In this document: positions 1 through 64,000 of the stretch, piece after piece
Layout of the letters: each line of letters opens with the position of its first letter
Position numbering within the stretch: position 1 is the stretch's first letter
NCBI RefSeq assembly: GCF_000183745.1
Contig: NC_014761.1
Coordinates: forward strand, 2,046,001-2,110,000
Direction: 5' to 3'
DNA: 64,000 nucleotides
Source: Oceanithermus profundus DSM 14977
GTDB lineage: Bacteria; Deinococcota; Deinococci; Deinococcales; Marinithermaceae
Position numbers and translations under genes: made by a program
The notes under the pieces: generated by a model
The model's database searches: none
What the model was told of the DNA's origin: nothing
Seen by the model: the letters and a program-made list of their open reading frames with translations, nothing else

Positions 1-161
1 GCGATCTCCATGGGGTCGCCCAGGGGGGCCCGGCGCACCACGCGGACTTCCGCCCCCGGCCGCACCCCAAGCGCCAGCAAGCGCCGCCGGAGCAGCGGCG
101 GCGTGCGCAGCGCGCGGATGCGCGCGGGGGTGTCTTCGGGCAGGTCGGATAGGCGTCGCAT
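1..161 (-). CDS. feoA: FeoA-family ferrous iron transport protein (N-terminal 53 residues, runs off the window)
   Basis: The reverse strand from an ATG at 161 encodes 53 residues before the window edge. The pattern of a leader ending in LLRRRLLALGVRPGAEV followed by RRAPLGDP is the FeoA SH3-like core: RRLLxLGhxPG then a V-x-RRAPLGDP strand. FeoA is a small cytoplasmic partner of the FeoB Fe(II) transporter. feoB would be expected just outside the window on this strand, which cannot be seen. A good sigma-A promoter lies directly upstream (174-203). The C-terminal third of the protein is missing only because of the window boundary. Confidence 0.8.
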   Translation of the reverse strand, partial: MRRLSDLPEDTPARIRALRTPPLLRRRLLALGVRPGAEVRVVRRAPLGDPMEI

Positions 162-167
162 CGTTCC

Positions 168-210
168 ACCGGCATTCTAGTCCCGGGGGTTGAATCCCGT
201 CAATGCCGGT
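168..210 (-). promoter_or_regulatory. feoA promoter bracketed by a 9-bp inverted repeat
   Basis: On the minus strand TTGACG (198-203) and TAGAAT (174-179) are separated by 18 bp, a near-consensus -35/-10 pair ending 12 nt before the feoA ATG. Perfect arms ACCGGCATT (168-176 on plus) and AATGCCGGT (202-210) overlap both boxes with a 25-nt spacer. An iron-responsive repressor site is a reasonable inference, but no known Fur or DtxR consensus is recognised. Confidence 0.55.
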
Positions 211-240
211 CGGATTTCTTGGCTTTGAGAATGCGAATCG

Positions 241-999
241 TTATCGCTTTGCGGAACGCGGCTTCGCCTCGTCCTCCTCCGGGCCGAAGGCCGCCCGGTC
301 TAGGGCCTTCAACTCGGAAGCACTGAGCTCGCGCCAGGTTCCCGGCTTCTGCCCGCCCAGCCGGATCGGGCCCATCTTCACCCGCACCAGCCGCTCGACG
401 GGGTAGCCGATCGCGGCCATCATGTAGCGCACCTCGCGCTTCTTGCCCTCGGTCAGGGTGATGACGGCGCCGCCGTCCTTGGGGCGGGCCTTGAGCGCCT
501 GCACGCGCACGCCCGACTTGAGGACGAGCCCCCGCTCCAGCTTGCGCAGCAGGTCGGGCGGGGGCGTGCCCTTCCGGCTCCAGACGCGGTAGACCTTCTT
601 GACCCCGTAGCGCGGGTGGGTGAGGCGCTGGGTGAGCGCGCCGTCGTTGGTGAAAAGCAGAAGCCCCTCCGAGTCGCGGTCGAGGCGGCCCACCGGGTGC
701 AGCCCGGGCAGGTCGGGCAGCAGTTCGTAGACCGTGGGCGCCCCCGAGCGGCTTTGGCGGGTGGTTTCGTAACCCTTGGGCTTGTGCAGGGCGAGCACGA
801 CCCGGCGTTCGGGCAGCTCGGCCCGGCGGCCGCCGACGCGCACCTCGTCCCCCGGGTAGACCCTGGCCCCCAGCCCCACCACGGCGCCGTTGACGGAGAC
901 GCGGCCCGCACGGATCAGGTCCTCGGCCTTGCGGCGGCTGGGTGCGGCCCCGGCGAGCACCAGGTACTTTTGCAGGCGGATCCCGTCCATCCTTACCAT
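241..999 (-). CDS. rluB: rRNA pseudouridine synthase, RluB/RsuA family
   Basis: 252 residues. An S4 RNA-binding domain (about residues 5-65, beginning RLQKYLVLAGAAPSRRKAE) is followed by the RsuA/RluB/E/F catalytic domain. The catalytic motif GRLDRDSEGLLLFTNDG supplies the Asp nucleophile that isomerises a uridine in rRNA. LHKPKGYETT and REVRYMMAAIGYPVERLVR are further family blocks. It could act on 23S rRNA (RluB) or 16S rRNA (RsuA); sequence reading alone does not decide. Start ATG at 999; an in-frame ATG three codons later is an alternative. It is transcribed divergently from the membrane protein at 1051 and lies upstream of feoA on the same strand. Confidence 0.9.
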   Translation of the reverse strand: MVRMDGIRLQKYLVLAGAAPSRRKAEDLIRAGRVSVNGAVVGLGARVYPGDEVRVGGRRAELPERRVVLALHKPKGYETTRQSRSGAPTVYELLPDLPGLHPVGRLDRDSEGLLLFTNDGALTQRLTHPRYGVKKVYRVWSRKGTPPPDLLRKLERGLVLKSGVRVQALKARPKDGGAVITLTEGKKREVRYMMAAIGYPVERLVRVKMGPIRLGGQKPGTWRELSASELKALDRAAFGPEEDEAKPRSAKR

Positions 1000-1050
1000 T
1001 TTGCCCTAGATTTCCCGTTTTGAACAGGCGCATACTGAGGGGGGTACGGC

Positions 1051-2049
1051 ATGAAAACCCGGGCCGGCTGGATCGCGACCGCGCTGTGGCTCCTGGCCGC
1101 CGCGCTCTGGGCCTACTGGGGCGCGGGGGAGTACTTCTTCGAAGGCTACGGGGTGCCCGAGAACCCCGGCTGGGCCTACTTCGTGCCGGCGGCGGCGCTG
1201 TGGCTCCTGGGGGCGCTGGCGCTCGCGCACCCCCGCTGGGGCGGGATCTCGCTCGTGGTCGTGGGGCTGGGCTTCACCGCCTGGTGGTGGGGGTCGATGG
1301 CCGCACGCGGCCTTTTCGACCTGCAGCGCGCCCTCGGCACCGCTCCGGTCAGCCTGGCCCTGGCGCTGGTGGGGGGGCTGTGGTGGCTCGAGGGCCGCGC
1401 ACCCGGGCCGCGGAGCGCCCGCCGCTTCTGGGCGCTGGCCGCGCCGCCGGCCGTCGTGCTGGCCGTCGCCGTCTACTACCTCCCCTACGTTTCCGGGCGC
1501 GCGCCCGCCCGACCGGAAGCGTGGCGGGTGGCCACCGCGGCGGGGGGGCTCGAGTGGGCCTCCGCGGGGCCGGGGTGGAACCTGCGCCTCGGCGCGCGCT
1601 ACCCTTCGTGGGCGGAGCTGGCCGCCTACGGGCGGGAACCGGTGGGCCTCGCCGAGAAACCGGGCCCCTACGACCCGGAGCGCGAGGGGTTGTGCGCCTT
1701 CCTGGACCCTGCGGGTACGCGGCTTACGCGCGAACGCGTGGGCGTCTGGCGGCTGCCCACGCGCGCCGAGCTGGCGGCCTCGCTGGTGCGCGGCGGCGAG
1801 CTGGCGGGCTGCCGCTACCGCGAGGGGGCGTCCCGCGCCGACTGCGACCGGGTGCCGAACAAGGAGGGGCCGCTTTGGGACCCGGCCGCCCCCGCGGTCT
1901 ACTACTGGACGGCCGACACCGCGCCCGCGGGCGAGGCCTGGTACGTGCCCTACACCGGCGGCCTGCGCTACGGCGGCCGCATCGCCCACCAGCCGGCGGA
2001 CTGGGGCAACCCGCGCCACGGCTACCGCTGCGTCCGCCGCCTGCGGTGA
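1051..2049 (+). CDS. Membrane protein with C-terminal DUF1566 domain
   Basis: 332 residues. The first half is hydrophobic, with about five membrane segments (near residues 5-24, 44-60, 65-82, 97-115 and 126-147). The rest is a soluble domain containing VWRLPTRAEL, CRYREG, YYWTADTA and a C-terminal GYRCVRR. This matches the DUF1566 pattern (WRLPtxxEL ... YWS/T ... RCVR) common in bacterial surface and lipoproteins and related to the C-type-lectin-like FGE fold. Function is unknown. Start ATG with GAGGGGGG upstream; a CATACT -10 lies about 15 nt before it. It is followed by truB after 15 nt. Confidence 0.7.
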   Translation: MKTRAGWIATALWLLAAALWAYWGAGEYFFEGYGVPENPGWAYFVPAAALWLLGALALAHPRWGGISLVVVGLGFTAWWWGSMAARGLFDLQRALGTAPVSLALALVGGLWWLEGRAPGPRSARRFWALAAPPAVVLAVAVYYLPYVSGRAPARPEAWRVATAAGGLEWASAGPGWNLRLGARYPSWAELAAYGREPVGLAEKPGPYDPEREGLCAFLDPAGTRLTRERVGVWRLPTRAELAASLVRGGELAGCRYREGASRADCDRVPNKEGPLWDPAAPAVYYWTADTAPAGEAWYVPYTGGLRYGGRIAHQPADWGNPRHGYRCVRRLR

Positions 2050-2064
2050 TACAATCCGTGTGCT

Positions 2065-3000
2065 GTGGCCGTCTACGCCGTCTACAAACCCCTGGGCGCC
2101 ACCTCGCACGACGTCGTGGAGACGGCGCGCCGGGTGCTGGCCACCAAGAAGGTGGGCCACACCGGCACCCTCGACCCCCTGGCCACCGGCGTGCTGGTGC
2201 TGGCCACCGGCTCGCACACCAAGCTCGTGCCCTTCCTGTCGGGCGAGGACAAGGAGTACCTCGCCTGGATCAGCTTCGGCGGCAGCACCCCCACCCTCGA
2301 CGCCGAGGGGCCGCTCGAGCCAGCCGCCCCCTGGCGGCCCGACGAGGCGGCCCTGAGGCGGGCGCTGGCGAGGTTCCTGGAGCTCGAAGAGCAGGTACCG
2401 CCCGCCTACTCGGCGGTCAAGGTGGGCGGGGTCAAGGCCTACGAGGCGGCCCGCAGGGGCGAGGCGCTGGCGCTCGAGCCCCGGCCGGTGCGCTACCACC
2501 AGGTGGAGCTGCTGGCCCTGCAGGAGCGCCCCGAACCGCTGCGCATCGCCCCGGGCGCCGAGGGCTGGCGGCCCGACCCCCGGGGACAGGCGGTGGAGCT
2601 GCCGCCGGAACTCGCGCCCCTCCCCACCGCGGTGGTGCGGCTGGTCGTGGGCTCGGGCACCTACGTGCGCGCCTTCGCCCGCGACCTGGGCGCGGCGCTG
2701 GGTACCGGCGCCTTCCTCAGCGGCCTGGTGCGCACGCGCGTGGGGCGGGTGGGGCTCGAGCAGACCGTACCCGCCGAGACGCTCGCCCAGGCGCGCCCGC
2801 TGGCTGCGGCCGAGGTGCTCCCCTTCCCCGCCGTCGAACTCGACCACACCGAGGTGCGGCGGGTGCTCCAGGGCGTACCCTTGCCCATCCCCGCCCGCGG
2901 CCTGGTTGCCCTTACCGACCGCCAGGGCCGGCTCGTGGCCGTGGCCGAGGGCGACGGTTTCAAGCTCAAGGTGCGGCGCGTCTTCCGGCCCGAGGACTAA
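2065..3000 (+). CDS. truB: tRNA pseudouridine(55) synthase TruB
   Basis: 311 residues; makes pseudouridine-55 in the T-arm of elongator tRNAs. N-terminal YKPLGATSHDVV and VGHTGTLDPLATGVL are the TruB signature, the Asp in GTLDPLA being the catalytic nucleophile. GTYVRAFARDLG near residue 200 is the second TruB block, and a C-terminal PUA-like region follows. Start is GTG at 2065 because the conserved core begins four residues later; TACAAT at 2050-2055 could be its -10, giving a very short leader. It ends converging on the acetyltransferase gene with a 4-nt overlap. Confidence 0.93.
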   Translation: MAVYAVYKPLGATSHDVVETARRVLATKKVGHTGTLDPLATGVLVLATGSHTKLVPFLSGEDKEYLAWISFGGSTPTLDAEGPLEPAAPWRPDEAALRRALARFLELEEQVPPAYSAVKVGGVKAYEAARRGEALALEPRPVRYHQVELLALQERPEPLRIAPGAEGWRPDPRGQAVELPPELAPLPTAVVRLVVGSGTYVRAFARDLGAALGTGAFLSGLVRTRVGRVGLEQTVPAETLAQARPLAAAEVLPFPAVELDHTEVRRVLQGVPLPIPARGLVALTDRQGRLVAVAEGDGFKLKVRRVFRPED

Positions 3001-3539
3001 CCCTCCCACTCCTCGCGCAAGAGCCCCCAGACCACACGGTCGTCTACGAACTCGTGGGCGCGCAGCGCCCGGCGCAGCACCGCTTCGCGGGTGAAGCCCA
3101 GCCGTTCGGGAATGGCGCAGCTCGCCCGGTTGTCCACCGCGCAGTGGATCTCGATCCGGTCCACGGGGAAGTGCGCGAAGGCGAGCTCGACGAGGCGCCG
3201 CACCGCCCGCGTCATCAGCCCCTGTCCGGTGGCGTCCTCGGCGAGCCAGTAGCCGACCGACGCCACCCGGTTCACCGCGTCCACGCGGTTCAGCCCCAAC
3301 ACCCCCACCGCCCGCCCGTGGTGGAAGAGGACCAGGGTAAGCGCCCGCCCCTCGGCCAGCTCGCGCAGCTGGTCCTTCAGGAAGGCGCGGGTGTGGTCGA
3401 CGTCCCGCGTGGTGTCCACGAAGGGCAGCCAGCGGCGCAGGTGTTCGCGGCCCGCGTCGATCAGTTCGAAAAGGGCTTCGGCGTGCTGGGGCACGGCCAG
3501 AGCCAGCTCGAGCCCCGCCCCCAGGTCTTCGCGCAGCAT
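2997..3539 (-). CDS. GNAT N-acetyltransferase, RimJ/RimL type
   Basis: 180 residues. The GNAT fold is recognised by the RimL-type N terminus (an H-A-E-A-L-F-E-L-I-D stretch), the acetyl-CoA strand VGYWLAEDATGQGLMTRAV (Q/R-x-x-G-x-G/A type loop GQGLMT) and the C-terminal IEIHCAVDNRASCAIPERLG, all typical of ribosomal-protein alanine/serine acetyltransferases. Actual substrate unknown; RimL or RimJ, or an antibiotic/small-molecule acetylase, remain possible. Convergent with truB. Confidence 0.82.
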   Translation of the reverse strand: MLREDLGAGLELALAVPQHAEALFELIDAGREHLRRWLPFVDTTRDVDHTRAFLKDQLRELAEGRALTLVLFHHGRAVGVLGLNRVDAVNRVASVGYWLAEDATGQGLMTRAVRRLVELAFAHFPVDRIEIHCAVDNRASCAIPERLGFTREAVLRRALRAHEFVDDRVVWGLLREEWEG

Positions 3540-3594
3540 GGCTCATTGTACGCGGGGTCCGAGGGCGGGACCGCTGGACGGGAATAACATCATT

Positions 3595-3604
3595 ATGATA
3601 TCAT
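3595..3604. promoter_or_regulatory. 10-bp palindrome upstream of the SPFH gene, candidate operator
   Basis: ATGATATCAT is a perfect palindrome 20 nt before the SPFH start, set in a short AT-rich patch (3585-3612) that also reads ATCATTATGAT. TATGAT at 3594-3599 could be a -10. An Arc-type repressor is encoded two features downstream, so autoregulation is plausible but inferred. Confidence 0.4.
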
Positions 3605-3624
3605 CCTGATACCAGGAGGTGCGG

Positions 3625-4509
3625 ATGAAACAGATTGCCGAGAAACCGGCGTTCAAGATCAATGGATTCGCCATGCTGCTGGTGGTCCTCGCGCTGCTCG
3701 TCTTCAGCGGCTGGGAGGGCTGGCGCTTCTTCGCCGAGATCACCCTGCGCACGAACTGGGGCGCCCTCGCGTGGAGCACGCTCGCCCTGATCGCCTTCTT
3801 CCTCCTCGTACCCGGATTCTTCACCGTCCAGCCCAACCGGGCCAAGGTGCTCATCTTCTTCGGCAAGTACACCGGGAGCGTGCGCGACGACGGCTTCTGG
3901 TGGGCCAACCCCTTCACCGGCAAGGTGGCCGTCAGCCTGCGGGTGCGCAACTTTAACTCCGACGTGCTCAAGGTCAACGACAAGCACGGCAACCCCATCG
4001 AGATCGGCACCGTGGTGGTCTGGCAGGTGGTGGACACGGCCAAGGCCGTCTTCGACGTGGACGACTACGAGGAGTTCGTCCGGGTGCAGGTCGAGACGGC
4101 CATCCGGGCGCTGGCGAGCCGCTACCCTTACGACGCCGAGGAGCACGAGCTCTCGTTGCGCGGCAGCCCCGACGCGGTGGCCCAGGCCCTCACCGACGAG
4201 GTGCAGGAACGGCTCAAGGTGGCCGGGGTGAAGGTGCTCGAAGCCCGCATCAGCCACCTCGCCTACGCGCCGGAGATCGCCCAGGCGATGCTGCGGCGCC
4301 AGCAAGCGCAGGCCATCATCTCGGCGCGCCGCCTCATCGTGGACGCGGCGGTGGGGATGGTGCAGCAGGCGCTCGAGCACCTGGAGCGCCAAAACGTGGT
4401 CGCGCTCGACGAAGAAAAGAAGGCCGCCATGGTCAACAACCTGATGGTGGTGCTGACCGGCGACCAGTCGGCGAGTCCGGTGATTAATACCGGAACCCTT
4501 TACGGTTAA
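3625..4509 (+). CDS. SPFH/Band 7 domain membrane protein
   Basis: 294 residues. Two membrane helices (about residues 12-30 and 41-60) are followed by a prohibitin-homology domain starting PGFFTVQPNRAKVLIFFGKY and containing LRVRNFNS, TVVVWQVVDT and the late block HLAYAPEIAQAMLRRQQAQA. SPFH proteins scaffold membrane microdomains and often pair with membrane proteases. The ATG at 3625 is chosen because AGGAGG (3614-3619) sits 5 nt upstream; an in-frame GTG at 3619 overlaps that ribosome site. It heads a same-strand cluster with an Arc-type repressor, a PH-domain protein and a CPBP protease; a repeat element separates it from the second gene. Confidence 0.85.
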   Translation: MKQIAEKPAFKINGFAMLLVVLALLVFSGWEGWRFFAEITLRTNWGALAWSTLALIAFFLLVPGFFTVQPNRAKVLIFFGKYTGSVRDDGFWWANPFTGKVAVSLRVRNFNSDVLKVNDKHGNPIEIGTVVVWQVVDTAKAVFDVDDYEEFVRVQVETAIRALASRYPYDAEEHELSLRGSPDAVAQALTDEVQERLKVAGVKVLEARISHLAYAPEIAQAMLRRQQAQAIISARRLIVDAAVGMVQQALEHLERQNVVALDEEKKAAMVNNLMVVLTGDQSASPVINTGTLYG

Positions 4510-4520
4510 GCAGGAGGTAA

Positions 4521-4653
4521 GGGTGTGGGAGGTAGGAGGTAGGAAGCCCGTGCAGATTTCTTACGTAACCACTTGCGCATTACCCCGGAAGCAACGAGCT
4601 AAGAAGCTGCGATGAGGATGCCGCTTCCTACACCCCACCCACATCCCACATCC
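4521..4653. repeat. G-rich inverted-repeat element, copy A
   Basis: Left arm starts GGGTGTGGGAGGTAGGAGGT (4521-4540) and runs to GGAAGC at 4547. The right arm (4623-4653) begins GCTTCCTAC and ends with two overlapping CCCACATCC units. About 75 bp of unrelated sequence lies between. The arms share the inner GTAGGAAGC/GCTTCCTAC and outer GTGGG/CCCAC parts but differ in the middle. It carries no gene. The right end is 5 nt before the ATG of the Arc-type gene. Confidence 0.7.
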
Positions 4654-4658
4654 CAACT

Positions 4659-4841
4659 ATGAAAAAACGCTTCCTCCTCCGCCTCGATCCCAAGGTGTAC
4701 GATGCCCTCGCCAAGTGGGCGGCCGACGACCTGCGCAGCGTCAACGCCCAGATCGAGTACCTGCTCACCAAGGCGCTGAAGGAGGCGGGCCGCCTTCCGC
4801 GGGAGGAGGAACGCAAGGAGACGCAAGGTGGAGACGTTTGA
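4659..4841 (+). CDS. Arc-type ribbon-helix-helix DNA-binding protein
   Basis: 60 residues. The N-terminal strand [20 protein letters not shown] and helices with [15 protein letters not shown] match the Arc/MetJ ribbon-helix-helix fold, with the RFLLRL strand for major-groove contact; such proteins act as dimers. Genes like this are often placed beside SPFH genes. No Shine-Dalgarno is present: the 20 nt before the ATG are the pyrimidine-rich right arm of repeat copy A. Initiation therefore may depend on coupling, a leaderless transcript or an upstream loading site. It overlaps the next gene by 14 nt. Confidence 0.78.
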
Positions 4842-5349
4842 CCCCGACCTCGACACCGCCGGACGCCCGTTGCGCGCCGCCGGCCTGCTTCTCATGGGGG
4901 CCGCCCTGGCCTACTACGCCTACGGCACGGCTGCGGGGCTGCCGCTGGCACGGGCGCTGGTGGCGCTTTGGGTCTTTCTGATCGTGGCCGTCTTCGTGGG
5001 GCTCTTGTGGTGGATGCCGGCGCGGCTGCGGTACGCGCTGTCGGACGAGGCCCTGGAAATCCAGCACTTTCTGGGCCGCCGCCGCATTCAGCTCGAAAAC
5101 CTGCGCGAGGTCCACGAAGTCACCTTCGCGCTGGGCCGCCGCAGCGGCAGCGCCGCGTTGCCGGGGTACTACGTGGGGCGGTTCCAGAGCAACCTGGGCC
5201 GCGTCACCGCCTACACCGGACGCGCCGCGGGCGAGGGGCTCCTGCTCGTGCTCCACACCGGCGAGCAGGTGCTGCTCGCCCCCAAGCGGGCCGGTCTGAT
5301 GCGGACGCGGCTGCAGCGCGCAACCCGCGAAGGCGCCGAGGAGGCCTAA
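4828..5349 (+). CDS. Membrane protein with bacterial PH-like domain
   Basis: 173 residues. Two adjacent hydrophobic segments (about residues 17-34 and 42-61) are followed by a beta-rich region with [12 protein letters not shown], the block [19 protein letters not shown] and [13 protein letters not shown], a pattern found in bacterial PH domains (bPH_5 type). Function unknown. GTG start at 4828 with AAGGAG at 4815-4820; it overlaps the repressor gene and is 1 nt from the protease gene, indicating one transcript. Confidence 0.7.
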
Positions 5350-5350
5350 G

Positions 5351-6220
5351 GTGAACCAAGCCGACCGAGCCGTAACCCTGACCATCGTCCTCAGCTGGCT
5401 TTTGTTCGCGGTCTACTACGTGGAGGTGGGCACGCTCTCGAGCCCCTGGTTCCTGGGGTTCAGCCTGGTCTACATGTGGATTCCGGGCATCGTCGCCCTG
5501 GTGCTGGCGCGGCGGGAGGGGCTGCGCCTGCAGATCTGGAGCCGACCGAACCGCTGGTGGTTGCTCGCCCTTCTGCTGCCGGTGCTGTTTGCCCTCGCCA
5601 GCATCGTCGCCAGCCTCCCCCTCGACACCTACGTGGGCCTCGCCCAGGTCCGCGAGGCCATCGCCGCGCGCACCGGGGCCGAAGGGGCGGGCCTGCCCGA
5701 GTGGGCCCTGTGGACGGCGCTGATCGTCCAGGGGCTGCTGGCGGGCGCGACGATCAACCTGCTCTTTGCGCTGGGCGAGGAGCTGATGTGGCGCGGCTAC
5801 CTCTGGGAGCGCACGCGCGAGCTCGGCTTCTGGCCCGCGTCGCTCTACATCGGCGTCGTCTGGGGCGCGTGGCACGCCCCGCTCGTCTACTTCCTGGGCT
5901 ACAACTACCCCGAGCACCGCTTCCTGGGGGTCTTCTTCATGGTGGTCTTCACGGTATTGCTTACCCCCTGGATGCTCTACCTGCGTGAAAAGGGCGGGGC
6001 GGTCGCGGTGCCGGCCCTATTCCACGGCACCCTCAACGCCGTGGCCGGGCTGCCCCTCCTCGTCTTCGCAGGCAGCGCCGATCCGCTGGCCCGCACGAAC
6101 GACCTCCTGGTGGGCCTCACCGGCCTGGGCGGGTTCGTGGTGCTGGCGCTTTCGAACCTGTACCTGCGGCGGCTGCGCCCGCCCGAGCGGCCCCTTGAAG
6201 ACGAATCCCGGCCGTCCTAA
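5351..6220 (+). CDS. CPBP-family intramembrane metalloprotease
   Basis: 289 residues with about seven membrane helices. The CPBP/Abi motifs are all present: EELMWRG (EExxxR), a tract with WGAWHAPLVY (second motif His) and LFHGTLNA (HxxxN). These residues bind the metal in the membrane, as in Rce1-like proteases. GTG start follows the PH-domain gene by 1 nt. Association with SPFH, PH and Arc genes suggests a membrane quality-control or signalling module; substrate unknown. Confidence 0.85.
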   Translation: MNQADRAVTLTIVLSWLLFAVYYVEVGTLSSPWFLGFSLVYMWIPGIVALVLARREGLRLQIWSRPNRWWLLALLLPVLFALASIVASLPLDTYVGLAQVREAIAARTGAEGAGLPEWALWTALIVQGLLAGATINLLFALGEELMWRGYLWERTRELGFWPASLYIGVVWGAWHAPLVYFLGYNYPEHRFLGVFFMVVFTVLLTPWMLYLREKGGAVAVPALFHGTLNAVAGLPLLVFAGSADPLARTNDLLVGLTGLGGFVVLALSNLYLRRLRPPERPLEDESRPS

Positions 6221-6239
6221 GCTGAAGGTGGAGGTCGCG

Positions 6240-6764
6240 GTGAAAGCGGGTGCGGCGCGTTCTTGGACGCTGCTTCTGGTGTGCCTGGGCGCGGTGCTCG
6301 CGCTTGCGGTCCGGGGGCAACCCGCGGACGTCCCCTGGCCCGTGGACGTCGCGCAAACCCAGGTGGGCTACGGCTTCCGCTTCGACCAAAGCGTGCCGCG
6401 CTGGCAGGTGTTCTACCCGGTCCACGACAGCCTGCGCGCTCTGGCCCTGCACGTGGGCGTCGTCGGGGACCCGGGGAAGCTGATCGTGGAGATCCGCGAT
6501 GCGGAAGACGCGGTTCTGGTCCGGTTCGTGCGCGCCGTACGCGCGAGCGGCTGGGTCTACCTCCCCTTCGACGCCCCGCTGCGGGTCCATCCCGGCCGGC
6601 CCTACCGCATCTACGTCTACGCGGACCGCCCCTCCCCCAACCCCAAGCAGCGCTTCTTCTGGAGCGGGGCCTTCGTGCCCGATTTCTGCCCGCCGTGCAC
6701 GACGGACGTCTCCGGCGGCCGCCCCGGCTTCCGCTACGCCTTCGTCGTCTACGCTTCCCGCTGA
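6240..6764 (+). CDS. Exported protein of unknown function
   Basis: 174 residues. An N-terminal signal peptide (basic start, then a hydrophobic run TLLLVCLGAVLALAV and a small-residue region) is followed by a beta-rich domain with YGFRFDQSV, WVYLPFDAPL and PYRIYVYAD, resembling a jelly-roll. Two close cysteines (CPPC) occur near residue 153. GTG at 6240 is chosen for the GGAGGT ribosome site a few bases upstream. No family recognised. It may be the last gene of the SPFH cluster. Confidence 0.65.
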   Translation: MKAGAARSWTLLLVCLGAVLALAVRGQPADVPWPVDVAQTQVGYGFRFDQSVPRWQVFYPVHDSLRALALHVGVVGDPGKLIVEIRDAEDAVLVRFVRAVRASGWVYLPFDAPLRVHPGRPYRIYVYADRPSPNPKQRFFWSGAFVPDFCPPCTTDVSGGRPGFRYAFVVYASR

Positions 6765-6770
6765 GCCCGC

Positions 6771-6800
6771 TTGCCCGGCGGCCGTGGGCGCGGTTATAGT
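6771..6800 (+). promoter_or_regulatory. trp operon promoter
   Basis: TTGCCC (6771-6776), an 18-bp spacer and TATAGT (6795-6800) form the promoter. The predicted transcription start, about 7 nt after the -10, coincides with or just precedes the trpL ATG at 6808, so the leader peptide mRNA is probably leaderless. Confidence 0.65.
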
Positions 6801-6807
6801 GAGCGCA

Positions 6808-6849
6808 ATGAAGCGCTTCGCCGTTCGCTTCTGGTGGTGGCCCGGTTAA
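6808..6849 (+). CDS. trpL: trp operon leader peptide (13 residues, three consecutive Trp codons)
   Basis: The frame MKRFAVRFWWWPG ends at TAA 6847-6849. Three tandem TGG codons (6832-6840) sit immediately before alternative RNA stems and a terminator upstream of trpE, the layout of ribosome-mediated attenuation: scarce charged tRNA-Trp stalls the ribosome on the TGG run and favours the antiterminator. There is no Shine-Dalgarno; the -10 box ends 7 nt before the ATG, so initiation is likely on a leaderless 5' end. Confidence 0.88.
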   Translation: MKRFAVRFWWWPG

Positions 6850-6911
6850 CCCCGGGGCGGACGGCGTTTGCTTGATTCCCGGGGTGCGGCACGCCGGGAG
6901 TTTTTCTTTTT
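6850..6911 (+). terminator. trp attenuator (antiterminator/terminator)
   Basis: The terminator stem is 6877-6899: TCCCGG pairs with CCGGGA, extended by GT/AC after one G-G mismatch, followed by the T-rich tract TTTTTCTTTTT (6901-6911). The preceding CCCCGGGG (6850-6857) can pair with CCCGGGG (6878-6884), giving an antiterminator, and CCCGG (6841-6845, just after the Trp codons) can in turn pair with that segment. The set explains how translation of the leader could switch trpE on or off. Confidence 0.8.
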
Positions 6912-6928
6912 AGGAAGGGGAAACGACG

Positions 6929-8332
6929 ATGAAGACGAAACCCGTGGTCAAGACCCTGCTCGCCGACCTGGAAACGCCGGTGACCGCCTACCTCAAGCTC
7001 GCCGAAAAAGCGCCGGTGAGCTTCTTGCTCGAATCGGTGGAGGCGGGCAAGCGCTGGAGCCGCTACTCGATCATCGGCGTGGGGGCGCGCAGGACCTTCC
7101 GGCTGGCCGGCGGCGTCTTCACCATCGACGGCACCGAGGTGGAGGCCGCAGACCCGCTGGCCACCCTGTACGGAGCGGTCCACCGCGAGGTGGAAAACGG
7201 CCACGAGCTGCCGCCGTTCTGGGGCGGCGCGGTGGGTTACGTGGCCTACGACCTGGTGCGCCACTACGAAGAACTGCCCGACGAGAACCCCGACGAGATC
7301 GGCGCGCCCGACCTGCTCTTCGTCGAGCCCGAGCTCGTCGTCGTCTTCGACCACTTCAAGCAGGTGCTGCACCTGGTGGCCCCGGCGCTGGGCGACGGCC
7401 CCTCGGCCACCGCCCGCGCCCGGGAGCTGCTGGACGCCGCCGAGCGCCGGCTGCGGGGGCCGCTGCCGGGCGTGCCGGGCGGGCGCGGCGGGCGCCGGAC
7501 CGCGTTCAGCGCCAACCTGAGCCCGGAAGACTACGCCCGCATCGTGGAAAAGAGCAAGGCGTACATCCGCGCCGGCGACATCTTCCAGGTGGTGCCCTCG
7601 GTGCGCTTCTCGGCCGAGCTGGGCGTGCACCCCTTCGCCCTCTACCGGGCGCTCCGGAGCGTCAACCCCAGCCCCTACATGGGTTACCTGGACCTGGGCG
7701 AGGTGACGCTGGTCTCTGCCAGCCCCGAGAGCCTGCTGCGCGCCAGCGGCCGCACCGTGACCACGCGGCCCATCGCCGGCACCCGGCCGCGCGGCAAGAC
7801 GCCCGAGGAGGACCGCGCGCTCGCCGAGGAGCTGCTGGCCGACGAGAAGGAGCGCGCCGAACACGTGATGCTGGTGGACCTGAGCCGCAACGACATCGGC
7901 CGGGTGGCCAAGCACGGCAGCGTCAAGGTGGACGAGCTGATGGTGGTGGAGCACTACTCGCACGTCATGCACATCGTCAGCACCGTGACCGGGGAGCTGA
8001 AGGAGGACAAGACGCCGCTCGACGCGCTGGCCAGCGTGATCCCCATGGGCACGGTCAGCGGCGCGCCCAAGATCCGGGCGATGGAGATCATCGACGAGCT
8101 CGAGCCCACCCGCCGCGGCCCCTACGGCGGCGCCTTCGGCTACATCGCCTACGACGGCGCCATGGACGTGGCGCTGACGCTGCGCACCTTCGTGATCGCG
8201 GGCGGCCAGGTACACGTCCAGGCCGGCGCCGGCGTGGTGGCCGACAGCGACCCCGAGCGCGAGTACCAGGAGTGCGTGAACAAGGCGAAGGCGCTCATGC
8301 GGGCGGTGGAGCTGGCGGAGCAGGGGTTGTAG
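6929..8332 (+). CDS. trpE: Anthranilate synthase component I
   Basis: 467 residues; converts chorismate to anthranilate with ammonia from TrpG. The N-terminal LLES (33-36) is the tryptophan feedback site. The chorismate-binding domain carries PIAGTRPRGKTPEED, LVDLSRNDIGRV, GTVSGAPKIRAMEII and GYIAYDGAMDVALTLRTFV, with the final QAGAGVVADSDPE block. Length is normal for the family. AAGGGG precedes the ATG. It is controlled by the trpL attenuator and followed after 8 nt by repeat element copy B, which splits it from trpG. Confidence 0.96.
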   Translation: MKTKPVVKTLLADLETPVTAYLKLAEKAPVSFLLESVEAGKRWSRYSIIGVGARRTFRLAGGVFTIDGTEVEAADPLATLYGAVHREVENGHELPPFWGGAVGYVAYDLVRHYEELPDENPDEIGAPDLLFVEPELVVVFDHFKQVLHLVAPALGDGPSATARARELLDAAERRLRGPLPGVPGGRGGRRTAFSANLSPEDYARIVEKSKAYIRAGDIFQVVPSVRFSAELGVHPFALYRALRSVNPSPYMGYLDLGEVTLVSASPESLLRASGRTVTTRPIAGTRPRGKTPEEDRALAEELLADEKERAEHVMLVDLSRNDIGRVAKHGSVKVDELMVVEHYSHVMHIVSTVTGELKEDKTPLDALASVIPMGTVSGAPKIRAMEIIDELEPTRRGPYGGAFGYIAYDGAMDVALTLRTFVIAGGQVHVQAGAGVVADSDPEREYQECVNKAKALMRAVELAEQGL

Positions 8333-8340
8333 CCCGCGCA

Positions 8341-8839
8341 GGATGTGGGAGGTAGGAGGTGGGTTATGGGAACACCGTCTAACAACCGCGGAGATGAACA
8401 CACGGCCGGCCTGAGCGTGGGGAATCTGGAAATCTGGTCCGAAGCCATGGACGCCGTGGAGCTGGCCTACGCCTTGACCCAAACCTGGCCTGAAGCCGAA
8501 AAATACGGCCTGACCTCGCAAACCCGGCGTGCAGTCGTTTCCATTCCCGCCAACCTTGCCGAGGGAGCGGGTAGGGGAACTCGAAAAGAAAAGTCGCGCT
8601 ACGGCCGGATCGCCCTCGGCTCGCTTTACGAGCTCGATACCCTGTTGCAAATCGCAGTGAGGTTAGGTTTCGCAAACCCCGAGGAGACTGCTGGTTTGCG
8701 CGCCGACCTTGCCAGATTGGCAAAGAGACTGAACGCCTACATCCGCCATCAGGAGGAACAAAAATGAGCCAATCGAATAAACCCACCTCCCACCTCCCAC
8801 CTCCTACCTCCCACCCCCCACTCCCCACCCCCCACATCC
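8341..8839. mobile_element. G-rich inverted-repeat element, copy B, carrying a four-helix-bundle gene
   Basis: A 499-bp unit between trpE and trpG. The ends are a perfect 9-bp inverted repeat, GGATGTGGG (8341-8349) and CCCACATCC (8831-8839). Inside them the left arm continues AGGTAGGAGGTGGGTTA and the right arm is TAAACCCACCTCC followed by further CCCACC/CTACC units, so the right arm is longer by extra units. The only gene inside is the four-helix-bundle protein. No transposase and no obvious target-site duplication are seen. The right arm is translated as the start of trpG. Mobility is inferred from the multiple copies, not demonstrated. Confidence 0.65.
8366..8767 (+). CDS. Four-helix-bundle protein, 23S rRNA intervening-sequence protein family
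   Basis: 133 residues, from LEIWSEAMDAVELAY through YGLTSQTRRAVVSIPANLAE and GAGRGTRKEKSRYGRIA to SLYELDTLLQIAVRLG: the conserved signature of the S23/IVP family, whose first members were encoded in intervening sequences of 23S rRNA and whose fold is shared with the Avd accessory protein of diversity-generating retroelements. Biochemical role unknown; RNA binding is suspected for the family. The ATG at 8366 is preceded by AGGAGGT (8354-8360) lying wholly inside the left repeat arm. An in-frame GTG at 8345, also in the arm, would add seven residues. Its TGA overlaps the trpG ATG. Confidence 0.85.
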   Translation: MGTPSNNRGDEHTAGLSVGNLEIWSEAMDAVELAYALTQTWPEAEKYGLTSQTRRAVVSIPANLAEGAGRGTRKEKSRYGRIALGSLYELDTLLQIAVRLGFANPEETAGLRADLARLAKRLNAYIRHQEEQK

Positions 8840-9441
8840 TCCTCGTCGACAACTACGACTCCTTCACCTACAACCTTGCCGACTACCTGGGCCAGCTGGG
8901 GGCGCGGCTGACCGTCTGGCGCAACGACAAGTTCCGGCTCGAGGACGTGGACAGGCTGGCTCCCGACGCCGTGGTCATCTCGCCGGGGCCGGGCACGCCC
9001 GAAGAGGCCGGCCTCTCGATCCCGCTCGTCAAGGAGTACGCCCCCAGGTTGCCCATCCTCGGCGTCTGCCTGGGCCACCAGGCCATCGGCGCCGCCTTCG
9101 GCGCCAAGGTGGTGCCGGCTCCGCGCATCATGCACGGCAAGACCAGCCCCATCGAACACTCGGGTCAGGGCATCTTCATGGGCCTGCCCAACCCCCTCAC
9201 CGCCACCCGCTACCACTCGCTCGTGATCGACGAGCTGCCGGGCAAGCTGGAGGTGCTGGCCTGGACGCCCGAAGAGGGGCAGCAGACCGTGCAGGCGGTG
9301 CGGCACGTGCGCTTTCCCACGGTCGGCGTGCAGTTCCACCCCGAGAGCATCCTTACCGAGCTGGGGCTGCAGCTTCTGGTCAACTGGCTCGGCGAGGTCG
9401 GGCTCTACTGGAAGACCCACCCACGGGAGGAGGAGCGATGA
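8764..9441 (+). CDS. trpG: Anthranilate synthase component II (glutamine amidotransferase) with repeat-encoded N-terminal extension
   Basis: 225 residues. The class I glutaminase domain starts ILLVDNYDSFTYN and has the catalytic triad Cys102 (GVCLGHQ), His192 and Glu194 (FHPES). It hydrolyses glutamine to supply ammonia to TrpE. Orthologues start almost at the ILLVDNYDS strand; here 24 extra residues rich in Pro, Ser, Thr and His precede it, and those from residue 6 on are encoded by the right arm of repeat copy B. The only start with a ribosome site (AGGAGG, 8751-8756) is the ATG at 8764, which overlaps the four-helix-bundle stop, so the native start appears to have been replaced by the insertion. 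Confidence 0.93.
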   Translation: MSQSNKPTSHLPPPTSHPPLPTPHILLVDNYDSFTYNLADYLGQLGARLTVWRNDKFRLEDVDRLAPDAVVISPGPGTPEEAGLSIPLVKEYAPRLPILGVCLGHQAIGAAFGAKVVPAPRIMHGKTSPIEHSGQGIFMGLPNPLTATRYHSLVIDELPGKLEVLAWTPEEGQQTVQAVRHVRFPTVGVQFHPESILTELGLQLLVNWLGEVGLYWKTHPREEER

Positions 9442-10442
9442 ACACGTTGCACAAGGTGCTGGACGGCAAGCCGATGACCCAGGACGAGGCCCGGGCGCTG
9501 ATGGAGCGGATGATGGCCGGCGAGCTGAGCCCGGTGCAGACGGCGGCGCTGCTGGCGGCGCTCAAGGTGCGCGGGGAGACGCCCGACGAGATCGCCGGCT
9601 TCGCCCACGCCATGCGCGAAGCGGCTCGGCCGGTGCGGGTGGCCGGCGAGCTGATGGACGTGGTGGGGACCGGCGGCGACGGCGCCGGCACCTTCAACAT
9701 CTCGACCACCGTCGCCTTCGTGCTGGCGGCGGCCGGCCTCAAGGTCGCCAAGCACGGCAACCGGGCGGCGAGTTCGCGTAGCGGCTCGGCCGACCTGCTC
9801 GAGGCCCTCGGGGTCAACATCGAGCTGGAGCCGGAGCGGGTGGCCCGGGTGATCGAAGAGGTGGGCATCGGCTTCCTCTTCGCCCGCACCCACCACCCGG
9901 CCATGCGCCACGTCGCCCCGGTGCGGGCCGAACTGAAGACCCGGACCGTCTTCAACGTCCTGGGGCCGCTCACCAACCCGGCGCGGGCGCAGTACTTCCT
10001 GCTCGGCGTCTACAGTCCGGAGCTGCTCGAGCCCATGGCCTACGCCCTAAGCGAGCTTGGCGCCCTGGGGGCCTGGGTGGTCCACTCGCGCGGCACCGAC
10101 GAGCTGACACTGGGGGAAAACGAGGTGGTGGAGCTGAGGAACGGCCGCCTGCGGCGCTTCACCTTCCGCGCCGCCGACTACGGGCTGGAGGAGGCCCCGC
10201 TCGCGGCCCTGGCCGGGGGCGCGCCGGAGGAGAACGCCGCGCTCACCCGCCGCATCCTCGCGGGCGAGGAACGGGGCCCAAAGCGGGACGTGGTGGCGCT
10301 CAACGCCGCGGCCGGCCTGGTGGCTGCGGGCCGGGCGGACAGCCTGGAAGAGGGGCTCGAGGCCGCGGGGCGGATCCTCGACGAGGGGGAGGCCGCCCGG
10401 GTGCTCGAGCGGCTGGTGGAGGCCACGCGCGCCCACGAATAG
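9438..10442 (+). CDS. trpD: Anthranilate phosphoribosyltransferase
   Basis: 334 residues; transfers phosphoribose from PRPP to anthranilate. Motifs include DVVGTGGDGAGTFNISTT (PRPP loop), KHGNRAASSRSGSADLLEALG, a block around HHPAMRHVAPVRAELKTRT with the anthranilate-channel residues, and NVLGPLTNPA. The ATG overlaps the trpG stop (ATGA), so the two are translationally coupled. The operon ends at a strong hairpin just after the stop codon. Confidence 0.96.
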   Translation: MNTLHKVLDGKPMTQDEARALMERMMAGELSPVQTAALLAALKVRGETPDEIAGFAHAMREAARPVRVAGELMDVVGTGGDGAGTFNISTTVAFVLAAAGLKVAKHGNRAASSRSGSADLLEALGVNIELEPERVARVIEEVGIGFLFARTHHPAMRHVAPVRAELKTRTVFNVLGPLTNPARAQYFLLGVYSPELLEPMAYALSELGALGAWVVHSRGTDELTLGENEVVELRNGRLRRFTFRAADYGLEEAPLAALAGGAPEENAALTRRILAGEERGPKRDVVALNAAAGLVAAGRADSLEEGLEAAGRILDEGEAARVLERLVEATRAHE

Positions 10443-10464
10443 GCCGCCCGGTTCCCCGGGCGGC
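10443..10464. terminator. Bidirectional hairpin between trpD and the lipoprotein gene
   Basis: Perfect 9-bp stem GCCGCCCGG-TTCC-CCGGGCGGC between convergent genes. There is no clear T-tract, as with several GC-rich stems in this window. Confidence 0.6.
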
Positions 10465-10488
10465 GCGGAGGTCCGGCGGCGCCAAAGG

Positions 10489-11379
10489 TCAGCCGTTCGG
10501 GACGCAGATCGTGTTGCCGCCCGCCGTGATGCAGACCTGTGTGGGCGTCCACGTCACGTCGAACGTGACGCTGGTCCCGTCGCAGTCGGTGCCCGTGTAG
10601 GTGGCGCTGCCGCCGTCGATCATTCCGCCGTTGAAGTGCACGCCGCTCAGCGTCGCCTGCAGGCTCCAGCCCGTGCAGGCGGGACCGCTGCCGCTGAAGT
10701 CGCCGGAGGCGTTCAGGGTGCCGTTGCCCCAGGGGTCGGTCGCGGTGTCGGGCGCCCAGGTACCGCTGAGGTTGTAATCGAAGGCGTAATTATCGGTGTC
10801 GTTGACGACGATCCTCCAGTTGCCCACGTAGGTGAAGCCGTAACCGCCGCTCTGCTTGACGAAGTCGTGCTGGGTGAGGGTCCAGGTCCAGGTCAGGGAC
10901 TGCCCCCCGCCGCTGTAGCCCCACTCGACGACGCCGTTCACCTTGATGCCCGCCGCGGGGTCGGCGTCGTCGGGGTCCTGAACCTTGAGGTTCCGGTACT
11001 CCCAGTAGCCGCTGAACGACCCCTCGGTGCCGCTGTAGCTCCAGCTGCAGCGGCCGTCGTAGGTGGCGTTCACCGGGATGCCGTCACCGTCGGTGTCGGT
11101 GAGGGTGCCCGTCACCGTTACGGAGCCGCAGTCCCAGCTCGCCACGTCCAGCGGCGCCGTCCCCGAGGAGAAGGGCAGCAGCAACAGGGGTACGGGGATG
11201 CCCACGCGCCCCAAGGGCGCCGATACGTCGTAGAGCTGTTCGTTGGCGGTGCTCAAGGTCCCGGCCACCTCGCGCGGATCGATGGAGGAGGTCCCCCCTC
11301 CACCGCTCGGAGCCTGGGTTCCGCAAGCCGCCAACAGCACCGTCAGGACCGCGCCAACGAAGATCCACCGCTTCTTCAT
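10489..11379 (-). CDS. Predicted lipoprotein of unknown function
   Basis: 296 residues. A type II signal peptide ends in the lipobox LLAAC (Cys19), followed by a Gly/Ser-rich linker. The rest is rich in Thr, Gly, Trp and Asp with alternating strands (SVTVTGTLTDTDGDGIP, SLTWTWTLTQHDF), suggesting a beta-sandwich or barrel-like fold and a possible calcium-binding DTDGDG stretch. No family recognised. GAGGAGGTG precedes the ATG. Convergent to trpD. Confidence 0.75.
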   Translation of the reverse strand: MKKRWIFVGAVLTVLLAACGTQAPSGGGGTSSIDPREVAGTLSTANEQLYDVSAPLGRVGIPVPLLLLPFSSGTAPLDVASWDCGSVTVTGTLTDTDGDGIPVNATYDGRCSWSYSGTEGSFSGYWEYRNLKVQDPDDADPAAGIKVNGVVEWGYSGGGQSLTWTWTLTQHDFVKQSGGYGFTYVGNWRIVVNDTDNYAFDYNLSGTWAPDTATDPWGNGTLNASGDFSGSGPACTGWSLQATLSGVHFNGGMIDGGSATYTGTDCDGTSVTFDVTWTPTQVCITAGGNTICVPNG

Positions 11380-11528
11380 CGCTTCACCTCCTCCGCTGTT
11401 CGATCCGGATCGGCGCGCGACGGAAGCACGGATGCGCAGGATGTTCGCTGTTCACTCCAATTTTATCACTCCCCGGAAGCGAACCCCATGGGGCCCGCCC
11501 TTCCGCGGTCCTGGAATAGACTGGACCC

Positions 11529-12035
11529 ATGCGACCCCTGGTCTTCGTACTGCTCCTCGGCCTGCCCGCCCTGGCCCAGACCCACGTCTTCCACACGCCC
11601 ATCCCCATGGACCGGGTGCAGGGCGTCTTCGCCATGCAGGGGGCGGGCGCGCTCGACTTCGGCCTCGATCCCGCCGCCCGCGCGGGCGGCTTCCTGGACC
11701 TCTGGGCCTACCGCGGCCGTTTCGCGATGAGCGCGGTTTCGGTGTCGAGCCCCATCCCGGCCGCGGGCCTGTGCTACACCGCGGCCCTCGACTACCTGGG
11801 CTGGACCCTGGTGAACGAAACGACCTACCGCATCCGCTACGGCGCCGGCGGCGGGGCCCAGCTCTGCCGGTTGCGCGACGTCCACGGAACGGAGCTCCGC
11901 CAATTCCGGCCGCTGGTCGAGGGCGTGGCGAGCCTGCAGTACCGGGTCTTCCCCAACGTGGTGGGCGACGTCAGCCTGAGCGCGGGCTGGCCCGAAGGGC
12001 TGGGCGCGGCGGTGGCCTTCGGCTTCGCCTTCTGA
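11529..12035 (+). CDS. Small exported protein of unknown function
   Basis: 168 residues with a signal peptide (RPLVFVLLLGLPALAQ) and a mature part that is beta-rich, ending in LGAAVAFGFAF, an aromatic C terminus like that of outer-membrane barrels. Two cysteines (about residues 79 and 116) may form a disulphide. TAGACT (11517-11522) lies 6 nt before the ATG with no Shine-Dalgarno, a leaderless arrangement. Confidence 0.65.
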   Translation: MRPLVFVLLLGLPALAQTHVFHTPIPMDRVQGVFAMQGAGALDFGLDPAARAGGFLDLWAYRGRFAMSAVSVSSPIPAAGLCYTAALDYLGWTLVNETTYRIRYGAGGGAQLCRLRDVHGTELRQFRPLVEGVASLQYRVFPNVVGDVSLSAGWPEGLGAAVAFGFAF

Positions 12036-12102
12036 GTGGACGGGTTCCCGACAAACGGGCTTTGCATTGCTAAAGAATTGCGTGGCTCACTGCGTCCTCA
12101 TG

Positions 12103-12131
12103 TCGACGGAATCGCGCCCGGGTGGTATAAT
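12103..12131 (+). promoter_or_regulatory. gyrB promoter
   Basis: A consensus TATAAT (12126-12131) is preceded at 17 bp by TCGACG (12103-12108), 4 of 6 matches to the -35. This predicts a leader of about 40 nt before the gyrB ATG. A TTGACA at 12156-12161 has no matching -10 and is probably incidental. Nothing else is seen in the 143-bp gap. Confidence 0.6.
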
Positions 12132-12142
12132 GAAACGAGTGA

Positions 12143-14092
<1,950 letters not shown>

Positions 14093-14093
14093 T

Positions 14094-14182
14094 TGGTACG
14101 TGGTGCGTGGTTCGCAGTACGTCGTAGGGGCGGGCCCGTGGGCCCGCCCAATCAGTACTTAGTTCGTGGTGCGCAGTTCTTG
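14094..14182. repeat. G/T-rich repeat pair flanking a GGGCGGGCCC hairpin
   Basis: Two similar G/T-rich blocks (TGGTACGTGGTGCGTGGTTC near 14094 and TTCGTGGTGCGCAGTTCTTG near 14163) flank the perfect inverted repeat GGGCGGGCCC-GT-GGGCCCGCCC (about 14128-14149). A variant hairpin recurs at 14944-14969. It looks like dispersed repeat material and also lies where a gyrB terminator would be expected. Confidence 0.5.
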
Positions 14183-14280
14183 GTAACTGCATCGCCTGTA
14201 GCGGGTAGCCCGTGGCCTCTGGTGGTCCTTCAACGACAACGAAACGTCGGCTTATCGCGCAGCATGGACCCCTGCTTTCG

Positions 14281-14319
14281 CGGGAGCCTGCCCTGAATCA
14301 AGTTCAGGGCAGGCTCCCG
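14281..14319. repeat. 17-bp perfect inverted repeat (REP-like hairpin)
   Basis: CGGGAGCCTGCCCTGAA (14281-14297) and TTCAGGGCAGGCTCCCG (14303-14319) form a perfect stem with a 5-nt loop. No T-tract follows, so it is more likely a palindromic repeat than a terminator. Confidence 0.6.
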
Positions 14320-14368
14320 GATCTCCCTCGGCCATCAGGCTCGGTCGTCCGGGGATACAGGAAAGGCA

Positions 14369-14493
14369 GGATGTAGGGGGTGGGATGTGGGAGGTGGGGC
14401 TTGTTTTTCAGAAGCACACGAACGGGCTTGGGCGCGACGCATCAGAACACGATGTTGGGTTTTCCTACCACCTACCCCCTACACCCCACATCC
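14369..14493. repeat. G-rich inverted-repeat element, copy C (gene-less)
   Basis: The left arm GGATGTAGGGGGTGGGATGT continues GGGAGGTGGGG to 14399; the right arm 14464-14493 begins CCTACCACCTACCCCCTACA and ends ACATCC. The ends GGATGT/ACATCC match copy B. The 64-bp centre has no coding capacity, making this a short, non-autonomous-looking copy. Confidence 0.65.
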
Positions 14494-14547
14494 CGGCGAA
14501 GCCGACCCATCGGGCCCATGCGCGTCATTGCTCCACGGTTTGGTTGC

Positions 14548-14589
14548 CGCGAAATAATACTCCCTCCCCTGGGGTGGGGGTTGTTGGTG
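14548..14589. repeat. Direct repeat, first copy (CCGCGAAATAA family)
   Basis: GCCGCGAAATAATACTCCCT followed by a CCCCTGGGGTGGGGG hairpin and TTGTTGG matches the sequence at 14811-14859 in order and orientation. It is a small dispersed repeat present twice within 310 bp. Confidence 0.55.
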
Positions 14590-14628
14590 ATGCTTGGGCC
14601 AAAAGCTGGTCGCTGGTGCATGGCCGGC

Positions 14629-14643
14629 CCACACCCCACATCC
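14629..14643. repeat. Solo right arm of the G-rich element family
   Basis: CCCACACCCCACATCC is the right-end signature of copies A-C without a partner arm nearby, a probable remnant. Confidence 0.45.
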
Positions 14644-14660
14644 AGCATTCCAGCAAACAA

Positions 14661-14704
14661 CCCCCCTCTGGCGGCTACGCCGCCATCTCCCCCAAGGGGG
14701 AGGC
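14661..14704. repeat. Double-hairpin repeat
   Basis: GGCGGC-TAC-GCCGCC is followed by CTCCCCC-AA-GGGGGAG. The arrangement resembles widespread dispersed repeats in bacterial intergenic regions; no T-tract. Confidence 0.5.
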
Positions 14705-14757
14705 TTTAAGGTCGGCCGTCAAACAAACCGCAGCGTTCACCATGCTTTAAGCTCTGG

Positions 14758-14798
14758 ATTCCAGCTCGCGCAGGCCAAGGGCCCGCTTGGCTGGAATG
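14758..14798. repeat. Nested palindromic repeat
   Basis: ATTCCAGC pairs with GCTGGAAT, enclosing CCAAG-GGCCCG-CTTGG. The ATTCCAGC...GCTGGAATGAC form is a common REP-like unit. Confidence 0.5.
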
Positions 14799-14810
14799 AC
14801 GAATTACTCG

Positions 14811-14859
14811 CCGCGAAATAAACCTCCCCCCTGGTGAGGGCCCGGGGAGGGGTTGTGGG
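14811..14859. repeat. Direct repeat, second copy (CCGCGAAATAA family)
   Basis: GCCGCGAAATAAACCTCCCC, then a CCTCCCC...GGGGAGG stem and GGTTGTGGG; second copy of the element at 14548-14589. Confidence 0.55.
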
Positions 14860-14943
14860 CGCTGACCGGGTCCAGCGTTCGACGCCGGTTCGTGGCCTGC
14901 CCCTGAGGAAGCGGGCGTTGCGCCGTATCCCCGACGTACCTGT

Positions 14944-14969
14944 GGGGCGGGCCTATGTGTCCGCCCGAA
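14944..14969. repeat. GGGGCGGGCC hairpin repeat
   Basis: GGGGCGGGCC-TATGTG-TCCGCCCG resembles the stem at 14128-14149. Just downstream TACAAT (14994-14999) is a candidate -10 for the formate dehydrogenase genes. Confidence 0.4.
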
Positions 14970-15032
14970 CGGTACGGAGGCAACTTCTTCGCATACAATG
15001 GACCCAAAGCACGACCGAAGGGACGGTGCTCC

Positions 15033-16571
15033 GTGGACTCAGCCCCTCTGCTGCTTCCCCTGCTCGACGCGGCGCTCGCGGCCCGCGGCCACCTCGAGCC
15101 CGCCGACGTCGAGGCCGCCGCGCGCGAGGCGCGCGTGCCCCTGGCTCAGGCCTGGGAGGCGGTGCGCTTCTACCCCCGTTACCGCACCGAACCCCCCGAG
15201 AAGCGCTTCCTGCTGGTGGACGACCCGGTGGTCCGCGGCCGCGACTTCGCCCGGCTCTGGGCCGAACTTGAGGACGCCGCGCCGCGCGCCGAGGCGCGCG
15301 CCGGCACGGTCTACAGCCAGGGGCTCGAGGCCGTGGGTCCGGCGCTGGTGATCGAGGAGCGGGCCCGCTGGCGCGTCTTCGCCCCGGTGCAGGTCGCCGA
15401 CCTGCGGGCGCTGGCCGTGGGCAAGCTGCCCCCGCACGAGCTGGAGGCCCTGCCCGCCGAGCTGGCCCGCGCAGGCGGAGTCCTCTTCGAGCCGCCCGAC
15501 CCGCTCCCCGAGTTTCCCGGCGCCGACGCCCTCATCGGCGCGGTGCGCGAGGCCGGCCTGCGGGGGCTGGGCGGCGCGCTCTTCCCCACCGCGCGCAAGC
15601 TCGAGGCCGTGCGCGCCGAGGCCGCAGACGCGAAGTACGTGGTCGTCAACGGCGACGAGTCCGAGCCCGGGAACTTCAAGGACCGCTGGCTGATGGAGCA
15701 CAACCCCCGCCTCGTCTGGGCGGGGGCGGCGCTGGCGGCGCGGGCGGTGGGCGCGGGCGAGATCGTCTTCTACGTCCGCGGCGAGTACGCCGCGGCGCAC
15801 GCGCGCGTGGAGGCGGCGCGGGCGGAGCTGGAGGCGTCGGGCTATTTCGAAGGGCTGAAAACGCAGACCTTCCGCGGCGGCGGGCTCTACATCTGCGGCG
15901 AGGAGAGCGCCCTGCTCGAAAGCATCGAGGGCCGCCGCGCCGAGCCCCGGCTCAAGCCGCCCTACCCGGCCCAGGCGGGCCTGTTCGGCCGGCCCACGCT
16001 GGTGAACAACGTGGAGACGCTGGCGCACCTGGCCTGGATCGCCGCCCACGGCGCGGAGGCCTACCGCGCGCGGCGGCCCAAGCTGTTCTCGATCTCGGGC
16101 GACGTGGCCCGGCCCGGGGTCTACGAGCTGCCGCTGGGCACGCCGCTCGCCGGCGCTCTGGAGGCGGCCGGGGGCGCGCCGGAAGACCTGCAGGCGGTGC
16201 TGATGGGCGGGGCCGCGGGAACCTTTTTGCGCCTGCCCGACGCCGCCGAACTGCCGCTCGACTTCGAAGCCCCGCGGCTCTCGGGCGACGCGGTGGGGCC
16301 GGGGGCGCTGGTGGCCTTCGGTGGGGGCCGCGACCTCTGGGCGGTGGCCGAGGGCATCGCCGCCTTCTTCGCCCACGAGTCGTGCGGCAAGTGCTTCTCC
16401 TGCAGCCTGGGCACGCCCCACCTGCACGCGGCCGTGGCCCGGCGCGAACGGGGCCCGCAGCTGGAGGAGCTCTTTCTGGCGCTCGAGCAGGGCAGCCTCT
16501 GCGGCCTGGGGCAGGCCGCCCCCTGGGCGGTACGCAGCCTGATCCGGCGCTTCGAGGGGGTGAGGTCGTGA
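15033..16571 (+). CDS. NuoF-like flavoprotein subunit of formate dehydrogenase
   Basis: 512 residues. A NuoE-like N-terminal part (about 1-140) precedes a NuoF module: the FMN/NADH region GLRGLGGALFPTARKLE, VVNGDESEPGNFKDRWLME and GGGLYICGEESALLESIEG, an SLBB region (FSISGDVARPGVYELPLG) and a C-terminal 4Fe-4S motif ESCGKCFSCSLG with a further Cys in GSLCGLG. It probably passes electrons between NAD(H) and the Fe-S subunit. The N-terminal part has no cysteine at all before the NuoF module, so the usual [2Fe-2S] cluster of NuoE is absent. GTG at 15033 chosen; an upstream ATG would add 26 repeat-derived residues. Confidence 0.85.
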   Translation: MDSAPLLLPLLDAALAARGHLEPADVEAAAREARVPLAQAWEAVRFYPRYRTEPPEKRFLLVDDPVVRGRDFARLWAELEDAAPRAEARAGTVYSQGLEAVGPALVIEERARWRVFAPVQVADLRALAVGKLPPHELEALPAELARAGGVLFEPPDPLPEFPGADALIGAVREAGLRGLGGALFPTARKLEAVRAEAADAKYVVVNGDESEPGNFKDRWLMEHNPRLVWAGAALAARAVGAGEIVFYVRGEYAAAHARVEAARAELEASGYFEGLKTQTFRGGGLYICGEESALLESIEGRRAEPRLKPPYPAQAGLFGRPTLVNNVETLAHLAWIAAHGAEAYRARRPKLFSISGDVARPGVYELPLGTPLAGALEAAGGAPEDLQAVLMGGAAGTFLRLPDAAELPLDFEAPRLSGDAVGPGALVAFGGGRDLWAVAEGIAAFFAHESCGKCFSCSLGTPHLHAAVARRERGPQLEELFLALEQGSLCGLGQAAPWAVRSLIRRFEGVRS

Positions 16572-17221
16572 GCAAGGTACCGCTCGTCGTCGACGGTTAC
16601 CTGGTCCAGGCCGAGCCGGGCGAGACGCTGCTCGACGCGGCGCGCCGCGCCGGGGTGGAGGTGCCCACGCTCTGCCATCACGAGCGCACCGGCACCCGCG
16701 GCCTTTGCCGGCTCTGCGTCGTCGAGGTGGAGGGCTGGGGGCGGCCGGTGCCCGCCTGCGCCACCGAGGTGCAACCGAACCTGGTGGTGCGCACCGAGAC
16801 CGAGGCGCTCGCCGCGTTGCGGCGGGTGGTGCTCGAGCTGCTGGCGCTCGAGACCGACCTGAGCCACGACGCGGGCACCCAGGCCCTGCTCGAGCGCTAC
16901 GCGGCGCATCCCGAGCGCTGGGGCGCCCCCCTGGCCGGCCGGCGCGAACGCGAACCCGTGCAGGACAACCCCTTCTTCGTGCGCGACTATGCCAAGTGCT
17001 ACACCTGCCGGCGATGCATCGACGCCTGCGGAGAGGGCGTCCAGGGCGTCTGGGCCTACAGCACGACCGGCCGCGGCCACGCCGCGGTTCCCGGCACCCC
17101 GCTGGACCTGCCGCTGCCCGCGACCCCCTGCGTCTTCTGCGGCAACTGCGTGCAGGTCTGCCCGACGGGGGCGTTGGTGCCGTTATCGGAACTCACCCTT
17201 GCCGAAGGAGGGGCGCCATGA
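16568..17221 (+). CDS. Iron-sulfur subunit of formate dehydrogenase ([2Fe-2S] plus two [4Fe-4S])
   Basis: 217 residues. An N-terminal plant-type ferredoxin domain has Cys36, Cys47, Cys50 and Cys64. After a helical linker, two 4Fe-4S sites follow: Cys144/147/150/154 and Cys188/191/194/198 (CVFCGNCVQVCP). In many formate dehydrogenases this module is fused to the N terminus of the catalytic chain; here it is a separate gene. The GTG start overlaps the stop of the NuoF-like gene (GTGA). AAGGAGG near its 3' end drives the short frame that follows. Confidence 0.88.
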   Translation: MSKVPLVVDGYLVQAEPGETLLDAARRAGVEVPTLCHHERTGTRGLCRLCVVEVEGWGRPVPACATEVQPNLVVRTETEALAALRRVVLELLALETDLSHDAGTQALLERYAAHPERWGAPLAGRREREPVQDNPFFVRDYAKCYTCRRCIDACGEGVQGVWAYSTTGRGHAAVPGTPLDLPLPATPCVFCGNCVQVCPTGALVPLSELTLAEGGAP

Positions 17222-17319
17222 AACTTCGCGCATTCAGGTTGTGGGAGGTAGGAGGTAGGAAGTGGGAAGACCCACGCCCCACACCCCACCCCCCACTTCC
17301 TGCCGGGAGGCACCCATGA
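17218..17319 (+). CDS. Short coupling frame of 33 codons created by repeat copy D
   Basis: ATG at 17218 overlaps the stop of the Fe-S subunit (ATGA) and has AAGGAGG upstream; its own TGA (17317-17319) overlaps the ATG of the catalytic gene. Codons 9-29 are read straight through the repeat arms, giving WEVGG...KWED then a Pro/His-rich stretch. The peptide has no recognisable function. A plausible role is to carry ribosomes across the insertion so that the catalytic gene stays translationally coupled. Confidence 0.5.
   Translation: MKLRAFRLWEVGGRKWEDPRPTPHPPLPAGRHP
17241..17303. repeat. G-rich inverted-repeat element, copy D (compact)
   Basis: GTGGGAGGTAGGAGGTAGGA (17241-17260) continues to GTGGG at 17266. 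After 4 nt the opposite arm CCCACGCCCCACACCCCACC runs on to CCCACTTCCTGC at 17303. AGGAAGTGGG (17257-17266) and CCCACTTCCT (17292-17301) are a perfect 10-bp inverted repeat. The GGATGT/ACATCC ends of copies B and C are lacking, and almost no centre remains. Confidence 0.65.
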
Positions 17320-19430
17320 CCCCCCTCCGCCTCCAGCCCGACCGGGTGGTGCCCACCGTCTGCCCCTACTGCGGCGTCGGCTGCCGGGTGGACCTCTACG
17401 TCAAGGACGAGCAAATCTACCGGGTGATGGCGCAGGAGGGCCCGCCAAACTACGGGGCGCTCTGCGTCAAGGGGCGGTTCGGTCTGGGCTTCTTGCACCA
17501 CCCCGACCGCCTGAAGACGCCGCTCATCCGCCGCCGCAAGGGGGCCGAGCTCGAGCCCGTCTCCTGGGACGAGGCCCTCGACTTCGCTGCGGGCCGCCTC
17601 GCCCGCATCGCCGCCGAGTCGGGCCCCGACGCCCTCTACTTCGTCTCCAGCGCCAAGGCGACCAACGAGGAAAGCTACCTGATGCAAAAGCTGGCCCGCG
17701 CCGCCGTGGGCACCCACAACGTCGACCACTGCGCGCGGCTGTGCCACTCCAGCTCCACCGCCGCGCTCTCGCGCTCGCTGGGCTCGGCGGCGATGAGCAA
17801 CACCCTCGAGGAGATCGGCCTCTCGGACGTGATCCTCGTTACCGGGTCCAACACCACCGAGACCCACCCGGTCATCGGCGCGCGGATCAAGAAGGCCGCC
17901 CGGGAAGGGGCCTTCCTGATCGTCGCCGACCCGCGGCGCATCGGCCTGGCCGAGGCCGCGGACCTGTGGCTGCGGCTCCGGCCCGGCACCGACGCGGTCC
18001 TCTTCGGGGCGATGGCGCGCCACCTGGTGGCCTCGGGCCGCTTCGACCGCGGCTTCGTGGAACGGCGTACCGAAGGGTTCGAGGAATGGTGGCCAAGCGT
18101 AGAGGCCTACACCCTCGAGTTTGCCGAGGAAACCACCGGGGTTCCGGCCGGGCGCATCCGCGAGGCCGCCGAGCGCTACGCCGGCGCGCGCGCCGCCGCC
18201 ATCTACTGGGCCATGGGCATCACCCAGCACGCTCACGGCACCGACAACGCCCAGGCCCTCATCAACCTGGCCCTCCTCGCCGGGCAGCTGGGCAAGCCCG
18301 GATCCGGGCTCAACCCGCTGCGCGGCCAGAACAACGTCCAGGGCGCGGGCGACATGGGGGCGTTGCCGAACGTCTACCCCGGCTACCAGCCCGTCGCCGA
18401 CCGGCAGGTGCGCAAGCGCTGGAAGGCGCTGTGGCACGTGCCCCAGCCGGAGAACCCGGGCCGCACCATGACCGAGGCCTTCGAGTCGATTGGGGATGCG
18501 GAAGGCGTGCGGGCCGTCTACCTGATGGGCGAGGACCCGATCACCTCCGAGCCCTACCAGGACCACGTGCGCGCCGCGCTCGAGAAGCTTGACCTGCTGA
18601 TCGTCCAGGACATCCTGAAGAACGAAACCTTCCCCTACGCCGACGTGGTGCTGCCCGCGGCCTCGTTCGCCGAGAAGCACGGCACCTTCACCAATACCGA
18701 CCGGAGGGTGCAGCGCATCCGGCCCGTCTTCGAGCCGCCCGGCGAGGCGCGGCCGGACTGGTGGATCACCGCCCAGATGGGCCGGCGCCTCGCCCAGTTG
18801 TTCAAACGCGGCTGGAGCGAGGCCTGGAACTACGCGGGCCCCGAGGCGGTGTGGGAGGAGGTGCGGCTCGCGCTGCCGCAGATGTTCGGCGGCCTCGGCT
18901 ACGAGCGGCTCGAGCGCGAGCCCCTGCGCTGGCCCTGCCCCCACGAGCGCTCGCCGGGCGTGAGCGTGCTCTTCACGGACGGCTTCTACACGCCCAGCGG
19001 CAAGGCGCGGCTGCTGCCCGCTCCCTGGCGGCCGCCGGCCGAGCGGCCGGGCGGCGACTACCCGCTCGTCCTCTCCACCGGCCGCGTCCTCTACCACTGG
19101 CACGGCGGCACCCTGAGCCGGCGCAGCGACCTGGAACGGGCCTACCCGGAGATGAAGGTGGAGGTCCACCCTGCCGACGCCGAGCGTTACGGCGTCGAAG
19201 ACGGCGAACCCGTCTGGGTGGTGAGCCGCCGCGGCCGCATCCAGGCGACCGCCTGGGTCACCGACCGCACCCCCGAGGGCGTCGTCTTCGCCCCCTTCCA
19301 CTTCGCCGAGCAGCCCGCCAACCGGCTCACCCTCGACGCCTACGACCCCACCTCGAAGATCCCCGAGTACAAGTTCGCGGCCGTCCGGCTCGAGCCCGCG
19401 GGTACCCCGGAGGCCGCGGAGCCGGGGTAG
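17316..19430 (+). CDS. fdhF: Formate dehydrogenase catalytic subunit (Mo/W-bis-MGD)
   Basis: 704 residues. The N-terminal [4Fe-4S] site is Cys16/19/23/50 (CPYCGVGC ... CVKG). The active-site metal ligand is an ordinary Cys143 in RLCHSSS, the position that is selenocysteine in E. coli FdhF. Further molybdopterin blocks are GSNTTETHPVIGARI, RGQNNVQGAGDMG and a C-terminal dinucleotide-binding domain (LVLSTGRVLYHWHGGT). It oxidises formate to CO2, probably passing electrons to NAD through the two upstream subunits. ATG at 17316 has GGGAGG upstream; an earlier in-frame GTG (17262) lies inside the repeat arm. Confidence 0.9.
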   Translation: MTPLRLQPDRVVPTVCPYCGVGCRVDLYVKDEQIYRVMAQEGPPNYGALCVKGRFGLGFLHHPDRLKTPLIRRRKGAELEPVSWDEALDFAAGRLARIAAESGPDALYFVSSAKATNEESYLMQKLARAAVGTHNVDHCARLCHSSSTAALSRSLGSAAMSNTLEEIGLSDVILVTGSNTTETHPVIGARIKKAAREGAFLIVADPRRIGLAEAADLWLRLRPGTDAVLFGAMARHLVASGRFDRGFVERRTEGFEEWWPSVEAYTLEFAEETTGVPAGRIREAAERYAGARAAAIYWAMGITQHAHGTDNAQALINLALLAGQLGKPGSGLNPLRGQNNVQGAGDMGALPNVYPGYQPVADRQVRKRWKALWHVPQPENPGRTMTEAFESIGDAEGVRAVYLMGEDPITSEPYQDHVRAALEKLDLLIVQDILKNETFPYADVVLPAASFAEKHGTFTNTDRRVQRIRPVFEPPGEARPDWWITAQMGRRLAQLFKRGWSEAWNYAGPEAVWEEVRLALPQMFGGLGYERLEREPLRWPCPHERSPGVSVLFTDGFYTPSGKARLLPAPWRPPAERPGGDYPLVLSTGRVLYHWHGGTLSRRSDLERAYPEMKVEVHPADAERYGVEDGEPVWVVSRRGRIQATAWVTDRTPEGVVFAPFHFAEQPANRLTLDAYDPTSKIPEYKFAAVRLEPAGTPEAAEPG

Positions 19431-19445
19431 TAGAATGCGGAGCGT

Positions 19446-20255
19446 ATGTTAGCCATCGACCTATCGGGCAAGAAGGCGCTGGTCATGGGCGTGGCCAACG
19501 AACGCTCCATCGCCTTCGCCACCGCCCAAAAACTCCACGAGGCCGGCTGCGAGCTGGCCATCACCTATCAAGGCGACCGCGTGCGTCCCCTGGTGGAAAA
19601 GGCCACGCGGCACATGCCCAACATTCGCCTCTACGAACTCGACGTGACCGACGAGGCCCGCCTGAAAGAGGTCATGGCCGACCTGGGCGAGAGCTGGGGC
19701 GGCATCGACTACATCGTCCACTCCATCGCCTTCGCGCCGCGCCGGGCCATGGAGGGGCGCTACATCGAGACGACCAAGGAAGACTGGCTGCTGGCCATGG
19801 AGATCTCCGCCTACAGCCTGGTCGCGGTCGCGCGCGAGGCCGAGCCCTACTGGAACGCCGGCGGCAGCATGGTCACCTTCAGCTACTACGCCGCCGAGAA
19901 GGTGGTGCCCAAGTACAACGTCATGGGCATCGCCAAGAGCGCGCTCGAGGCCAGCGTGCGCATGCTCGCCTACGAGCTGGGCCCGGGGGGCCGGCGCGTC
20001 AACGCCGTCTCCGCCGGCGCGCTGCGCACCCTCTCGGCCCGCGGCATCCCCGGCTTCACCTTGCTTTGGGACCACGTCAACGCGGTCGCGCCGCTGAAGC
20101 GGCCGGTGACCCACGAGGAGGTGGCCCAGGCGAGCGTCTTCCTGCTCAGCCCGCTGGCCAGCGGCATCACCGGCGAGACGCTCTACGTAGACGCCGGTTA
20201 CCACATCGTGGGCATCGGCCTCGCGGACAAGGACGTGCCCGGCAACCACACCTGA
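19446..20255 (+). CDS. fabI: Enoyl-[acyl-carrier-protein] reductase (NADH)
   Basis: 269 residues; last step of each fatty-acid elongation cycle. The SDR-like fold has VMGVANERSIA for NADH binding, IDYIVHSIAFAPR and the FabI catalytic Y-x6-K in YNVMGIAK. The late part carries NAVSAGALRTLSARGI and SGITGETLYVDAGYHI. TAGAAT (19431-19436) ends 9 nt before the ATG with no Shine-Dalgarno, implying an almost leaderless message separate from the dehydrogenase genes. It ends at a strong terminator. Confidence 0.95.
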   Translation: MLAIDLSGKKALVMGVANERSIAFATAQKLHEAGCELAITYQGDRVRPLVEKATRHMPNIRLYELDVTDEARLKEVMADLGESWGGIDYIVHSIAFAPRRAMEGRYIETTKEDWLLAMEISAYSLVAVAREAEPYWNAGGSMVTFSYYAAEKVVPKYNVMGIAKSALEASVRMLAYELGPGGRRVNAVSAGALRTLSARGIPGFTLLWDHVNAVAPLKRPVTHEEVAQASVFLLSPLASGITGETLYVDAGYHIVGIGLADKDVPGNHT

Positions 20256-20269
20256 CCTTTGCGGACGCC

Positions 20270-20298
20270 GCGCGGGCCCGCGGGCCCGCGCTTTTCTT
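20270..20298 (+). terminator. Rho-independent terminator after fabI
   Basis: Perfect 10-bp stem GCGCGGGCCC/GGGCCCGCGC (20270-20279 and 20282-20291) followed by TTTTCTT. Confidence 0.8.
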
Positions 20299-20316
20299 GG
20301 GCGGTAGACTAGAGCC

Positions 20317-21552
20317 ATGCGCACCTCCCTGACCGTCGAAGAAGCGCTTGCTGCGGTACTGGAACACACCCGTCCGCTCACGGACGTCGAAGACGTGCCC
20401 CTCGAAGAGGCCCTCGGCCGCGTGCTCGCGCGCGACCTCGAAGCCCTGGCCGACCACCCCGACGTGGACAACACCGCCGTGGACGGCTACGCCGCCCGCG
20501 CCGAGGACACCGCCGGCGCCGGCCCCGAAAACCCGGTGCGGCTGCGCTGGATCGGCGAGTCGCCCGCGGGGCGACCCTTCCCCGGCCGGCTCGGCCCCGG
20601 CGAAGCCGTGAGCGTCTACACCGGCGCGCCCCTGCCCGAGGGGGCGGACGCGGTGGTGGCCGTCGAGGACACCGAGCGCGACGGCGAGTTCGTCGTGCTC
20701 TACAAACCGGCCACGCCCAAGGACATCCGCCCGAAGGCCCAGGACCTGCAGAAGGGCCGGGTCTACCTGAAGCGCGGCGACTGGCTCACCCCGGGCCGCG
20801 TGGGGCTGGCCGCGGGGATGGGCCACCGCACCCTGCCGGTGGTGCGCCGGCCGCGCGTCGGCGTGCTCTCGACCGGCGACGAGGTCGTCGAACCCGGCAC
20901 GCCGCTGCCCCCCGGAGGGGTCTACAACTCCAACGCCTACTCGGTGGCCGCGCTGGTGCGCGAGGCCGGCGGCGAACCGGTGCTGCTGGGCAAGGCCAGC
21001 GACCGGGTAGAGGCCGTCAAGGAGCAGCTCGCCGCCGTGGGGTCGCTCGACCTCGTCCTCACGACCGGCGGCGTCAGCATGGGCGACTACGACATCGTCC
21101 GCCACCTGCTCGAGCGGGAGGGCACCATCCACTTCTGGAAGATCCTGCAGCGGCCCGGCGGCCCCCCCATCTTCGCCGAGTTCGCCGGCACGCCGCTCTT
21201 CGGCCTGCCCGGCAACCCGGTGAGCGCGATGGTCACCTTCTTCCTCTACGGCCGCCCCATGCTCTTCAAGATGTTGGGGCGCACCGACCCGCCCTACCGC
21301 AGGGTGCGGGCCGTGGCCGAGGACTTCTTCAAGGGCGCCGGCAAGAAGACCGCCTTCCGCCGCGCGGTGCTGCGCTACGACCCCGAGGCCCCCGGCGGTC
21401 ACCGCGCGGCCAGCGTGGACAGCCAGTCGTCCGGGGTGCTGCGCAGCATGGCGTTTGGCAACGCGCTCGTCGTCGTCCCGCCGCACACCCACGTCGAGGC
21501 GGGCGAGGTGGTGGAGGTCATTCCGTTCAATTTCACCTTACAACTTGCATGA
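20317..21552 (+). CDS. moeA: Molybdopterin molybdenumtransferase MoeA
   Basis: 411 residues; inserts molybdate (or tungstate) into adenylylated molybdopterin. MoeA landmarks are DNTAVDGYAARAED, VYTGAPLPEGADAVVAVED, GVLSTGDEVVEPGTPL, NSNAYSVAALV, TTGGVSMGDYDIV and GLPGNPVSAMVTF. The four-domain length is normal. TAGACT (20305-20310) lies 6 nt before the ATG, a leaderless arrangement. Its product would serve the formate dehydrogenase encoded just upstream. The foreign AT-rich island starts right after its stop. Confidence 0.94.
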   Translation: MRTSLTVEEALAAVLEHTRPLTDVEDVPLEEALGRVLARDLEALADHPDVDNTAVDGYAARAEDTAGAGPENPVRLRWIGESPAGRPFPGRLGPGEAVSVYTGAPLPEGADAVVAVEDTERDGEFVVLYKPATPKDIRPKAQDLQKGRVYLKRGDWLTPGRVGLAAGMGHRTLPVVRRPRVGVLSTGDEVVEPGTPLPPGGVYNSNAYSVAALVREAGGEPVLLGKASDRVEAVKEQLAAVGSLDLVLTTGGVSMGDYDIVRHLLEREGTIHFWKILQRPGGPPIFAEFAGTPLFGLPGNPVSAMVTFFLYGRPMLFKMLGRTDPPYRRVRAVAEDFFKGAGKKTAFRRAVLRYDPEAPGGHRAASVDSQSSGVLRSMAFGNALVVVPPHTHVEAGEVVEVIPFNFTLQLA

Positions 21553-21591
21553 TTCGGATGCTTCTTTACTCCAGCTGATTGGCCTATGAAG

Positions 21592-21646
21592 TTGGAATGA
21601 ACAAATTATATTTTTTATATATGCTAATATTTAAGTAGAAGGAGGG
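21592..21646 (+). promoter_or_regulatory. Promoter and ribosome site of the AT-rich island
   Basis: TTGGAA (21592-21597), 18 bp, then TATATA (21616-21621) in a strongly AT-rich tract, with AAGGAGG just before the ATG at 21651. The style (Shine-Dalgarno plus AT-rich promoter) differs from the leaderless promoters of neighbouring genes. Confidence 0.5.
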
Positions 21647-21650
21647 AATT

Positions 21651-21881
21651 ATGAAGCGCTACATGAATCTCGGGGGAGACTCTGGAGTTATAGCCTACTC
21701 TATCGGAGTGGATTATATTATAGTTAAGTTTAGAGACTCCACATGCTATACATACACCTATGCTTCAGCCGGTATCGATGCAATAGAAAAAATGAAAGCA
21801 CTTGCTGAGGCTGGCGAGGGACTAAATTCCTATATTAATCGTTATGTTAAATATAAATATGCAAATAAGGTAAAATGTTAA
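21651..21881 (+). CDS. KTSC-like small protein
   Basis: 76 residues. A central stretch with YSIGVDYIIVKFRDSTCYTYTY and a C-terminal AEAGEGLNSYINRYVK resemble the KTSC domain family (short beta strands with an S-x-hh-A-Y/I core and an ending G-x-x-x-N-x-x-I/h). Function of the family is unknown. The codon use is AT-rich, in sharp contrast to flanking genes. It overlaps the nuclease gene by 7 nt, so the two are a coupled pair. Confidence 0.65.
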   Translation: MKRYMNLGGDSGVIAYSIGVDYIIVKFRDSTCYTYTYASAGIDAIEKMKALAEAGEGLNSYINRYVKYKYANKVKC

Positions 21882-23629
21882 CGCGCGTTATAATAAAAAA
21901 TTTTAGATCATTGCATGACATTATGCTAACTTTCGAAACAGCATCCACAGTAATTGTAGGAGAAAACGATAGTGGGAAATCCGCCATTTTTCACGCAATA
22001 TTAGCCGCTACGGGGAAAAGGGAAGTAGATGTTAATGATTTTACAGTTACGCCTGATGATAGTAAAGAATATATTTTTATTTCATTGAAATTTAGCGATT
22101 TTACTTTAGATGCGCATTTTTCAAGAGGCAGTAACGATAATGTTGATACTAAGCGTGTGATACGATACTCAAACGATTTTGTAAATAATATTGCTATTTA
22201 TCTTGATTCGGATGAATACATTTCGCTAGGCAATGCCGAGAAAAAATTTTTTTTACGAGAGAATATTAAACTACTTGGCGGAAAAGCGGGGGGAAATGCG
22301 TCCCTATCTACTTTGCACGATAAGCTTAAAGAACTCATTGCTGAATACTTGTCTACTCCACAAGATATTGAAATTAGCAACGCTCCAGTAGATATCGTCT
22401 ATCTTGATGGTCGCAGTTTTCACGACATTACTAATTTTATTTTTCAAATGGCGCTACAAGAGCGCTTGTCAGACGTATGGTATATCGACACAGAACAAGG
22501 TAACTTGAGTGACCTGATACAGGATAATGTAGATAAATTAATAGCTGAGGCAAAAAGTAAAATTCTGGATACTGGTGTAGTTGAAAAGATTGCTATGTAT
22601 CTTCCAAACGTTAACGACATTGAATTGGATGCAAAGCTCCCATCTCTTCCAAGAATCAATCCATTGTTAAGTGTATTATTCGTAGATGCATCTGGATCGA
22701 AAATCGATATCGATAAGATGGGCGATGGAACGAAGCGGCGCGTGACCCTCGCACTCCTGGAGGCCAATGCTACTATAGCATCAGAGCGTGAGCGTGTATA
22801 TATATTTGATGAGCCCGACACGCACTTACACGCTAAAGCACAATTGCAACTACTTAATATTTTATATCAATTTACAGAGTCAGGCGCGCAAGTATTACTT
22901 TCGACTCACTCACCGTTTATTATTAACGCAACAAAACCACAACAAATATATTTATTGAAAAAGAAAGATAACCATTCCATCGTATCTAAGCTAACATCTG
23001 CCAGTGCTTCTGCGTCACTTATGTCGGTACTCGGTGTAGCAAATGTCGATATTTTGTTCTCGCGCGTGTTCCTGCTCGTCGAAGGGCAAACTGAGGAAAT
23101 ATTCATACACATTTTATTTGATAAGCTTTGTGGCACGAGCATACAGTCGCGGTTCATTCGCGTGATGCGACGTCCGGGGAACACAGATATTCCACGCTTT
23201 GCGGAAATTTTGTCTGATATCGTCCGTCCTGAGATAATTTATATTCTAACAGACAACGATGCGAGCGCGGAATTGGAAAACTTGATTAACGCACTAAGTA
23301 TTCCTTCTGAAAATGTTTTTTTTATAGGTACAAATGAATTTGAAGATGCCTTTTCTGACGAAGTGATTTATAATAGTTGGAAACAGTATTTAGAGTCGCG
23401 TCAACTGCCAGTTCCTAGTTCATGGACGATAGAAAGCATTTCCGAAATAAGAAGCCAAGCGACTTCATCAGGGCAGAAGTTTAGTAAGCTATTGCGCACC
23501 CTTAACGCTGGTGGAGCGGCTAAGCTTACTAAACCTTCTTTAGCACAAGCATTAGCCGAATATTGCACCCCAGAAGATTTGCCCATTGTCTTGAAACAAC
23601 TTATTATTAATACTTTGTGTGAAGGTTGA
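21875..23629 (+). CDS. OLD-family ATPase with Toprim nuclease domain
   Basis: 584 residues. The N-terminal ABC-type ATPase has Walker A GENDSGKS (29-36), a signature-like region GDGTKRRVTLALLEA, Walker B VYIFDEPDTHLH (about 308-318) and the switch His in LSTHSPF. The C-terminal Toprim-like part has LLVEGQTEE (near 397) and LTDNDAS (near 457), the Glu and Asp-x-Asp metal ligands. OLD proteins are DNA/RNA nucleases used in phage exclusion (P2 Old) and as GajA of Gabija. No UvrD-like partner is present, so this is not a canonical Gabija locus. GC content is far below the rest of the window, indicating transfer. Its stop abuts the topA stop with no gap. Confidence 0.85.
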   Translation: MLTRVIIKNFRSLHDIMLTFETASTVIVGENDSGKSAIFHAILAATGKREVDVNDFTVTPDDSKEYIFISLKFSDFTLDAHFSRGSNDNVDTKRVIRYSNDFVNNIAIYLDSDEYISLGNAEKKFFLRENIKLLGGKAGGNASLSTLHDKLKELIAEYLSTPQDIEISNAPVDIVYLDGRSFHDITNFIFQMALQERLSDVWYIDTEQGNLSDLIQDNVDKLIAEAKSKILDTGVVEKIAMYLPNVNDIELDAKLPSLPRINPLLSVLFVDASGSKIDIDKMGDGTKRRVTLALLEANATIASERERVYIFDEPDTHLHAKAQLQLLNILYQFTESGAQVLLSTHSPFIINATKPQQIYLLKKKDNHSIVSKLTSASASASLMSVLGVANVDILFSRVFLLVEGQTEEIFIHILFDKLCGTSIQSRFIRVMRRPGNTDIPRFAEILSDIVRPEIIYILTDNDASAELENLINALSIPSENVFFIGTNEFEDAFSDEVIYNSWKQYLESRQLPVPSSWTIESISEIRSQATSSGQKFSKLLRTLNAGGAAKLTKPSLAQALAEYCTPEDLPIVLKQLIINTLCEG

Positions 23630-26107
23630 CTACCTCGGTTTGATTTTCGCCCGGCCGTAGGCCATCCGCAGTTTGAACATCGCCCGCTTGTGCAGCTTGG
23701 CGGCCTCCTCGGCGGTCACGCCCAGGTTGGCCGCGGCCTGCTCGAGCGGCACCCCCTCGCCCTCGACCTGGACCACCAGCCGCCGTTCGGCCTCCTCGAG
23801 CCCGGCGGTGAAGGGTTCCAGGTCGGCCCAGGTGGCCTTGGGGCCGGCCTTCTTCTTCGCCGCGCCCTTTTTGCGGGTCTTCTTGCGCCCGCCGCCCGCC
23901 TTGCCGCGCGGCGGACGGTTCTTGAAGTTGGGGTAGGCGTAGTCCTCGCAGTCGGGGTTGGAACACTTCAGGACCTCGCGCTTGCCCTTCTTGACCATGA
24001 TCCAGCCGCACTTGGGGCAGGTCTGCTCGGTGGGGGGGTCGAAGACCAGGAAGTCACACCCCTGCTTGTTGCAGCGCCAGTAGGGCTTGCCGCGGCGGCT
24101 CGTCTTCTGGACGATCTCGCCCTCCTTGCACTTGGGGCAGGTGATGCCGGTGGAGGGCGCCTCGTCGCGGGTGTAGTCGCACTTCGGGTAGGCGCTGCAG
24201 GCGATGAAGGAGCCGTAGCGGCCCCACTTGCGCACCAGCGGCGCGCCGCACTTGGGGCAGTCCTCGCCGATCGGCTCGGCCTCCTTCTTCTCCTCCAGGG
24301 GCTCGGTGTAGGTGCATTCGGGGTAGCCGGTGCAGCCGAGGAACTGGCCGTAGCGGCTCACCTTGATCTCCAGCGGCCGCCCGCAGACCGGGCAGGTCTT
24401 GCGCGGCACCCGCGAAAGCTCCTCGGTGAAGGGTTCGTAGAACTCGCGCACCACCGCGGGCCAGGCCTGCTTGCCCTCCTCGACCTCGTCGAGGCGGTCC
24501 TCCACCTGGGCGGTGAACTCGTAGGCCACCACCCGCGGGAAGTGCTCGACCAGGAAGCCGATCACGCGCTTGCCCAGCTCGGTCGGCTTCAGCGCCCGCC
24601 CCTGGCGCTCCACGTAGGCCCGGCGCTCGAGGGTGTCGATCGTGGGGGCGTAGGTCGAGGGGCGGCCGATGCCCAGCTCCTCCATCTTCTTGACCAGGCT
24701 GGCGTCGGTGTAGCGGGGCGGCGGCTGGGTGAAGTGCTGCTCGCTGGCGAGCTCGACCAGCCGCGCCGGCGCGCCGGCGTCCACCTCGGGCAGGGGTTGT
24801 TCCTCTTGCTGGTCGCGGCCCCAGACCCGCAGGAAGCCGTCGAACTTGAGGATCGAACCGGCGGCGCGGAAGGTAAACTTTCCACCCTCAACGGTGATCG
24901 CCGTCTGGTCGTAGACCGCCGGCGTCATCTGGCTGGCCACGAAGCGGCGCCAGATCAGGTCGTAGAGCTTGAACTCCTCGTCCGAGAGGAAGGGCTTCAC
25001 CTGCTCGGGGCGGCGCTGCACCGAGGTGGGGCGGATCGCCTCGTGGGCGTCCTGAACGCCCTGCTTCTTGCCCCGGTAGTAGTTGGGCTTTGGGGGCAGG
25101 TAGTCGGGCCCGTACTGCTCGGGAATGAAGGCGCGCGCCTCGGCGATCGCCTCGGGGGCGATGCGCACCGAGTCGGTGCGCATGTAGGTGATCAGGCCCA
25201 CCGGCCCCTCGGGGCCCAGGTTGACGCCCTCGTAGAGCCGCTGAGCGACGCGCATGGTGCGGCCCGCGCCCCAGCCCAGGCGGCTCGAGGCCGCCTGCTG
25301 CAGCGTCGAGGTGGTGAAGGGGGGCAGCGCGTGACGGCGCTTCTCCTTGCGCTCCACCGCGGCCACCTGCCAGGCGGGCACCGCCCTGACCTCGGCCTCC
25401 ACCGCCCGCGCCTGCGCCTCGGAAGTGATCAGGAAGTTCTCTTTCTTCTTGTCGAGCACGCGTTTGCCGTCGATCTCGTAAAGCTCGGCGGCGAAGCGCG
25501 CCCCCGCGTCGAAGGTACCGGTGAGGGTCCAGTACTCCTTCGGCACGAAGGCCTCGATCTCGGCCTCGCGCTCGGTAACGAGCCGCAGCGCCACCGACTG
25601 CACCCGGCCGGCCGAGAGCGCCCGCTGACGGAACTGCGCCGAGAGGACCGGGCTGAGGTTGTAGCCCACCAGCCGGTCGAGCACCCGCCGCGCCTGCTGG
25701 GCGTCGACCAGGTTCTGGTCGATGGGGGTGGGCTTCTTGACCGCTTCCTTGATCACCCGCGGGGTGATCTCGTGAAAGTGCACCCTGAGGGGCTTTTGCG
25801 GGTCGAGGTCCAGAAGCCGGGCCACGTGCCAGCTGATCGCCTCGCCCTCGCGGTCGGGGTCGGTGGCGAGCAACACCCGCTCGGCCTTCCCCGCGGCCTT
25901 CTTGAGGTCGCTCACGACCTTTTGCTTTTCCTTCTTGACCACGTACTTGGGCTCGAAGTCGTGCTCGAGGTCCACGCCCAGATCGCGCTGCGGCAGGTCG
26001 GCCACGTGGCCGACGCTGGCCTTGACCTCGTAGTTCGGGCCCAGAATTTTCTTGATGGTCTTGGCCTTCGCGGGCGACTCGACCACGACCAGGGTCTTTC
26101 CCGACAT
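23630..26107 (-). CDS. topA: DNA topoisomerase I (type IA)
   Basis: 825 residues; relaxes negative supercoils. The Toprim domain starts LVVVESPAKAKTIKKILG and includes LATDPDREGEAISWH. The catalytic Tyr is in GLITYMRTDSVRI (near 308). Four C4 zinc ribbons follow (CPVCGRPL..., CPKCGAPL..., CPKCKEGE..., CPKCGWIM...). After a Lys/Arg-rich linker the last 70 residues (ANLGVTAEEAAKLHKRAM) look like a helix-turn-helix resembling sigma region 4, an unusual addition. ATG at 26107 is chosen: TATACT (26115-26120) lies 7 nt upstream, a leaderless start; a GTG six codons earlier is less likely. Confidence 0.94.
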   Translation of the reverse strand: MSGKTLVVVESPAKAKTIKKILGPNYEVKASVGHVADLPQRDLGVDLEHDFEPKYVVKKEKQKVVSDLKKAAGKAERVLLATDPDREGEAISWHVARLLDLDPQKPLRVHFHEITPRVIKEAVKKPTPIDQNLVDAQQARRVLDRLVGYNLSPVLSAQFRQRALSAGRVQSVALRLVTEREAEIEAFVPKEYWTLTGTFDAGARFAAELYEIDGKRVLDKKKENFLITSEAQARAVEAEVRAVPAWQVAAVERKEKRRHALPPFTTSTLQQAASSRLGWGAGRTMRVAQRLYEGVNLGPEGPVGLITYMRTDSVRIAPEAIAEARAFIPEQYGPDYLPPKPNYYRGKKQGVQDAHEAIRPTSVQRRPEQVKPFLSDEEFKLYDLIWRRFVASQMTPAVYDQTAITVEGGKFTFRAAGSILKFDGFLRVWGRDQQEEQPLPEVDAGAPARLVELASEQHFTQPPPRYTDASLVKKMEELGIGRPSTYAPTIDTLERRAYVERQGRALKPTELGKRVIGFLVEHFPRVVAYEFTAQVEDRLDEVEEGKQAWPAVVREFYEPFTEELSRVPRKTCPVCGRPLEIKVSRYGQFLGCTGYPECTYTEPLEEKKEAEPIGEDCPKCGAPLVRKWGRYGSFIACSAYPKCDYTRDEAPSTGITCPKCKEGEIVQKTSRRGKPYWRCNKQGCDFLVFDPPTEQTCPKCGWIMVKKGKREVLKCSNPDCEDYAYPNFKNRPPRGKAGGGRKKTRKKGAAKKKAGPKATWADLEPFTAGLEEAERRLVVQVEGEGVPLEQAAANLGVTAEEAAKLHKRAMFKLRMAYGRAKIKPR

Positions 26108-26142
26108 GAGGCCCAGTATAAACACACCCGGTTAAGAGGATG

Positions 26143-26166
26143 AAAACCCCGCGCCGCGGCGCGGGG
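26143..26166 (-). terminator. Terminator of the cytochrome c gene
   Basis: A 20-bp perfect palindrome CCCCGCGCCGCGGCGCGGGG (26147-26166) followed on the minus strand by TTTTCA. Confidence 0.75.
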
Positions 26167-26184
26167 TCGGGGCGAGCGGAAAAC

Positions 26185-26640
26185 CTACTTCAGGCCCAGC
26201 TTCTTCCAGTTCTCGAAGACCTGCTGGGGGCTGAGCTTGCCACTGCGCAGCGCCTTCACCTCTTCGGCCGTGAGCGGCTGGAACCCCTTGGGCAGCAGCT
26301 TGTCGTTGCCCCAAGCGGTCAGGGTGTAGTTGAGCACCGCCGCCACGTCGGCGTCGGAGAGGTGGCCGTAGGGCGGCATGGCGCCGTTGTAGGTCTTCCC
26401 CTGGGCGACGATCGGGCCCTGGAGGCCGAAGAGCACCACCTGTATCAGGAACTGGCGGCCGGCGTCGCCCTTGGCGACGATCAGCGGCAGCTCCTTGGCG
26501 AGCGGCGGGAACGCCCCGGGCACCCCCTGGCCGGTGGCCTGGTGGCAGCCGGCGCACTGCGCGTAGACCTGCTCCCCGCTGGCGGCCAGGCCGAGTGCGC
26601 CCAGCGCCAGAACCCCAACGAGCATCGCAACTTTCTTCAT
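26185..26640 (-). CDS. cycA: Cytochrome c552 (class I c-type cytochrome)
   Basis: 151 residues. A signal peptide (MKKVAMLVGVLALGALGLAA) leads to EQVYAQCAGCHQATGQGVPG with the CxxCH haem site; the axial Met is in the YNGAMPPYGHLSD block. The C-terminal extension KGFQPLTAEEVKALRSGKLS followed by PQQV...KKLGLK is characteristic of the Thermus c552 type, which donates electrons to the ba3/caa3 oxidases. Good ribosome site GGAGGG near the ATG. It is the last gene before a strong terminator. Confidence 0.93.
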   Translation of the reverse strand: MKKVAMLVGVLALGALGLAASGEQVYAQCAGCHQATGQGVPGAFPPLAKELPLIVAKGDAGRQFLIQVVLFGLQGPIVAQGKTYNGAMPPYGHLSDADVAAVLNYTLTAWGNDKLLPKGFQPLTAEEVKALRSGKLSPQQVFENWKKLGLK

Positions 26641-26673
26641 CGTTTCCCTCCTTCCGGCAAAGCCGGTACGATT

Positions 26674-27321
26674 TTACTCCCCCCGGCGCGCGGCGACGGT
26701 GCCGTTGTCGTTCGTCGGGTGACCCGGGAGCAGGAAGCCAGCCGAGACCACGAAACGCAGGGCGTCCTCGACCTTGATGTCGAGCGGGATCAGCTCGTCC
26801 TCGGGCACGATGATCACGAACCCCGAGGCGGGCACCGGGCTGGTGGGCACGACGACGACGGTGTGCCCCGGGGGCAGGGGCTTCAGGCGCTCCTCCACCT
26901 TCTGCACCACGAAGCACAGCGCGTAGCTGCCGCGGCGCGGGTACTCCACCAGGGCCGCGCGCGAGAAGTGCACCTCGGGGCGGGTGAAGAAGTTGGTGGA
27001 GATCTGTTTGACCGCGTTGTACACGTCCCGCACCAGCGGAACCAGGTTCACCAGCTGATCGAAGGCGGTGAGCAGCTGCCGCCCCACCCAGTGCCCGGCG
27101 ATCATCCCCACAAAGAGGATGACCGCGGCGGTGGACAAGAGCCCCAGCACCGGCAGGATCGGATGCAGCCAGTCGGGGGGCGTGACCCCAAAGAGGCGCA
27201 GCAGCGCCAGGAAGAAGACGTCCGAGGTGTTCCAGATCCAAACCCCCAGGTAGAGGACCACCACCAGGGGCAGGAGCACGACGACACCGGTGAGGAAGTA
27301 ACGTTCGAGCCTGCGGATCAC
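26674..27321 (-). CDS. DUF502 family membrane protein
   Basis: 215 residues. Two or three N-terminal membrane segments (about 9-30, 55-80) precede a soluble part with VPLVRDVYNAVKQI, GSYALCFVV and the family motif VVVVPTSPVPASGFVIIVP (PTxPxPxSGF). DUF502 proteins are conserved in bacteria with no established function. The start overlaps the stop of the upstream lipoprotein gene by 4 nt. Confidence 0.85.
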   Translation of the reverse strand: MIRRLERYFLTGVVVLLPLVVVLYLGVWIWNTSDVFFLALLRLFGVTPPDWLHPILPVLGLLSTAAVILFVGMIAGHWVGRQLLTAFDQLVNLVPLVRDVYNAVKQISTNFFTRPEVHFSRAALVEYPRRGSYALCFVVQKVEERLKPLPPGHTVVVVPTSPVPASGFVIIVPEDELIPLDIKVEDALRFVVSAGFLLPGHPTNDNGTVAARRGE

Positions 27322-27755
27322 CCTTCGCGAACCTCCACGCTGTAGCTGCCGTTTTCGTAGCGCAGCACCACGACCTTCTGTTCCCCGTCCTTCTCCACAC
27401 GCAGCGTCGTCTGGAAGAGGCTGGGGGGCTTCTCCCAGGTGGCGGCCTCGAGCACGCGCCAGCCCGCGTCCTCGAGCGCCGCGAGCAGGTAGCGGCGCAG
27501 CGCGTCGAAGTCCTGCGGGTTCTTGAAGCGGCTGAAGCTGAGCTTGCCGGTGTAGCTCTGCTCGTAGATCACGCTGCCCGGCGGCGCGGCCAGCGGCAGG
27601 TAGGCGCTGAGGAGCGGCACGCCGCCGGCGCCAGCGATCACCAGCACCCCGGGGGCGGCTTCGGCGGGGGGCAGCGCCCGCTCCCCACCCTGCAGCACGG
27701 GGGCGCAGCCGGACACGAGCAGCACCAGCGCGGAAAACCAGACGAGGCTTCGCAT
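27318..27755 (-). CDS. Predicted lipoprotein of unknown function
   Basis: 145 residues. A signal peptide with lipobox LVSGC is followed by an acidic mature part with YTGKLSFSRFKNPQDFDAL and EDAGWRVLEA, then a beta hairpin region (TTLRVEKDGEQKVVVLRY). No family recognised. ATG 27755 preferred; the codon before it is an in-frame GTG. The DUF502 gene overlaps its end. Confidence 0.7.
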   Translation of the reverse strand: MRSLVWFSALVLLVSGCAPVLQGGERALPPAEAAPGVLVIAGAGGVPLLSAYLPLAAPPGSVIYEQSYTGKLSFSRFKNPQDFDALRRYLLAALEDAGWRVLEAATWEKPPSLFQTTLRVEKDGEQKVVVLRYENGSYSVEVREG

Positions 27756-27805
27756 CACGCTTACGTTACCCCAGGCGCGGATGAAAAGCTCCGGGAACCA
27801 GACCG

Positions 27806-27811
27806 TATACT
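27806..27811 (+). promoter_or_regulatory. -10 box for the ABC transporter operon (leaderless arrangement)
   Basis: TATACT ends 6 nt before the ATG at 27818; no Shine-Dalgarno is present and no convincing -35 is seen. Confidence 0.5.
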
Positions 27812-27817
27812 GGGGCC

Positions 27818-28726
27818 ATGTCCGAGACCGGGGAAGCCGCCGCCCACCTGGTGGTGGAAAACGTTAGCAAACGCTACGGGCGCAAGCCCGTGCTCGAGGG
27901 GGTGAGCTTTTCCCTGGCGCCCGGGGAGGTCTACGCCCTGGCGGGGCCCAACGGCTCGGGGAAGACGACGCTGATCCGCATGGTTACCGGCCTCGCCTTC
28001 CCCACGAGCGGACGGGTGCTGATGCTGGGCGAGAACATTCACGAGGGCGGCTTCGCCGTCCGCCGCCACCTGGGCGCGGTCGTCGAGGCGCCGGCGGCCT
28101 TCTACCCCTACCTGACGGGGCGGGCCAACCTGGAGCGGCTGGCCTGGCTCTCGGGGCTCGCGGGCGCCGCCGAGCGCATCCGCGACGTCCTCTTCGCGCT
28201 CGAGCTGGTCGCCGTGGCCGACCAGCCGGTGGCCGGCTACTCCCTGGGCCAGCGGCAGCGCCTGGGGCTGGCCGCGGCCATCCTGGCCCGGCCCAAGGTG
28301 CTCGTCCTCGACGAACCCACGAGCGGCCTCGACCCCGACGGGATCCAGAAGGTGCACGAGATCCTGCGGGAACAGGCCGCCAGCGGCGTCTCGGTGCTGC
28401 TCTCCACCCACCACCTGCGCGAGGTCTCGGCCTACACCGACCGCGTGGGCATCCTCGGCGGCGGCCGCCTCATCGACGAGGTGGTGATGGAAGGCGCCTC
28501 CGAGCGCCACCGCCTGCGCGTCAGCGAGCCCGACCGGGCGCTGGCGGTGCTGCAGACCCTGCCCTTCGTGGACGGCGTCGAGCGCAAGGGCGAGGTGCTG
28601 GTGGCGCGCGGGCCGGTGGACGCCATCGTAAAGGCGCTGGTGGACGACGGCCACCGCGTCTACGAGGTGACGGCCGACTACTTCGACCTCTACGAGTACT
28701 ACCGGGAGCGGATCAAGCATGTTTAG
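27818..28726 (+). CDS. ABC transporter ATP-binding protein (ABC-2 exporter type)
   Basis: 302 residues. Walker A GPNGSGKTT, signature YSLGQRQRLGLA, Walker B VLVLDEPTSGLDPDG and switch His in LLSTHHL. The C-terminal extension (about 220-300) is typical of exporters paired with ABC-2 permeases, such as multidrug, bacitracin or NosF-like systems. Substrate cannot be told. The permease gene overlaps its 3' end by 8 nt. Confidence 0.9.
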   Translation: MSETGEAAAHLVVENVSKRYGRKPVLEGVSFSLAPGEVYALAGPNGSGKTTLIRMVTGLAFPTSGRVLMLGENIHEGGFAVRRHLGAVVEAPAAFYPYLTGRANLERLAWLSGLAGAAERIRDVLFALELVAVADQPVAGYSLGQRQRLGLAAAILARPKVLVLDEPTSGLDPDGIQKVHEILREQAASGVSVLLSTHHLREVSAYTDRVGILGGGRLIDEVVMEGASERHRLRVSEPDRALAVLQTLPFVDGVERKGEVLVARGPVDAIVKALVDDGHRVYEVTADYFDLYEYYRERIKHV

Positions 28727-29489
28727 GTTCGTCGGCTGGGAGATCGTCAAGATGCTGCACCTGCGCTCGGTGCGGCTGGGGCTGGCGGCCGCCTTCGTGC
28801 TGCCCATCATCTGGACGCTGGCGCCGGGGCTCAAGCAGGTCTACGGCCTGGTCCTGGTCTCGGGCTGGCAGGTGCCCTCGCTGGCCCTGCTCGCGGGAAT
28901 GGAGTTCCTCTACCCCTTCCTCATCGCCATGGCCGCGGCCGAGGTGCTGGGCTCCGAGATCAGCATGGGCACGCTCAAACCCCTGCTGCTCAGGCCGCTC
29001 TCGCGCACCCGCTTCATCGCCGCCAAGCTGATCGCCGCGCTCGCCTACCCCTTCATGGTGCTGGCGGCGAGCCTGCTCGCCTCGATCCTCGCGGGCCTGC
29101 CCCACGGCCTGGGCGGCTTCTTCGGGGGCACCGGCCTGGGCGAGGGCGGCTTCGCCGGGGTGGGGTTTTTGAGCGCGGGCGCGGCCTTCGCCGAGGTGCT
29201 CCGGGCCTACGTCTTCGCCGCGCTCACGCTGCTGCCCATCGCCGCGCTGAGCCTGATGTTCGCGGTCTGGTTCAGCTCCACCACCGCCGCGGCGCTGGGG
29301 GCGATCGCCACGGTGCTGCTGATGCGGCTGCTCATCGCCTTCCCCGGCTTGAAGCCGCTCTTGCTGACCACCTACCTCGACCTCTACCTGCACCCCGCGG
29401 ACTGGGCCATGGGGCTCAGCCTGCTCTTCATCTACACCGTCGGCTTCGGGCTGCTGGCGGTGCTGCTCTTCGAACGCAAGGACGTGTGA
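28719..29489 (+). CDS. ABC-2 type transporter permease
   Basis: 256 residues, six predicted membrane helices. The pattern [27 protein letters not shown] is the cytoplasmic coupling block of ABC-2 permeases; the C terminus ends LLFERKDV as is common in this family. It forms an exporter with the upstream ATPase. Confidence 0.87.
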
Positions 29490-29499
29490 GGGAGGAACC

Positions 29500-29973
29500 G
29501 TGGGCAAGCTGACCCATTTCGAAGACGGAAAACCCCGGATGGTCGACGTTTCCGACAAGCGGGCCACGGTGCGCGTCGCGCGCGCCGAGGCCGCGGTGAA
29601 GCTGACCCCCGAGGCCGCGGCGGCCCTGAAGGAAGGCGGGGTCGGCAAGGGCGACCCGCTCGTGGTGGCCCAGCTGGCGGGCATCATGGCCGCCAAGAAG
29701 ACGAGCGACCTGATCCCGCTCTGCCACCCCCTGCCCCTTTCCAAGGTCGCCGTCGAGGTGGCCTTCGACGAGGCCGCAGCAAAGGTGCGCATCCTCGCCG
29801 AGGCCAAGACCAAGGCCGAGACCGGCGTGGAAATGGAGGCGCTCACCGCCGCCAGCGTGGCGGCGCTGACCGTCTACGACATGCTCAAGGCGGCCAGCAA
29901 GGGCCTGGAGATCGAGCACGTGCGCCTGCTCTACAAGTCGGGCGGTAAGTCCGGCACCTGGGAACGCGGCTGA
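29500..29973 (+). CDS. moaC: Cyclic pyranopterin monophosphate synthase MoaC
   Basis: 157 residues. With MoaA it makes cPMP, the first pterin of the molybdenum/tungsten cofactor. Signature blocks: [36 protein letters not shown] (the His and Lys of the active site), [20 protein letters not shown] with VYDMLKA, and a final GGKSG. GTG start with GGGAGG. It directly follows the ABC permease by 10 nt, possibly cotranscribed by chance rather than function. Confidence 0.95.
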
Positions 29974-30017
29974 CCTCCGAACCCCCGGGGCCGCGGCCGC
30001 CTCCTGCGGGCCTGGGG

Positions 30018-30032
30018 TGTATACTGTATACA
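30018..30032. promoter_or_regulatory. Palindromic operator/promoter of the gntR-proline operon
   Basis: TGTATACTGTATACA has 7-nt inverted arms around one central base and contains a -10-like TATACT. A repressor bound here would block the promoter; AGGAGGT follows before the GTG at 30049. Autoregulation by the adjacent GntR protein is inferred. Confidence 0.6.
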
Positions 30033-30048
30033 TCTCAGGAGGTCGCCC

Positions 30049-30705
30049 GTGCGCATCGAACGCCCCAACCTGGTCCGGGAAGCCGCCTACGAACGGCTGA
30101 AGCGCCGCATCCTCGAAGGCGTGCTGCGGCCGGGGGCGCGGCTCAGCGAGCCCGCGCTCGCCGGGGCGCTGGGCGTGAGCCGCACCCCGGTGCGCGAGGC
30201 GCTGCAGCGCCTCGCGCAGGAAGGCCTGGTGGAGCTGCGGCCGGGCAAGGGGGCGCGGGTGCGGGTGCTCAGCCCCCGCGAGGTCGAGGAGGTCTACGAG
30301 GTGCGGGCGCTCATCGAGGGCGAGGCCGCGGCCCGCGCCGCGGAGCGCTGCGACGAAGCGGGCGTGCGCCGGCTCGAGGCCGTGCTGGACGCGCTCGAGG
30401 CGGCCGACCCCGCCGACTACGCCGCCCAGATCGCCGCCGACGAACGCTTCCACGCGATGCTGGTGGCCGCGGGCGGCAACCGCGTGCTCGAGCAGGTCTT
30501 CCACGACCTCGACACCGCGCTGGCCCTCACCCGCCAGTTCTCGCGCGACCTCAACCAGACCCCCGAGACCCGTGCGCAGCACCGCGCCATCGTCGCCGCC
30601 ATCCGCGCCGGCGACGCCGCGGCCGCGCGCGCGGCCGCCGAGGCCCACGTGCAGGCTTTCAAGGCCACCGTGGCCCGGCGCATCCAGGAGGCCCCGTGGA
30701 CCTAA
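30049..30705 (+). CDS. GntR-family regulator (FadR/FCD subfamily) of proline catabolism
   Basis: 218 residues. The N-terminal winged helix (REAAYERLKRRILEGVLRPG, GVSRTPVREALQRLAQEGLV) is followed by an all-helical FCD effector domain with metal-ligand candidates Asp and His in ERFHAMLVAAGGN and a later QHRAIVAAI. It overlaps the proline dehydrogenase gene, so it most likely regulates proline or glutamate use; the ligand is not evident. Confidence 0.85.
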   Translation: MRIERPNLVREAAYERLKRRILEGVLRPGARLSEPALAGALGVSRTPVREALQRLAQEGLVELRPGKGARVRVLSPREVEEVYEVRALIEGEAAARAAERCDEAGVRRLEAVLDALEAADPADYAAQIAADERFHAMLVAAGGNRVLEQVFHDLDTALALTRQFSRDLNQTPETRAQHRAIVAAIRAGDAAAARAAAEAHVQAFKATVARRIQEAPWT

Positions 30706-31622
30706 ACCCCCTCTACCGTTCGTTGGTGCTGGGCGTCGCGAACCAGAAGTGGCTCGAGCGCCTGGTGCGCACCCACGGCTGGCGCTTCGCCCGCCGCTAC
30801 GTGGCCGGCCACACCCTCGAAGAAGCCCTGGACGTCGTGAAGCGGCTCGAAGACCAGGGCATCCACGCCCTGGTGGACCTGCTCGGCGAAATGGTGACGA
30901 GCGAGGAGGAGGCCGCGGCCTTCACCGGCGAGATCGTGCGGCTGGTGCAAGCGCTGGGCACACTGCCCTACCCCCGCTGGATCTCGGTCAAGCTGACCCA
31001 GCTGGGCCTCGACCTGGACCGCGAACTCGCCCGGGACCACCTGCGCCGGATCCTCGACGCCGCCCGCAAGGTGGACGGGGTCGTCCAGGTGGACATGGAA
31101 GACAGCCCCCGCACCGACGCCACCCTCTGGGTCTGGCGCACGCTGCGCGAGGAAGAGGGCTACGAGAACGTCGGCATCGTGCTGCAAAGCTACCTGAAGC
31201 GCAGCCCCGCCGACCTGCAGGCGATCCTGCACCTCAAGCCCAACCTGCGGGTGGTCAAGGGCGCCTACAAGGAGCCCGCCGAGGTGGCCTGGCAAGACCG
31301 GGGGAAGATCCGCGAGCAGTTCCTCGAGCTCGTGCGCACCAACCTGGCCGCCGGCGGCCACACCGCCACCGGCACCCACGAGGCGGCGCTGGTGGAGGAG
31401 GTGCGCGCCTGGGCCGAGGCCGAGGGGATCCCGCGCGAACGCTATGAGTTCCAGTTCCTCTACGGCATCCGCCGTGAGCTGAAGCAGGGCCTCGCCCTGC
31501 AGGGCTACACCGTGCGCGACTACCTGCCCTACGGCGAGGACTGGTACCCCTACTTCTCGCGCCGGCTCGCCGAGCGGCCCGAGAACTTGCTCTTCGTCCT
31601 GCGCGGCATGGCGCAGGGCTAG
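30696..31622 (+). CDS. Proline dehydrogenase (monofunctional, FAD-dependent)
   Basis: 308 residues; oxidises proline to pyrroline-5-carboxylate. A TIM-barrel with SVKLTQLGLDLD, VDMEDSPRTDATLWVW, IVLQSYLKRSPADLQ, RVVKGAYKEP and ATGTHEA, then YEFQFLYGIRR, as in Thermus PRODH. The first 30-40 residues form the amphipathic helix segment found in that enzyme. GTG start overlaps gntR by 10 nt. The next gene encodes the second step. Confidence 0.93.
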   Translation: MDLNPLYRSLVLGVANQKWLERLVRTHGWRFARRYVAGHTLEEALDVVKRLEDQGIHALVDLLGEMVTSEEEAAAFTGEIVRLVQALGTLPYPRWISVKLTQLGLDLDRELARDHLRRILDAARKVDGVVQVDMEDSPRTDATLWVWRTLREEEGYENVGIVLQSYLKRSPADLQAILHLKPNLRVVKGAYKEPAEVAWQDRGKIREQFLELVRTNLAAGGHTATGTHEAALVEEVRAWAEAEGIPRERYEFQFLYGIRRELKQGLALQGYTVRDYLPYGEDWYPYFSRRLAERPENLLFVLRGMAQG

Positions 31623-31638
31623 GGAAAAGGAGGCGGCT

Positions 31639-33192
<1,554 letters not shown>

Positions 33193-33209
33193 ACCGGGCC
33201 GAACCACCC

Positions 33210-33235
33210 CACCGGGCGGCGTGCGCCGCCCGGTG
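33210..33235 (+). terminator. Hairpin after the proline operon
   Basis: Perfect 11-bp stem CACCGGGCGGC-GTGC-GCCGCCCGGTG; no T-tract follows. Confidence 0.6.
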
Positions 33236-33287
33236 ACCGTGCAAGGCGGGTCCGCCGCGGCGGCAAGGGCTCTGGCATAATGAAGAC

Positions 33288-33581
33288 GTGGCCGTCAAGG
33301 TGGACTACCGCCAGGAGCTCAGAAGTCGGCTCCCCGAACTTCGCGCGCGCTACGGCGTGAAGCGGCTCTTCCTTTTCGGGTCGCGCGCCCGCGGCGACGC
33401 GCGCGCGGAAAGCGACCTCGACCTGCTGGTCGAGTTCGAGCGGGTTCCCACCCTCTTTGACCTCGTGCGGCTCGAGCGGGAACTCGCGGACGACCTGGGG
33501 GTTCGGGTGCAGGTGGTCACGCCCGGCGCGATCAAACCGCCGCTTAGACCCGCCGTGGAACGCGACCTCGTGGAGGTGTGA
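33288..33581 (+). CDS. mntA: MntA-type nucleotidyltransferase antitoxin
   Basis: 97 residues. The GS-x10-D-x-D motif of minimal nucleotidyltransferases is complete: Gly31-Ser32, Asp43 and Asp45 (GSRARGDARAESDLD). In MntA/HepT systems this enzyme AMPylates a Tyr of the HEPN toxin to silence it. CATAAT (33276-33281) sits 6 nt before the GTG start, a leaderless promoter. The partner gene downstream is broken. Confidence 0.85.
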   Translation: MAVKVDYRQELRSRLPELRARYGVKRLFLFGSRARGDARAESDLDLLVEFERVPTLFDLVRLERELADDLGVRVQVVTPGAIKPPLRPAVERDLVEV

Positions 33582-33584
33582 GCC

Positions 33585-33930
33585 CTGAACGGCGGCAAAC
33601 CCGTCCGCACCTACCTCGAGGACGTCTACGAGAAGGCTAAAAAGACGCGGCGGTTCCTCGGCGACCTCGGGGGACCCGAGGCGCTCGAGCGCGACGAGCG
33701 GCGGACCTGCGCGATCGTTCGCGCCCTCGCGGTGATTGAGGAGACGGCGAGGCGCGTGCCCGCCGAATACCGCGCGCCACCCCGAAATTCCGTGGCGCGA
33801 GATGGCGGGCTTGCGCGACAAGCTGATCCACGACTACCTGGGCGTGGACGCCTCGGTGGTCTGGGCAACCGTAAAGGAAAGCCTACCCGAGCTGGTTTCC
33901 CGGATAGAACCGTTGTTGGAAGAGCGGTGA
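33585..33930 (+). pseudogene. hepT: HepT-type HEPN toxin, frameshifted
   Basis: Translation shows a HEPN domain split over two frames. The first part (RTYLEDVYEKAKKTRRFLGD ... VIEETARRVPAEYRA) is in one frame; the rest (RHPEIPWREMAGLRDKLIHD then YLGVDASVVW) is in another. The switch lies in CGCGCGCC at 33771-33778, consistent with loss of a CG dinucleotide from a GC repeat. The RNase motif R-x4-H-x-Y (RDKLIHDY) is intact in the second half. No ATG/GTG/TTG opens the first frame; a CTG at 33585 is the only candidate. A sequencing error in the GC run is an alternative. Confidence 0.75.
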
Positions 33931-33959
33931 GGCTGGAAAGCCGCCGCCCCGCCTAGGCC

Positions 33960-34607
33960 ATGCCGCGCGCCCGCGCTTTCGATCCGCTTTCCCTGGCGCT
34001 CCAGGGGTCGTTGCTCCTGGCGCTCTGGGGCCTGCCCGCAGCGCTGCTGCCCGCCGACCTGGGGCCGGGGCCGCGCTACCTGGCCCTCGTGCTGCTGCGC
34101 TACCTGCTGCTCGGGGCCGCGCTGGCTCGCGAGCGCGGGTGCGGGGCCGCGTTCTTCCTGACCCGCAGGAACCTGCGGGCCGCCCTCACCGACGGCCTCG
34201 TCTTCGCGCTGGCCTTCGTGCCCGTCGCCTGGGCCTACGCCCGGCTGACGCTCGGGGGCGTCTACTGGCTTCCCCTGGCCGAGCTTCCGGCCACCCTGGC
34301 GGCGGCGCTGCTGCTCGCCGCGCTGCCCGAGGAGCTGGCCTACCGCGGCCTCTTCCTCGGCACGTTGGCGCGCCTGGAGGCGCCCGCCTGGGCCCAGGTC
34401 GCCGTGACCTCGGCCCTCTTCGCCGCCCAGCACGTGCGCTACCTGCTGCGCGGCGACCCCCTCACCTTTACCCTCGTCGCTGCCTTCGGCGTCATCGCCG
34501 CGGCGATGACGCTGCGCCGCGGCAACCTCGCCGGTGCGGTGATCGCGCACGCTGCGATGAACACGCTGATCTTCGTCTTCATCGGCGGCCGGGTAAGCTC
34601 GCTTTGA
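33960..34607 (+). CDS. CPBP-family intramembrane metalloprotease (second in window)
   Basis: 215 residues, about six membrane helices. Motifs: PEELAYRGLFLG (EExxxR), FAAQHVRY and VIAHAAMN (HxxxN). Shorter than the copy at 5351-6220 and not obviously linked to other genes; it lies between the toxin-antitoxin remnant and the SRP RNA. Substrate unknown. Confidence 0.83.
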   Translation: MPRARAFDPLSLALQGSLLLALWGLPAALLPADLGPGPRYLALVLLRYLLLGAALARERGCGAAFFLTRRNLRAALTDGLVFALAFVPVAWAYARLTLGGVYWLPLAELPATLAAALLLAALPEELAYRGLFLGTLARLEAPAWAQVAVTSALFAAQHVRYLLRGDPLTFTLVAAFGVIAAAMTLRRGNLAGAVIAHAAMNTLIFVFIGGRVSSL

Positions 34608-34633
34608 AATCGAGCTGGGGGCTGCGCTGCGGT

Positions 34634-34662
34634 TTGGCGTTCGGGCCCGTGCGCGGTATACT
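34634..34662 (+). promoter_or_regulatory. Promoter of the SRP RNA gene
   Basis: TTGGCG (34634-34639), 17 bp, TATACT (34657-34662); transcription would begin about 7 nt later at the first base of the RNA. Confidence 0.7.
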
Positions 34663-34669
34663 GCCCTCT

Positions 34670-34768
34670 GCCCCCGGTCCGACGCGGCGACCCGCCGTGA
34701 ACCGGGTCAGGCCCGGAAGGGAGCAGCCCTAAGCGGTCAGGGTCGGGTGCCGTCGGGGTGCCGGGGGC
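34670..34768 (+). ncRNA. ffs: Signal recognition particle RNA (small bacterial type)
   Basis: About 99 nt. The 5' end GCCCCCGG pairs with the 3' CCGGGGGC, and the apical core GGTCAGGCCCGGAAGGGAGC with AGCCCTAAGCGG is the universal SRP domain IV that binds Ffh. A T7 tract (34771-34777) follows the closing stem and terminates the RNA; the stop codon of the convergent CBS gene lies inside that tract. Confidence 0.95.
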
Positions 34769-34777
34769 GCTTTTTTT
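34769..34777 (+). terminator. SRP RNA terminator tract
   Basis: Seven T residues directly after the closing stem of the RNA, overlapping the TAA of the gene on the other strand. Confidence 0.75.
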
Positions 34778-35186
34778 ATCTTCCCTCCACCACCCGCGCC
34801 ACGGCGGACATCTCCAAACCCAAAAGCTGCAGCACGTCGTCGAGGGTGAAGATGCCCACGAGGTTGCCTTCGTAGTCGACGATCGGGTAACGGCGAACCC
34901 CCTTGTGCTTGACCTCCTCGAGCGCCTCGAAGAGGCTCATCTGCTCCTCGAGCACCAGCGGTTCCGGCGTCATCACCCGGAAGACCGGCGTCTCGTCGGG
35001 GTCCAGCCCCGGACGCACCACCCGCACCACGATGTCGCGGTCGGTGAGGATGCCCACCGGCTTCAGGCCCTCGGCGACCACCACGCTGCCCACGTTCATG
35101 TCGGCCATCAGCGCCGCCGCGTCGGTCACGGTCGCCGTCGGCGGCAGGGTGATCACGTCAGCCCGCGCGAACTCCATGAGTCCCAT
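34776..35186 (-). CDS. CBS-domain pair protein
   Basis: 136 residues comprising two CBS motifs: DVITLPPTATVTDAAALMAD ... GILTDRDIVVRVV and VMTPEPLVLEEQMSLFEALE ... RRYPIVDYEGNLVGIFTLDD. Stand-alone CBS pairs bind adenine nucleotides and act as energy sensors; the partner is unknown. AAGGAGG lies 6 nt before the ATG. Its 3' end overlaps the SRP terminator and its 5' end faces dnaX. Confidence 0.88.
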   Translation of the reverse strand: MGLMEFARADVITLPPTATVTDAAALMADMNVGSVVVAEGLKPVGILTDRDIVVRVVRPGLDPDETPVFRVMTPEPLVLEEQMSLFEALEEVKHKGVRRYPIVDYEGNLVGIFTLDDVLQLLGLEMSAVARVVEGR

Positions 35187-35252
35187 GGTGGCCTCCTTGG
35201 CCCCATGATACCGCCCCGGAAGGGGGACATCCCGCGGGGTAAGATGGGGCCC

Positions 35253-37091
35253 GTGGGAGCCCTCTACCGCCGCGCCCGGCCCGCCACCTTCGACGCCGTG
35301 GTGGGCCAGGAACACGTCAAGGACGTGCTGAAGAGCGCGATCCAGAAGGACCGGCTGGCGCACGCCTACCTGTTCTCGGGTCCGCGCGGCGTGGGCAAGA
35401 CCACGACCGCGCGCCTGATCGCGATGAGCGTGGGCTGCGCGGCCGAACCCGAAAACCGGCCCTGCGGCGAGTGCGAGAACTGCCGCATGGTGCGCGAGGA
35501 CCGCCACCCCGACGTGGTGGAGATCGACGCGGCCAGCAACAACTCGGTGGAGGACGTGCGCGAGCTGCGCGAGCGGATCCTGCTCGCCCCGCTGGTCGCG
35601 CCCAGGAAGGTGATCATCCTCGACGAGGCGCACATGATGTCGAAGAGCGCCTTCAACGCCCTGCTCAAGACGCTCGAGGAGCCGCCCGAGCACGTGATCT
35701 TCATCTTCGCCACCACCGAGCCCGAGCGCATGCCCGCGACCATCCTCTCGCGCACCCAGCACTTCCGCTTCCGCCGCCTCAGCGAGGAGGAGATCGCCGG
35801 GAAGCTGGCCGCGGTGCTCGAGGCCGAGGGGCGCCGCGCCGAGCCCGAGGCCCTGCGCCTGATCGCGCGCATGAGCGGCGGCGCGATGCGCGACGCCGAG
35901 AGCATCCTCGACCGGTTGCTGGCGCTCGACGTCGACCCGATCACCCGCCAGGCCGCGGAAGAGGCCCTGGGGCTGCCCCCGGCCGAGCGCGTGGCCGCGG
36001 TGGCCGCGGCGCTCGACTCCGGCGAGGTGGACCGGGCGGTGGCGGAAGCCCAGCGGCTGTTTTCGGAGGGCTATTCGGCGCGGACGCTCACCGAGCAGCT
36101 CGCCCAGGCGCTGCAGGCGGGCCTCTACGCCCGGCTGGGGCTGGGCGAAGGGCCCGAGCTCGCGTCCGACCCCGAACGGCTGATCGCGGCGCTCACGGCG
36201 CTGGACGAGCACACCGAGAAGCTGATCCGACGCGAGGACCCGTTCACGCTCGAGCTGGGGCTCTTGCGCGTCTACGCCGCGCTGCACGCCGCACCCGCGG
36301 CCCCGGCGGCCCGGGCGCCCGAACCCCCGCCCCCCAGGAAGACCGCACCCCGGGCCGCCCCCGCCAAGGCGGCCGGGCCTGCGCCGCGGGCGGCGAACCC
36401 GGAGCCGGCGCCCGCAGCCGAAAAACCCGCGGAAGCAGAAGACGCCGCGCCCCCGGCGGCCGGAGAGGTCGACCTGACCGCGGCCTGGCGCCGGGTGCTG
36501 GGCGAGGTGGGCATCAAGGTGCGGGCCTTCCTGATCGAGGCCACCCCCCACCTCGAGGACGACGCGCTGGTGCTCGTCTACGACGAGGGGCACCGCTTCC
36601 ACCACGACCGCGCCCGCGAGCAGCAGGCCGTCGTGGAAGAGGTCGTGCGGGCGGTGCTGGGCCGCGGGGTGCGCTTCGAACTGGGTAAAAAAAACTCGGT
36701 AGCGCCTAGCCCCGGCCCGCCGACGCGCCCGCCCGCCGCGCCCCCGCCGGCGCAGGAAGCGCCCGAGCCGGCGGAAGCGCCGGCGGCGCCCCCCGAAGAA
36801 GCCCCGCCCGCGGCGGAAGCGTCCCCGGCGGAAGAACCGCCCGCGCCGGAACCCGAACCGCCTCCAGCCAAGCCGCGCCCGCAGCGCGGGGGCCGCGGGT
36901 CGGCGTCCCCGCGGTCGCGCCGGGAGCGCAAAACGCGCGAGGCCGCGGAGCCCCGCTTCGACAAGATCGAGCTGCTCGACGACCCCCGCTTCAAGAAGCT
37001 GCAGAGCCTGTTCAAGGCGCGCCTGCGCCAGGTCTGGCGCGAGCCCGCGGAGGGGGAGGAAGTCGAAGACGAGGCCGCCGGCGAGGCCTGA
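35253..37091 (+). CDS. dnaX: DNA polymerase III subunits tau/gamma
   Basis: 612 residues. The clamp-loader AAA+ core starts GALYRRARPATFDAVVGQEH, with Walker A GPRGVGKT (43-50), zinc ligands Cys62/71/74/77, Walker B ILDEAHMMS and sensor-1 SRTQHFRFR. A Pro/Ala/Glu-rich linker (about 350-405 and 485-560) connects the tau-specific domains. An A8 run within codons 479-481 is a likely slippage site giving a short gamma form. GTG 35253 is chosen by homology; TAAGAT (35240-35245) lies 7 nt upstream, so the message is probably leaderless. An ATG three codons earlier is an alternative. Confidence 0.94.
   Translation: MGALYRRARPATFDAVVGQEHVKDVLKSAIQKDRLAHAYLFSGPRGVGKTTTARLIAMSVGCAAEPENRPCGECENCRMVREDRHPDVVEIDAASNNSVEDVRELRERILLAPLVAPRKVIILDEAHMMSKSAFNALLKTLEEPPEHVIFIFATTEPERMPATILSRTQHFRFRRLSEEEIAGKLAAVLEAEGRRAEPEALRLIARMSGGAMRDAESILDRLLALDVDPITRQAAEEALGLPPAERVAAVAAALDSGEVDRAVAEAQRLFSEGYSARTLTEQLAQALQAGLYARLGLGEGPELASDPERLIAALTALDEHTEKLIRREDPFTLELGLLRVYAALHAAPAAPAARAPEPPPPRKTAPRAAPAKAAGPAPRAANPEPAPAAEKPAEAEDAAPPAAGEVDLTAAWRRVLGEVGIKVRAFLIEATPHLEDDALVLVYDEGHRFHHDRAREQQAVVEEVVRAVLGRGVRFELGKKNSVAPSPGPPTRPPAAPPPAQEAPEPAEAPAAPPEEAPPAAEASPAEEPPAPEPEPPPAKPRPQRGGRGSASPRSRRERKTREAAEPRFDKIELLDDPRFKKLQSLFKARLRQVWREPAEGEEVEDEAAGEA
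36687..36709 (+). other. dnaX A8 slippage site with stop codons in both other frames
   Basis: Eight A residues (36687-36694) in an otherwise GC-rich gene. Insertion of one A, or a -1 shift, leads to TAG at 36707-36709 after KKKLGSA, giving a 485-residue gamma. Loss of one A, or +1, leads to TAG at 36700-36702 after KKTR. Thermus dnaX is known to make gamma by transcriptional slippage at an A9 run. Confidence 0.75.
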
Positions 37092-37141
37092 ACGTCGGCG
37101 GGGGCGACGCCGCCGCCCCCGCGAACGTGCGACACTGAGGC

Positions 37142-38128
37142 ATGACCTACCTCGTCACCGGGGCCACCGGGTTCATCGGTGGCCGCCTGGCCCGCCGGCT
37201 GCTCGCCGCCGGCCACAGCGTGCGCGTCCTCGCCCGCCGCCCGGAGGCCGCGGCCTCCCTGGAAGCCGCCGGCGCCCGGGTCCACCGCGGCGACCTCACC
37301 CGGCCCGAAACCCTGCAGCCGGCCATGGACGGCGTGGACGGCGTCTTTCACGTCGCCGCCTGGTACGCCATCGGTGCCCCCGCCGCGGCGGCGGAAGCCA
37401 CGAACGTTCAGGGAACCCGGCACGTGCTCGAGGCCGCACTCGAGCTGGGGGTGCCCAAGGTGGTGTACACCTCCACGATCGCCGTCTACGGCGACACCCG
37501 CGGGCGGCTCGTGGACGAGGGGTACCGCTACGACGGGCGCCGGCTCGGCTGGGCCAGCGCCTACGACCGCACGAAGTGGCTCGCCCACTACGAGGTGGCG
37601 CGCCCCCTGGCCGAGGCCGGGCTGCCCCTGGTCACCGTCCTGCCGGGGTTGGTCTACGGCCCCGGCGACCGCAGCCTGATCGGGGACCTGCTGCGCCGGC
37701 TCGTCTGCGGCCGCACGCTGGCGGTGCCGGCCGAGACGGTCTACTGCTGGTCCCACGTCGACGACGCGGCCCATGCCCACGTGCTGGCGATGGAGCGCGG
37801 CCACCCGGGCGAAGAGTACATCGTGGCCGGCGAACCCCGCAGGCTCGTGGCCGTCCTGCGCCAGGCCCGCCGCTGGATCGGCTCCTCCTCGCGCATTCTG
37901 CCACTGCCGCACGCGGCCCTGAGGCTGCTGAGCCGCCTCGCCCGCCCGTTCGACGCCCGGATGCCCCCGGTCTACACCTCCGAAGGCCTGCGGGTCGCCA
38001 CGGTGAGCTACACGGCCGACCACGCCAAGGCGCGCGCCGAGCTGGGGTACGCCCCGCGGCCGCTGCGCGAGGGGTTGCCGCCGACCCTGGAAGCCCTGCG
38101 GGACGAAACGCGCTGCGCCACTCGGTAG
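37142..38128 (+). CDS. NAD(P)-dependent epimerase/reductase (extended SDR, dihydroflavonol-reductase-like)
   Basis: 328 residues. Rossmann motif TGATGFIGGRLARRL, then GDLTRP, VFHVAAWYAIG, YTSTIAVYG and the catalytic Y-x3-K in YDRTKWLA, with LPGLVYGPGD. Atypical extended SDR; bacterial relatives act on sugar nucleotides or hopanoid/terpenoid intermediates (HpnA-like). The substrate cannot be told here. It is followed after 9 nt by the disulfide reductase gene. Confidence 0.83.
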   Translation: MTYLVTGATGFIGGRLARRLLAAGHSVRVLARRPEAAASLEAAGARVHRGDLTRPETLQPAMDGVDGVFHVAAWYAIGAPAAAAEATNVQGTRHVLEAALELGVPKVVYTSTIAVYGDTRGRLVDEGYRYDGRRLGWASAYDRTKWLAHYEVARPLAEAGLPLVTVLPGLVYGPGDRSLIGDLLRRLVCGRTLAVPAETVYCWSHVDDAAHAHVLAMERGHPGEEYIVAGEPRRLVAVLRQARRWIGSSSRILPLPHAALRLLSRLARPFDARMPPVYTSEGLRVATVSYTADHAKARAELGYAPRPLREGLPPTLEALRDETRCATR

Positions 38129-38137
38129 ACTGAGGGC

Positions 38138-39469
38138 ATGAGCAAGCGTCTCGTCGTCATCGGTGGCGTGGCCGCGGGCATGAGCGCCGCGGCCAAGGCC
38201 AAGCGCAGCAACCCCGACCTCGAGGTCGTCGCCTTCGAAAAGTCGCGGTACGTTTCCTACGGCGCCTGCGGGCTGCCCTACTACCTGGCCGGCTGGATCG
38301 ACGACGTGGAGAAGCTCGTGGCGCGCACGCCCGAGAAGTTCGCCAAGCAAGGGGTGAAGGCCCTGGTGCGGCACGAGGTCGTCGAGGTCGACTACGAGGG
38401 CCGGCGCGTCAAGGTGGCCGACCTGGACGGCGGCCGCGAGTTCTGGGAACCCTTCGACTACCTGGTCGTTAGCACCGGGGCGCGGCCGGTGCTGCCCCCG
38501 ATCGAGGGGGTGCACCTCCCCGGCGTCTTCACCCTGCGCCAGCTCGAGGACGGCGAGACCATCATGAGCGCGCTGCACCGGGCCCAGCGCACGGTCATCG
38601 TGGGCGCCGGCTACGTGGGGCTCGAGGTGGCCGAAGCCTTCCGCGCCCGCGGCAAGCAGGTCACGGTCGTCGAGCTCGCCGAGCGCGTGCTGCCCGCCGC
38701 CGACCCCGAGGTGAGCGCCCTCGTGCACGAGGAGCTGACCAAGAACGGCGTCCAGGTCGTCACCGGCACCGAGGTGGAAAGCCTCACCGGCCTGGGCCGG
38801 GTGCAGGCGGTGCAGACCAGCGCCTTCGAGATCCCCGCCGACCTGGTGCTGCTGGCCGTGGGCATCCGCCCCAACGTGGGGCTGGCCACCTCGTTCGGGG
38901 TGCAGACCGGACCCACGGGCGCGATCGCCGTGGACGAGCAGCTGCGCACGAACCTGCCCGACGTCTGGGCCGCGGGCGACGTGGCCGAGAGCGTGCACCT
39001 CGTCACCGGCGAGCCCTACTGGCTGCCGCTCGGCGACGTGGCCAACAAGCACGGCCGCACCGCCGGCACCGTGATCGCCGGCGGCCGCGCGCGCTTCAAA
39101 GGCGTCGTCGGCAGCGCCATCACCAAGATCTTCGACCTCGCCGTCGCCTTCACCGGCCTCAGCGAAGAGGACGCCCGCAAGGCCGGCTTCGACGCGGGAA
39201 GCGTCTGGATCCGGTCGGCCGACCGCGCCCACTACTATCCGGACCCCCACCCCCTCCACGTCAAGCTCGTCTACGAGCGCGGCTCGGGCCGGCTTCTGGG
39301 GGCGCAGCTGGTGGGGCACAGGAACGACGCCCTGCGCGTCGACGTGGTGGCGGCCCTGCTGCACCGGGGCGGCACCGTCGAGGACCTGCGGGCCCTCGAC
39401 CTGGCCTACGCGCCGCCCTTCAGCCCGGTCTGGGACCCGCTGCTCGTCGCCGCCAACCAGGCCAAGTAA
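38138..39469 (+). CDS. cdr: CoA-disulfide reductase / FAD-dependent NAD(P)H oxidoreductase
   Basis: 443 residues. N-terminal FAD motif VVIGGVAAGMSAAAKAKR, single redox Cys in SYGACGLPYYLAGW, second Rossmann motif VIVGAGYVGLEVAEAF, FAD block DVWAAGDVAE, and a C-terminal dimerisation domain (GAQLVGHRNDALRVDV). The single-Cys pattern is that of CoADR/NADH oxidase, which keeps CoA reduced. TAGACT (38126-38131) overlaps the stop of the previous gene and lies 6 nt before the ATG, so it may have its own leaderless message. Confidence 0.9.
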   Translation: MSKRLVVIGGVAAGMSAAAKAKRSNPDLEVVAFEKSRYVSYGACGLPYYLAGWIDDVEKLVARTPEKFAKQGVKALVRHEVVEVDYEGRRVKVADLDGGREFWEPFDYLVVSTGARPVLPPIEGVHLPGVFTLRQLEDGETIMSALHRAQRTVIVGAGYVGLEVAEAFRARGKQVTVVELAERVLPAADPEVSALVHEELTKNGVQVVTGTEVESLTGLGRVQAVQTSAFEIPADLVLLAVGIRPNVGLATSFGVQTGPTGAIAVDEQLRTNLPDVWAAGDVAESVHLVTGEPYWLPLGDVANKHGRTAGTVIAGGRARFKGVVGSAITKIFDLAVAFTGLSEEDARKAGFDAGSVWIRSADRAHYYPDPHPLHVKLVYERGSGRLLGAQLVGHRNDALRVDVVAALLHRGGTVEDLRALDLAYAPPFSPVWDPLLVAANQAK

Positions 39470-39474
39470 CGCCG

Positions 39475-39963
39475 ATGAAACGCGGGCTCGTCCTCGCGCT
39501 GGCGTTGCTGCAGCTCGCGGCCTGGGCCGCCGGGCCCCTCGGCCGTCCGGCCCCGCCCTTTGCGGGCGTGACCCTGGACGGGGCGCGCTTCGATCTGTCC
39601 GAGCACCTGGGGCGGCGGCCGATCGTGCTGCACTTCTGGGCGAGCAACTGCCCGCCCTGCCGCGCCGAGGCCCCCTACTGGGCGCAGGCCCAGCAGGCCT
39701 ACGGCGACCGGCTGCTCATCGTCGGCGTGGACGTGCAGGACCTCCCTGCGATGGCGCGGGAGTTCGTGGCCCGCTACGGCTGGAGCTTCCCCAACGTGCA
39801 AGACGGCACCGCCGCCGTGGCCGCGGCCTACCGGATAACGGGAAAGCCCACCACGGTCTTCGTCGGCATCGACGGCACCGTGGTGGGCTACCACCCAGGC
39901 CCCTACGGGAACGCCGCGGCCTTCGAGCGCGACCTGCTGCGGCTGATCCGCTGGCGGCCCTAG
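39475..39963 (+). CDS. TlpA/ResA-like thiol-disulfide oxidoreductase 1 (CPPC)
   Basis: 162 residues. Signal peptide (RGLVLALALLQLAAWAAG), then a thioredoxin fold with FWASNCPPCRAEAPYW (CPPC active site) and the cis-Pro loop TGKPTTVFVG. Such secreted thioredoxins reduce haem-binding cysteines or copper-site cysteines. It follows cdr by 5 nt with no clear ribosome site and converges on csoR with a 4-nt overlap. First of four paralogues in 3 kb. Confidence 0.88.
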   Translation: MKRGLVLALALLQLAAWAAGPLGRPAPPFAGVTLDGARFDLSEHLGRRPIVLHFWASNCPPCRAEAPYWAQAQQAYGDRLLIVGVDVQDLPAMAREFVARYGWSFPNVQDGTAAVAAAYRITGKPTTVFVGIDGTVVGYHPGPYGNAAAFERDLLRLIRWRP

Positions 39964-40247
39964 CGGTACTTCAGGACTTCCATCAGCTCGTCGACGATCT
40001 GGTCGGTGTCGCCGCGCTGGGCGGCGGTGACCACGTGGTCGCGCAGGTGGCTCCTGAGGATGAGCTCGCCCACCTTGTCGAGCGCGCCCTCGACGGCCTT
40101 GATCTGCTTGAGCACGTCCACGCAGTAGACGCCCTCCTCGTCGAGCATGCGCAGGATGCCTTCGACGTGGCCGCGCACGCTCTTGAGCCGCCGCTGTGCC
40201 TCGGCGCGGGTGTCGGGGTCCAGGTGCAGGTGCACGCGGGTCTTCAT
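39960..40247 (-). CDS. csoR: CsoR-family metal-sensing repressor
   Basis: 95 residues, all-helical DUF156 fold (RLKSVRGHVEGILRMLDE). Ligand positions are Cys42, His67 and His71 (YCVDV ... SHLRDHV): the Cys-His-His set described for Thermus CsoR instead of the usual Cys-His-Cys of Cu(I) sensors, associated with wider metal response. Downstream of copZ on the same strand after 9 nt; the palindrome at 40485-40508 is its likely operator. Confidence 0.92.
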   Translation of the reverse strand: MKTRVHLHLDPDTRAEAQRRLKSVRGHVEGILRMLDEEGVYCVDVLKQIKAVEGALDKVGELILRSHLRDHVVTAAQRGDTDQIVDELMEVLKYR

Positions 40248-40256
40248 GCCCCCAGC

Positions 40257-40460
40257 CTACCCGAGCGGCTGGGCCCGGTAGCCTTCCTCCTCGATCGCGG
40301 CCACCAGCTGGGCGGGATCGGCCTGACCCCGGACCAGCGCCTCGCCGCGCTCGAGGCTGACCTCGACCACTTCCTCCACGCCGCCCACCCTCGCGAGCGC
40401 CTTCTTGACCGCCATTACGCAGTGGTTGCACGTCATGCCTTCGACCTTGAGTTTGATCAT
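40257..40460 (-). CDS. copZ: Copper chaperone CopZ (heavy-metal-associated domain)
   Basis: 67 residues, the ferredoxin-like HMA fold with the Cu(I) site GMTCNHC (residues 8-14). Delivers copper to P-type ATPases or sensors; no CopA is in the window. GGGAGG precedes the ATG. First gene of the copZ-csoR transcript. Confidence 0.92.
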   Translation of the reverse strand: MIKLKVEGMTCNHCVMAVKKALARVGGVEEVVEVSLERGEALVRGQADPAQLVAAIEEEGYRAQPLG

Positions 40461-40479
40461 CGTTCGTCCTCCCGCGTCC

Positions 40480-40508
40480 AGTATAACCCACCCCGGGTGG
40501 GGTGGGTT
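40480..40508. promoter_or_regulatory. CsoR-type operator and copZ promoter
   Basis: AACCCACCCC-GGGT-GGGGTGGGTT is a perfect 10-bp inverted repeat, G/C-tract type as in CsoR sites. TATACT (minus strand, 40480-40485) touches it, so binding would block copZ-csoR transcription. Confidence 0.65.
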
Positions 40509-40543
40509 GGTTCATTTCTCATGACTCCGGCCTAGGGTAAAGC

Positions 40544-41050
40544 ATGCCGTCCGGCCGCCTCCTTCTGCCGCTCGTTCTCGCCCTGTTCGGCCTGGCCGTG
40601 GCCGCCGTGCCCGGCCCCACGTCGTGGCCCGCCCCGCCGTTCGCCGCCGAGCGGCTGGACCGGCCGGGGGCGGTGCTGGACCTCGCCGAAACGCTGGGGC
40701 GGCGGCCGATCGTGCTCAACTTCTGGGCCAGCTGGTGCGTGCCCTGCCGGATCGAGGCCCCGGTGCTGCGCGACGCGGAGCGGCGCTACCGGGGGCGCGT
40801 GCTCTTCGTGGGGGTCAACCTGCAGGACACCCGGAAAGGCGCGCGGGCCTTCATGGAGACGTTCTTCTGGACCTTCCCCAACGTTCGCGACCCCCGGGGC
40901 GCCGTGGCGCGGCGCTACCGCGTCGGCGGCATCCCCACCACCGTCTTCATCGACGCCGGGGGGCGGGTCGTGCGGGTGTGGACGGGCCCCCTCGACCCCG
41001 AGCGGCTCGAGGCCTTTTTGCGCGCTCTCATCGGGACGCCGGAGGGTTAA
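40544..41050 (+). CDS. TlpA/ResA-like thiol-disulfide oxidoreductase 2 (CVPC)
   Basis: 168 residues with a signal peptide (RLLLPLVLALFGLAVAAV) and thioredoxin motif FWASWCVPCRIEAPVL, cis-Pro in GGIPTTVFID. Divergent from copZ across the CsoR operator region, suggesting shared metal control. TAGGGT (40533-40538) lies 5 nt before the ATG; no Shine-Dalgarno. Confidence 0.88.
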   Translation: MPSGRLLLPLVLALFGLAVAAVPGPTSWPAPPFAAERLDRPGAVLDLAETLGRRPIVLNFWASWCVPCRIEAPVLRDAERRYRGRVLFVGVNLQDTRKGARAFMETFFWTFPNVRDPRGAVARRYRVGGIPTTVFIDAGGRVVRVWTGPLDPERLEAFLRALIGTPEG

Positions 41051-41087
41051 CGTGTCCCATCTTGACGCTGGTATCATCAAGTCCGGA

Positions 41088-41594
41088 ATGAGGCGAATCG
41101 GACTCCTGGGGGTGGGGTTGTTGCTCGTCGGCGCGGCCTTGGCCACGCCCGTTCCCCCGTACCGCCCGCCCAGCGAGGCGATCCCCTTTAGCGGTCCGCT
41201 GCTCGGCGGCGGCCGGTTCGACCTCAAAGCCTACCTGGGGCAGACCCCGCTGGTGCTCAACTTCTGGGCCAGCTGGTGCGGCCCCTGCCACCGGGAGGCC
41301 GAGGTGCTGGAGCGCTTCTTTCGCGAGTTCGCCGGCCGCGTCGCCTTCGTGAGCGTCAACGTCCAGGATCCGAGCGAGAGCGCCCGCGCCTTCGTGGAAC
41401 GCTACGGGCTCAGCTTCCCGGTGGTGCAGGACGGCGGCGCCGACGTGGCCTGGGCCTACCGGGTCACCGGCCTGCCCACGACCTTCTTCATCGACGTCGA
41501 CGGCCGCATCCGTTTCGTGCACCAGGGGCCGCTGCTGGCCGAGCAGCTCGCCCGCTACCTCGAGCGCCTGCTCGAACCCGGAGGAGAACGCTGA
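41088..41594 (+). CDS. TlpA/ResA-like thiol-disulfide oxidoreductase 3 (CGPC)
   Basis: 168 residues. Signal peptide (RRIGLLGVGLLLVGAALA) and thioredoxin motif FWASWCGPCHREAEVL, the classical CGPC; TGLPTTFFID holds the cis-Pro. ATG 41088 is preferred because it opens a typical signal peptide; a GTG at 41052 would add 12 residues. TATCAT (41072-41077) may be a -10. Its stop overlaps the start of the next gene. Confidence 0.87.
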   Translation: MRRIGLLGVGLLLVGAALATPVPPYRPPSEAIPFSGPLLGGGRFDLKAYLGQTPLVLNFWASWCGPCHREAEVLERFFREFAGRVAFVSVNVQDPSESARAFVERYGLSFPVVQDGGADVAWAYRVTGLPTTFFIDVDGRIRFVHQGPLLAEQLARYLERLLEPGGER

Positions 41595-42400
41595 TGGACG
41601 CCGTTTCGCTGGGCCCCTTCGTGATGCCGCTGGACCGCCTCTTCACCCTGCTGGCCCTCGCCGGCTTCCTCGCCACCGCCGAACTGATGGCGCGCAGGCT
41701 CAAGCGCCCCTTCCTTTCCAACTGGGCCTGGAACGCCGTCTTCGCCGGCCTGGTCGCCGCGCGGCTGGGCTACGTCGCCGGCCACTGGCCCATCTACCGC
41801 GAGGACCTGCTCAGCGTGCTCTACTTCTGGCAGGGCGGCTTCGCCCCGCTGTGGGGCCTGCTGGGCGGCCTCGCCTACACCCTCGCGGCGTTCCGCGGAC
41901 GCCTGGGGGAGCTGCACCTCGTCCTCTGGCCGGCGGCGGGCGGCGCCCTCGTCGCCGCGGCGCTCTTCGGCATCGCCGCGGTCAAGGTGCCCGAACAGGC
42001 CGAGCTGCCCGACCTGACCCTGACGACCCTCGCGGGCGCGCCGCGCAACCTCGCCGACTACCGCGGCCAGCCCGTGGTGATCAACGTCTGGGCGACCTGG
42101 TGCCCCCCCTGCCGCCGCGAGATGCCGATGCTGGCCCAGGCCGAGACGGAGAACCCCGGGGTCGCCTTCGTCTTCGTCAACAGCGGCGAAACCGAGGCCC
42201 AGGTGCGCGCCTTCCTCGACGAAGAAGGGTTGTTCTTCAACCACATGCTCCTGGACCCGGGCCAGCGGCTGATCCCCCGCCTGAACGTGATCGGCTACCC
42301 CACGACCTTCTTCTTCGACCGCGACGGGATGCTGGTGGCGCGCAAGACCGGGGAGCTCAGCCGCGCCGCCCTGGAGGACTTCCTGAAGCGCATCCGCTGA
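41594..42400 (+). CDS. Membrane-anchored TlpA-like protein with Lgt-like N-terminal domain (CPPC)
   Basis: 268 residues. The N-terminal 135 residues contain about four membrane helices with features of prolipoprotein diacylglyceryl transferase (VAARLGYVAGHWPIY ... YFWQGGFAPLWGLLGGLAY resembles the EGG-x-x-x-H/W-GGLLGG block). They lack most of the enzyme, so catalysis is doubtful. The C-terminal part is a thioredoxin domain with WATWCPPCRREMPML and GYPTTFFFD. The ATG overlaps the previous TGA. It may anchor the redox domain at the membrane. Confidence 0.82.
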   Translation: MDAVSLGPFVMPLDRLFTLLALAGFLATAELMARRLKRPFLSNWAWNAVFAGLVAARLGYVAGHWPIYREDLLSVLYFWQGGFAPLWGLLGGLAYTLAAFRGRLGELHLVLWPAAGGALVAAALFGIAAVKVPEQAELPDLTLTTLAGAPRNLADYRGQPVVINVWATWCPPCRREMPMLAQAETENPGVAFVFVNSGETEAQVRAFLDEEGLFFNHMLLDPGQRLIPRLNVIGYPTTFFFDRDGMLVARKTGELSRAALEDFLKRIR

Positions 42401-42412
42401 ACCGGAGAACCC

Positions 42413-42898
42413 ATGCCACCGACCCGCGTCCTTTTCGTCTGCCTGGGCAACATCTGCCGCAGCCCCCTCGCCGAGGGCGCGGCGCGCAAGCTCGTGCGCG
42501 AGCGCGGACTGGAGGACCGCTTCCGCTTCGACTCCGCGGGCACCGCCGGCTACCACGAGGGCGAGCCCTACGACCCGCGCGTGCGGAAGGTGCTCGCGGC
42601 CCACGACGCGCTCTTCCCGCACACCGCCCGCCGCATCACGGCGGAGGACTACCGCGCCTTCGACTGGATCCTGGGCATGGACGAGGAAAACCTGCGCGAC
42701 CTCCGGCGCATGGCCCCGCCGGGTGCCTCGGCGCGCATCGCGCTCGTCACCGAGCCCTGGGGCGGCGGCCGGGTCACCGACCCCTACTACGAGAGCGATT
42801 GGGCCTGTGAGCAGACCTACCTCGAACTCGAGGACCTGGTGGGCCGCTGGCTCGAGCGCTGGTCGAACGGCGAAGATGGACCCGAGGGAACTGCTTAA
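42413..42898 (+). CDS. Low-molecular-weight protein-tyrosine-phosphatase family protein
   Basis: 161 residues. Active-site loop C10-LGNIC-R16-S (Cx5R) and the acid DPYY near residue 124. Overlaps the fructosamine kinase gene by 23 nt. Bacterial members next to fructosamine kinases have been shown to dephosphorylate sugar phosphates such as ribulosamine 5-phosphate, so a deglycation role is as likely as tyrosine dephosphorylation. Confidence 0.9.
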   Translation: MPPTRVLFVCLGNICRSPLAEGAARKLVRERGLEDRFRFDSAGTAGYHEGEPYDPRVRKVLAAHDALFPHTARRITAEDYRAFDWILGMDEENLRDLRRMAPPGASARIALVTEPWGGGRVTDPYYESDWACEQTYLELEDLVGRWLERWSNGEDGPEGTA

Positions 42899-43679
42899 CC
42901 GCGCCGGGCTGCCCCCCGAGGGCCGGGCCGAACCGCTGGCCGGCGGCGACATGGGGCGCGTCTGGCGGCTGGGGCCCTACGTCGTCAAGACCCATCCGAA
43001 CCCGCCGCGGGGCCTCTTCCCCGCCGAGGCCCGGGGCCTCGGCGCGCTGGCCGCGGCGGGCGTGCGCGTGCCCCGGGTGCACTGGGTGGGCGAGGAGGGG
43101 ATCGTGCTCGACTACCTGCCCCCCGGACCGGCGGACTGGGCGGGGTTGGGGCAAACGATCGCCCGTCTGCACGCGCACAGCAGCGCGCGCTACGGAACCG
43201 ACGACCCCGTCTTCCTGGGGCGGTTCGAACTGCCCGCGGGAACGCGGACGGACTGGACCGGCTTCTGGGTGGAGCGGCGGCTGCTGCCGCTCCTGCAGGC
43301 AACCCGCAGCGCCCTGGGGGAACTGGCCGGGCCGCTGGAGCGTTTCGCGCGCGCCTTCGACTGGCCGGCCGAGGGTCCGGTCCTCGTGCACGGCGACCTG
43401 TGGAGCGGCAACGTACTGATGAGCGCCGAGGGCCCGGCGCTGATCGACCCCTCGGCCTGGTACGGCGAGCGCGCCGTGGATCTGGCGATGATGCGGCTCT
43501 TCGGCGGGTTTCCCGAGGTCTTCTGGTCGAGCTACGAAGCGGCGCGGCCCGTTCCGCCGGAGGTGCGCGAGGCGCTGCCCGCCTACCAGCTCTACTTTCT
43601 GCTGGTGCACGTGCACTTCTTCGGCTCGGGCTACCTTTCCGGGGTGCGCCGGGTGCTGCAGCACTACGGTTTCCTATAG
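42876..43679 (+). CDS. Fructosamine/ribulosamine 3-kinase
   Basis: 267 residues, protein-kinase-like fold. Catalytic loop VLVHGDLWSGNVLM and metal site LIDPSAWYGERAVDLAMM are diagnostic for FN3K. It phosphorylates ketosamines formed by non-enzymatic glycation so that they break down, a repair activity of value at high temperature. Start ATG at 42876 gives a family-length protein beginning just before the conserved core; the longer frame upstream overlaps the phosphatase. Confidence 0.9.
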   Translation: MDPRELLNRAGLPPEGRAEPLAGGDMGRVWRLGPYVVKTHPNPPRGLFPAEARGLGALAAAGVRVPRVHWVGEEGIVLDYLPPGPADWAGLGQTIARLHAHSSARYGTDDPVFLGRFELPAGTRTDWTGFWVERRLLPLLQATRSALGELAGPLERFARAFDWPAEGPVLVHGDLWSGNVLMSAEGPALIDPSAWYGERAVDLAMMRLFGGFPEVFWSSYEAARPVPPEVREALPAYQLYFLLVHVHFFGSGYLSGVRRVLQHYGFL

Positions 43680-43698
43680 CGTAAAATGAACGGGCGCC

Positions 43699-44490
43699 AT
43701 GGAAGGCACCTTCGCCCTGCTCGGACCGCTCGACCTGCTGCAGCTCCTCGCCCGCGGCGGGAAGAAAGGGGTGTTCCAGACCCTCGCCCCCTCGGGTAAG
43801 GGGGCCGTCTACCTGCACGGGAGCCGCGTCACCCACGCCCACTGGGGCGGGGTCGTGGGCGAGGAGGCGATGATGCGGGTCCTCCTGCTCAAGGAGGGCC
43901 GTTTTCGTTTCATCGAGGGCGCCGAGGCCGACGAGGTCACGCTCGAGCGCGACCTGGACCACTACCTGCTCCAGGCCATCCGCCGCCTCGACGACCGCGT
44001 CGAGGTCAGCCCCTTCGACCGGGTCAAGTTCGGCCAGGGCGGCCGCGTGGGGCACCTGACCCTCAACCCCGACGAGCTGGCCCTCTTCACCCACCTGAGC
44101 AAACCCATCTCGGTCCTCGACCTAGCCGTGGCCAGCGAGAAGCCGCTGCGCACGGTCATGACCACGCTGGGCCACCTCGCCCGCCTCGGCGTGATCGAGG
44201 TGGAGCACCGCGCCCCCCACACCGCCCGCCTCACGCTCGCCATCAAGGACCCGCTGCCCCCCTACGCCCACGTCGACGAGTTGCTGCTCTCGACCTGGCG
44301 GTTGCACTACGGCCGTTTCGACCACGTGCACGTGCGGGTGGACAACCGCACCCTCAGCCTCCCGGTGCGGGGCGCCGAGAACCTCGGCGGCCTCCTCCTC
44401 CTCGGCACCGGTCAGCTGATCATGCACGAACTGCAAGCCGGCCAGACCCTGATGGTCTGGCCGGCCCTGCCCCACGCCGGTGGGGCCTGA
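43699..44490 (+). CDS. DUF4388-domain protein
   Basis: 263 residues. The N-terminal 100 residues (GPLDLLQLLARGGKKGVFQT, VYLHGSRVTHAHWGG, GEEAMMRVLLLKEGRFRF) match DUF4388, found in bacterial signalling proteins with PatA-type receivers. A winged-helix-like middle (LFTHLSKPISVLDLAVASEK ... TLGHLARLGVIEVE) and a beta-rich end (RVDNRTLSLPV) follow. No receiver domain is present. Role unknown, possibly motility or surface signalling. TAAAAT (43682-43687) lies 11 nt upstream. Convergent with the surface operon, 9 nt apart. Confidence 0.75.
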   Translation: MEGTFALLGPLDLLQLLARGGKKGVFQTLAPSGKGAVYLHGSRVTHAHWGGVVGEEAMMRVLLLKEGRFRFIEGAEADEVTLERDLDHYLLQAIRRLDDRVEVSPFDRVKFGQGGRVGHLTLNPDELALFTHLSKPISVLDLAVASEKPLRTVMTTLGHLARLGVIEVEHRAPHTARLTLAIKDPLPPYAHVDELLLSTWRLHYGRFDHVHVRVDNRTLSLPVRGAENLGGLLLLGTGQLIMHELQAGQTLMVWPALPHAGGA

Positions 44491-44499
44491 TCGCGTTCG

Positions 44500-47400
44500 C
44501 TAACGCACCCGCACCCGGTAGCAGACCGTGCCGCCGGCACCGGCGCGCAGCAGGGGCTCCGCCCTGAGCGTCACCAACCCGTAAGCCCACGCGCCGGCGT
44601 CGGCGTCGGCCGCCGCGCTGAGGCGGTGCGCCGTACCCGAGGCGTCGGTCCAGAGCAGGGTCTCGTCGGCCGCGGGGTCGCTGTCGTAGGCGTCGGTCAC
44701 CACGTCGGCGAAGTAGGGCACCGGATCGTGAATCGTCACGTCGGTCACGTCTTCGGTGCCGTCGTTGAGGTAGCGGATGCAGTACTCGAGCACGTCGCCC
44801 GGGCGCGCCGCCACCGCGGTGGCGTAACCGGACGCGGGCACGTTCTGGGTGACGTTGCGCACGACCTTCTCCAGGCTTAAACCGCCCTGAACGCGCACGG
44901 TGGTGGTGTCGACCACCGCGTCCACCTCGACGACGCCGGGGTTCTGGTCCCAGGCCAGCTCGGCCGTCAGCTGCGCCAGGTCCACGGCCCCCTCGGGCTC
45001 GCCGTCGGGCACGAGGACGCGCACCTCGACGGCGCAGGCACGGAACGAACCGTCGGGGTCGCGCGGCCAGGCGTCGGTGACGCCGAAGCCGGGCTGCTCG
45101 GTGGCCGAAAGGGTCCGCCAGGGCTCTGAGGCGTCGAAGCCGCCGCTGCAGTCGGCGTCCACCCGCACCTGGTAGACGTAGTCGCCGCCGGTGCGTTTGA
45201 AGGTCACGACCCCCTGGGTGCCGGGCTTGTAGGTGTGCACGTAGGTCACCGCGCCGGGGCTGGTGGCCGTGCCCTGCTGGTCGGAGCGGAAGGCGCCGTC
45301 GCGCACGACCCCGAAGTTGCGGTCGGCCAGCTGCCGACCTGCGAGGCCCGCGGCGTCGCCCAGGAGCTGGGCAGAAGCGGTGTGGTCGGGGTCGGTCGCT
45401 GCGGTCGCGTCGGTCCAGTCACCGGCGGGCTGGACGGTGCCGGGGAAGTTGTAGCCGCTGGCGGGGCGCTCGTCGTGGAAGAGGCGAACGCTGCCCCAGT
45501 CGGCGGGCACGTAGACGGCGTAGCGGCCGTCGGCTCCGGTAAGCACGGTGCGTCGGCGGGTGCCGTCGCCGACGGTGACGGGCACCGAGGGCACGCCCGG
45601 CTCGCTGCCGTCCTGCACGGCGTTGTTGGGGGTGCCGGCGGCGTTGCCGGTGTCGTAGAAGACGGTGCCGGTCACGAGCGCGCCGTGGAAGAGGCCGAAG
45701 TCGTGACCGCCCGAAGGGGTCTGCGCCTCGACCTGCCCCGGGGTGACGACGAGCGGCCGGACGCCCGCCGGCGGGTTGACGTAGAGCCAGCCGTCGGCCT
45801 GCGGGTCGTAGGGCGTGGCGTCGTTCGGGTCGTTGTTCTCCGAAAGCACCAGGCAGTAACTTCCGGCGCGCACGGCCGTGAAACCGTAGCCGCCCGTCCC
45901 GTCGACGGTCGCCACTTCTTCGGCAGGGACAGGGAAGCCGTTCGTGCAGTCGCCGTCGGGATCCGCGAAGCGCTTGACGTAGAGCGTGGGCGGGTTCGCC
46001 GAATCGAGGTCCGTCGGCCCGACGGCCGGATCCGCACCGTCGCGCTGGCCGTTGGGGTCGAGGTCGTGGTAGAGCCCGCCCGAGACCGGGATGCCCGGCG
46101 GCACCACCCGGGCGTTGGCGCTGAACTCCGAGGTGTTGTTCTGGTCGTCGATGACGATCGCGGTCACCACCGCGCCCGTGGTGAGCCCGCTCACGCTCAG
46201 CGTCTTGGAGAAGCGGCCGTTCGTGAAGTCGCCGCTTTGCAGCGGAACGCCGATCACGTAGGTCCGGCCCTCGCCGTGGGGCTCGCTGGCGCCGTCGTTC
46301 AGGAAGACCTCGCCGGCGTTGTTGCCGTCGTCGTCGGCGATGTAGAGCTCGAGCGTCCAGGTCGCCCCGCCCGCGGGCTGCAGCTGCGTCGCGGGGGTGC
46401 CGATGAAGCCCTCGAGGGTCAGGTTGGCGCCGTCGAGCTCCGCCTTGGTGAGGACCGGGTAGTCCAGGCCGGCGTTTTGCTCCTGACTGCTCGTGACCCC
46501 GTCGTTGGCGCTTACGCCGTCGCCGGTGGGGTTGTCGTTCCAGGCGTTTCCGTGGGTCTGGTCCAGGTCGATGGCGATCGAGCCGTTGCCGTAGAAGCTG
46601 TTCTGGGAAATGCGGTTTCGGGTGCTGACGAAGACCCGGTTGGGATCGTGGTTTCGGGTCACCACCACGCCGGCGGCGAAGTTTCCGGAAACGACGTTCT
46701 TCTCGAAGGTGTTCCCCGAGGCCATGATGCGCGCGCCGTAGCGTTCGACGTTGTCGGCGCCGTTGAAGTAGGGGTTGTTGTCGGGGTTGTGGCCGTTGTC
46801 GCGCACCGTGTTGTTGCGCCAGACGTTGCCCCCGGTCCCCTGCCAGGAGTCCAGGCCCGGACCGTTGTTGGACACCACGCAGTTCTCCAGGACCTGCGAG
46901 CCGCCCGTATCGTCCTCGACGGAGATCCCGTCGGCGTTCCAGCGGCCCAGCCAGTTCGCGCGGCGCACCTCGTTTTGCTGGATCGTTCCGCTGCCCGAGT
47001 TGGCCCCGTAGACGAAGATGCCCTGGTGGCCGATATGGGCGACCACGTTGTGCGCGATCGTCCAACCGGAGGCCACGGAGGTTCCCAGCTGGCCGTAGAG
47101 GTGCACGCCGTTGCCGCGGGTGCGCTCGGCGGCGGCGGGAACGCTCGCGTCGGCGTGCAGGCCCACCAGGCTGTAACGCACGGTGAAGCCGGCGCCCGCC
47201 TGCACGACGAAGACGTCGCCGGTGGGGTCGGGGTCGTAGCCCGCGTCCGCGGGATCGGTGCGCGCCTGCGAGCCCGAGCCAAAGGCGGCCACGCGCTCGA
47301 TCAGCACGTTGGGGCCCGGGGTGTCGACCTTGAAGACCCAGTCGTGGGTGGCGTCGGCCTTGACTTCCAGCTCGGGCAGGTCCACGGCGGCGAAGGGGAC

Positions 47401-49275
47401 CTGGTCCACCCCCACGGCGCTGCAGCTGCGCGGGGCGCTGCCGGCGTTGGGGTTGCGTGCGGCGGTGCCGCTGGCGTAGTCGAAGGCGGCGCCGCTGACG
47501 GTGGTGTCGCCGTCGGTGATCGCGGGCAGCGGATCGTTCGGGGTCACGGCCACGGTCCACCAGCTCCGGCCCGCGGGCAGGGGCACCGCGGGGGTGAAGC
47601 GCATGGCGTTGCCGCCGGAGATCGCGTTGGCGTTCTGGAGGAACTGGCGCAGGCCGCCCTGGGCGGTGCGGTTCGCCGCGGCGTCGTCGTCCTGGTCGCT
47701 CGTGTTGGTGACGACGTTGAAGGAAAAGCCGAAGTCGACGCCGGTGACGATGCCGTCGTGCACGCCCACCTTGGCCACGTGCTCGGCGCCGGTGAGCGCG
47801 GAGGCGTCGTCGGATACGCCGCCGCGGCGGCCGCCGAAGCAGACGCCGTCCGAGCTGCGCGGCGCGGCGGCGGTGGCGCCGTCGGCGTCGGCGTCGCAGA
47901 GCGCACCGCCCCAGGCGCCGCCGGCGCCGTAGGTCTGCTCGGCCCAGACGTCGCCCTGGCCGAACCCGGCGTTGAACCCGGCGGCGGGGGCCACCGTGCG
48001 CGAGTCGACGACCACCCAGTAGTCCCCGTCGGGGATGTTCTGGAAGGAGTACTCGCCCTGGGCTGTGGTGGTCGCGGTCTGCCCCGCGACCGGGGTGTCG
48101 CCGGCGTCGGGCACGCCGTCGCCGTCGTCCTGGTAGAGGGTGATGGTGACGTTCGGCACGGCCACGGCGTCGGCGAGGTCGCCGTCGCCGTTCACGTCCT
48201 CGTAGACCGTGCCTTTGATGATCGCAAGCCCCACCGAGGTGCCCAACACCTGGGGAAAGAAGTGATCGCCGTTGGTGAGGTAGCGGGTGCGGATGGCGTC
48301 GATGCCGGGGGGCAGGTTGCCGAGCTCGACGGTGTCGGCGTCGAAGCCCAGCTGGTTCTTGTAGTTGGGGTCCTTGGCCGTGAACTGCGCGCCCAGGTGG
48401 CTGATGCTCGAGTTCCAGAAGTTGTCCTGGGGGTTCTGGGCGTCGGAGACGTTGCTCAGCGTTCCGGGCAGCGGGCCTACGAGCAGCTGGTCGCCGCTGA
48501 TGCCGTCGTCGCCCTCCCAGACGATCGCCGAGAGGCGGAAGAGGTAGCTACCCGTCACGGGGGTGTCGAGGTTGGTGATGTCGATGTCGATCGAGCCGCC
48601 GCCGGCCAGCTTGGCGTAACCGGCGTCCACGGTGATCGTGCGGTAGGTCTCGCCGGCGCTCGAGTAGACGACGAGCAACGCCCAGCCGCCGTAGAAGCCC
48701 AGGCCGTCGCTGTTGCCGACGACGGCGTCGATGTCGGCGGCCCAGTAGTCGCCGCTCGGGTCGGCGAGGCCCTGCAGCAGCGCCGTGACGTCGGCGTAGG
48801 CGGCGTAGGGATCCCCGTTGTTGTACTGGCCGGTGATGTACTCGGTCCAGTCGGAGGTCACCGTGGTGTAGCCGGTGCCGCCGGGCAGCTTGAACTTGAG
48901 CGTCTTGTTGCCCGAGGCCGTCGTGGTGCGCGCGCCCCAGACGAGCGCGGCGTACTCGACCTGGCTGCCGGCGGGCAGGCTAAGCGTCGCCCGCGAGGAG
49001 CTGGTCGTGGCGGCGTCGCTGTCGACGTCGATGAAGCCCATGGACCGGTTGCCGTTCTGGATGCCCGAGCTGTTGGGGTCGCAGCTCGTGCAGGTGACCA
49101 GCGCGTTACCGATCGTGAGCAGGTTGCCGCGGAACTCGCTGCCCGCGTTGGTGTACTCCCGCTGGAAGTTGCGGATCGTCTGCGCCTCCACGACCCCCGT
49201 ATGGATCCAGAGGACGAACACCATCAGGATCCACCCCAAGCGGGCCAGGACGCGGCTGTTCATGGTCCGACTCAT
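44500..49275 (-). CDS. Large surface protein with SdrD-B, parallel beta-helix and DUF11 domains
   Basis: 1591 residues. Signal peptide (LGWILMVFVLWIHTGVVEAQ), an N-terminal beta domain (to about 350), a Ca-binding SdrD-B repeat (VYEDVNGDGDLADA, YSFQNIPDGDYWVV), then a right-handed parallel beta-helix (about 640-950, with repeated N-x-N-x-V turns such as NTFEKNVVSGNFAAGV), two further Cna/SdrD-like domains and a C-terminal DUF11 domain. No anchoring motif is seen. The ATG overlaps the stop of the upstream gene. Probably a cell-envelope or outer-layer adhesin. Confidence 0.85.
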   Translation of the reverse strand: MSRTMNSRVLARLGWILMVFVLWIHTGVVEAQTIRNFQREYTNAGSEFRGNLLTIGNALVTCTSCDPNSSGIQNGNRSMGFIDVDSDAATTSSSRATLSLPAGSQVEYAALVWGARTTTASGNKTLKFKLPGGTGYTTVTSDWTEYITGQYNNGDPYAAYADVTALLQGLADPSGDYWAADIDAVVGNSDGLGFYGGWALLVVYSSAGETYRTITVDAGYAKLAGGGSIDIDITNLDTPVTGSYLFRLSAIVWEGDDGISGDQLLVGPLPGTLSNVSDAQNPQDNFWNSSISHLGAQFTAKDPNYKNQLGFDADTVELGNLPPGIDAIRTRYLTNGDHFFPQVLGTSVGLAIIKGTVYEDVNGDGDLADAVAVPNVTITLYQDDGDGVPDAGDTPVAGQTATTTAQGEYSFQNIPDGDYWVVVDSRTVAPAAGFNAGFGQGDVWAEQTYGAGGAWGGALCDADADGATAAAPRSSDGVCFGGRRGGVSDDASALTGAEHVAKVGVHDGIVTGVDFGFSFNVVTNTSDQDDDAAANRTAQGGLRQFLQNANAISGGNAMRFTPAVPLPAGRSWWTVAVTPNDPLPAITDGDTTVSGAAFDYASGTAARNPNAGSAPRSCSAVGVDQVPFAAVDLPELEVKADATHDWVFKVDTPGPNVLIERVAAFGSGSQARTDPADAGYDPDPTGDVFVVQAGAGFTVRYSLVGLHADASVPAAAERTRGNGVHLYGQLGTSVASGWTIAHNVVAHIGHQGIFVYGANSGSGTIQQNEVRRANWLGRWNADGISVEDDTGGSQVLENCVVSNNGPGLDSWQGTGGNVWRNNTVRDNGHNPDNNPYFNGADNVERYGARIMASGNTFEKNVVSGNFAAGVVVTRNHDPNRVFVSTRNRISQNSFYGNGSIAIDLDQTHGNAWNDNPTGDGVSANDGVTSSQEQNAGLDYPVLTKAELDGANLTLEGFIGTPATQLQPAGGATWTLELYIADDDGNNAGEVFLNDGASEPHGEGRTYVIGVPLQSGDFTNGRFSKTLSVSGLTTGAVVTAIVIDDQNNTSEFSANARVVPPGIPVSGGLYHDLDPNGQRDGADPAVGPTDLDSANPPTLYVKRFADPDGDCTNGFPVPAEEVATVDGTGGYGFTAVRAGSYCLVLSENNDPNDATPYDPQADGWLYVNPPAGVRPLVVTPGQVEAQTPSGGHDFGLFHGALVTGTVFYDTGNAAGTPNNAVQDGSEPGVPSVPVTVGDGTRRRTVLTGADGRYAVYVPADWGSVRLFHDERPASGYNFPGTVQPAGDWTDATAATDPDHTASAQLLGDAAGLAGRQLADRNFGVVRDGAFRSDQQGTATSPGAVTYVHTYKPGTQGVVTFKRTGGDYVYQVRVDADCSGGFDASEPWRTLSATEQPGFGVTDAWPRDPDGSFRACAVEVRVLVPDGEPEGAVDLAQLTAELAWDQNPGVVEVDAVVDTTTVRVQGGLSLEKVVRNVTQNVPASGYATAVAARPGDVLEYCIRYLNDGTEDVTDVTIHDPVPYFADVVTDAYDSDPAADETLLWTDASGTAHRLSAAADADAGAWAYGLVTLRAEPLLRAGAGGTVCYRVRVR

Positions 49276-52200
49276 TGGTTACCCCCCTGAGGCTGCGGAT
49301 CCTCGGATCCGCCGAAGAGATCGAGCCTGAGGTAGACGCCCGGGCGGGCTTCCGGGGTCAGCCCCTGGAAACCGCCGAAGGTGTAGCCCAGGTTGACCCA
49401 TACGGGGTCGGCCACGCGGAAGCTGCCCTCGAGGTTGAAAGCGGTGCGCGACACGCCCGCGCCCGGCTGCCACAGCGCCAGCAGCCCGGCGCCCAGGCCG
49501 AAGCGCGGCGTGAAGTAGTAGTTGGCGCCCAGGCCCAGCTGATAGAGGCTGCCGCCGGGGTCGCCGAGGGCCACGCGGTAGGCGGCGCTGGGGCGGAGCT
49601 GGAAGTTGAGGTTCGGGTGCCAGACCGGCGCGAACTCACCTTCGAGCGTCGTGGCCGCCGCGTGCACCAGGCGGTGGTAGGTGAGGAACTGCAGCGCCGC
49701 GCCGCGGAAGGCGTAGGCCAGGGTGAAACGGCCGCGGGTCTCGCTCGCCAACACGTAGTTGGCGTCGAAGGAGACGGTCTGGCGCGCGTCGAGCTGGCCG
49801 GTGGCGCCGCTGCGCAGCGTCAGCTTGCCGCCGTGGGTGCCGGCGGCGCCCTCGACGCCCGCGGTGGCCGCGATCCGGTCGGTGCGGTAGCGCACGCCGA
49901 CGCCGGCGGCGAGCTGCTGGTCGCCGCCGGCGAAGCTCTTCTCGTAACCGGCGCTGAGGTCGAGGGTGGTGCGCTCGCCAAGGGGCAGCGGAACGTCGAC
50001 GCCGAAGCGGGCCCGGTTGCCGTCGCCGCTGGCGCCAGGCAGCTGGTAGCTGAGGCCCAGGTTGGCGGGCCCGAGGCGCTGCTTGAGGCCCACGGTGCCG
50101 CTCGTGCCCACGCCCCAGGTGTGGGCCAGCTCGGCCTCGGCCTCGAGGTTGGCGTCGACGAGGTAGCGGGCCGCCAGCACGCTGAGCGAGGGGGCGGCGG
50201 AGAAGCTCTGGCGGTGGGTCAGCGACGCCTCGGCGCGCTCGGTGCGGTATCCGACGCGGCCCACGCCTTCGAGCGCGGCGCGGCTCCAGTCGTACCCGAG
50301 ACCGAGCCCGCCGGTGATCCGATCGAAGCGGCGCTCGTAGAGGACGTCGCTGCGCTGGTCGCCGGTCGCAGCCCGGTGTTCGAAGACGACCGCGTCGCGC
50401 TCGGAAAGGTGACCGGCCAGGCGCAAGCGGCCTTGCAGGGCGCCGTCGTAGCGCAGGTCGCCCGCGGCCTCCACGCGGCCCCGGCGGCCGCTCGCGCGCA
50501 GGGTGAAGACCGAGCGGCCCGCGTCGAGGCCGTAGCCGATCGCGGCGGAAACGTCGGCGTCCTTGTAGGCGGCCTCGGCGCCGAACTTCCAGGTGGCGCC
50601 GCGGTCGAGGCTGGCCACGCCCGCGCCGAAGCTGAAGGGTCCGCTGCGGTAGCGGCCTCCGGCCCCGAAGGCCAGGACGCTGCGCGCGGTGCTCGCGGGC
50701 GCGTAGGTCACGCGCAAACGAACGGGCTCGAGGTTGCGCTCGCTGGACCAGAGCGGCCGCGCCAGCGTGAGCACGCCGCTGGGGGCGTCGAGGACGTAGT
50801 CGCGCAGCGGCACGAGGCGCGTCGTCCGGGCGCCGGTGATCAGCTCCACGGTTTCGCTGCCGGGTTCGGCGGGCTGGCTGAGCAGGTAGGTGCGGGTGCC
50901 GTCGGGCACGATGACCTCGCTCACCTCACCGGCCGGCAGCAGGGCGAGGAAGCCGCCCGCCTCGAGCGGCCCGCGCGTCTTGGCGTAGAGCGCCGTGGCG
51001 CTCGGCAGGCCGCGGACGCCGGGCAGGGCGAGCGCGGTGCGGTGGTATCCGGCGGTGAAGTCCTCGCGGTCGTAGCGCAGGGCCACGCCGTCTTCGGAGG
51101 CGAGGGGCAGCTCGGCTTCGGCGCCGGCGCCGGTGAGCGGGAAACGGTCGTTCGGGTCCTCGCGGTCCGCGAGGTCGGGGCGGTAGTGCGCGCCCCCGGC
51201 GTCGACGGCCGCGTTCGCGCCCAGCGCCGCCTGCAGGGTGCCGCCCGCCAGGGGCAGCTCGCCGTAGGCCCGGCCCAGACCACCCAGCTCGAAGCCGCCG
51301 CCGTAACGCGCGGTGACGCTGCCCTGGGCCAACCAGAAGGGGCGTTCGGTCCCGGCGACGTAGAAGCGGCTCTCGGACTCGATCGCGTCCTTGGCCATGC
51401 GTACCCGCACCTCGCCAGGGCGCACCATCGGCGCCAGCTCGATCTCGGCCGCGCCGTCACGCAGCAGCGCCTGGTAACCCGACTCGGCGGGGTTGGCGTC
51501 CGGGGTGAGGGGTTCGGGGTCGCTCATCACGGTAACGAATCCCGAACCCGCGGTCAGGCCGGCCGCGTCGCGCGCCTCGATGCGCACGCGCACCGGGCTG
51601 CGGCCGTCGGCGACGGCGCCGAGCGGCCGCGCCACCAGCTCGACGGGGCGGCCGGCGCGGAAGACCTCGACGACGTCGCGCAGGTCGCCGGCGCGCACCT
51701 CGACGCGGTTGGCGCCGACGGCGAGGGGCACGCCGTAGTAGCGCAGCTCCTGGACGCCGCGGGCGGCGTCGTAGGTGGCCTCGCCGAGGCGGTTGGAGCC
51801 GACGGGCTCGCCGTTCACGAGCACCTGCACGTCCTCCCCGTAGGGCGCTTCGACGAAGATCTTGAGCGCGTCGGCGTCGCGCAGCACGCTGCCCGGCGCG
51901 GGCTCGCGGATCATGCCCTCACGCTCGTTGATCTCGAGCGGCCGGGCGCGTTCGTAGTCGTCGAGGCTCAGCTGGCCCTCGAGCGGCAGCTCGCGGTCGC
52001 CCGCCAGCAGCGTGAGCGCGGGCTCGGACAGCTCGGGCAGCGGCCCCTCGTGCTCGAGGGTGTAGCTGAGCACGCCTTCGTGCGCGAAGGGCAGCTTCCA
52101 GATCAGGCGGCCGTCTGCGGCGCGGCGCGGTTCGGCCGTGGGCAGACCGTCCAGGCGGCTGCTGCCCAGGCGGTAGCGCGCCCCTTCGGGCGGCCGGTGG

Positions 52201-54716
52201 GCGACGAGCAGGCCGTCGCCCCGACCCTCGACCTGGAAGGGCAGGCGCACCTCGGAGACGCGCCGGGCGGTCAGCTCGGGGCGCACCTCGAGCTCCGCCC
52301 GCGCCGGGAAGGCCGCGGGGACGCCGCCCACGTAGGCGGAGGCCTGGTTCGCGAAGCGGCCGGCGGCGGTGGGCCGGGCGGGGTAGCGCAGCTCACGGCG
52401 CTCGCCCGGCGCCAGCGTGATCGTCTCGCGGGCGGCCTCCATGCCGAGCTCGGCGTCGGGCGCCTCCTGGAGGCGCACGGTGAGCTCGTGGTCGGTGGGG
52501 TTGGTGACGGTCACGGTGAACTCGGCTTCCCCACCGAGGACCACCCGCTGCGGGGCCACCCGCTTCTCGAGCCCCAGGGGAACGCGGCGGATCGCGTCGG
52601 GCGCGGTGCGCTCACCAGCATTGGAGTCCAGACGCGCGTGGAAGCGCCCCTCGGCCGCGGGACCGAAGCGCACCCGCGCGGGGTAGCAGTGCTCGGCGTC
52701 GGCGCCGGGGTCGAGGCTGCCCTCGAAGCGCGGCGCCGCTTCGGGCTCGAGCCAGTCGGGGGCTCGGTCCGTCAGGGTGTAGCTCAGCGGCGCGGGACCG
52801 GTGTTGGCGACCTGCAGGCAGACCTCGACCGCCTCGCCGGGGACGACGACGCGCTTGTCGAGGCTGCGCGTGAGCCGCACGTCGGGCGTGAGCACGCGCA
52901 CGGCGGCGCTCGCGCGGGCCAGCTCGCGGCCGGCCTCGTCGAAGAGGACGGCGGTGTTCACCCGCTCGGCGGCGGCGGCCTCGGTCACCCGCGCGGCAAC
53001 CTCGAAGCGGCGTACGGCGCCGGGCTCGAGGGTCAGGCGCTCGTCCAGCCCCTCGCCGCTCAGGCCGGCGGGGAGCACGTCGCGCACGCGGACGGCGCCC
53101 GCGCGCTCACCCACGTTGGCGACGCGCACCGCGAAGCGCGCCTCGCCGCCGAGGGGCACCTCGGGCGTCAGCGCCTCCTTCTCGATCGTGAAGGAAGCGG
53201 GGCGGCGCACCTCGAGTCGGGCGGTCCGCGCGGCCGCGCAGGGGCGGCTCGTCGCCTTCACCTCGTAGACGCCGGGGGCCTCGGCGCGGGCCGAAGCCAC
53301 GAGCTCGAGCGGCCGGCCGGCCTGCACGGTGCCGCGGATCGCCGGGTTGCCCTCGAAGCGCAACCCCGCGGGGGCGTCGAGGCGCAGCTCGGCGGGGAGC
53401 GGGTAGGGGTAGGCGGTCTGCAACCTGGCGACGACGCGCACGCGGTCTCCGGCGCCGGCCACGGCGGGCGTGACCTCGAGCCCCAGCTCGAGCACGGGCA
53501 CGACGTTCAGCGCGACCTGGGTGCGTTCCCCGGCGCGCACGACGACCTCGGCCGGGGCCTGCACGCGGGCCCCGGGAACCTCGACGGCAACCGGGTAGCG
53601 GCCCGCGGGCAGCTCCACCCGGGCCTCGCCCGCCGCGTCGAGCTCGACGCGGCGGGCGCCCAGCTTCACGACCAGCGGCGCCGGAAGGCGCTCGGCGGCG
53701 CAGACCGCCGCGCCCTCGAGCGCGACCGTGCCCGTCTGCGGGCGCAGCACGAAGCGCACCCGCCCGCCGCCGGGTCCGAAGAGGACCCGGTCCTCGGCCA
53801 GCTTCTTGCCGTAGGTCGCGGCGGTGGCCACGTGGGTCCAGCCTTCGGGGACCTTCGTGAGCCGGACGGTGCGGTCGTAGTAGCCGCTCGTCGCGTAGGT
53901 GGCGCCCGCGACGGGCCGCCCCTCCTCGTCGACGACCTCGACGGCGACGTCGCCCAGGAAGATCTCGAAGCCTACGGTGTTGGTGAACTGCTTCGCCCCT
54001 TCGGGCTGCCGGAAACCGAAGCGGTAGGTGCCCGCCTCGTCGATGGGGTAGCGCACCCAGCCGCCGTTGGGCGGGGAGGGCAGCGCCTCCTCGGTGCCGT
54101 CGGGCTTACGGGCGCGCACCTCGAGCTCCTCGGGCCCGTCGCCGTCGTAGATGCCCACGACCAGCGGCGCCGTCCAGCCGCGCTTTTCGAGCGCGAAGGG
54201 GTAGACCCACTTGGGCCCGTGGACGTTGTAGGTCTGCATCGAGCCGGGGGCGACCTGCAGGGTCACCTTGGCGGGGTCGCCGTCCAGCTTGAAGGCAAGG
54301 GCGTTCTTGCCGTTGCCGAAGAACTTGACCGTGATCAGGTAGTCCCCCGGCGAGAGCACGCCGTCGACGAGCTTGTACCAGCGGTGCGGCTCGACGCCCC
54401 ATTCCTTGCGCAGGCGCACCGCGCCCGCGGCGTCGAAGATCTCCAGCAGGGTCTTGAGCTCGCCCTTCCCCCCGTCGTAGCGCTCGTCGCCCAGCTCGTT
54501 GGGGGCGCGGTAGTCGCCGGGGTCGAAGCCGGGCGAGTAGACCGAAAGCTTGAGCGGGGTGCGCTCGGTGACGCGCAGCACCAGCTCGAGCCGCGCCGAC
54601 TCCCAGCCCAGCTCGGTGCCGGGCACGACGAGCGGGTGGTTCCCCACCTGCCCCACGGCCAGCGCCGAGAGCACGGCGAAGAAGACCGCGATCCAGAACC
54701 GCCGGACGCCCATCAT
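49272..54716 (-). CDS. Giant surface protein: DUF11/Ig-like repeats with C-terminal outer-membrane-barrel-like region
   Basis: 1814 residues. Signal peptide (RRFWIAVFFAVLSALAVGQ). Residues 20-400 contain Cna-B/PEGA-like sandwiches, about 400-800 are DUF11 repeats (IEKEALTPEVPLGGEARFAV, LEKRVAPQRVVLGGEAEFTV), then Ig-like modules. From about 1150 the sequence alternates short amphipathic strands with aromatic girdles (VPLRDYVLDAPSGVLTLARP, YQLGLGANYYFTPRFGLGAG), ending in LRLDLFGG, suggesting a barrel in the outer membrane. ATG 54716 chosen for GGGGAGG upstream and ATGA overlap with the previous stop. Confidence 0.78.
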   Translation of the reverse strand: MMGVRRFWIAVFFAVLSALAVGQVGNHPLVVPGTELGWESARLELVLRVTERTPLKLSVYSPGFDPGDYRAPNELGDERYDGGKGELKTLLEIFDAAGAVRLRKEWGVEPHRWYKLVDGVLSPGDYLITVKFFGNGKNALAFKLDGDPAKVTLQVAPGSMQTYNVHGPKWVYPFALEKRGWTAPLVVGIYDGDGPEELEVRARKPDGTEEALPSPPNGGWVRYPIDEAGTYRFGFRQPEGAKQFTNTVGFEIFLGDVAVEVVDEEGRPVAGATYATSGYYDRTVRLTKVPEGWTHVATAATYGKKLAEDRVLFGPGGGRVRFVLRPQTGTVALEGAAVCAAERLPAPLVVKLGARRVELDAAGEARVELPAGRYPVAVEVPGARVQAPAEVVVRAGERTQVALNVVPVLELGLEVTPAVAGAGDRVRVVARLQTAYPYPLPAELRLDAPAGLRFEGNPAIRGTVQAGRPLELVASARAEAPGVYEVKATSRPCAAARTARLEVRRPASFTIEKEALTPEVPLGGEARFAVRVANVGERAGAVRVRDVLPAGLSGEGLDERLTLEPGAVRRFEVAARVTEAAAAERVNTAVLFDEAGRELARASAAVRVLTPDVRLTRSLDKRVVVPGEAVEVCLQVANTGPAPLSYTLTDRAPDWLEPEAAPRFEGSLDPGADAEHCYPARVRFGPAAEGRFHARLDSNAGERTAPDAIRRVPLGLEKRVAPQRVVLGGEAEFTVTVTNPTDHELTVRLQEAPDAELGMEAARETITLAPGERRELRYPARPTAAGRFANQASAYVGGVPAAFPARAELEVRPELTARRVSEVRLPFQVEGRGDGLLVAHRPPEGARYRLGSSRLDGLPTAEPRRAADGRLIWKLPFAHEGVLSYTLEHEGPLPELSEPALTLLAGDRELPLEGQLSLDDYERARPLEINEREGMIREPAPGSVLRDADALKIFVEAPYGEDVQVLVNGEPVGSNRLGEATYDAARGVQELRYYGVPLAVGANRVEVRAGDLRDVVEVFRAGRPVELVARPLGAVADGRSPVRVRIEARDAAGLTAGSGFVTVMSDPEPLTPDANPAESGYQALLRDGAAEIELAPMVRPGEVRVRMAKDAIESESRFYVAGTERPFWLAQGSVTARYGGGFELGGLGRAYGELPLAGGTLQAALGANAAVDAGGAHYRPDLADREDPNDRFPLTGAGAEAELPLASEDGVALRYDREDFTAGYHRTALALPGVRGLPSATALYAKTRGPLEAGGFLALLPAGEVSEVIVPDGTRTYLLSQPAEPGSETVELITGARTTRLVPLRDYVLDAPSGVLTLARPLWSSERNLEPVRLRVTYAPASTARSVLAFGAGGRYRSGPFSFGAGVASLDRGATWKFGAEAAYKDADVSAAIGYGLDAGRSVFTLRASGRRGRVEAAGDLRYDGALQGRLRLAGHLSERDAVVFEHRAATGDQRSDVLYERRFDRITGGLGLGYDWSRAALEGVGRVGYRTERAEASLTHRQSFSAAPSLSVLAARYLVDANLEAEAELAHTWGVGTSGTVGLKQRLGPANLGLSYQLPGASGDGNRARFGVDVPLPLGERTTLDLSAGYEKSFAGGDQQLAAGVGVRYRTDRIAATAGVEGAAGTHGGKLTLRSGATGQLDARQTVSFDANYVLASETRGRFTLAYAFRGAALQFLTYHRLVHAAATTLEGEFAPVWHPNLNFQLRPSAAYRVALGDPGGSLYQLGLGANYYFTPRFGLGAGLLALWQPGAGVSRTAFNLEGSFRVADPVWVNLGYTFGGFQGLTPEARPGVYLRLDLFGGSEDPQPQGGNQ

Positions 54717-57403
54717 CGCCCGCCTCCCCAACGCACGTCCGGATCGGTCAACACCGGCGCGCCTTCCAGATCGTAGGTGAGGGTGCGCTCACCCTCGAAG
54801 TCGTCCAGTTCGAACACCCTTTCACCTCCGCCGGGCAGCGGGTCCCGCACGACGAGGCCCGGCATGGGCTCGCCGCTCACGAGGTGCAGCACCACCCGGA
54901 ACCGCCCCTCGCCGAGGGGAACGACCTTCTTGCTCAACGTCAGCGGTCCGTAGAAGACCTGGGTCTCGCGCACCGCGTCGATCGCGCCGCGCGGGCCGGC
55001 CAGCGGGAAGTCGCTCACCGTCAGGCCGTACGCCGCCACCCGGTGCCGGTAACCGTCGCCCAGGGCCTCGGGGTGCGGCAGCGGCGGGAAGGGCGCGGAG
55101 GCCGCGTCGAGGGCCACGAGCCAGACGCCGCCCTCCAGATCCCGGAAGGCGTAGCGGCCTTCCGCGTCGGTGACCGCCTGGCGGCCGTCGGCGAGCACCA
55201 CCCGCGCGCCCGGAAGCGCCACGTCCACGCCGGGGTCGTAGCGGCCGTCGCGCCCCACGTCCAGGAAGACGCGGCCCAGGATCGTCGCGCGCCGCGAGAG
55301 GAAGACCTCCTCGGCCACGCGCACCCGCGCCCGCGCCTCACCGCTGGCCACCGCGGCGCCGCTGCGGCCCTCGCCCTCGGCCAGGGCCACGTTGTGGAGC
55401 GTGCCCGAAGCGCCGGCGACGACGCGCAGGTCGTAGGTCACCTCCAGCGTCTCGCCCGGACCCACGGTCAGGCCGGTCCAGACGAGCTTCCCGCCGCTCG
55501 CGGTCGGCTCGCTCGGGCGCGCCGAACCGGCGATGTAGCGCAGCGCGGGGTCGGGGGTGTCGGTAAGGGCCAGGGCAAGCGCGGCCGTGCCGGGGTTGTG
55601 GACCCGCAGGGTGTAGTGCACCGCGTCGCCCAGGCGCACCTCGCGCGGCGAGACCCGCTTCTCGAGCAGCAGCGCGCTGCTCCACACCGGAGTGCGGGTC
55701 GTGGGCGAGACCAGGGTGTTGGGGGTCTCGTCGCTCTGCAGGGTGAAGGCGTTCTCGATCAGGGTATCGTCGGGCACGCCGTCCTTCACGCGCACCCGCA
55801 ACTCGGCCCGCCAGCTGCCGCCGGCGGGCACGTCGGCCGGCTGCCAGCGCACGCGGTGCCGCACGGGGTCGTAGGCGCCCGCGGGCGTGCTGCCCAGGTA
55901 CTCCAGGTTGGGGTCGAGCCAGTCGTCCACCACCGCGTTGGTGAGAGCGATGGGGTAGCGGTTCTCGAAGCGCAGGGTGTAGGTAAGCTCGGTTCCCGCG
56001 GTCACCGTGCCCTGCGGGTCCACCGTCTTTTCCAGAACGACCTCGCCCGGAGCCAGCACCCGCACGGCCTCGTCGTAGGTGCGGTTGGTGTCGCCGGTCG
56101 CCGCCGACTCGGCGACGAGGGTGACGGTGAACGGCGGAACCACCTGGCTGGCGGTCACGCAGAAGAGGAAGTCCACGCGCTCGCCCGGTTCCAGGTGCAC
56201 CGGCAGCGAGAGGGGCACCGTCGGGGTCACGTTGAAGGTGCCGTCCACCCCGGCCGGCAACCCCGAAACGCGGAGGTCGAAGCCGTCGGGCGCGGTCGAG
56301 GCGTTCTCCAGGGTGTGCGCGAAGCAGTAGGTCTGGTCGACGATCAGGTCCGCCTGCTGGCGGTCGTCGGCGCTGCCTTCGCCCCCGGGCAGCGCCCGCG
56401 GGTTGCCCACGGGACCCAGGTGGAGCCCGTAGGCGGGCAAGATCCGCAGCGAGGCGGTGGCCTCGGCGGGGCCGCCGGGGCCGCTGGCGCGCACGCGGTT
56501 CTCGATCACCTGCGGCGCCGCGCCGGGCTGGACCTCCATGCGGAAGTCGAGCACGGCCTCCTCGCCCAGGGCCAGGCCGGCGAGCTGCAACCGCAAGCCC
56601 TGCACGTTCGCGGGCTCGCTGGCCGTCCAGGTCGCGCCGTCGAAGTACTCGACCTGCCCCTTGGGGGCGGTGGCGCTTCCGGGAACGAATTGCAGACCGG
56701 TGAGCGGCTGCAGGTCGTCGCCGAGCGTGACCGCGCCACCGGTGGCGGCGTCGCCGACGTTGCGCACCCGCAGCGACACGTTGACCTGCTCGCCGGGGCG
56801 GGCTTCGGTGGGGGCGAAGGTCTTTTCGACCTGCAGGGCGGGGCCGCTGACCGCGCGGACCTCGCCGTAGTTCTCGGCGTCCTGCTCGCCGCCCAGGCAG
56901 GTGGCGCTCACGGAAGCCCACGCCGAGCCGCTCGCCGGGTTGGGCACGCCCAGCTCGAGCACCAGCCAGGCAGACTCGCCGGCGGCGAGGGTCACCTGCG
57001 TGACCGCCTGCTCGCCCGGATCCACCTGGGCGTTGCGGTTGGCGTCGAGGTAGATCGCCAGCGAGGTCGGCGTCCAGGCGGAGGCGGGGTCGGCCTGGAC
57101 CGCCAGGTCGAAGGTGAAGGCGTCGTTGCCCTCGTTGCTCAGCACGTAGGTCAGGTAGGCGGTGCCGCCCACGGTGGCGTTGCTCACCTGACCGGGCCGG
57201 GCCACGGTGCCGTCGGGGCCCAGGGCGGGAACGCAGACGGGCAACACCGTCGTTTCGACGGTGTTGGAGTAGTACGTCTCGTTCTCCACCAGGGCCGCGG
57301 CCTGGTTTCGGATCACGGTACCCGCGGGCGTGGCCGCCATGGCGATCGCCACGATCCAGGCCAGCAGCCCCAGGGGTAACCAGGTACGGAAGGTTCGTTT
57401 CAT
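54713..57403 (-). CDS. DUF11-repeat surface protein
   Basis: 896 residues. Signal peptide (WLPLGLLAWIVAIAMAATPA), then at least four DUF11/conserved-repeat modules (LQVEKTFAPTEARPGEQVNV, LEKTVDPQGTVTAGTELTYT, LEKRVSPREVRLGDAVHYTL) and an SdrD-B-like module (GRVFLDVGRDGRYDPGVDVA). These modules carry isopeptide or Ca-stabilised beta-sandwiches in cell-wall and envelope proteins. Overlaps the next gene by 4 nt; separated from the upstream member by 62 bp containing a perfect hairpin. Confidence 0.85.
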   Translation of the reverse strand: MKRTFRTWLPLGLLAWIVAIAMAATPAGTVIRNQAAALVENETYYSNTVETTVLPVCVPALGPDGTVARPGQVSNATVGGTAYLTYVLSNEGNDAFTFDLAVQADPASAWTPTSLAIYLDANRNAQVDPGEQAVTQVTLAAGESAWLVLELGVPNPASGSAWASVSATCLGGEQDAENYGEVRAVSGPALQVEKTFAPTEARPGEQVNVSLRVRNVGDAATGGAVTLGDDLQPLTGLQFVPGSATAPKGQVEYFDGATWTASEPANVQGLRLQLAGLALGEEAVLDFRMEVQPGAAPQVIENRVRASGPGGPAEATASLRILPAYGLHLGPVGNPRALPGGEGSADDRQQADLIVDQTYCFAHTLENASTAPDGFDLRVSGLPAGVDGTFNVTPTVPLSLPVHLEPGERVDFLFCVTASQVVPPFTVTLVAESAATGDTNRTYDEAVRVLAPGEVVLEKTVDPQGTVTAGTELTYTLRFENRYPIALTNAVVDDWLDPNLEYLGSTPAGAYDPVRHRVRWQPADVPAGGSWRAELRVRVKDGVPDDTLIENAFTLQSDETPNTLVSPTTRTPVWSSALLLEKRVSPREVRLGDAVHYTLRVHNPGTAALALALTDTPDPALRYIAGSARPSEPTASGGKLVWTGLTVGPGETLEVTYDLRVVAGASGTLHNVALAEGEGRSGAAVASGEARARVRVAEEVFLSRRATILGRVFLDVGRDGRYDPGVDVALPGARVVLADGRQAVTDAEGRYAFRDLEGGVWLVALDAASAPFPPLPHPEALGDGYRHRVAAYGLTVSDFPLAGPRGAIDAVRETQVFYGPLTLSKKVVPLGEGRFRVVLHLVSGEPMPGLVVRDPLPGGGERVFELDDFEGERTLTYDLEGAPVLTDPDVRWGGGR

Positions 57404-57430
57404 GCGGTTCGTGTCTCCCGTTCAGGGTTC

Positions 57431-57457
57431 CCCCGCGCGGCCCGAGGCCGCGCGGGG
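57431..57457. terminator. Perfect 12-bp intergenic hairpin inside the surface operon
   Basis: CCCCGCGCGGCC-CGA-GGCCGCGCGGGG lies between two surface-protein genes. Without a T-tract on the transcribed strand it may protect or process mRNA rather than stop transcription. Confidence 0.5.
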
Positions 57458-57465
57458 CGGAAGGG

Positions 57466-60246
57466 CTATTGGACCTGGACGGTGAAGATCAGGGTGAGCG
57501 ACGCGCCCGGGGCGAGCAGGTCGTTTTCGTCGACCGCGCCGTCGGCGTTGCTGTCCAGGCCGACGAAGACGGCCTGACCGGTGGCGAGCGTCGTGGGCGC
57601 GGTGGGCGACCAGGTCGTGCCGTCGGTCGAGAAGAGCAGCTGCGCACCGGCCACGGTGGTGCTGGCGGAGACGCTTGCGAAGTCGGTGTAACCGGGCAGC
57701 GGATCGGAGACGATCACCTTCTTGAGGTCCGCGGTGCCGATGTTGCTGGCGGTCACCGTGTAGCGGATGTACTCGCCGGGCTTGGCCTGGCTGGCGTCGG
57801 CGCTGGTGATCGTGGCGCAGGCCGCGTCGGCGCAGGTCTCGCCGCGCTTCTCGATGCGCAGGTCACCGCCCACCACGGTGGTGGTGTCGGTCACGCCGGC
57901 GCTGTCGTCGGTCGCGGTGGGGTAGTCGGCGTTGGCGGTGATCCGGTTGGTGTCGATCGCGCCGATGGGCTCGCCGTCGGGCACGATGACGCGCACCTGC
58001 ACCTCCTGGCTGGCGCCGGGCGCCAGGTTGATCGCCGCGGCCGAGGCCACGTCGGTCCAGGTGGCGCCGCCGTCGGTGGAGATCTGGTAGGTCCAGGTCG
58101 GGTGCGTGGAGCCGGACTCGGCGAAGGTGACGCTGGCGGCCTCGTTGCCCAGGTTGCTCACGGTGTGGGTGTAGACGATCGTTCCCGGGCTGGTGACGGT
58201 GCCGTTGCGGTCGGGGGTGAAGCGCAGGTCGGCAACGGGGTTGACGATCAGGTCGGTGGTGATCGTGTCGCTGATCGCGGGGTTGGCGTTGCTCGTCGCG
58301 GTGATGGTGACGTTGTCGTCGGCGGGGTCGTTCGGGTCCTGGGTGAGCGGCGGGGCGCCGGCCGGAACCTCGACGGCGAGGACGAAGCAGGCCTTCTCGC
58401 CCGGGTCGAGCAGCCCGGTGTCGGTCACGGGCGCGGGGGCGGGGCTGTCGAGGACGCCGTCGCAGTCGGGGTCGGGGTAGATCGTGGGGGTCATGCCCGA
58501 CGGCACCGTGACGCCGAGGTCGTAGGTGTCGGGGTTCTGGCCGGTGTTGCTGACCTCGAAGCCGTAGTAGGCGGTCGCGCCCGGATCCACCGCGGCGGGG
58601 GCGGGGTTGTCGTTGGCGGGGTCGCCGTCGCCGGAAGCGCCGTCCTTGGCCAGGTCGAGGGCGTAGCCCGACTGCACCGGCGGAACGACGTCGTGGGTCT
58701 CGTTCCAGACCGCCGGGTCGCCTTCGGAGGTGGCGCGCACCGTCAGGTCGGTGTCGCTGGCGGTGGTGACGTCCGCGGGAATCGTGCACTTGACGACGTA
58801 GTCGAGGGCGGCGCCGGCGGCGAGGGGGCCGACCGGGTTCGCCAGCGGGGTGGTGCCGTCGGCGGCCATGATCTGGCAGGTCCAGCCGGCGGGCACGCCG
58901 CCCACGTCGAGGGTGTAGCTGTCTTCGACGTTGCCACCGTTCGTCAGGGTGTTCTTGAAGTAGACGACGTCGCCGCCGTGAACCGCTTCGTTGATGCGCT
59001 GGGCGTCGTCGTTGCGCGGGTCGCTGGTGTCGGTCGTCTCGGCGTAGGTCCAGGTGGTGCCGCTGGGGTCGGTGTAGCTGGCGGAGAAGCCCGCGCCGTC
59101 GGAGTCGGGGTCGCCGGCGGGGCCGTTCAGGACCGCGCGGCTGGCGCCGACCGGGGTGCGGGTGGTGTTCGACTCGACCTGTTCGCCGGTGTCGCCGCCG
59201 TCGCCGTCGCCGCTGGCGTCGAAGTTGACGGTGGCGGTGTTCTCGATGGTGGTGCCCGCGGGGGTGCCGGCGTCGACGGTCACCTGGAAGCCGAGCCGGT
59301 ACTGCGCGCCCTGCGGGAAGAAGGCGCCCGCGCCGGCGATGAGCAGCGCCACCTCGCTCACGTCGGAGCCGCTGGCGGGCTCGGTCGCCGTCCAGGCGCC
59401 GCCCACCTTGTAGATCACGCTCACGCTGCCCGCGCCGGCGGTGCCGCTGGCGCTGCCGAGGACGTAGGTGGTGTCGGCGGGGATCGCGTCGGCGATGAGG
59501 ATGCCGTCGGTGGGGGTGCCGTCCACCACGGCCACGCCGGTCACCGCACCGGCGGCGCGGCCGCCCTTGTTGGAGCCGTGCACCGCGTAGTCGATGGTGG
59601 CGCCGGGGACGACGGTGCCGCTGGGGCTCGAGCCCTTGGCGGCGTCGAGCACCGCCTGGCTGGTCACCACCGCGCGCGCCCAGTTGGCGGTGTCGGTCTG
59701 GGACGGGTCGCCGGTCGAGGCGCCGCTGAGGTTGGCGTGGCCGGTGTTGCCGTCGGCCTCGCCGGCGGGGATCACGGCCTCCACGATCACGCAGGTCGAG
59801 GCGTCGGCGTCGAGGCGGACGCTGGTGACCTCGACCTCGCCGGGGTCGACCGTGCCGTTGCAGTTGGCGTCGTGGTAGATCTTGACGCTGCTGAAGTCGA
59901 AGGCGTCGGCCGTGCCCTGGGGCGCGGTCAGCTGGATGGTGTCGGCGATGTTGCCGGTGTTGGTGACCACGTAGTTGAAGTAGACGGGCGCTCCCTGAAG
60001 GCCGGTCTTGATCTGGCCGGGCGCGGCCTCGGTGCCGTCGGGGGTGATGGTGAAGCCGTAGACGGGCTGCACCACGGTGACGACCTCGTTGGAGGTCGTG
60101 GTCTGGGGCTGGCCGGAGGAGTCCGTGTACTTGGCCGAAGCCTGGTTGCGGATCTCCGTGCCCGCGGGCGTGCCCGCGGCCAGGGCCAGACCCAGGGCGA
60201 AGAAGAGGACGAAGACGAACTTGGAACCTACGCTGGCTAGCTTCAT
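57466..60246 (-). CDS. DUF11-repeat surface protein (first large gene of the operon)
   Basis: 926 residues. Signal peptide (KFVFVLFFALGLALAAGTPA), then repeated modules of the form ...GTEIRNQASAKYTDSSG, VYFNYVVTNTGNIADTIQLT and PGEYIRYTVTASNIGTADLK, i.e. DUF11 domains. The EIRNQA start after the signal is shared with the 896-residue protein (VIRNQAAALVEN), showing duplication. ATG 60246 has GGGAGG 10 nt upstream; an alternative ATG at 60270 overlaps the upstream TGA and adds eight residues. Confidence 0.83.
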   Translation of the reverse strand: MKLASVGSKFVFVLFFALGLALAAGTPAGTEIRNQASAKYTDSSGQPQTTTSNEVVTVVQPVYGFTITPDGTEAAPGQIKTGLQGAPVYFNYVVTNTGNIADTIQLTAPQGTADAFDFSSVKIYHDANCNGTVDPGEVEVTSVRLDADASTCVIVEAVIPAGEADGNTGHANLSGASTGDPSQTDTANWARAVVTSQAVLDAAKGSSPSGTVVPGATIDYAVHGSNKGGRAAGAVTGVAVVDGTPTDGILIADAIPADTTYVLGSASGTAGAGSVSVIYKVGGAWTATEPASGSDVSEVALLIAGAGAFFPQGAQYRLGFQVTVDAGTPAGTTIENTATVNFDASGDGDGGDTGEQVESNTTRTPVGASRAVLNGPAGDPDSDGAGFSASYTDPSGTTWTYAETTDTSDPRNDDAQRINEAVHGGDVVYFKNTLTNGGNVEDSYTLDVGGVPAGWTCQIMAADGTTPLANPVGPLAAGAALDYVVKCTIPADVTTASDTDLTVRATSEGDPAVWNETHDVVPPVQSGYALDLAKDGASGDGDPANDNPAPAAVDPGATAYYGFEVSNTGQNPDTYDLGVTVPSGMTPTIYPDPDCDGVLDSPAPAPVTDTGLLDPGEKACFVLAVEVPAGAPPLTQDPNDPADDNVTITATSNANPAISDTITTDLIVNPVADLRFTPDRNGTVTSPGTIVYTHTVSNLGNEAASVTFAESGSTHPTWTYQISTDGGATWTDVASAAAINLAPGASQEVQVRVIVPDGEPIGAIDTNRITANADYPTATDDSAGVTDTTTVVGGDLRIEKRGETCADAACATITSADASQAKPGEYIRYTVTASNIGTADLKKVIVSDPLPGYTDFASVSASTTVAGAQLLFSTDGTTWSPTAPTTLATGQAVFVGLDSNADGAVDENDLLAPGASLTLIFTVQVQ

Positions 60247-60266
60247 GAAATCGATGCCTCCCTCGT

Positions 60267-60773
60267 TCATCGCACGACGGTGCGAAGACGGACGGTAACG
60301 GTCTGCCCGGCGTCCAGCGCGGGCAGCACCCAGCGCACGTGGGTGTACGCTTCGGGTTTCACTTCGACTTCCCGTTCCTGCTCGACGCCGTCGGTCACGA
60401 CGACGACCTTCCTGTAGAGCGGCGGGCGCGCGTACCGCGCGCCGCCGTCGAAACTGAACTCGGGCCGCACCGCAACGCCGCCCAGGTCGAGCGGCTCGGC
60501 CGAGCCCGCCAGGTAGCGGGTGCCCGGGGGTACGGGAATCACCAGGACCACGTCCTCGAGCGCCCGGTCGGAGCGGTTGGTCGCCGCGAGCCGCCACTCG
60601 AGCGTCTCGCCCGGCGCCGCGCTCGCGGCGCGCTCGAACACCTCTAGGCGCTCCCCCTCGGCGTTCGTCACCTGGAGCACGCGGAAGGAGGCGAGCTCGA
60701 GCCACAACGGCGGCACCGCCGCGACGGCCAGGGCGAAAAAAACCGCCGTCCATACAGCACGGCGCAAATTCAT
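60267..60773 (-). CDS. Small exported DUF11-like protein heading the surface operon
   Basis: 168 residues. N-terminal hydrophobic segment (AVWTAVFFALAVAAVPPLWL) and one DUF11-like sandwich (APGETLEWRLAATNRSDRAL, DVVLVIPVPPGTRYL). ATG 60773 is chosen for AAGGAAG upstream and the signal segment that follows; the frame extends further up without support. TATACT on the minus strand (60813-60818) may be the operon promoter. Confidence 0.68.
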   Translation of the reverse strand: MNLRRAVWTAVFFALAVAAVPPLWLELASFRVLQVTNAEGERLEVFERAASAAPGETLEWRLAATNRSDRALEDVVLVIPVPPGTRYLAGSAEPLDLGGVAVRPEFSFDGGARYARPPLYRKVVVVTDGVEQEREVEVKPEAYTHVRWVLPALDAGQTVTVRLRTVVR

Positions 60774-60907
60774 CGATACACTTCCTTCATATTCCAATAA
60801 CCTCCCAGAGCAGTATAGAAACAACTTTCGTTAACCTACTACCCCTATTTGGGGGTGTTTTACCTCTCTAAAGGAGGAGTATACCGCCCGGCCGTTAAAC
60901 GCATGTC

Positions 60908-60929
60908 AAAAAAGCGCCCCCGCGGGCGC
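60908..60929 (-). terminator. Terminator downstream of the ModE-like gene
   Basis: On the minus strand GCGCCC-GCGG-GGGCGC is followed by six T residues (60908-60913 on plus). Confidence 0.75.
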
Positions 60930-60951
60930 ACCTCCCCGGGTTTGAACCGGG
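60924..60951 (-). other. tRNA T-arm-like remnant
   Basis: On the minus strand CCCGG-TTCAAAC-CCGGG is an exact T-stem/loop pattern (5-bp stem, 7-nt loop TTCAAAC), followed by GAGGTGCG where an acceptor strand would be. No matching 5' half exists, as the ModE-like gene occupies that space. Either a leftover of a tRNA 3' end or a chance hairpin. Confidence 0.3.
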
Positions 60952-60966
60952 TACAAGGAAACCGCT

Positions 60967-61299
60967 TCAGCCCAGGCTCTCGCGGAAGGCCTGCTCCACG
61001 AGCGCCTCGCTGCGCTCCAGGAAGGCGCGGTAGCGCCGCACGAACGCCAGGGCCTCCGGGGTCAGGCGGCTCCGCCCTCCGCCCTCGCCCCCCGAGTGCG
61101 ACTCGATGAGCCGGAAGCCCAGGGCCGCCTCGACGCGGCGCACCCGGGCCCAGGCGGCGCGGTAGCTGAACCCCGCCGCCCGCGCCCCCGCCTTGAGGCT
61201 GCCGCTGGCGTGCACCGCCTCCAAGAGCCGCAGGGTGCGCGGACCCATCAGGTACTCGCCCGTTTCGGTCTCCAGCCAGAACTTGGCGCGCGGTCGCAT
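60967..61299 (-). CDS. ModE-like winged-helix regulator (DNA-binding domain only)
   Basis: 110 residues. The N-terminal domain of ModE: LWLET-like start, GPRTLRLLEAVHASGSLKAG, FSYRAAWARVRRVEAALGF and SHSGGEGGGRSRLTPEA. The molybdate-binding Mop/TOBE domains are absent, so it may sense oxyanion indirectly or need a partner. It follows tupC by 7 nt on the same strand and probably regulates the tungstate transporter. Confidence 0.85.
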   Translation of the reverse strand: MRPRAKFWLETETGEYLMGPRTLRLLEAVHASGSLKAGARAAGFSYRAAWARVRRVEAALGFRLIESHSGGEGGGRSRLTPEALAFVRRYRAFLERSEALVEQAFRESLG

Positions 61300-61306
61300 G
61301 GTCCCC

Positions 61307-61981
61307 TCAGTAAACCATCTCCCCGGCCACGTAGGCCCGGGTCAGCGCCTCACGAGGACGGACGAAGAGCCGCTCGCTGGGGGCGCGCTCCACGATCCGT
61401 CCCCCCAGGAGGAACCAGGTCTCCTGCCCCAGCCGCCGCGCCTGGTAGAGGTTGTGGGTGACCAGGACGATCGTGCGGCCCTGCCCGTGGGCCTCGCGCA
61501 GCAGCCCCTCGACGCGGTCGACGTTGCCCGGATCGAGGGCCTGGGTGGGCTCGTCCAGGAAGAGGACGTCGGGCTCGATGGCGAGCGCCCGCACCAGCGC
61601 CAGGCGGGCGCGCTCGCCCCCCGACAGCGAGACCGCGGGCTGGGCCAGCTTGTCGGCGAGCCCCACCCGCTCGAGCCACGGCCGCACCCGTCGCGCCGCC
61701 TCGCGCCGGCGCACGCCGCGCAGCTCGAGCCCGAAGGTGGCGTTGGCGAGCACGCTGCGATCGAGCACCGTGCGGTCCTGATCGAGGAAGACCGCCCGCC
61801 CCTGCAGCTCCACGCGGCCGCGGTCGGGGCGCTCGAGTCCCGCGAGCAGGCGCAGGAGCGTGCTCTTCCCCGCACCGCTGGGCCCGATCACGGTCACGAA
61901 GCGGCCCGGGGGCACTTCGAGCGCTTCCACCGTGAGCTCGAAGCCCGGGTAGCGCCGCACCAGCCCCTTGCTCCGGATCAC
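61307..61981 (-). CDS. tupC: Tungstate ABC transporter ATP-binding protein
   Basis: 224 residues. Walker A GPSGAGKST, signature LSGGERARLALVRAL, Walker B VLFLDEPTQALDPGN and switch LVTHNL. GTG start overlaps the stop of the permease gene (GTGA). Assigned to tungstate because of its tupA and tupB neighbours. Confidence 0.9.
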   Translation of the reverse strand: MIRSKGLVRRYPGFELTVEALEVPPGRFVTVIGPSGAGKSTLLRLLAGLERPDRGRVELQGRAVFLDQDRTVLDRSVLANATFGLELRGVRRREAARRVRPWLERVGLADKLAQPAVSLSGGERARLALVRALAIEPDVLFLDEPTQALDPGNVDRVEGLLREAHGQGRTIVLVTHNLYQARRLGQETWFLLGGRIVERAPSERLFVRPREALTRAYVAGEMVY

Positions 61982-62625
61982 CGCCGCTCCCCCCAGACCA
62001 CCAGGACGGCGGTGACGACCAGCGTCACCCCCAGCAGCACCGCCCCCAGCGCCAGCGCGCTCTCCAGCTCGCCCTTGCGGGTCTCCAGCACGACCGCGGT
62101 GGTGAGCACCCGGGTGTGAAAGCGGATGTCCCCGCCGACGATCGTGGCCGCCCCCACCTCGCTGATCGCCGCGCCGAAGCCGGCGGCGAGCGCCGCGACG
62201 ATCGGCCGGCGGCTCTCCCAGAGCAGGGTGGCGAGCACCTGCCGCTCCGTGCCGCCGAGGCCGCGCACCAAGCGCCGCACCCCCTCGGCGCGCACCCGCA
62301 CCGCCGCCAGGGTGAAGCCGGCGATCATGGGAAAGGCCAGCACCGCCTCCGCCAGCACCATGGCCAGCGGGGTGAAGAGCAGCCCCAGCCCGCCCAGCGG
62401 CCCGCTGCGCGAGAGCAGGAAGTAGAAGAGCAGCCCGACGACCACCGGCGGCAGCCCCATCCCCGCGTAGAGGACGACCTGGGCGCCCATGCGCCCCCGC
62501 CGCGGCCGCGAACCCAGCCACACCCCGAGGGGGAGGCCGAAGAGGGCGGCGAGCAGCGTGGCGGCCCCCGCCACCCCCAGGCTGCGGGCGGCGATCTCCC
62601 CGACCTCGGCCCAGGCGAGGGTCAA
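61978..62625 (-). CDS. tupB: Tungstate ABC transporter permease
   Basis: 215 residues, five or six membrane helices, with the binding-protein-dependent permease loop in GLGGTERQVLATLLWESRRP and an EVGAATIVGGDIRFHTRVLT end typical of TupB/ModB-like permeases. Start is TTG immediately after the tupA TAG, which indicates tight coupling. Confidence 0.9.
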   Translation of the reverse strand: MTLAWAEVGEIAARSLGVAGAATLLAALFGLPLGVWLGSRPRRGRMGAQVVLYAGMGLPPVVVGLLFYFLLSRSGPLGGLGLLFTPLAMVLAEAVLAFPMIAGFTLAAVRVRAEGVRRLVRGLGGTERQVLATLLWESRRPIVAALAAGFGAAISEVGAATIVGGDIRFHTRVLTTAVVLETRKGELESALALGAVLLGVTLVVTAVLVVWGERR

Positions 62626-63447
62626 CTAAGGGTTCACCTCCACCTTGCAGCGGCCGTAGAGGGGGTTGAAGAGGCTCTTCCCGAAGCGGTCCTTCAGGTA
62701 GGCGCCGATTTGCTGCTGCACGTCCGGACGCAGCAGGTAGGCGCGCAAGGCGTAGGCCGCCTCGCGGTTCGCCCCGGGGAAGCGCTCGGGGTTCACCACC
62801 ATGTAGCCGTACTGGTTGAGCATGCGCGGATCGGGGCGGTCGAAGAGGCCTTCGAGGTCCACCTTGTCGCGCATGAAGAGGAAGGTGCCGAGGTCGGTGA
62901 GGGTGTAGGCGCGCTTCTCGGCGGCCAGGGTGAGCGTCGCCCCCATGCCGCTGCCCGACTCCAGGTACCAGGGGCGGCCCGCGGGGTCGAGCCCGGCGGC
63001 GCGCCACAACGCCTGTTCGCGGTGGTAGGTGCCGGAGTTGTCGCCGCGGCTGACAAAGGCGGCCTCCGCCGCGAAGATGCGGCGCATGGCGTCCAGGGCG
63101 TCCGCGGCCGCGCCCACGCCCGCAGGGTCGGCGGCGGGGCCGGCGATCACGAAGTTGTTGTAGGCGATGCAGGCGTGGGCCACGCCCTTGCCCTCGCGCA
63201 GGAACCGGGCCTCCAGGTCGGGGGCGTGCACCAGCACGGCGTCGGCGTCGCCGCGCCCGGCGATGGCCAGCGCCTGGCCGGTGCCCACCGCGATCACCTG
63301 CACCGGCACCCCGGTCTCGCGGGTGAAGCCGGGGAGGATCGCCTCGAGCAGGCCCGAATCGTTGACGCTGGTGGTGGTGGCCAGGCGCAGCGGCGCGGCC
63401 GCCAGCGCCGCCCCCAGGAGCAGACCCAACGCGATGAGCTTCTTCAT
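62626..63447 (-). CDS. tupA: Tungstate-binding periplasmic protein
   Basis: 273 residues. Signal peptide (KKLIALGLLLGAALAAAPL), then RLATTTSVNDSGLL (TTTS, 24-27, the oxyanion-binding motif of TupA) and VSRGDNSGTYHREQALW, also characteristic. TupA binds WO4 far more tightly than molybdate. GGAGGTG precedes the ATG, with a palindrome just upstream. Tungsten or molybdenum would serve the formate dehydrogenase of this window. Confidence 0.92.
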   Translation of the reverse strand: MKKLIALGLLLGAALAAAPLRLATTTSVNDSGLLEAILPGFTRETGVPVQVIAVGTGQALAIAGRGDADAVLVHAPDLEARFLREGKGVAHACIAYNNFVIAGPAADPAGVGAAADALDAMRRIFAAEAAFVSRGDNSGTYHREQALWRAAGLDPAGRPWYLESGSGMGATLTLAAEKRAYTLTDLGTFLFMRDKVDLEGLFDRPDPRMLNQYGYMVVNPERFPGANREAAYALRAYLLRPDVQQQIGAYLKDRFGKSLFNPLYGRCKVEVNP

Positions 63448-63461
63448 CGGTCACCTCCGTA

Positions 63462-63477
63462 TTGCACGACGTTGCAA
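63462..63477. promoter_or_regulatory. Candidate operator upstream of tupA
   Basis: TTGCA-CGACGT-TGCAA is a perfect 5-bp inverted repeat (63462-63477), with TTGCA also repeated in the same direction, 15 nt before the tupA start. It is a candidate site for the ModE-like regulator; it is not a match to the E. coli ModE box. Confidence 0.45.
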
Positions 63478-63509
63478 CACCCCCATTCTAGCGCCCGCGC
63501 CCCCGGCAA

Positions 63510-63533
63510 ACGCCCCGCCTGGCGGCGGGGCGT
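63510..63533 (-). terminator. Hairpin after the S1-domain gene
   Basis: ACGCCCCGC (63510-63518) pairs with GCGGGGCGT (63525-63533), followed on the minus strand by TTTG. Confidence 0.6.
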
Positions 63534-63549
63534 GCAACGGACGGTCCGG

Positions 63550-63930
63550 TTAGCGTTTCTTGCGGCCGCGGCCGCGCTTCTTGCCGCCTCCGGCGTCCCC
63601 TCCGGAGTCGGAGCCGCGCATGAAGCTCTTGAGCTTGTGCTCGAACTCGGGGGCCTGCCGCGGCAGCCTCCGGGGCTTGGGCGGGTCGACGGGCTTCTCC
63701 ATGAGCTCCTTGATGGAGAGGTCGAGCCGCCCCTTGTCGTCGCGCCCAAGGACGAAGACCTCGACGATGTCGCCCTCGTTCAAGAAGTCGCGCACGTTCT
63801 TGACGAACTCGTGCGCGATCTCGGAGATGTGCACGAGTCCCGATTCGCCTCCGGGAAGCTCCACAAAGGCGCCGAAGTCCATGACCCGCGTAACGCGGCC
63901 TTCCACGATGCTGCCTGCTTCGTACTTCAT
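63550..63930 (-). CDS. S1 RNA-binding domain protein with basic tail
   Basis: 126 residues. One complete S1 domain (residues 1-75): GSIVEGRVTRVMDFGAFVEL, GLVHISEIAHEFVKN, GDIVEVFVLGRDDKGRLDLS. A Pro/Arg-rich linker and a Gly/Lys/Arg-rich C-terminal tail (KKRGRGRKKR) follow. Resembles YugI/general-stress-protein-13-type S1 proteins and the S1 end of polynucleotide phosphorylase; likely binds ribosomes or RNA. GGAGGAAG precedes the ATG. The 70 bases to the window edge show no further gene. Confidence 0.85.
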   Translation of the reverse strand: MKYEAGSIVEGRVTRVMDFGAFVELPGGESGLVHISEIAHEFVKNVRDFLNEGDIVEVFVLGRDDKGRLDLSIKELMEKPVDPPKPRRLPRQAPEFEHKLKSFMRGSDSGGDAGGGKKRGRGRKKR

Positions 63931-64000
63931 TCAGTTCTTCCTCCATGGGGCGCGACCCGCACGCTGGCGGCAGGGACCTAAGGCAAGGCTTTTCGCGCTC

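Follow-up and report, generated by a model that had tools for sequence, protein, structure and literature searches.

The described systems closest to the sequence reported here are the REP/REPIN-RAYT pairs and the intervening sequences (IVSs) of 23S rRNA genes. In REP/REPIN-RAYT systems, a single-copy gene lies between inverted repeats and many dispersed, gene-less, hairpin-forming copies are found between genes; every repeat class belongs to a particular gene lineage, and singlets are probable remnants (PMC3116915). The IVSs that carry an S23p open reading frame (ORF) hold it between complementary sequences and are regarded as selfish elements (PMC4990558). In a classical transposon/MITE pair, a transposase is expected in the gene-bearing copy, and the Avd protein of diversity-generating retroelements (DGRs) is an accessory protein of a reverse transcriptase system. 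Heptamer repeats have been described separately. Rehm et al. reported the heptamer GGGAATC, with 70–75 inverted pairs per Xanthomonas genome and no association with mobile elements (PMC4692102). Other descriptions concern G-rich repeats in Nostoc (PMC4692102), TAACTGA repeats in Beggiatoaceae (PMC4679880), and a genome-wide heptamer periodicity (PMC6344855). In the accessible parts of these three papers (PMC4692102, PMC4679880, and PMC6344855), no gene is linked to the heptamer repeats. In the full-text literature, heptamer repeats and S23 proteins are described apart from each other and we found no paper that joins them; subscription papers and preprints lie mostly outside this literature, and an earlier description is possible.

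The candidate element studied here, hereafter the S23 element, shares with REP/REPIN-RAYT systems each of the features named above. The comparison of its layout with such pairs in an initial annotation of this DNA was apt. Gene-less inverted pairs are dispersed and match the flanks of the S23 gene itself, and the exchange of whole units likewise follows the REP/RAYT pattern. Unlike those systems, however, the S23 element has no Y1/HUH transposase, its protein being a four-helix bundle without known catalytic residues, and its arms are not a REP palindrome but arrays of 7–9-bp tandem units, with a unit that varies by element. As in the IVSs, an ORF of the same protein family lies between complementary sequences, but the S23 element is located between protein genes in operons and not in rRNA helices, and it has tandem heptamer arms, dispersed gene-less copies, and a mismatch pattern that does not support pairing in the sense RNA.

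A gene-bearing copy between trpE and trpG

The window, by which we mean the whole 64,000-base stretch that was analysed, was annotated as containing four paired copies of a G-rich inverted repeat and a lone arm, and all five were found in their places. The gene-bearing element (copy B) occupies positions 8341–8839, and copies A, C, and D are gene-less palindromes. The left arm of copy B (8341–8363, plus strand) begins 8 bp past the stop codon of the upstream host gene trpE (6929–8332, plus strand), which it abuts, and comprises about three heptamer units, GGATGTG GGAGGTA GGAGGTG. It is followed by a gene for a four-helix bundle of the S23/IVP family (PF05635/TIGR02436; 8366–8767, plus strand) with an ATG at 8366; an alternative GTG start at 8345, within the left arm, is possible. 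The right arm (8784–8839, minus strand) contains seven to eight heptamer units as the reverse complement, CCCACCTCCCACCTCC...CACATCC, and when read in frame it is the N-terminus of TrpG. The downstream host gene trpG (8764–9441, plus strand) has its start at 8764, overlapping the S23 stop codon, and its product carries a heptamer-encoded N-terminal extension, MSQSNKPTSHLPPPTSHPPLPTPH-ILLVDNYD.

Copy A (4521–4653) lies downstream of an ORF that ends at 4509 and has a left arm at about 4524–4545, a loop of about 85 bp, and a right arm at about 4630–4653. Copy C (14369–14494), with a loop of about 70 bp, has a near-identical counterpart at locus L184 (genome position 1520774) and belongs with others to a family of about 150 bp with the flanks CCGGGGATAC...CGGCGAAGCC. 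It is adjoined by two short arrays of a second heptamer class, GTGCGTG/GTACGTA (14094–14189, plus strand). Copy D (17241–17303) has a loop of about 13 bp and lies between two operon genes, and the lone right arm CCCACACCCCACATCC (14629–14643, minus strand) is probably a remnant. With up to three mismatches, GTGGGAGGTAGGAGGT matched the window at 12 positions, whereas shuffled sequences averaged 0.52 matches and never exceeded 4. In each arm, an imperfect heptamer of the approximate form RGGRDGT is repeated in tandem, with the left and right arms facing in opposite directions. Because of this structure, the GGATGT/ACATCC ends that the initial annotation had noted in copies B and C, although present in both, are ordinary units of the array, and their interpretation as special termini was rejected. 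The observation that only copy B holds a gene extends to the whole genome, in which the gene of copy B is the sole PF05635 gene.

Crystal structures of S23/IVP proteins have been available since 2006, and to our knowledge these proteins have no known function. The assignment of the copy B gene to this family was borne out by the match of its ORF to PF05635 (E = 9e-32; 110 bits, cut-off 34) and to TIGR02436, and the predicted fold agrees. An AlphaFold2 model of the protein (pLDDT 94.9) was compared with solved structures using Foldseek, and the closest fold was XCC0516 (2gsc; TM 0.92), with BT_0352 (2rld) also matched. The model further matched the Avd protein of DGRs (4dwl, 8ub7; TM about 0.77–0.79), with TM values of 0.74–0.79 when the complex of Avd with the DGR reverse transcriptase is included; the fold corresponds to a subunit of the DGR Avd pentamer. 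The S23 protein and Avd thus have the same fold (TM about 0.79), but the S23 element differs from a DGR: no template or variable repeats and no reverse transcriptase were seen, and the NCBIfam Avd model scored 15.9 bits, below its cut-off of 80. No reverse transcriptase was found next to the S23 gene, either in the window or in those plasmid loci whose annotation was inspected. The profile searches showed only PF05635 in the gene-bearing copy, with no transposase or other enzyme domain; the element therefore has no known transposase, as first proposed, in contrast to the classical transposon/MITE pair. PADLOC models of anti-phage defence gave no match. An rRNA location was not found either, since copy B lies between trpE and trpG and Rfam had no match within 4000–19000.

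Repeat units and S23 genes across genomes

In the genome of the window (two contigs, 2,439,291 bases), the RGGRDGT-type heptamer, or class 1, had 171 two-unit matches, against 29 for a reversed-pattern control. The expectation that the arms would be frequent elsewhere in the genome was thus confirmed, and the window is not exceptional, because the matches are spread throughout. Two further classes, GYYTGTR and GTDCGTR, are present in the same genome. Among the 20 genome regions inspected, the gene-less copies had arms of about two to four units, with loop lengths from a few bp up to about 85 bp, and they often lay directly behind a stop codon within an operon, for example between the genes for homocitrate synthase and homoaconitase (HCS-HACN) or between LysW and LysX. 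Several of them had homologous loops of about 66 bp and were members of the 150-bp repeat mentioned above, as would be expected if they had been copied as units. Empty counterparts of this repeat were sought within the same genome and none was found.

The class 1 count varies widely within the genus, from 171 in the genome of the window (G000) to 22 in G003. In G007 (one contig, without an S23 gene), classes 2 and 3 are absent and class 1 is at background level. In G005, many heptamers are present and no S23 gene was found in an assembly that is 85% complete, and in G001 and G002 the resident element's class is outnumbered by another. In de novo searches for period-7 arrays in 200-kb samples of Deinococcota genomes, three per group, the densities were 2, 1, and 0 in S23-negative genomes and 10, 5, and 0 in S23-positive genomes, a difference in the expected direction, though from samples of low statistical power. 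Separately, two near-identical stretches of the window's genome (L186 and L188; G000:C2 1989700–1990450 and 2226950–2227700) each carry a heptamer palindrome, and to judge from the sequence these palindromes look as if they adjoin rRNA operon sequence. As a further side observation, DUF559 (PF04480) endonuclease-like genes at L078 (minus strand, 17242–17620) and L128 (11656–12100) are bounded by CTCCCC..GGGGAG(G) palindromes, and the genome of the window has scattered repeats of a similar kind, CTCCCTCCCCTTGGGGAGGG, one of them near 14560. A gene and a palindrome may thus be paired a second time, independently of S23; such a pairing was also sought in viral contigs, where nothing was found.

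The initial annotation had asked whether four-helix-bundle genes are regularly bounded by such arms. We collected 80 PF05635 loci from many phyla, with one genome per species, choosing them by the protein alone. The mean lag-7 self-similarity in the 220-bp flanks of the S23 genes was 15.2, compared with 4.5 for control segments taken from those contigs; there was no excess at lags 3–6 and 10–13, a weaker excess at lag 8, and little at lag 9. When the left flank was compared with the reverse complement of the right flank, the score was at least 15 in 59% of the S23 loci, but in only 0.4% of mismatched locus pairs and 0.9% of random places. Of 75 S23 genes, 42 were bounded by ungapped inverted arms scoring at least 15, whereas the control set of 771 other ORFs contained 4 such cases, so the answer is affirmative over many phyla. 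In a census at a set threshold, 35 of the 80 loci had both arms, 28 had one, and 17 had none, the last two groups being a point against mobility at the threshold used. The period was 7 in 75 arms, 8 in 20, and 9 in three. The association was replicated in independent IMG/VR contigs, in which lag-7 arrays occurred in 62% of flanks versus 6%, without a comparable excess at other lags. Chance or base composition as the source of the repeats was rejected on the basis of the shuffles, lag controls, mismatched pairs, and control ORFs.

The repeat unit is specific to the element and the genome, and it predicts the dispersed family of that genome. Arm 16-mers recurred elsewhere in their own contig at 111 places, as against 16 expected from the arms of other loci. 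The unit of the S23 arms is GGGAATC in L070 and L103, exactly the Xanthomonas heptamer given in PMC4692102, and GGGAGTC in L092. Two consecutive GGGARTC units (GGGARTCGGGARTC) had 108, 211, and 152 matches in three Xanthomonadaceae and 131 in Phormidium, compared with 0–1 in each of 22 other genomes; the inspected S23 copy (L069) of the third Xanthomonadaceae genome, Luteimonas cucumeris, has other arms. Similarly, two consecutive GTGAATH units were most numerous in the three genomes that have that unit in their S23 arms. Where one genome has two or more S23 copies, the units differ between the copies. Across phyla, the similarity of S23 proteins predicts the similarity of units weakly (Mantel r = 0.13, p = 0.001). 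The initial annotation had not recognised that the G-rich sequence of the window is only one of many unit classes, nor that each S23 gene goes with a particular class.

A search of plasmid records with the S23 protein gave 24 matches, mostly in cyanobacteria, and inverted arrays were present in all seven plasmid loci inspected with their flanks (Nostoc, Calothrix, Trichormus, Picosynechococcus, and Pseudanabaena). Two Calothrix plasmids have an element in common, but it lies inside a 3.6-kb homologous block and thus gives no insertion boundary. A phage as the vehicle was rejected, as the S23 protein matched no phage record. In one contig assigned to an archaeon (L072, a Methanophagales MAG), an S23 gene is accompanied by a TAGGGAA left array; if this is not contamination, the element crosses domains.

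The elements lie in sense orientation at stop codons. Where a left arm had a sense ORF upstream, it started within 15 bp of the stop codon in 34 of 47 cases, and both neighbours were in sense relative to S23 in 54 loci and both antisense in one. This strong bias towards the sense orientation, whether it arises at insertion or by retention, suggests that the host transcript also serves the S23 gene, which we consider probable. A further antisense case comes from a Nostoc plasmid (L246), where the genes for two ribonucleotide reductase subunits enclose an S23 element whose arms have the unit GGGAGTA.

Replacement and empty sites at operon junctions

The trpE-trpG junction holds an S23 gene in nine Thermaceae, with three heptamer classes. 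Within the genus of the window, the S23 proteins are 88–94% identical where the class is the same, but 48–54% identical where it differs, while the corresponding TrpG proteins are 91–97% identical. In a second genus, the S23 identity is 82% within the same class and 48–62% between classes, with 87–93% for TrpG. As S23 has diverged by class while TrpG is conserved, the gene and its arms have been exchanged together at one site. Empty trpE-trpG sites, which the initial annotation had called for in relatives, were found in G007 and G013. Other junctions are also empty in some genomes: LysW-LysX and HCS-HACN in G007, and the start of LeuD in G006, G007, and G012. At these three junctions, the heptamer class varies by species; for LeuD, a lone right arm (L185, 3442–3475, and its orthologues L190–L197) encodes the N-terminus of the protein, likewise with a species-dependent class. 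At the fadA site of Bacteroidota, the divergence of S23 tracks that of its neighbour while the unit changes, with both arms staying alike; here the gene looks vertically inherited, and arms can therefore also turn over in place. No target-site duplication was recognisable at the compared junctions, although the divergence of the relatives might conceal one, and no insertion was observed as an event.

The proposed element and its alternatives

We consider it probable, though with considerable doubt, that the S23 element is a mobile or replicating unit with arms of its own repeat unit and with gene-less derivatives, on which the S23 protein and host enzymes act. It consists of two inverted arrays of 7–9-bp tandem repeats around an S23/IVP gene and sits in operons behind a stop codon and nearly always in sense, and each S23 lineage goes with its own unit. 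The gene-less palindromes, of which the genome has dozens, would be non-autonomous derivatives, and lone arrays would be remnants. In the mechanism that we hold most likely, a pentameric, Avd-like S23 protein would recognise the array of its own unit or a hairpin formed by the array. The element encodes no transposase, and the protein would rely on the replication or repair machinery of the host to have DNA between arms copied into intercistronic sites and to have one element replaced by another at hot spots. The sequence comparisons show directly that genes and inverted arms go together, that the unit is specific to element and genome, that the repeats are dispersed, that some sites are empty, that gene and arms are replaced jointly, and that the elements lie in sense at stop codons. 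From these comparisons, we infer that the elements move, that the S23 protein has a role in this movement and binds the repeats, that movement occurs in trans, and that host enzymes are used. Points against this reading are the loci with one arm or none, the heptamers of G005 and the outnumbered resident classes of G001 and G002, the turnover of arms in place at fadA, the weak correlation of protein and unit across phyla, and the lack of an observed insertion or target-site duplication.

The position of the palindromes between operon genes, right behind stop codons, would also suit regulatory sites in attenuation, mRNA stability, or translational coupling, with S23 as a binding regulator and mobility not being primary. 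Regulation was considered for the TAACTGA arrays by MacGregor (2015; PMC4679880). In Xanthomonas, conservation of the sites between species is the rule, and 83% of the repeats have identical locations in two species (PMC4692102); movement, if any, is therefore slow. However, the unequal class 1 copy numbers within one genus, the sites that are empty in relatives, the change of unit class by species at one junction, and the homologous loops of some gene-less copies, as expected of copied units, make a regulatory explanation unlikely. We regard as quite improbable an IVS-type RNA element, whose arms would base-pair in the RNA and so provide a stem for RNase III cleavage, with the S23 gene carried along or assisting. 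It agrees with the nearly constant sense orientation within operons and with the presence of the S23 family in rRNA IVSs, which complementary sequences enclose and RNase III cleaves (PMC4990558). The arm mismatches, however, were G-U-compatible in 37 cases and A-C in 78 (p = 2e-4) in the strict version of the test, an excess driven by A/G and without C/T bias, so that our claim is limited to a lack of support for a sense-RNA stem; a lenient version was noisy. Moreover, an RNA stem needs no tandem heptamer structure, and gene-less copies are numerous.

The structural resemblance to Avd and to its complex with the DGR reverse transcriptase, together with the homology of PF05635 and Avd noted previously (PMC10053308), raises the thought of a retroelement-like system. 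Here S23 would, like Avd, assist a reverse transcriptase as its cofactor, the enzyme would act in trans, and repeated short templating would produce the tandem units. A short unit that is homogeneous in both arms and yet changes between species would fit this mechanism, but the loci named above have no reverse transcriptase next to the S23 gene, and we hold this explanation to be very doubtful. Finally, heptamer simple sequence repeats are common in bacteria and slippage has been proposed for them (quoted in PMC4679880), and S23 genes might merely have settled among slippage-born arrays. We strongly disfavour this idea, which is hard to reconcile with matched inverted arms around S23 genes and almost never around other genes, with two S23 copies of different units in one genome, and with the joint replacement of gene and arm class.

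Returning to the S23 element as a mobile unit, we lean slightly towards a broader view, in which S23 elements form a phylum-wide class of bacterial mobile DNA in their own right, one that lacks a transposase, with an Avd-like pentamer acting on its own 7–9-bp unit, and in which most unexplained intergenic heptamer tandem repeats are their arms, gene-less copies, and remnants. Such elements could explain the abundance of 7-base repeats between bacterial genes. The heptamer repeats and the function of S23 would then have one testable answer, with every S23 gene predicting the repeat family of its genome. If this is true, many operon junctions, some N-termini (TrpG and LeuD), and perhaps some "CRISPR-linked" S23 genes would be products of one kind of element. 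In cyanobacterial plasmids, S23 elements were found between cas10 and cmr3 and between cas6 and cas4 (L248 and L249), and a survey of CRISPR-linked proteins lists a "23S rRNA IVP" (PMC10910872), an entry that such cas-adjoining insertions may account for.
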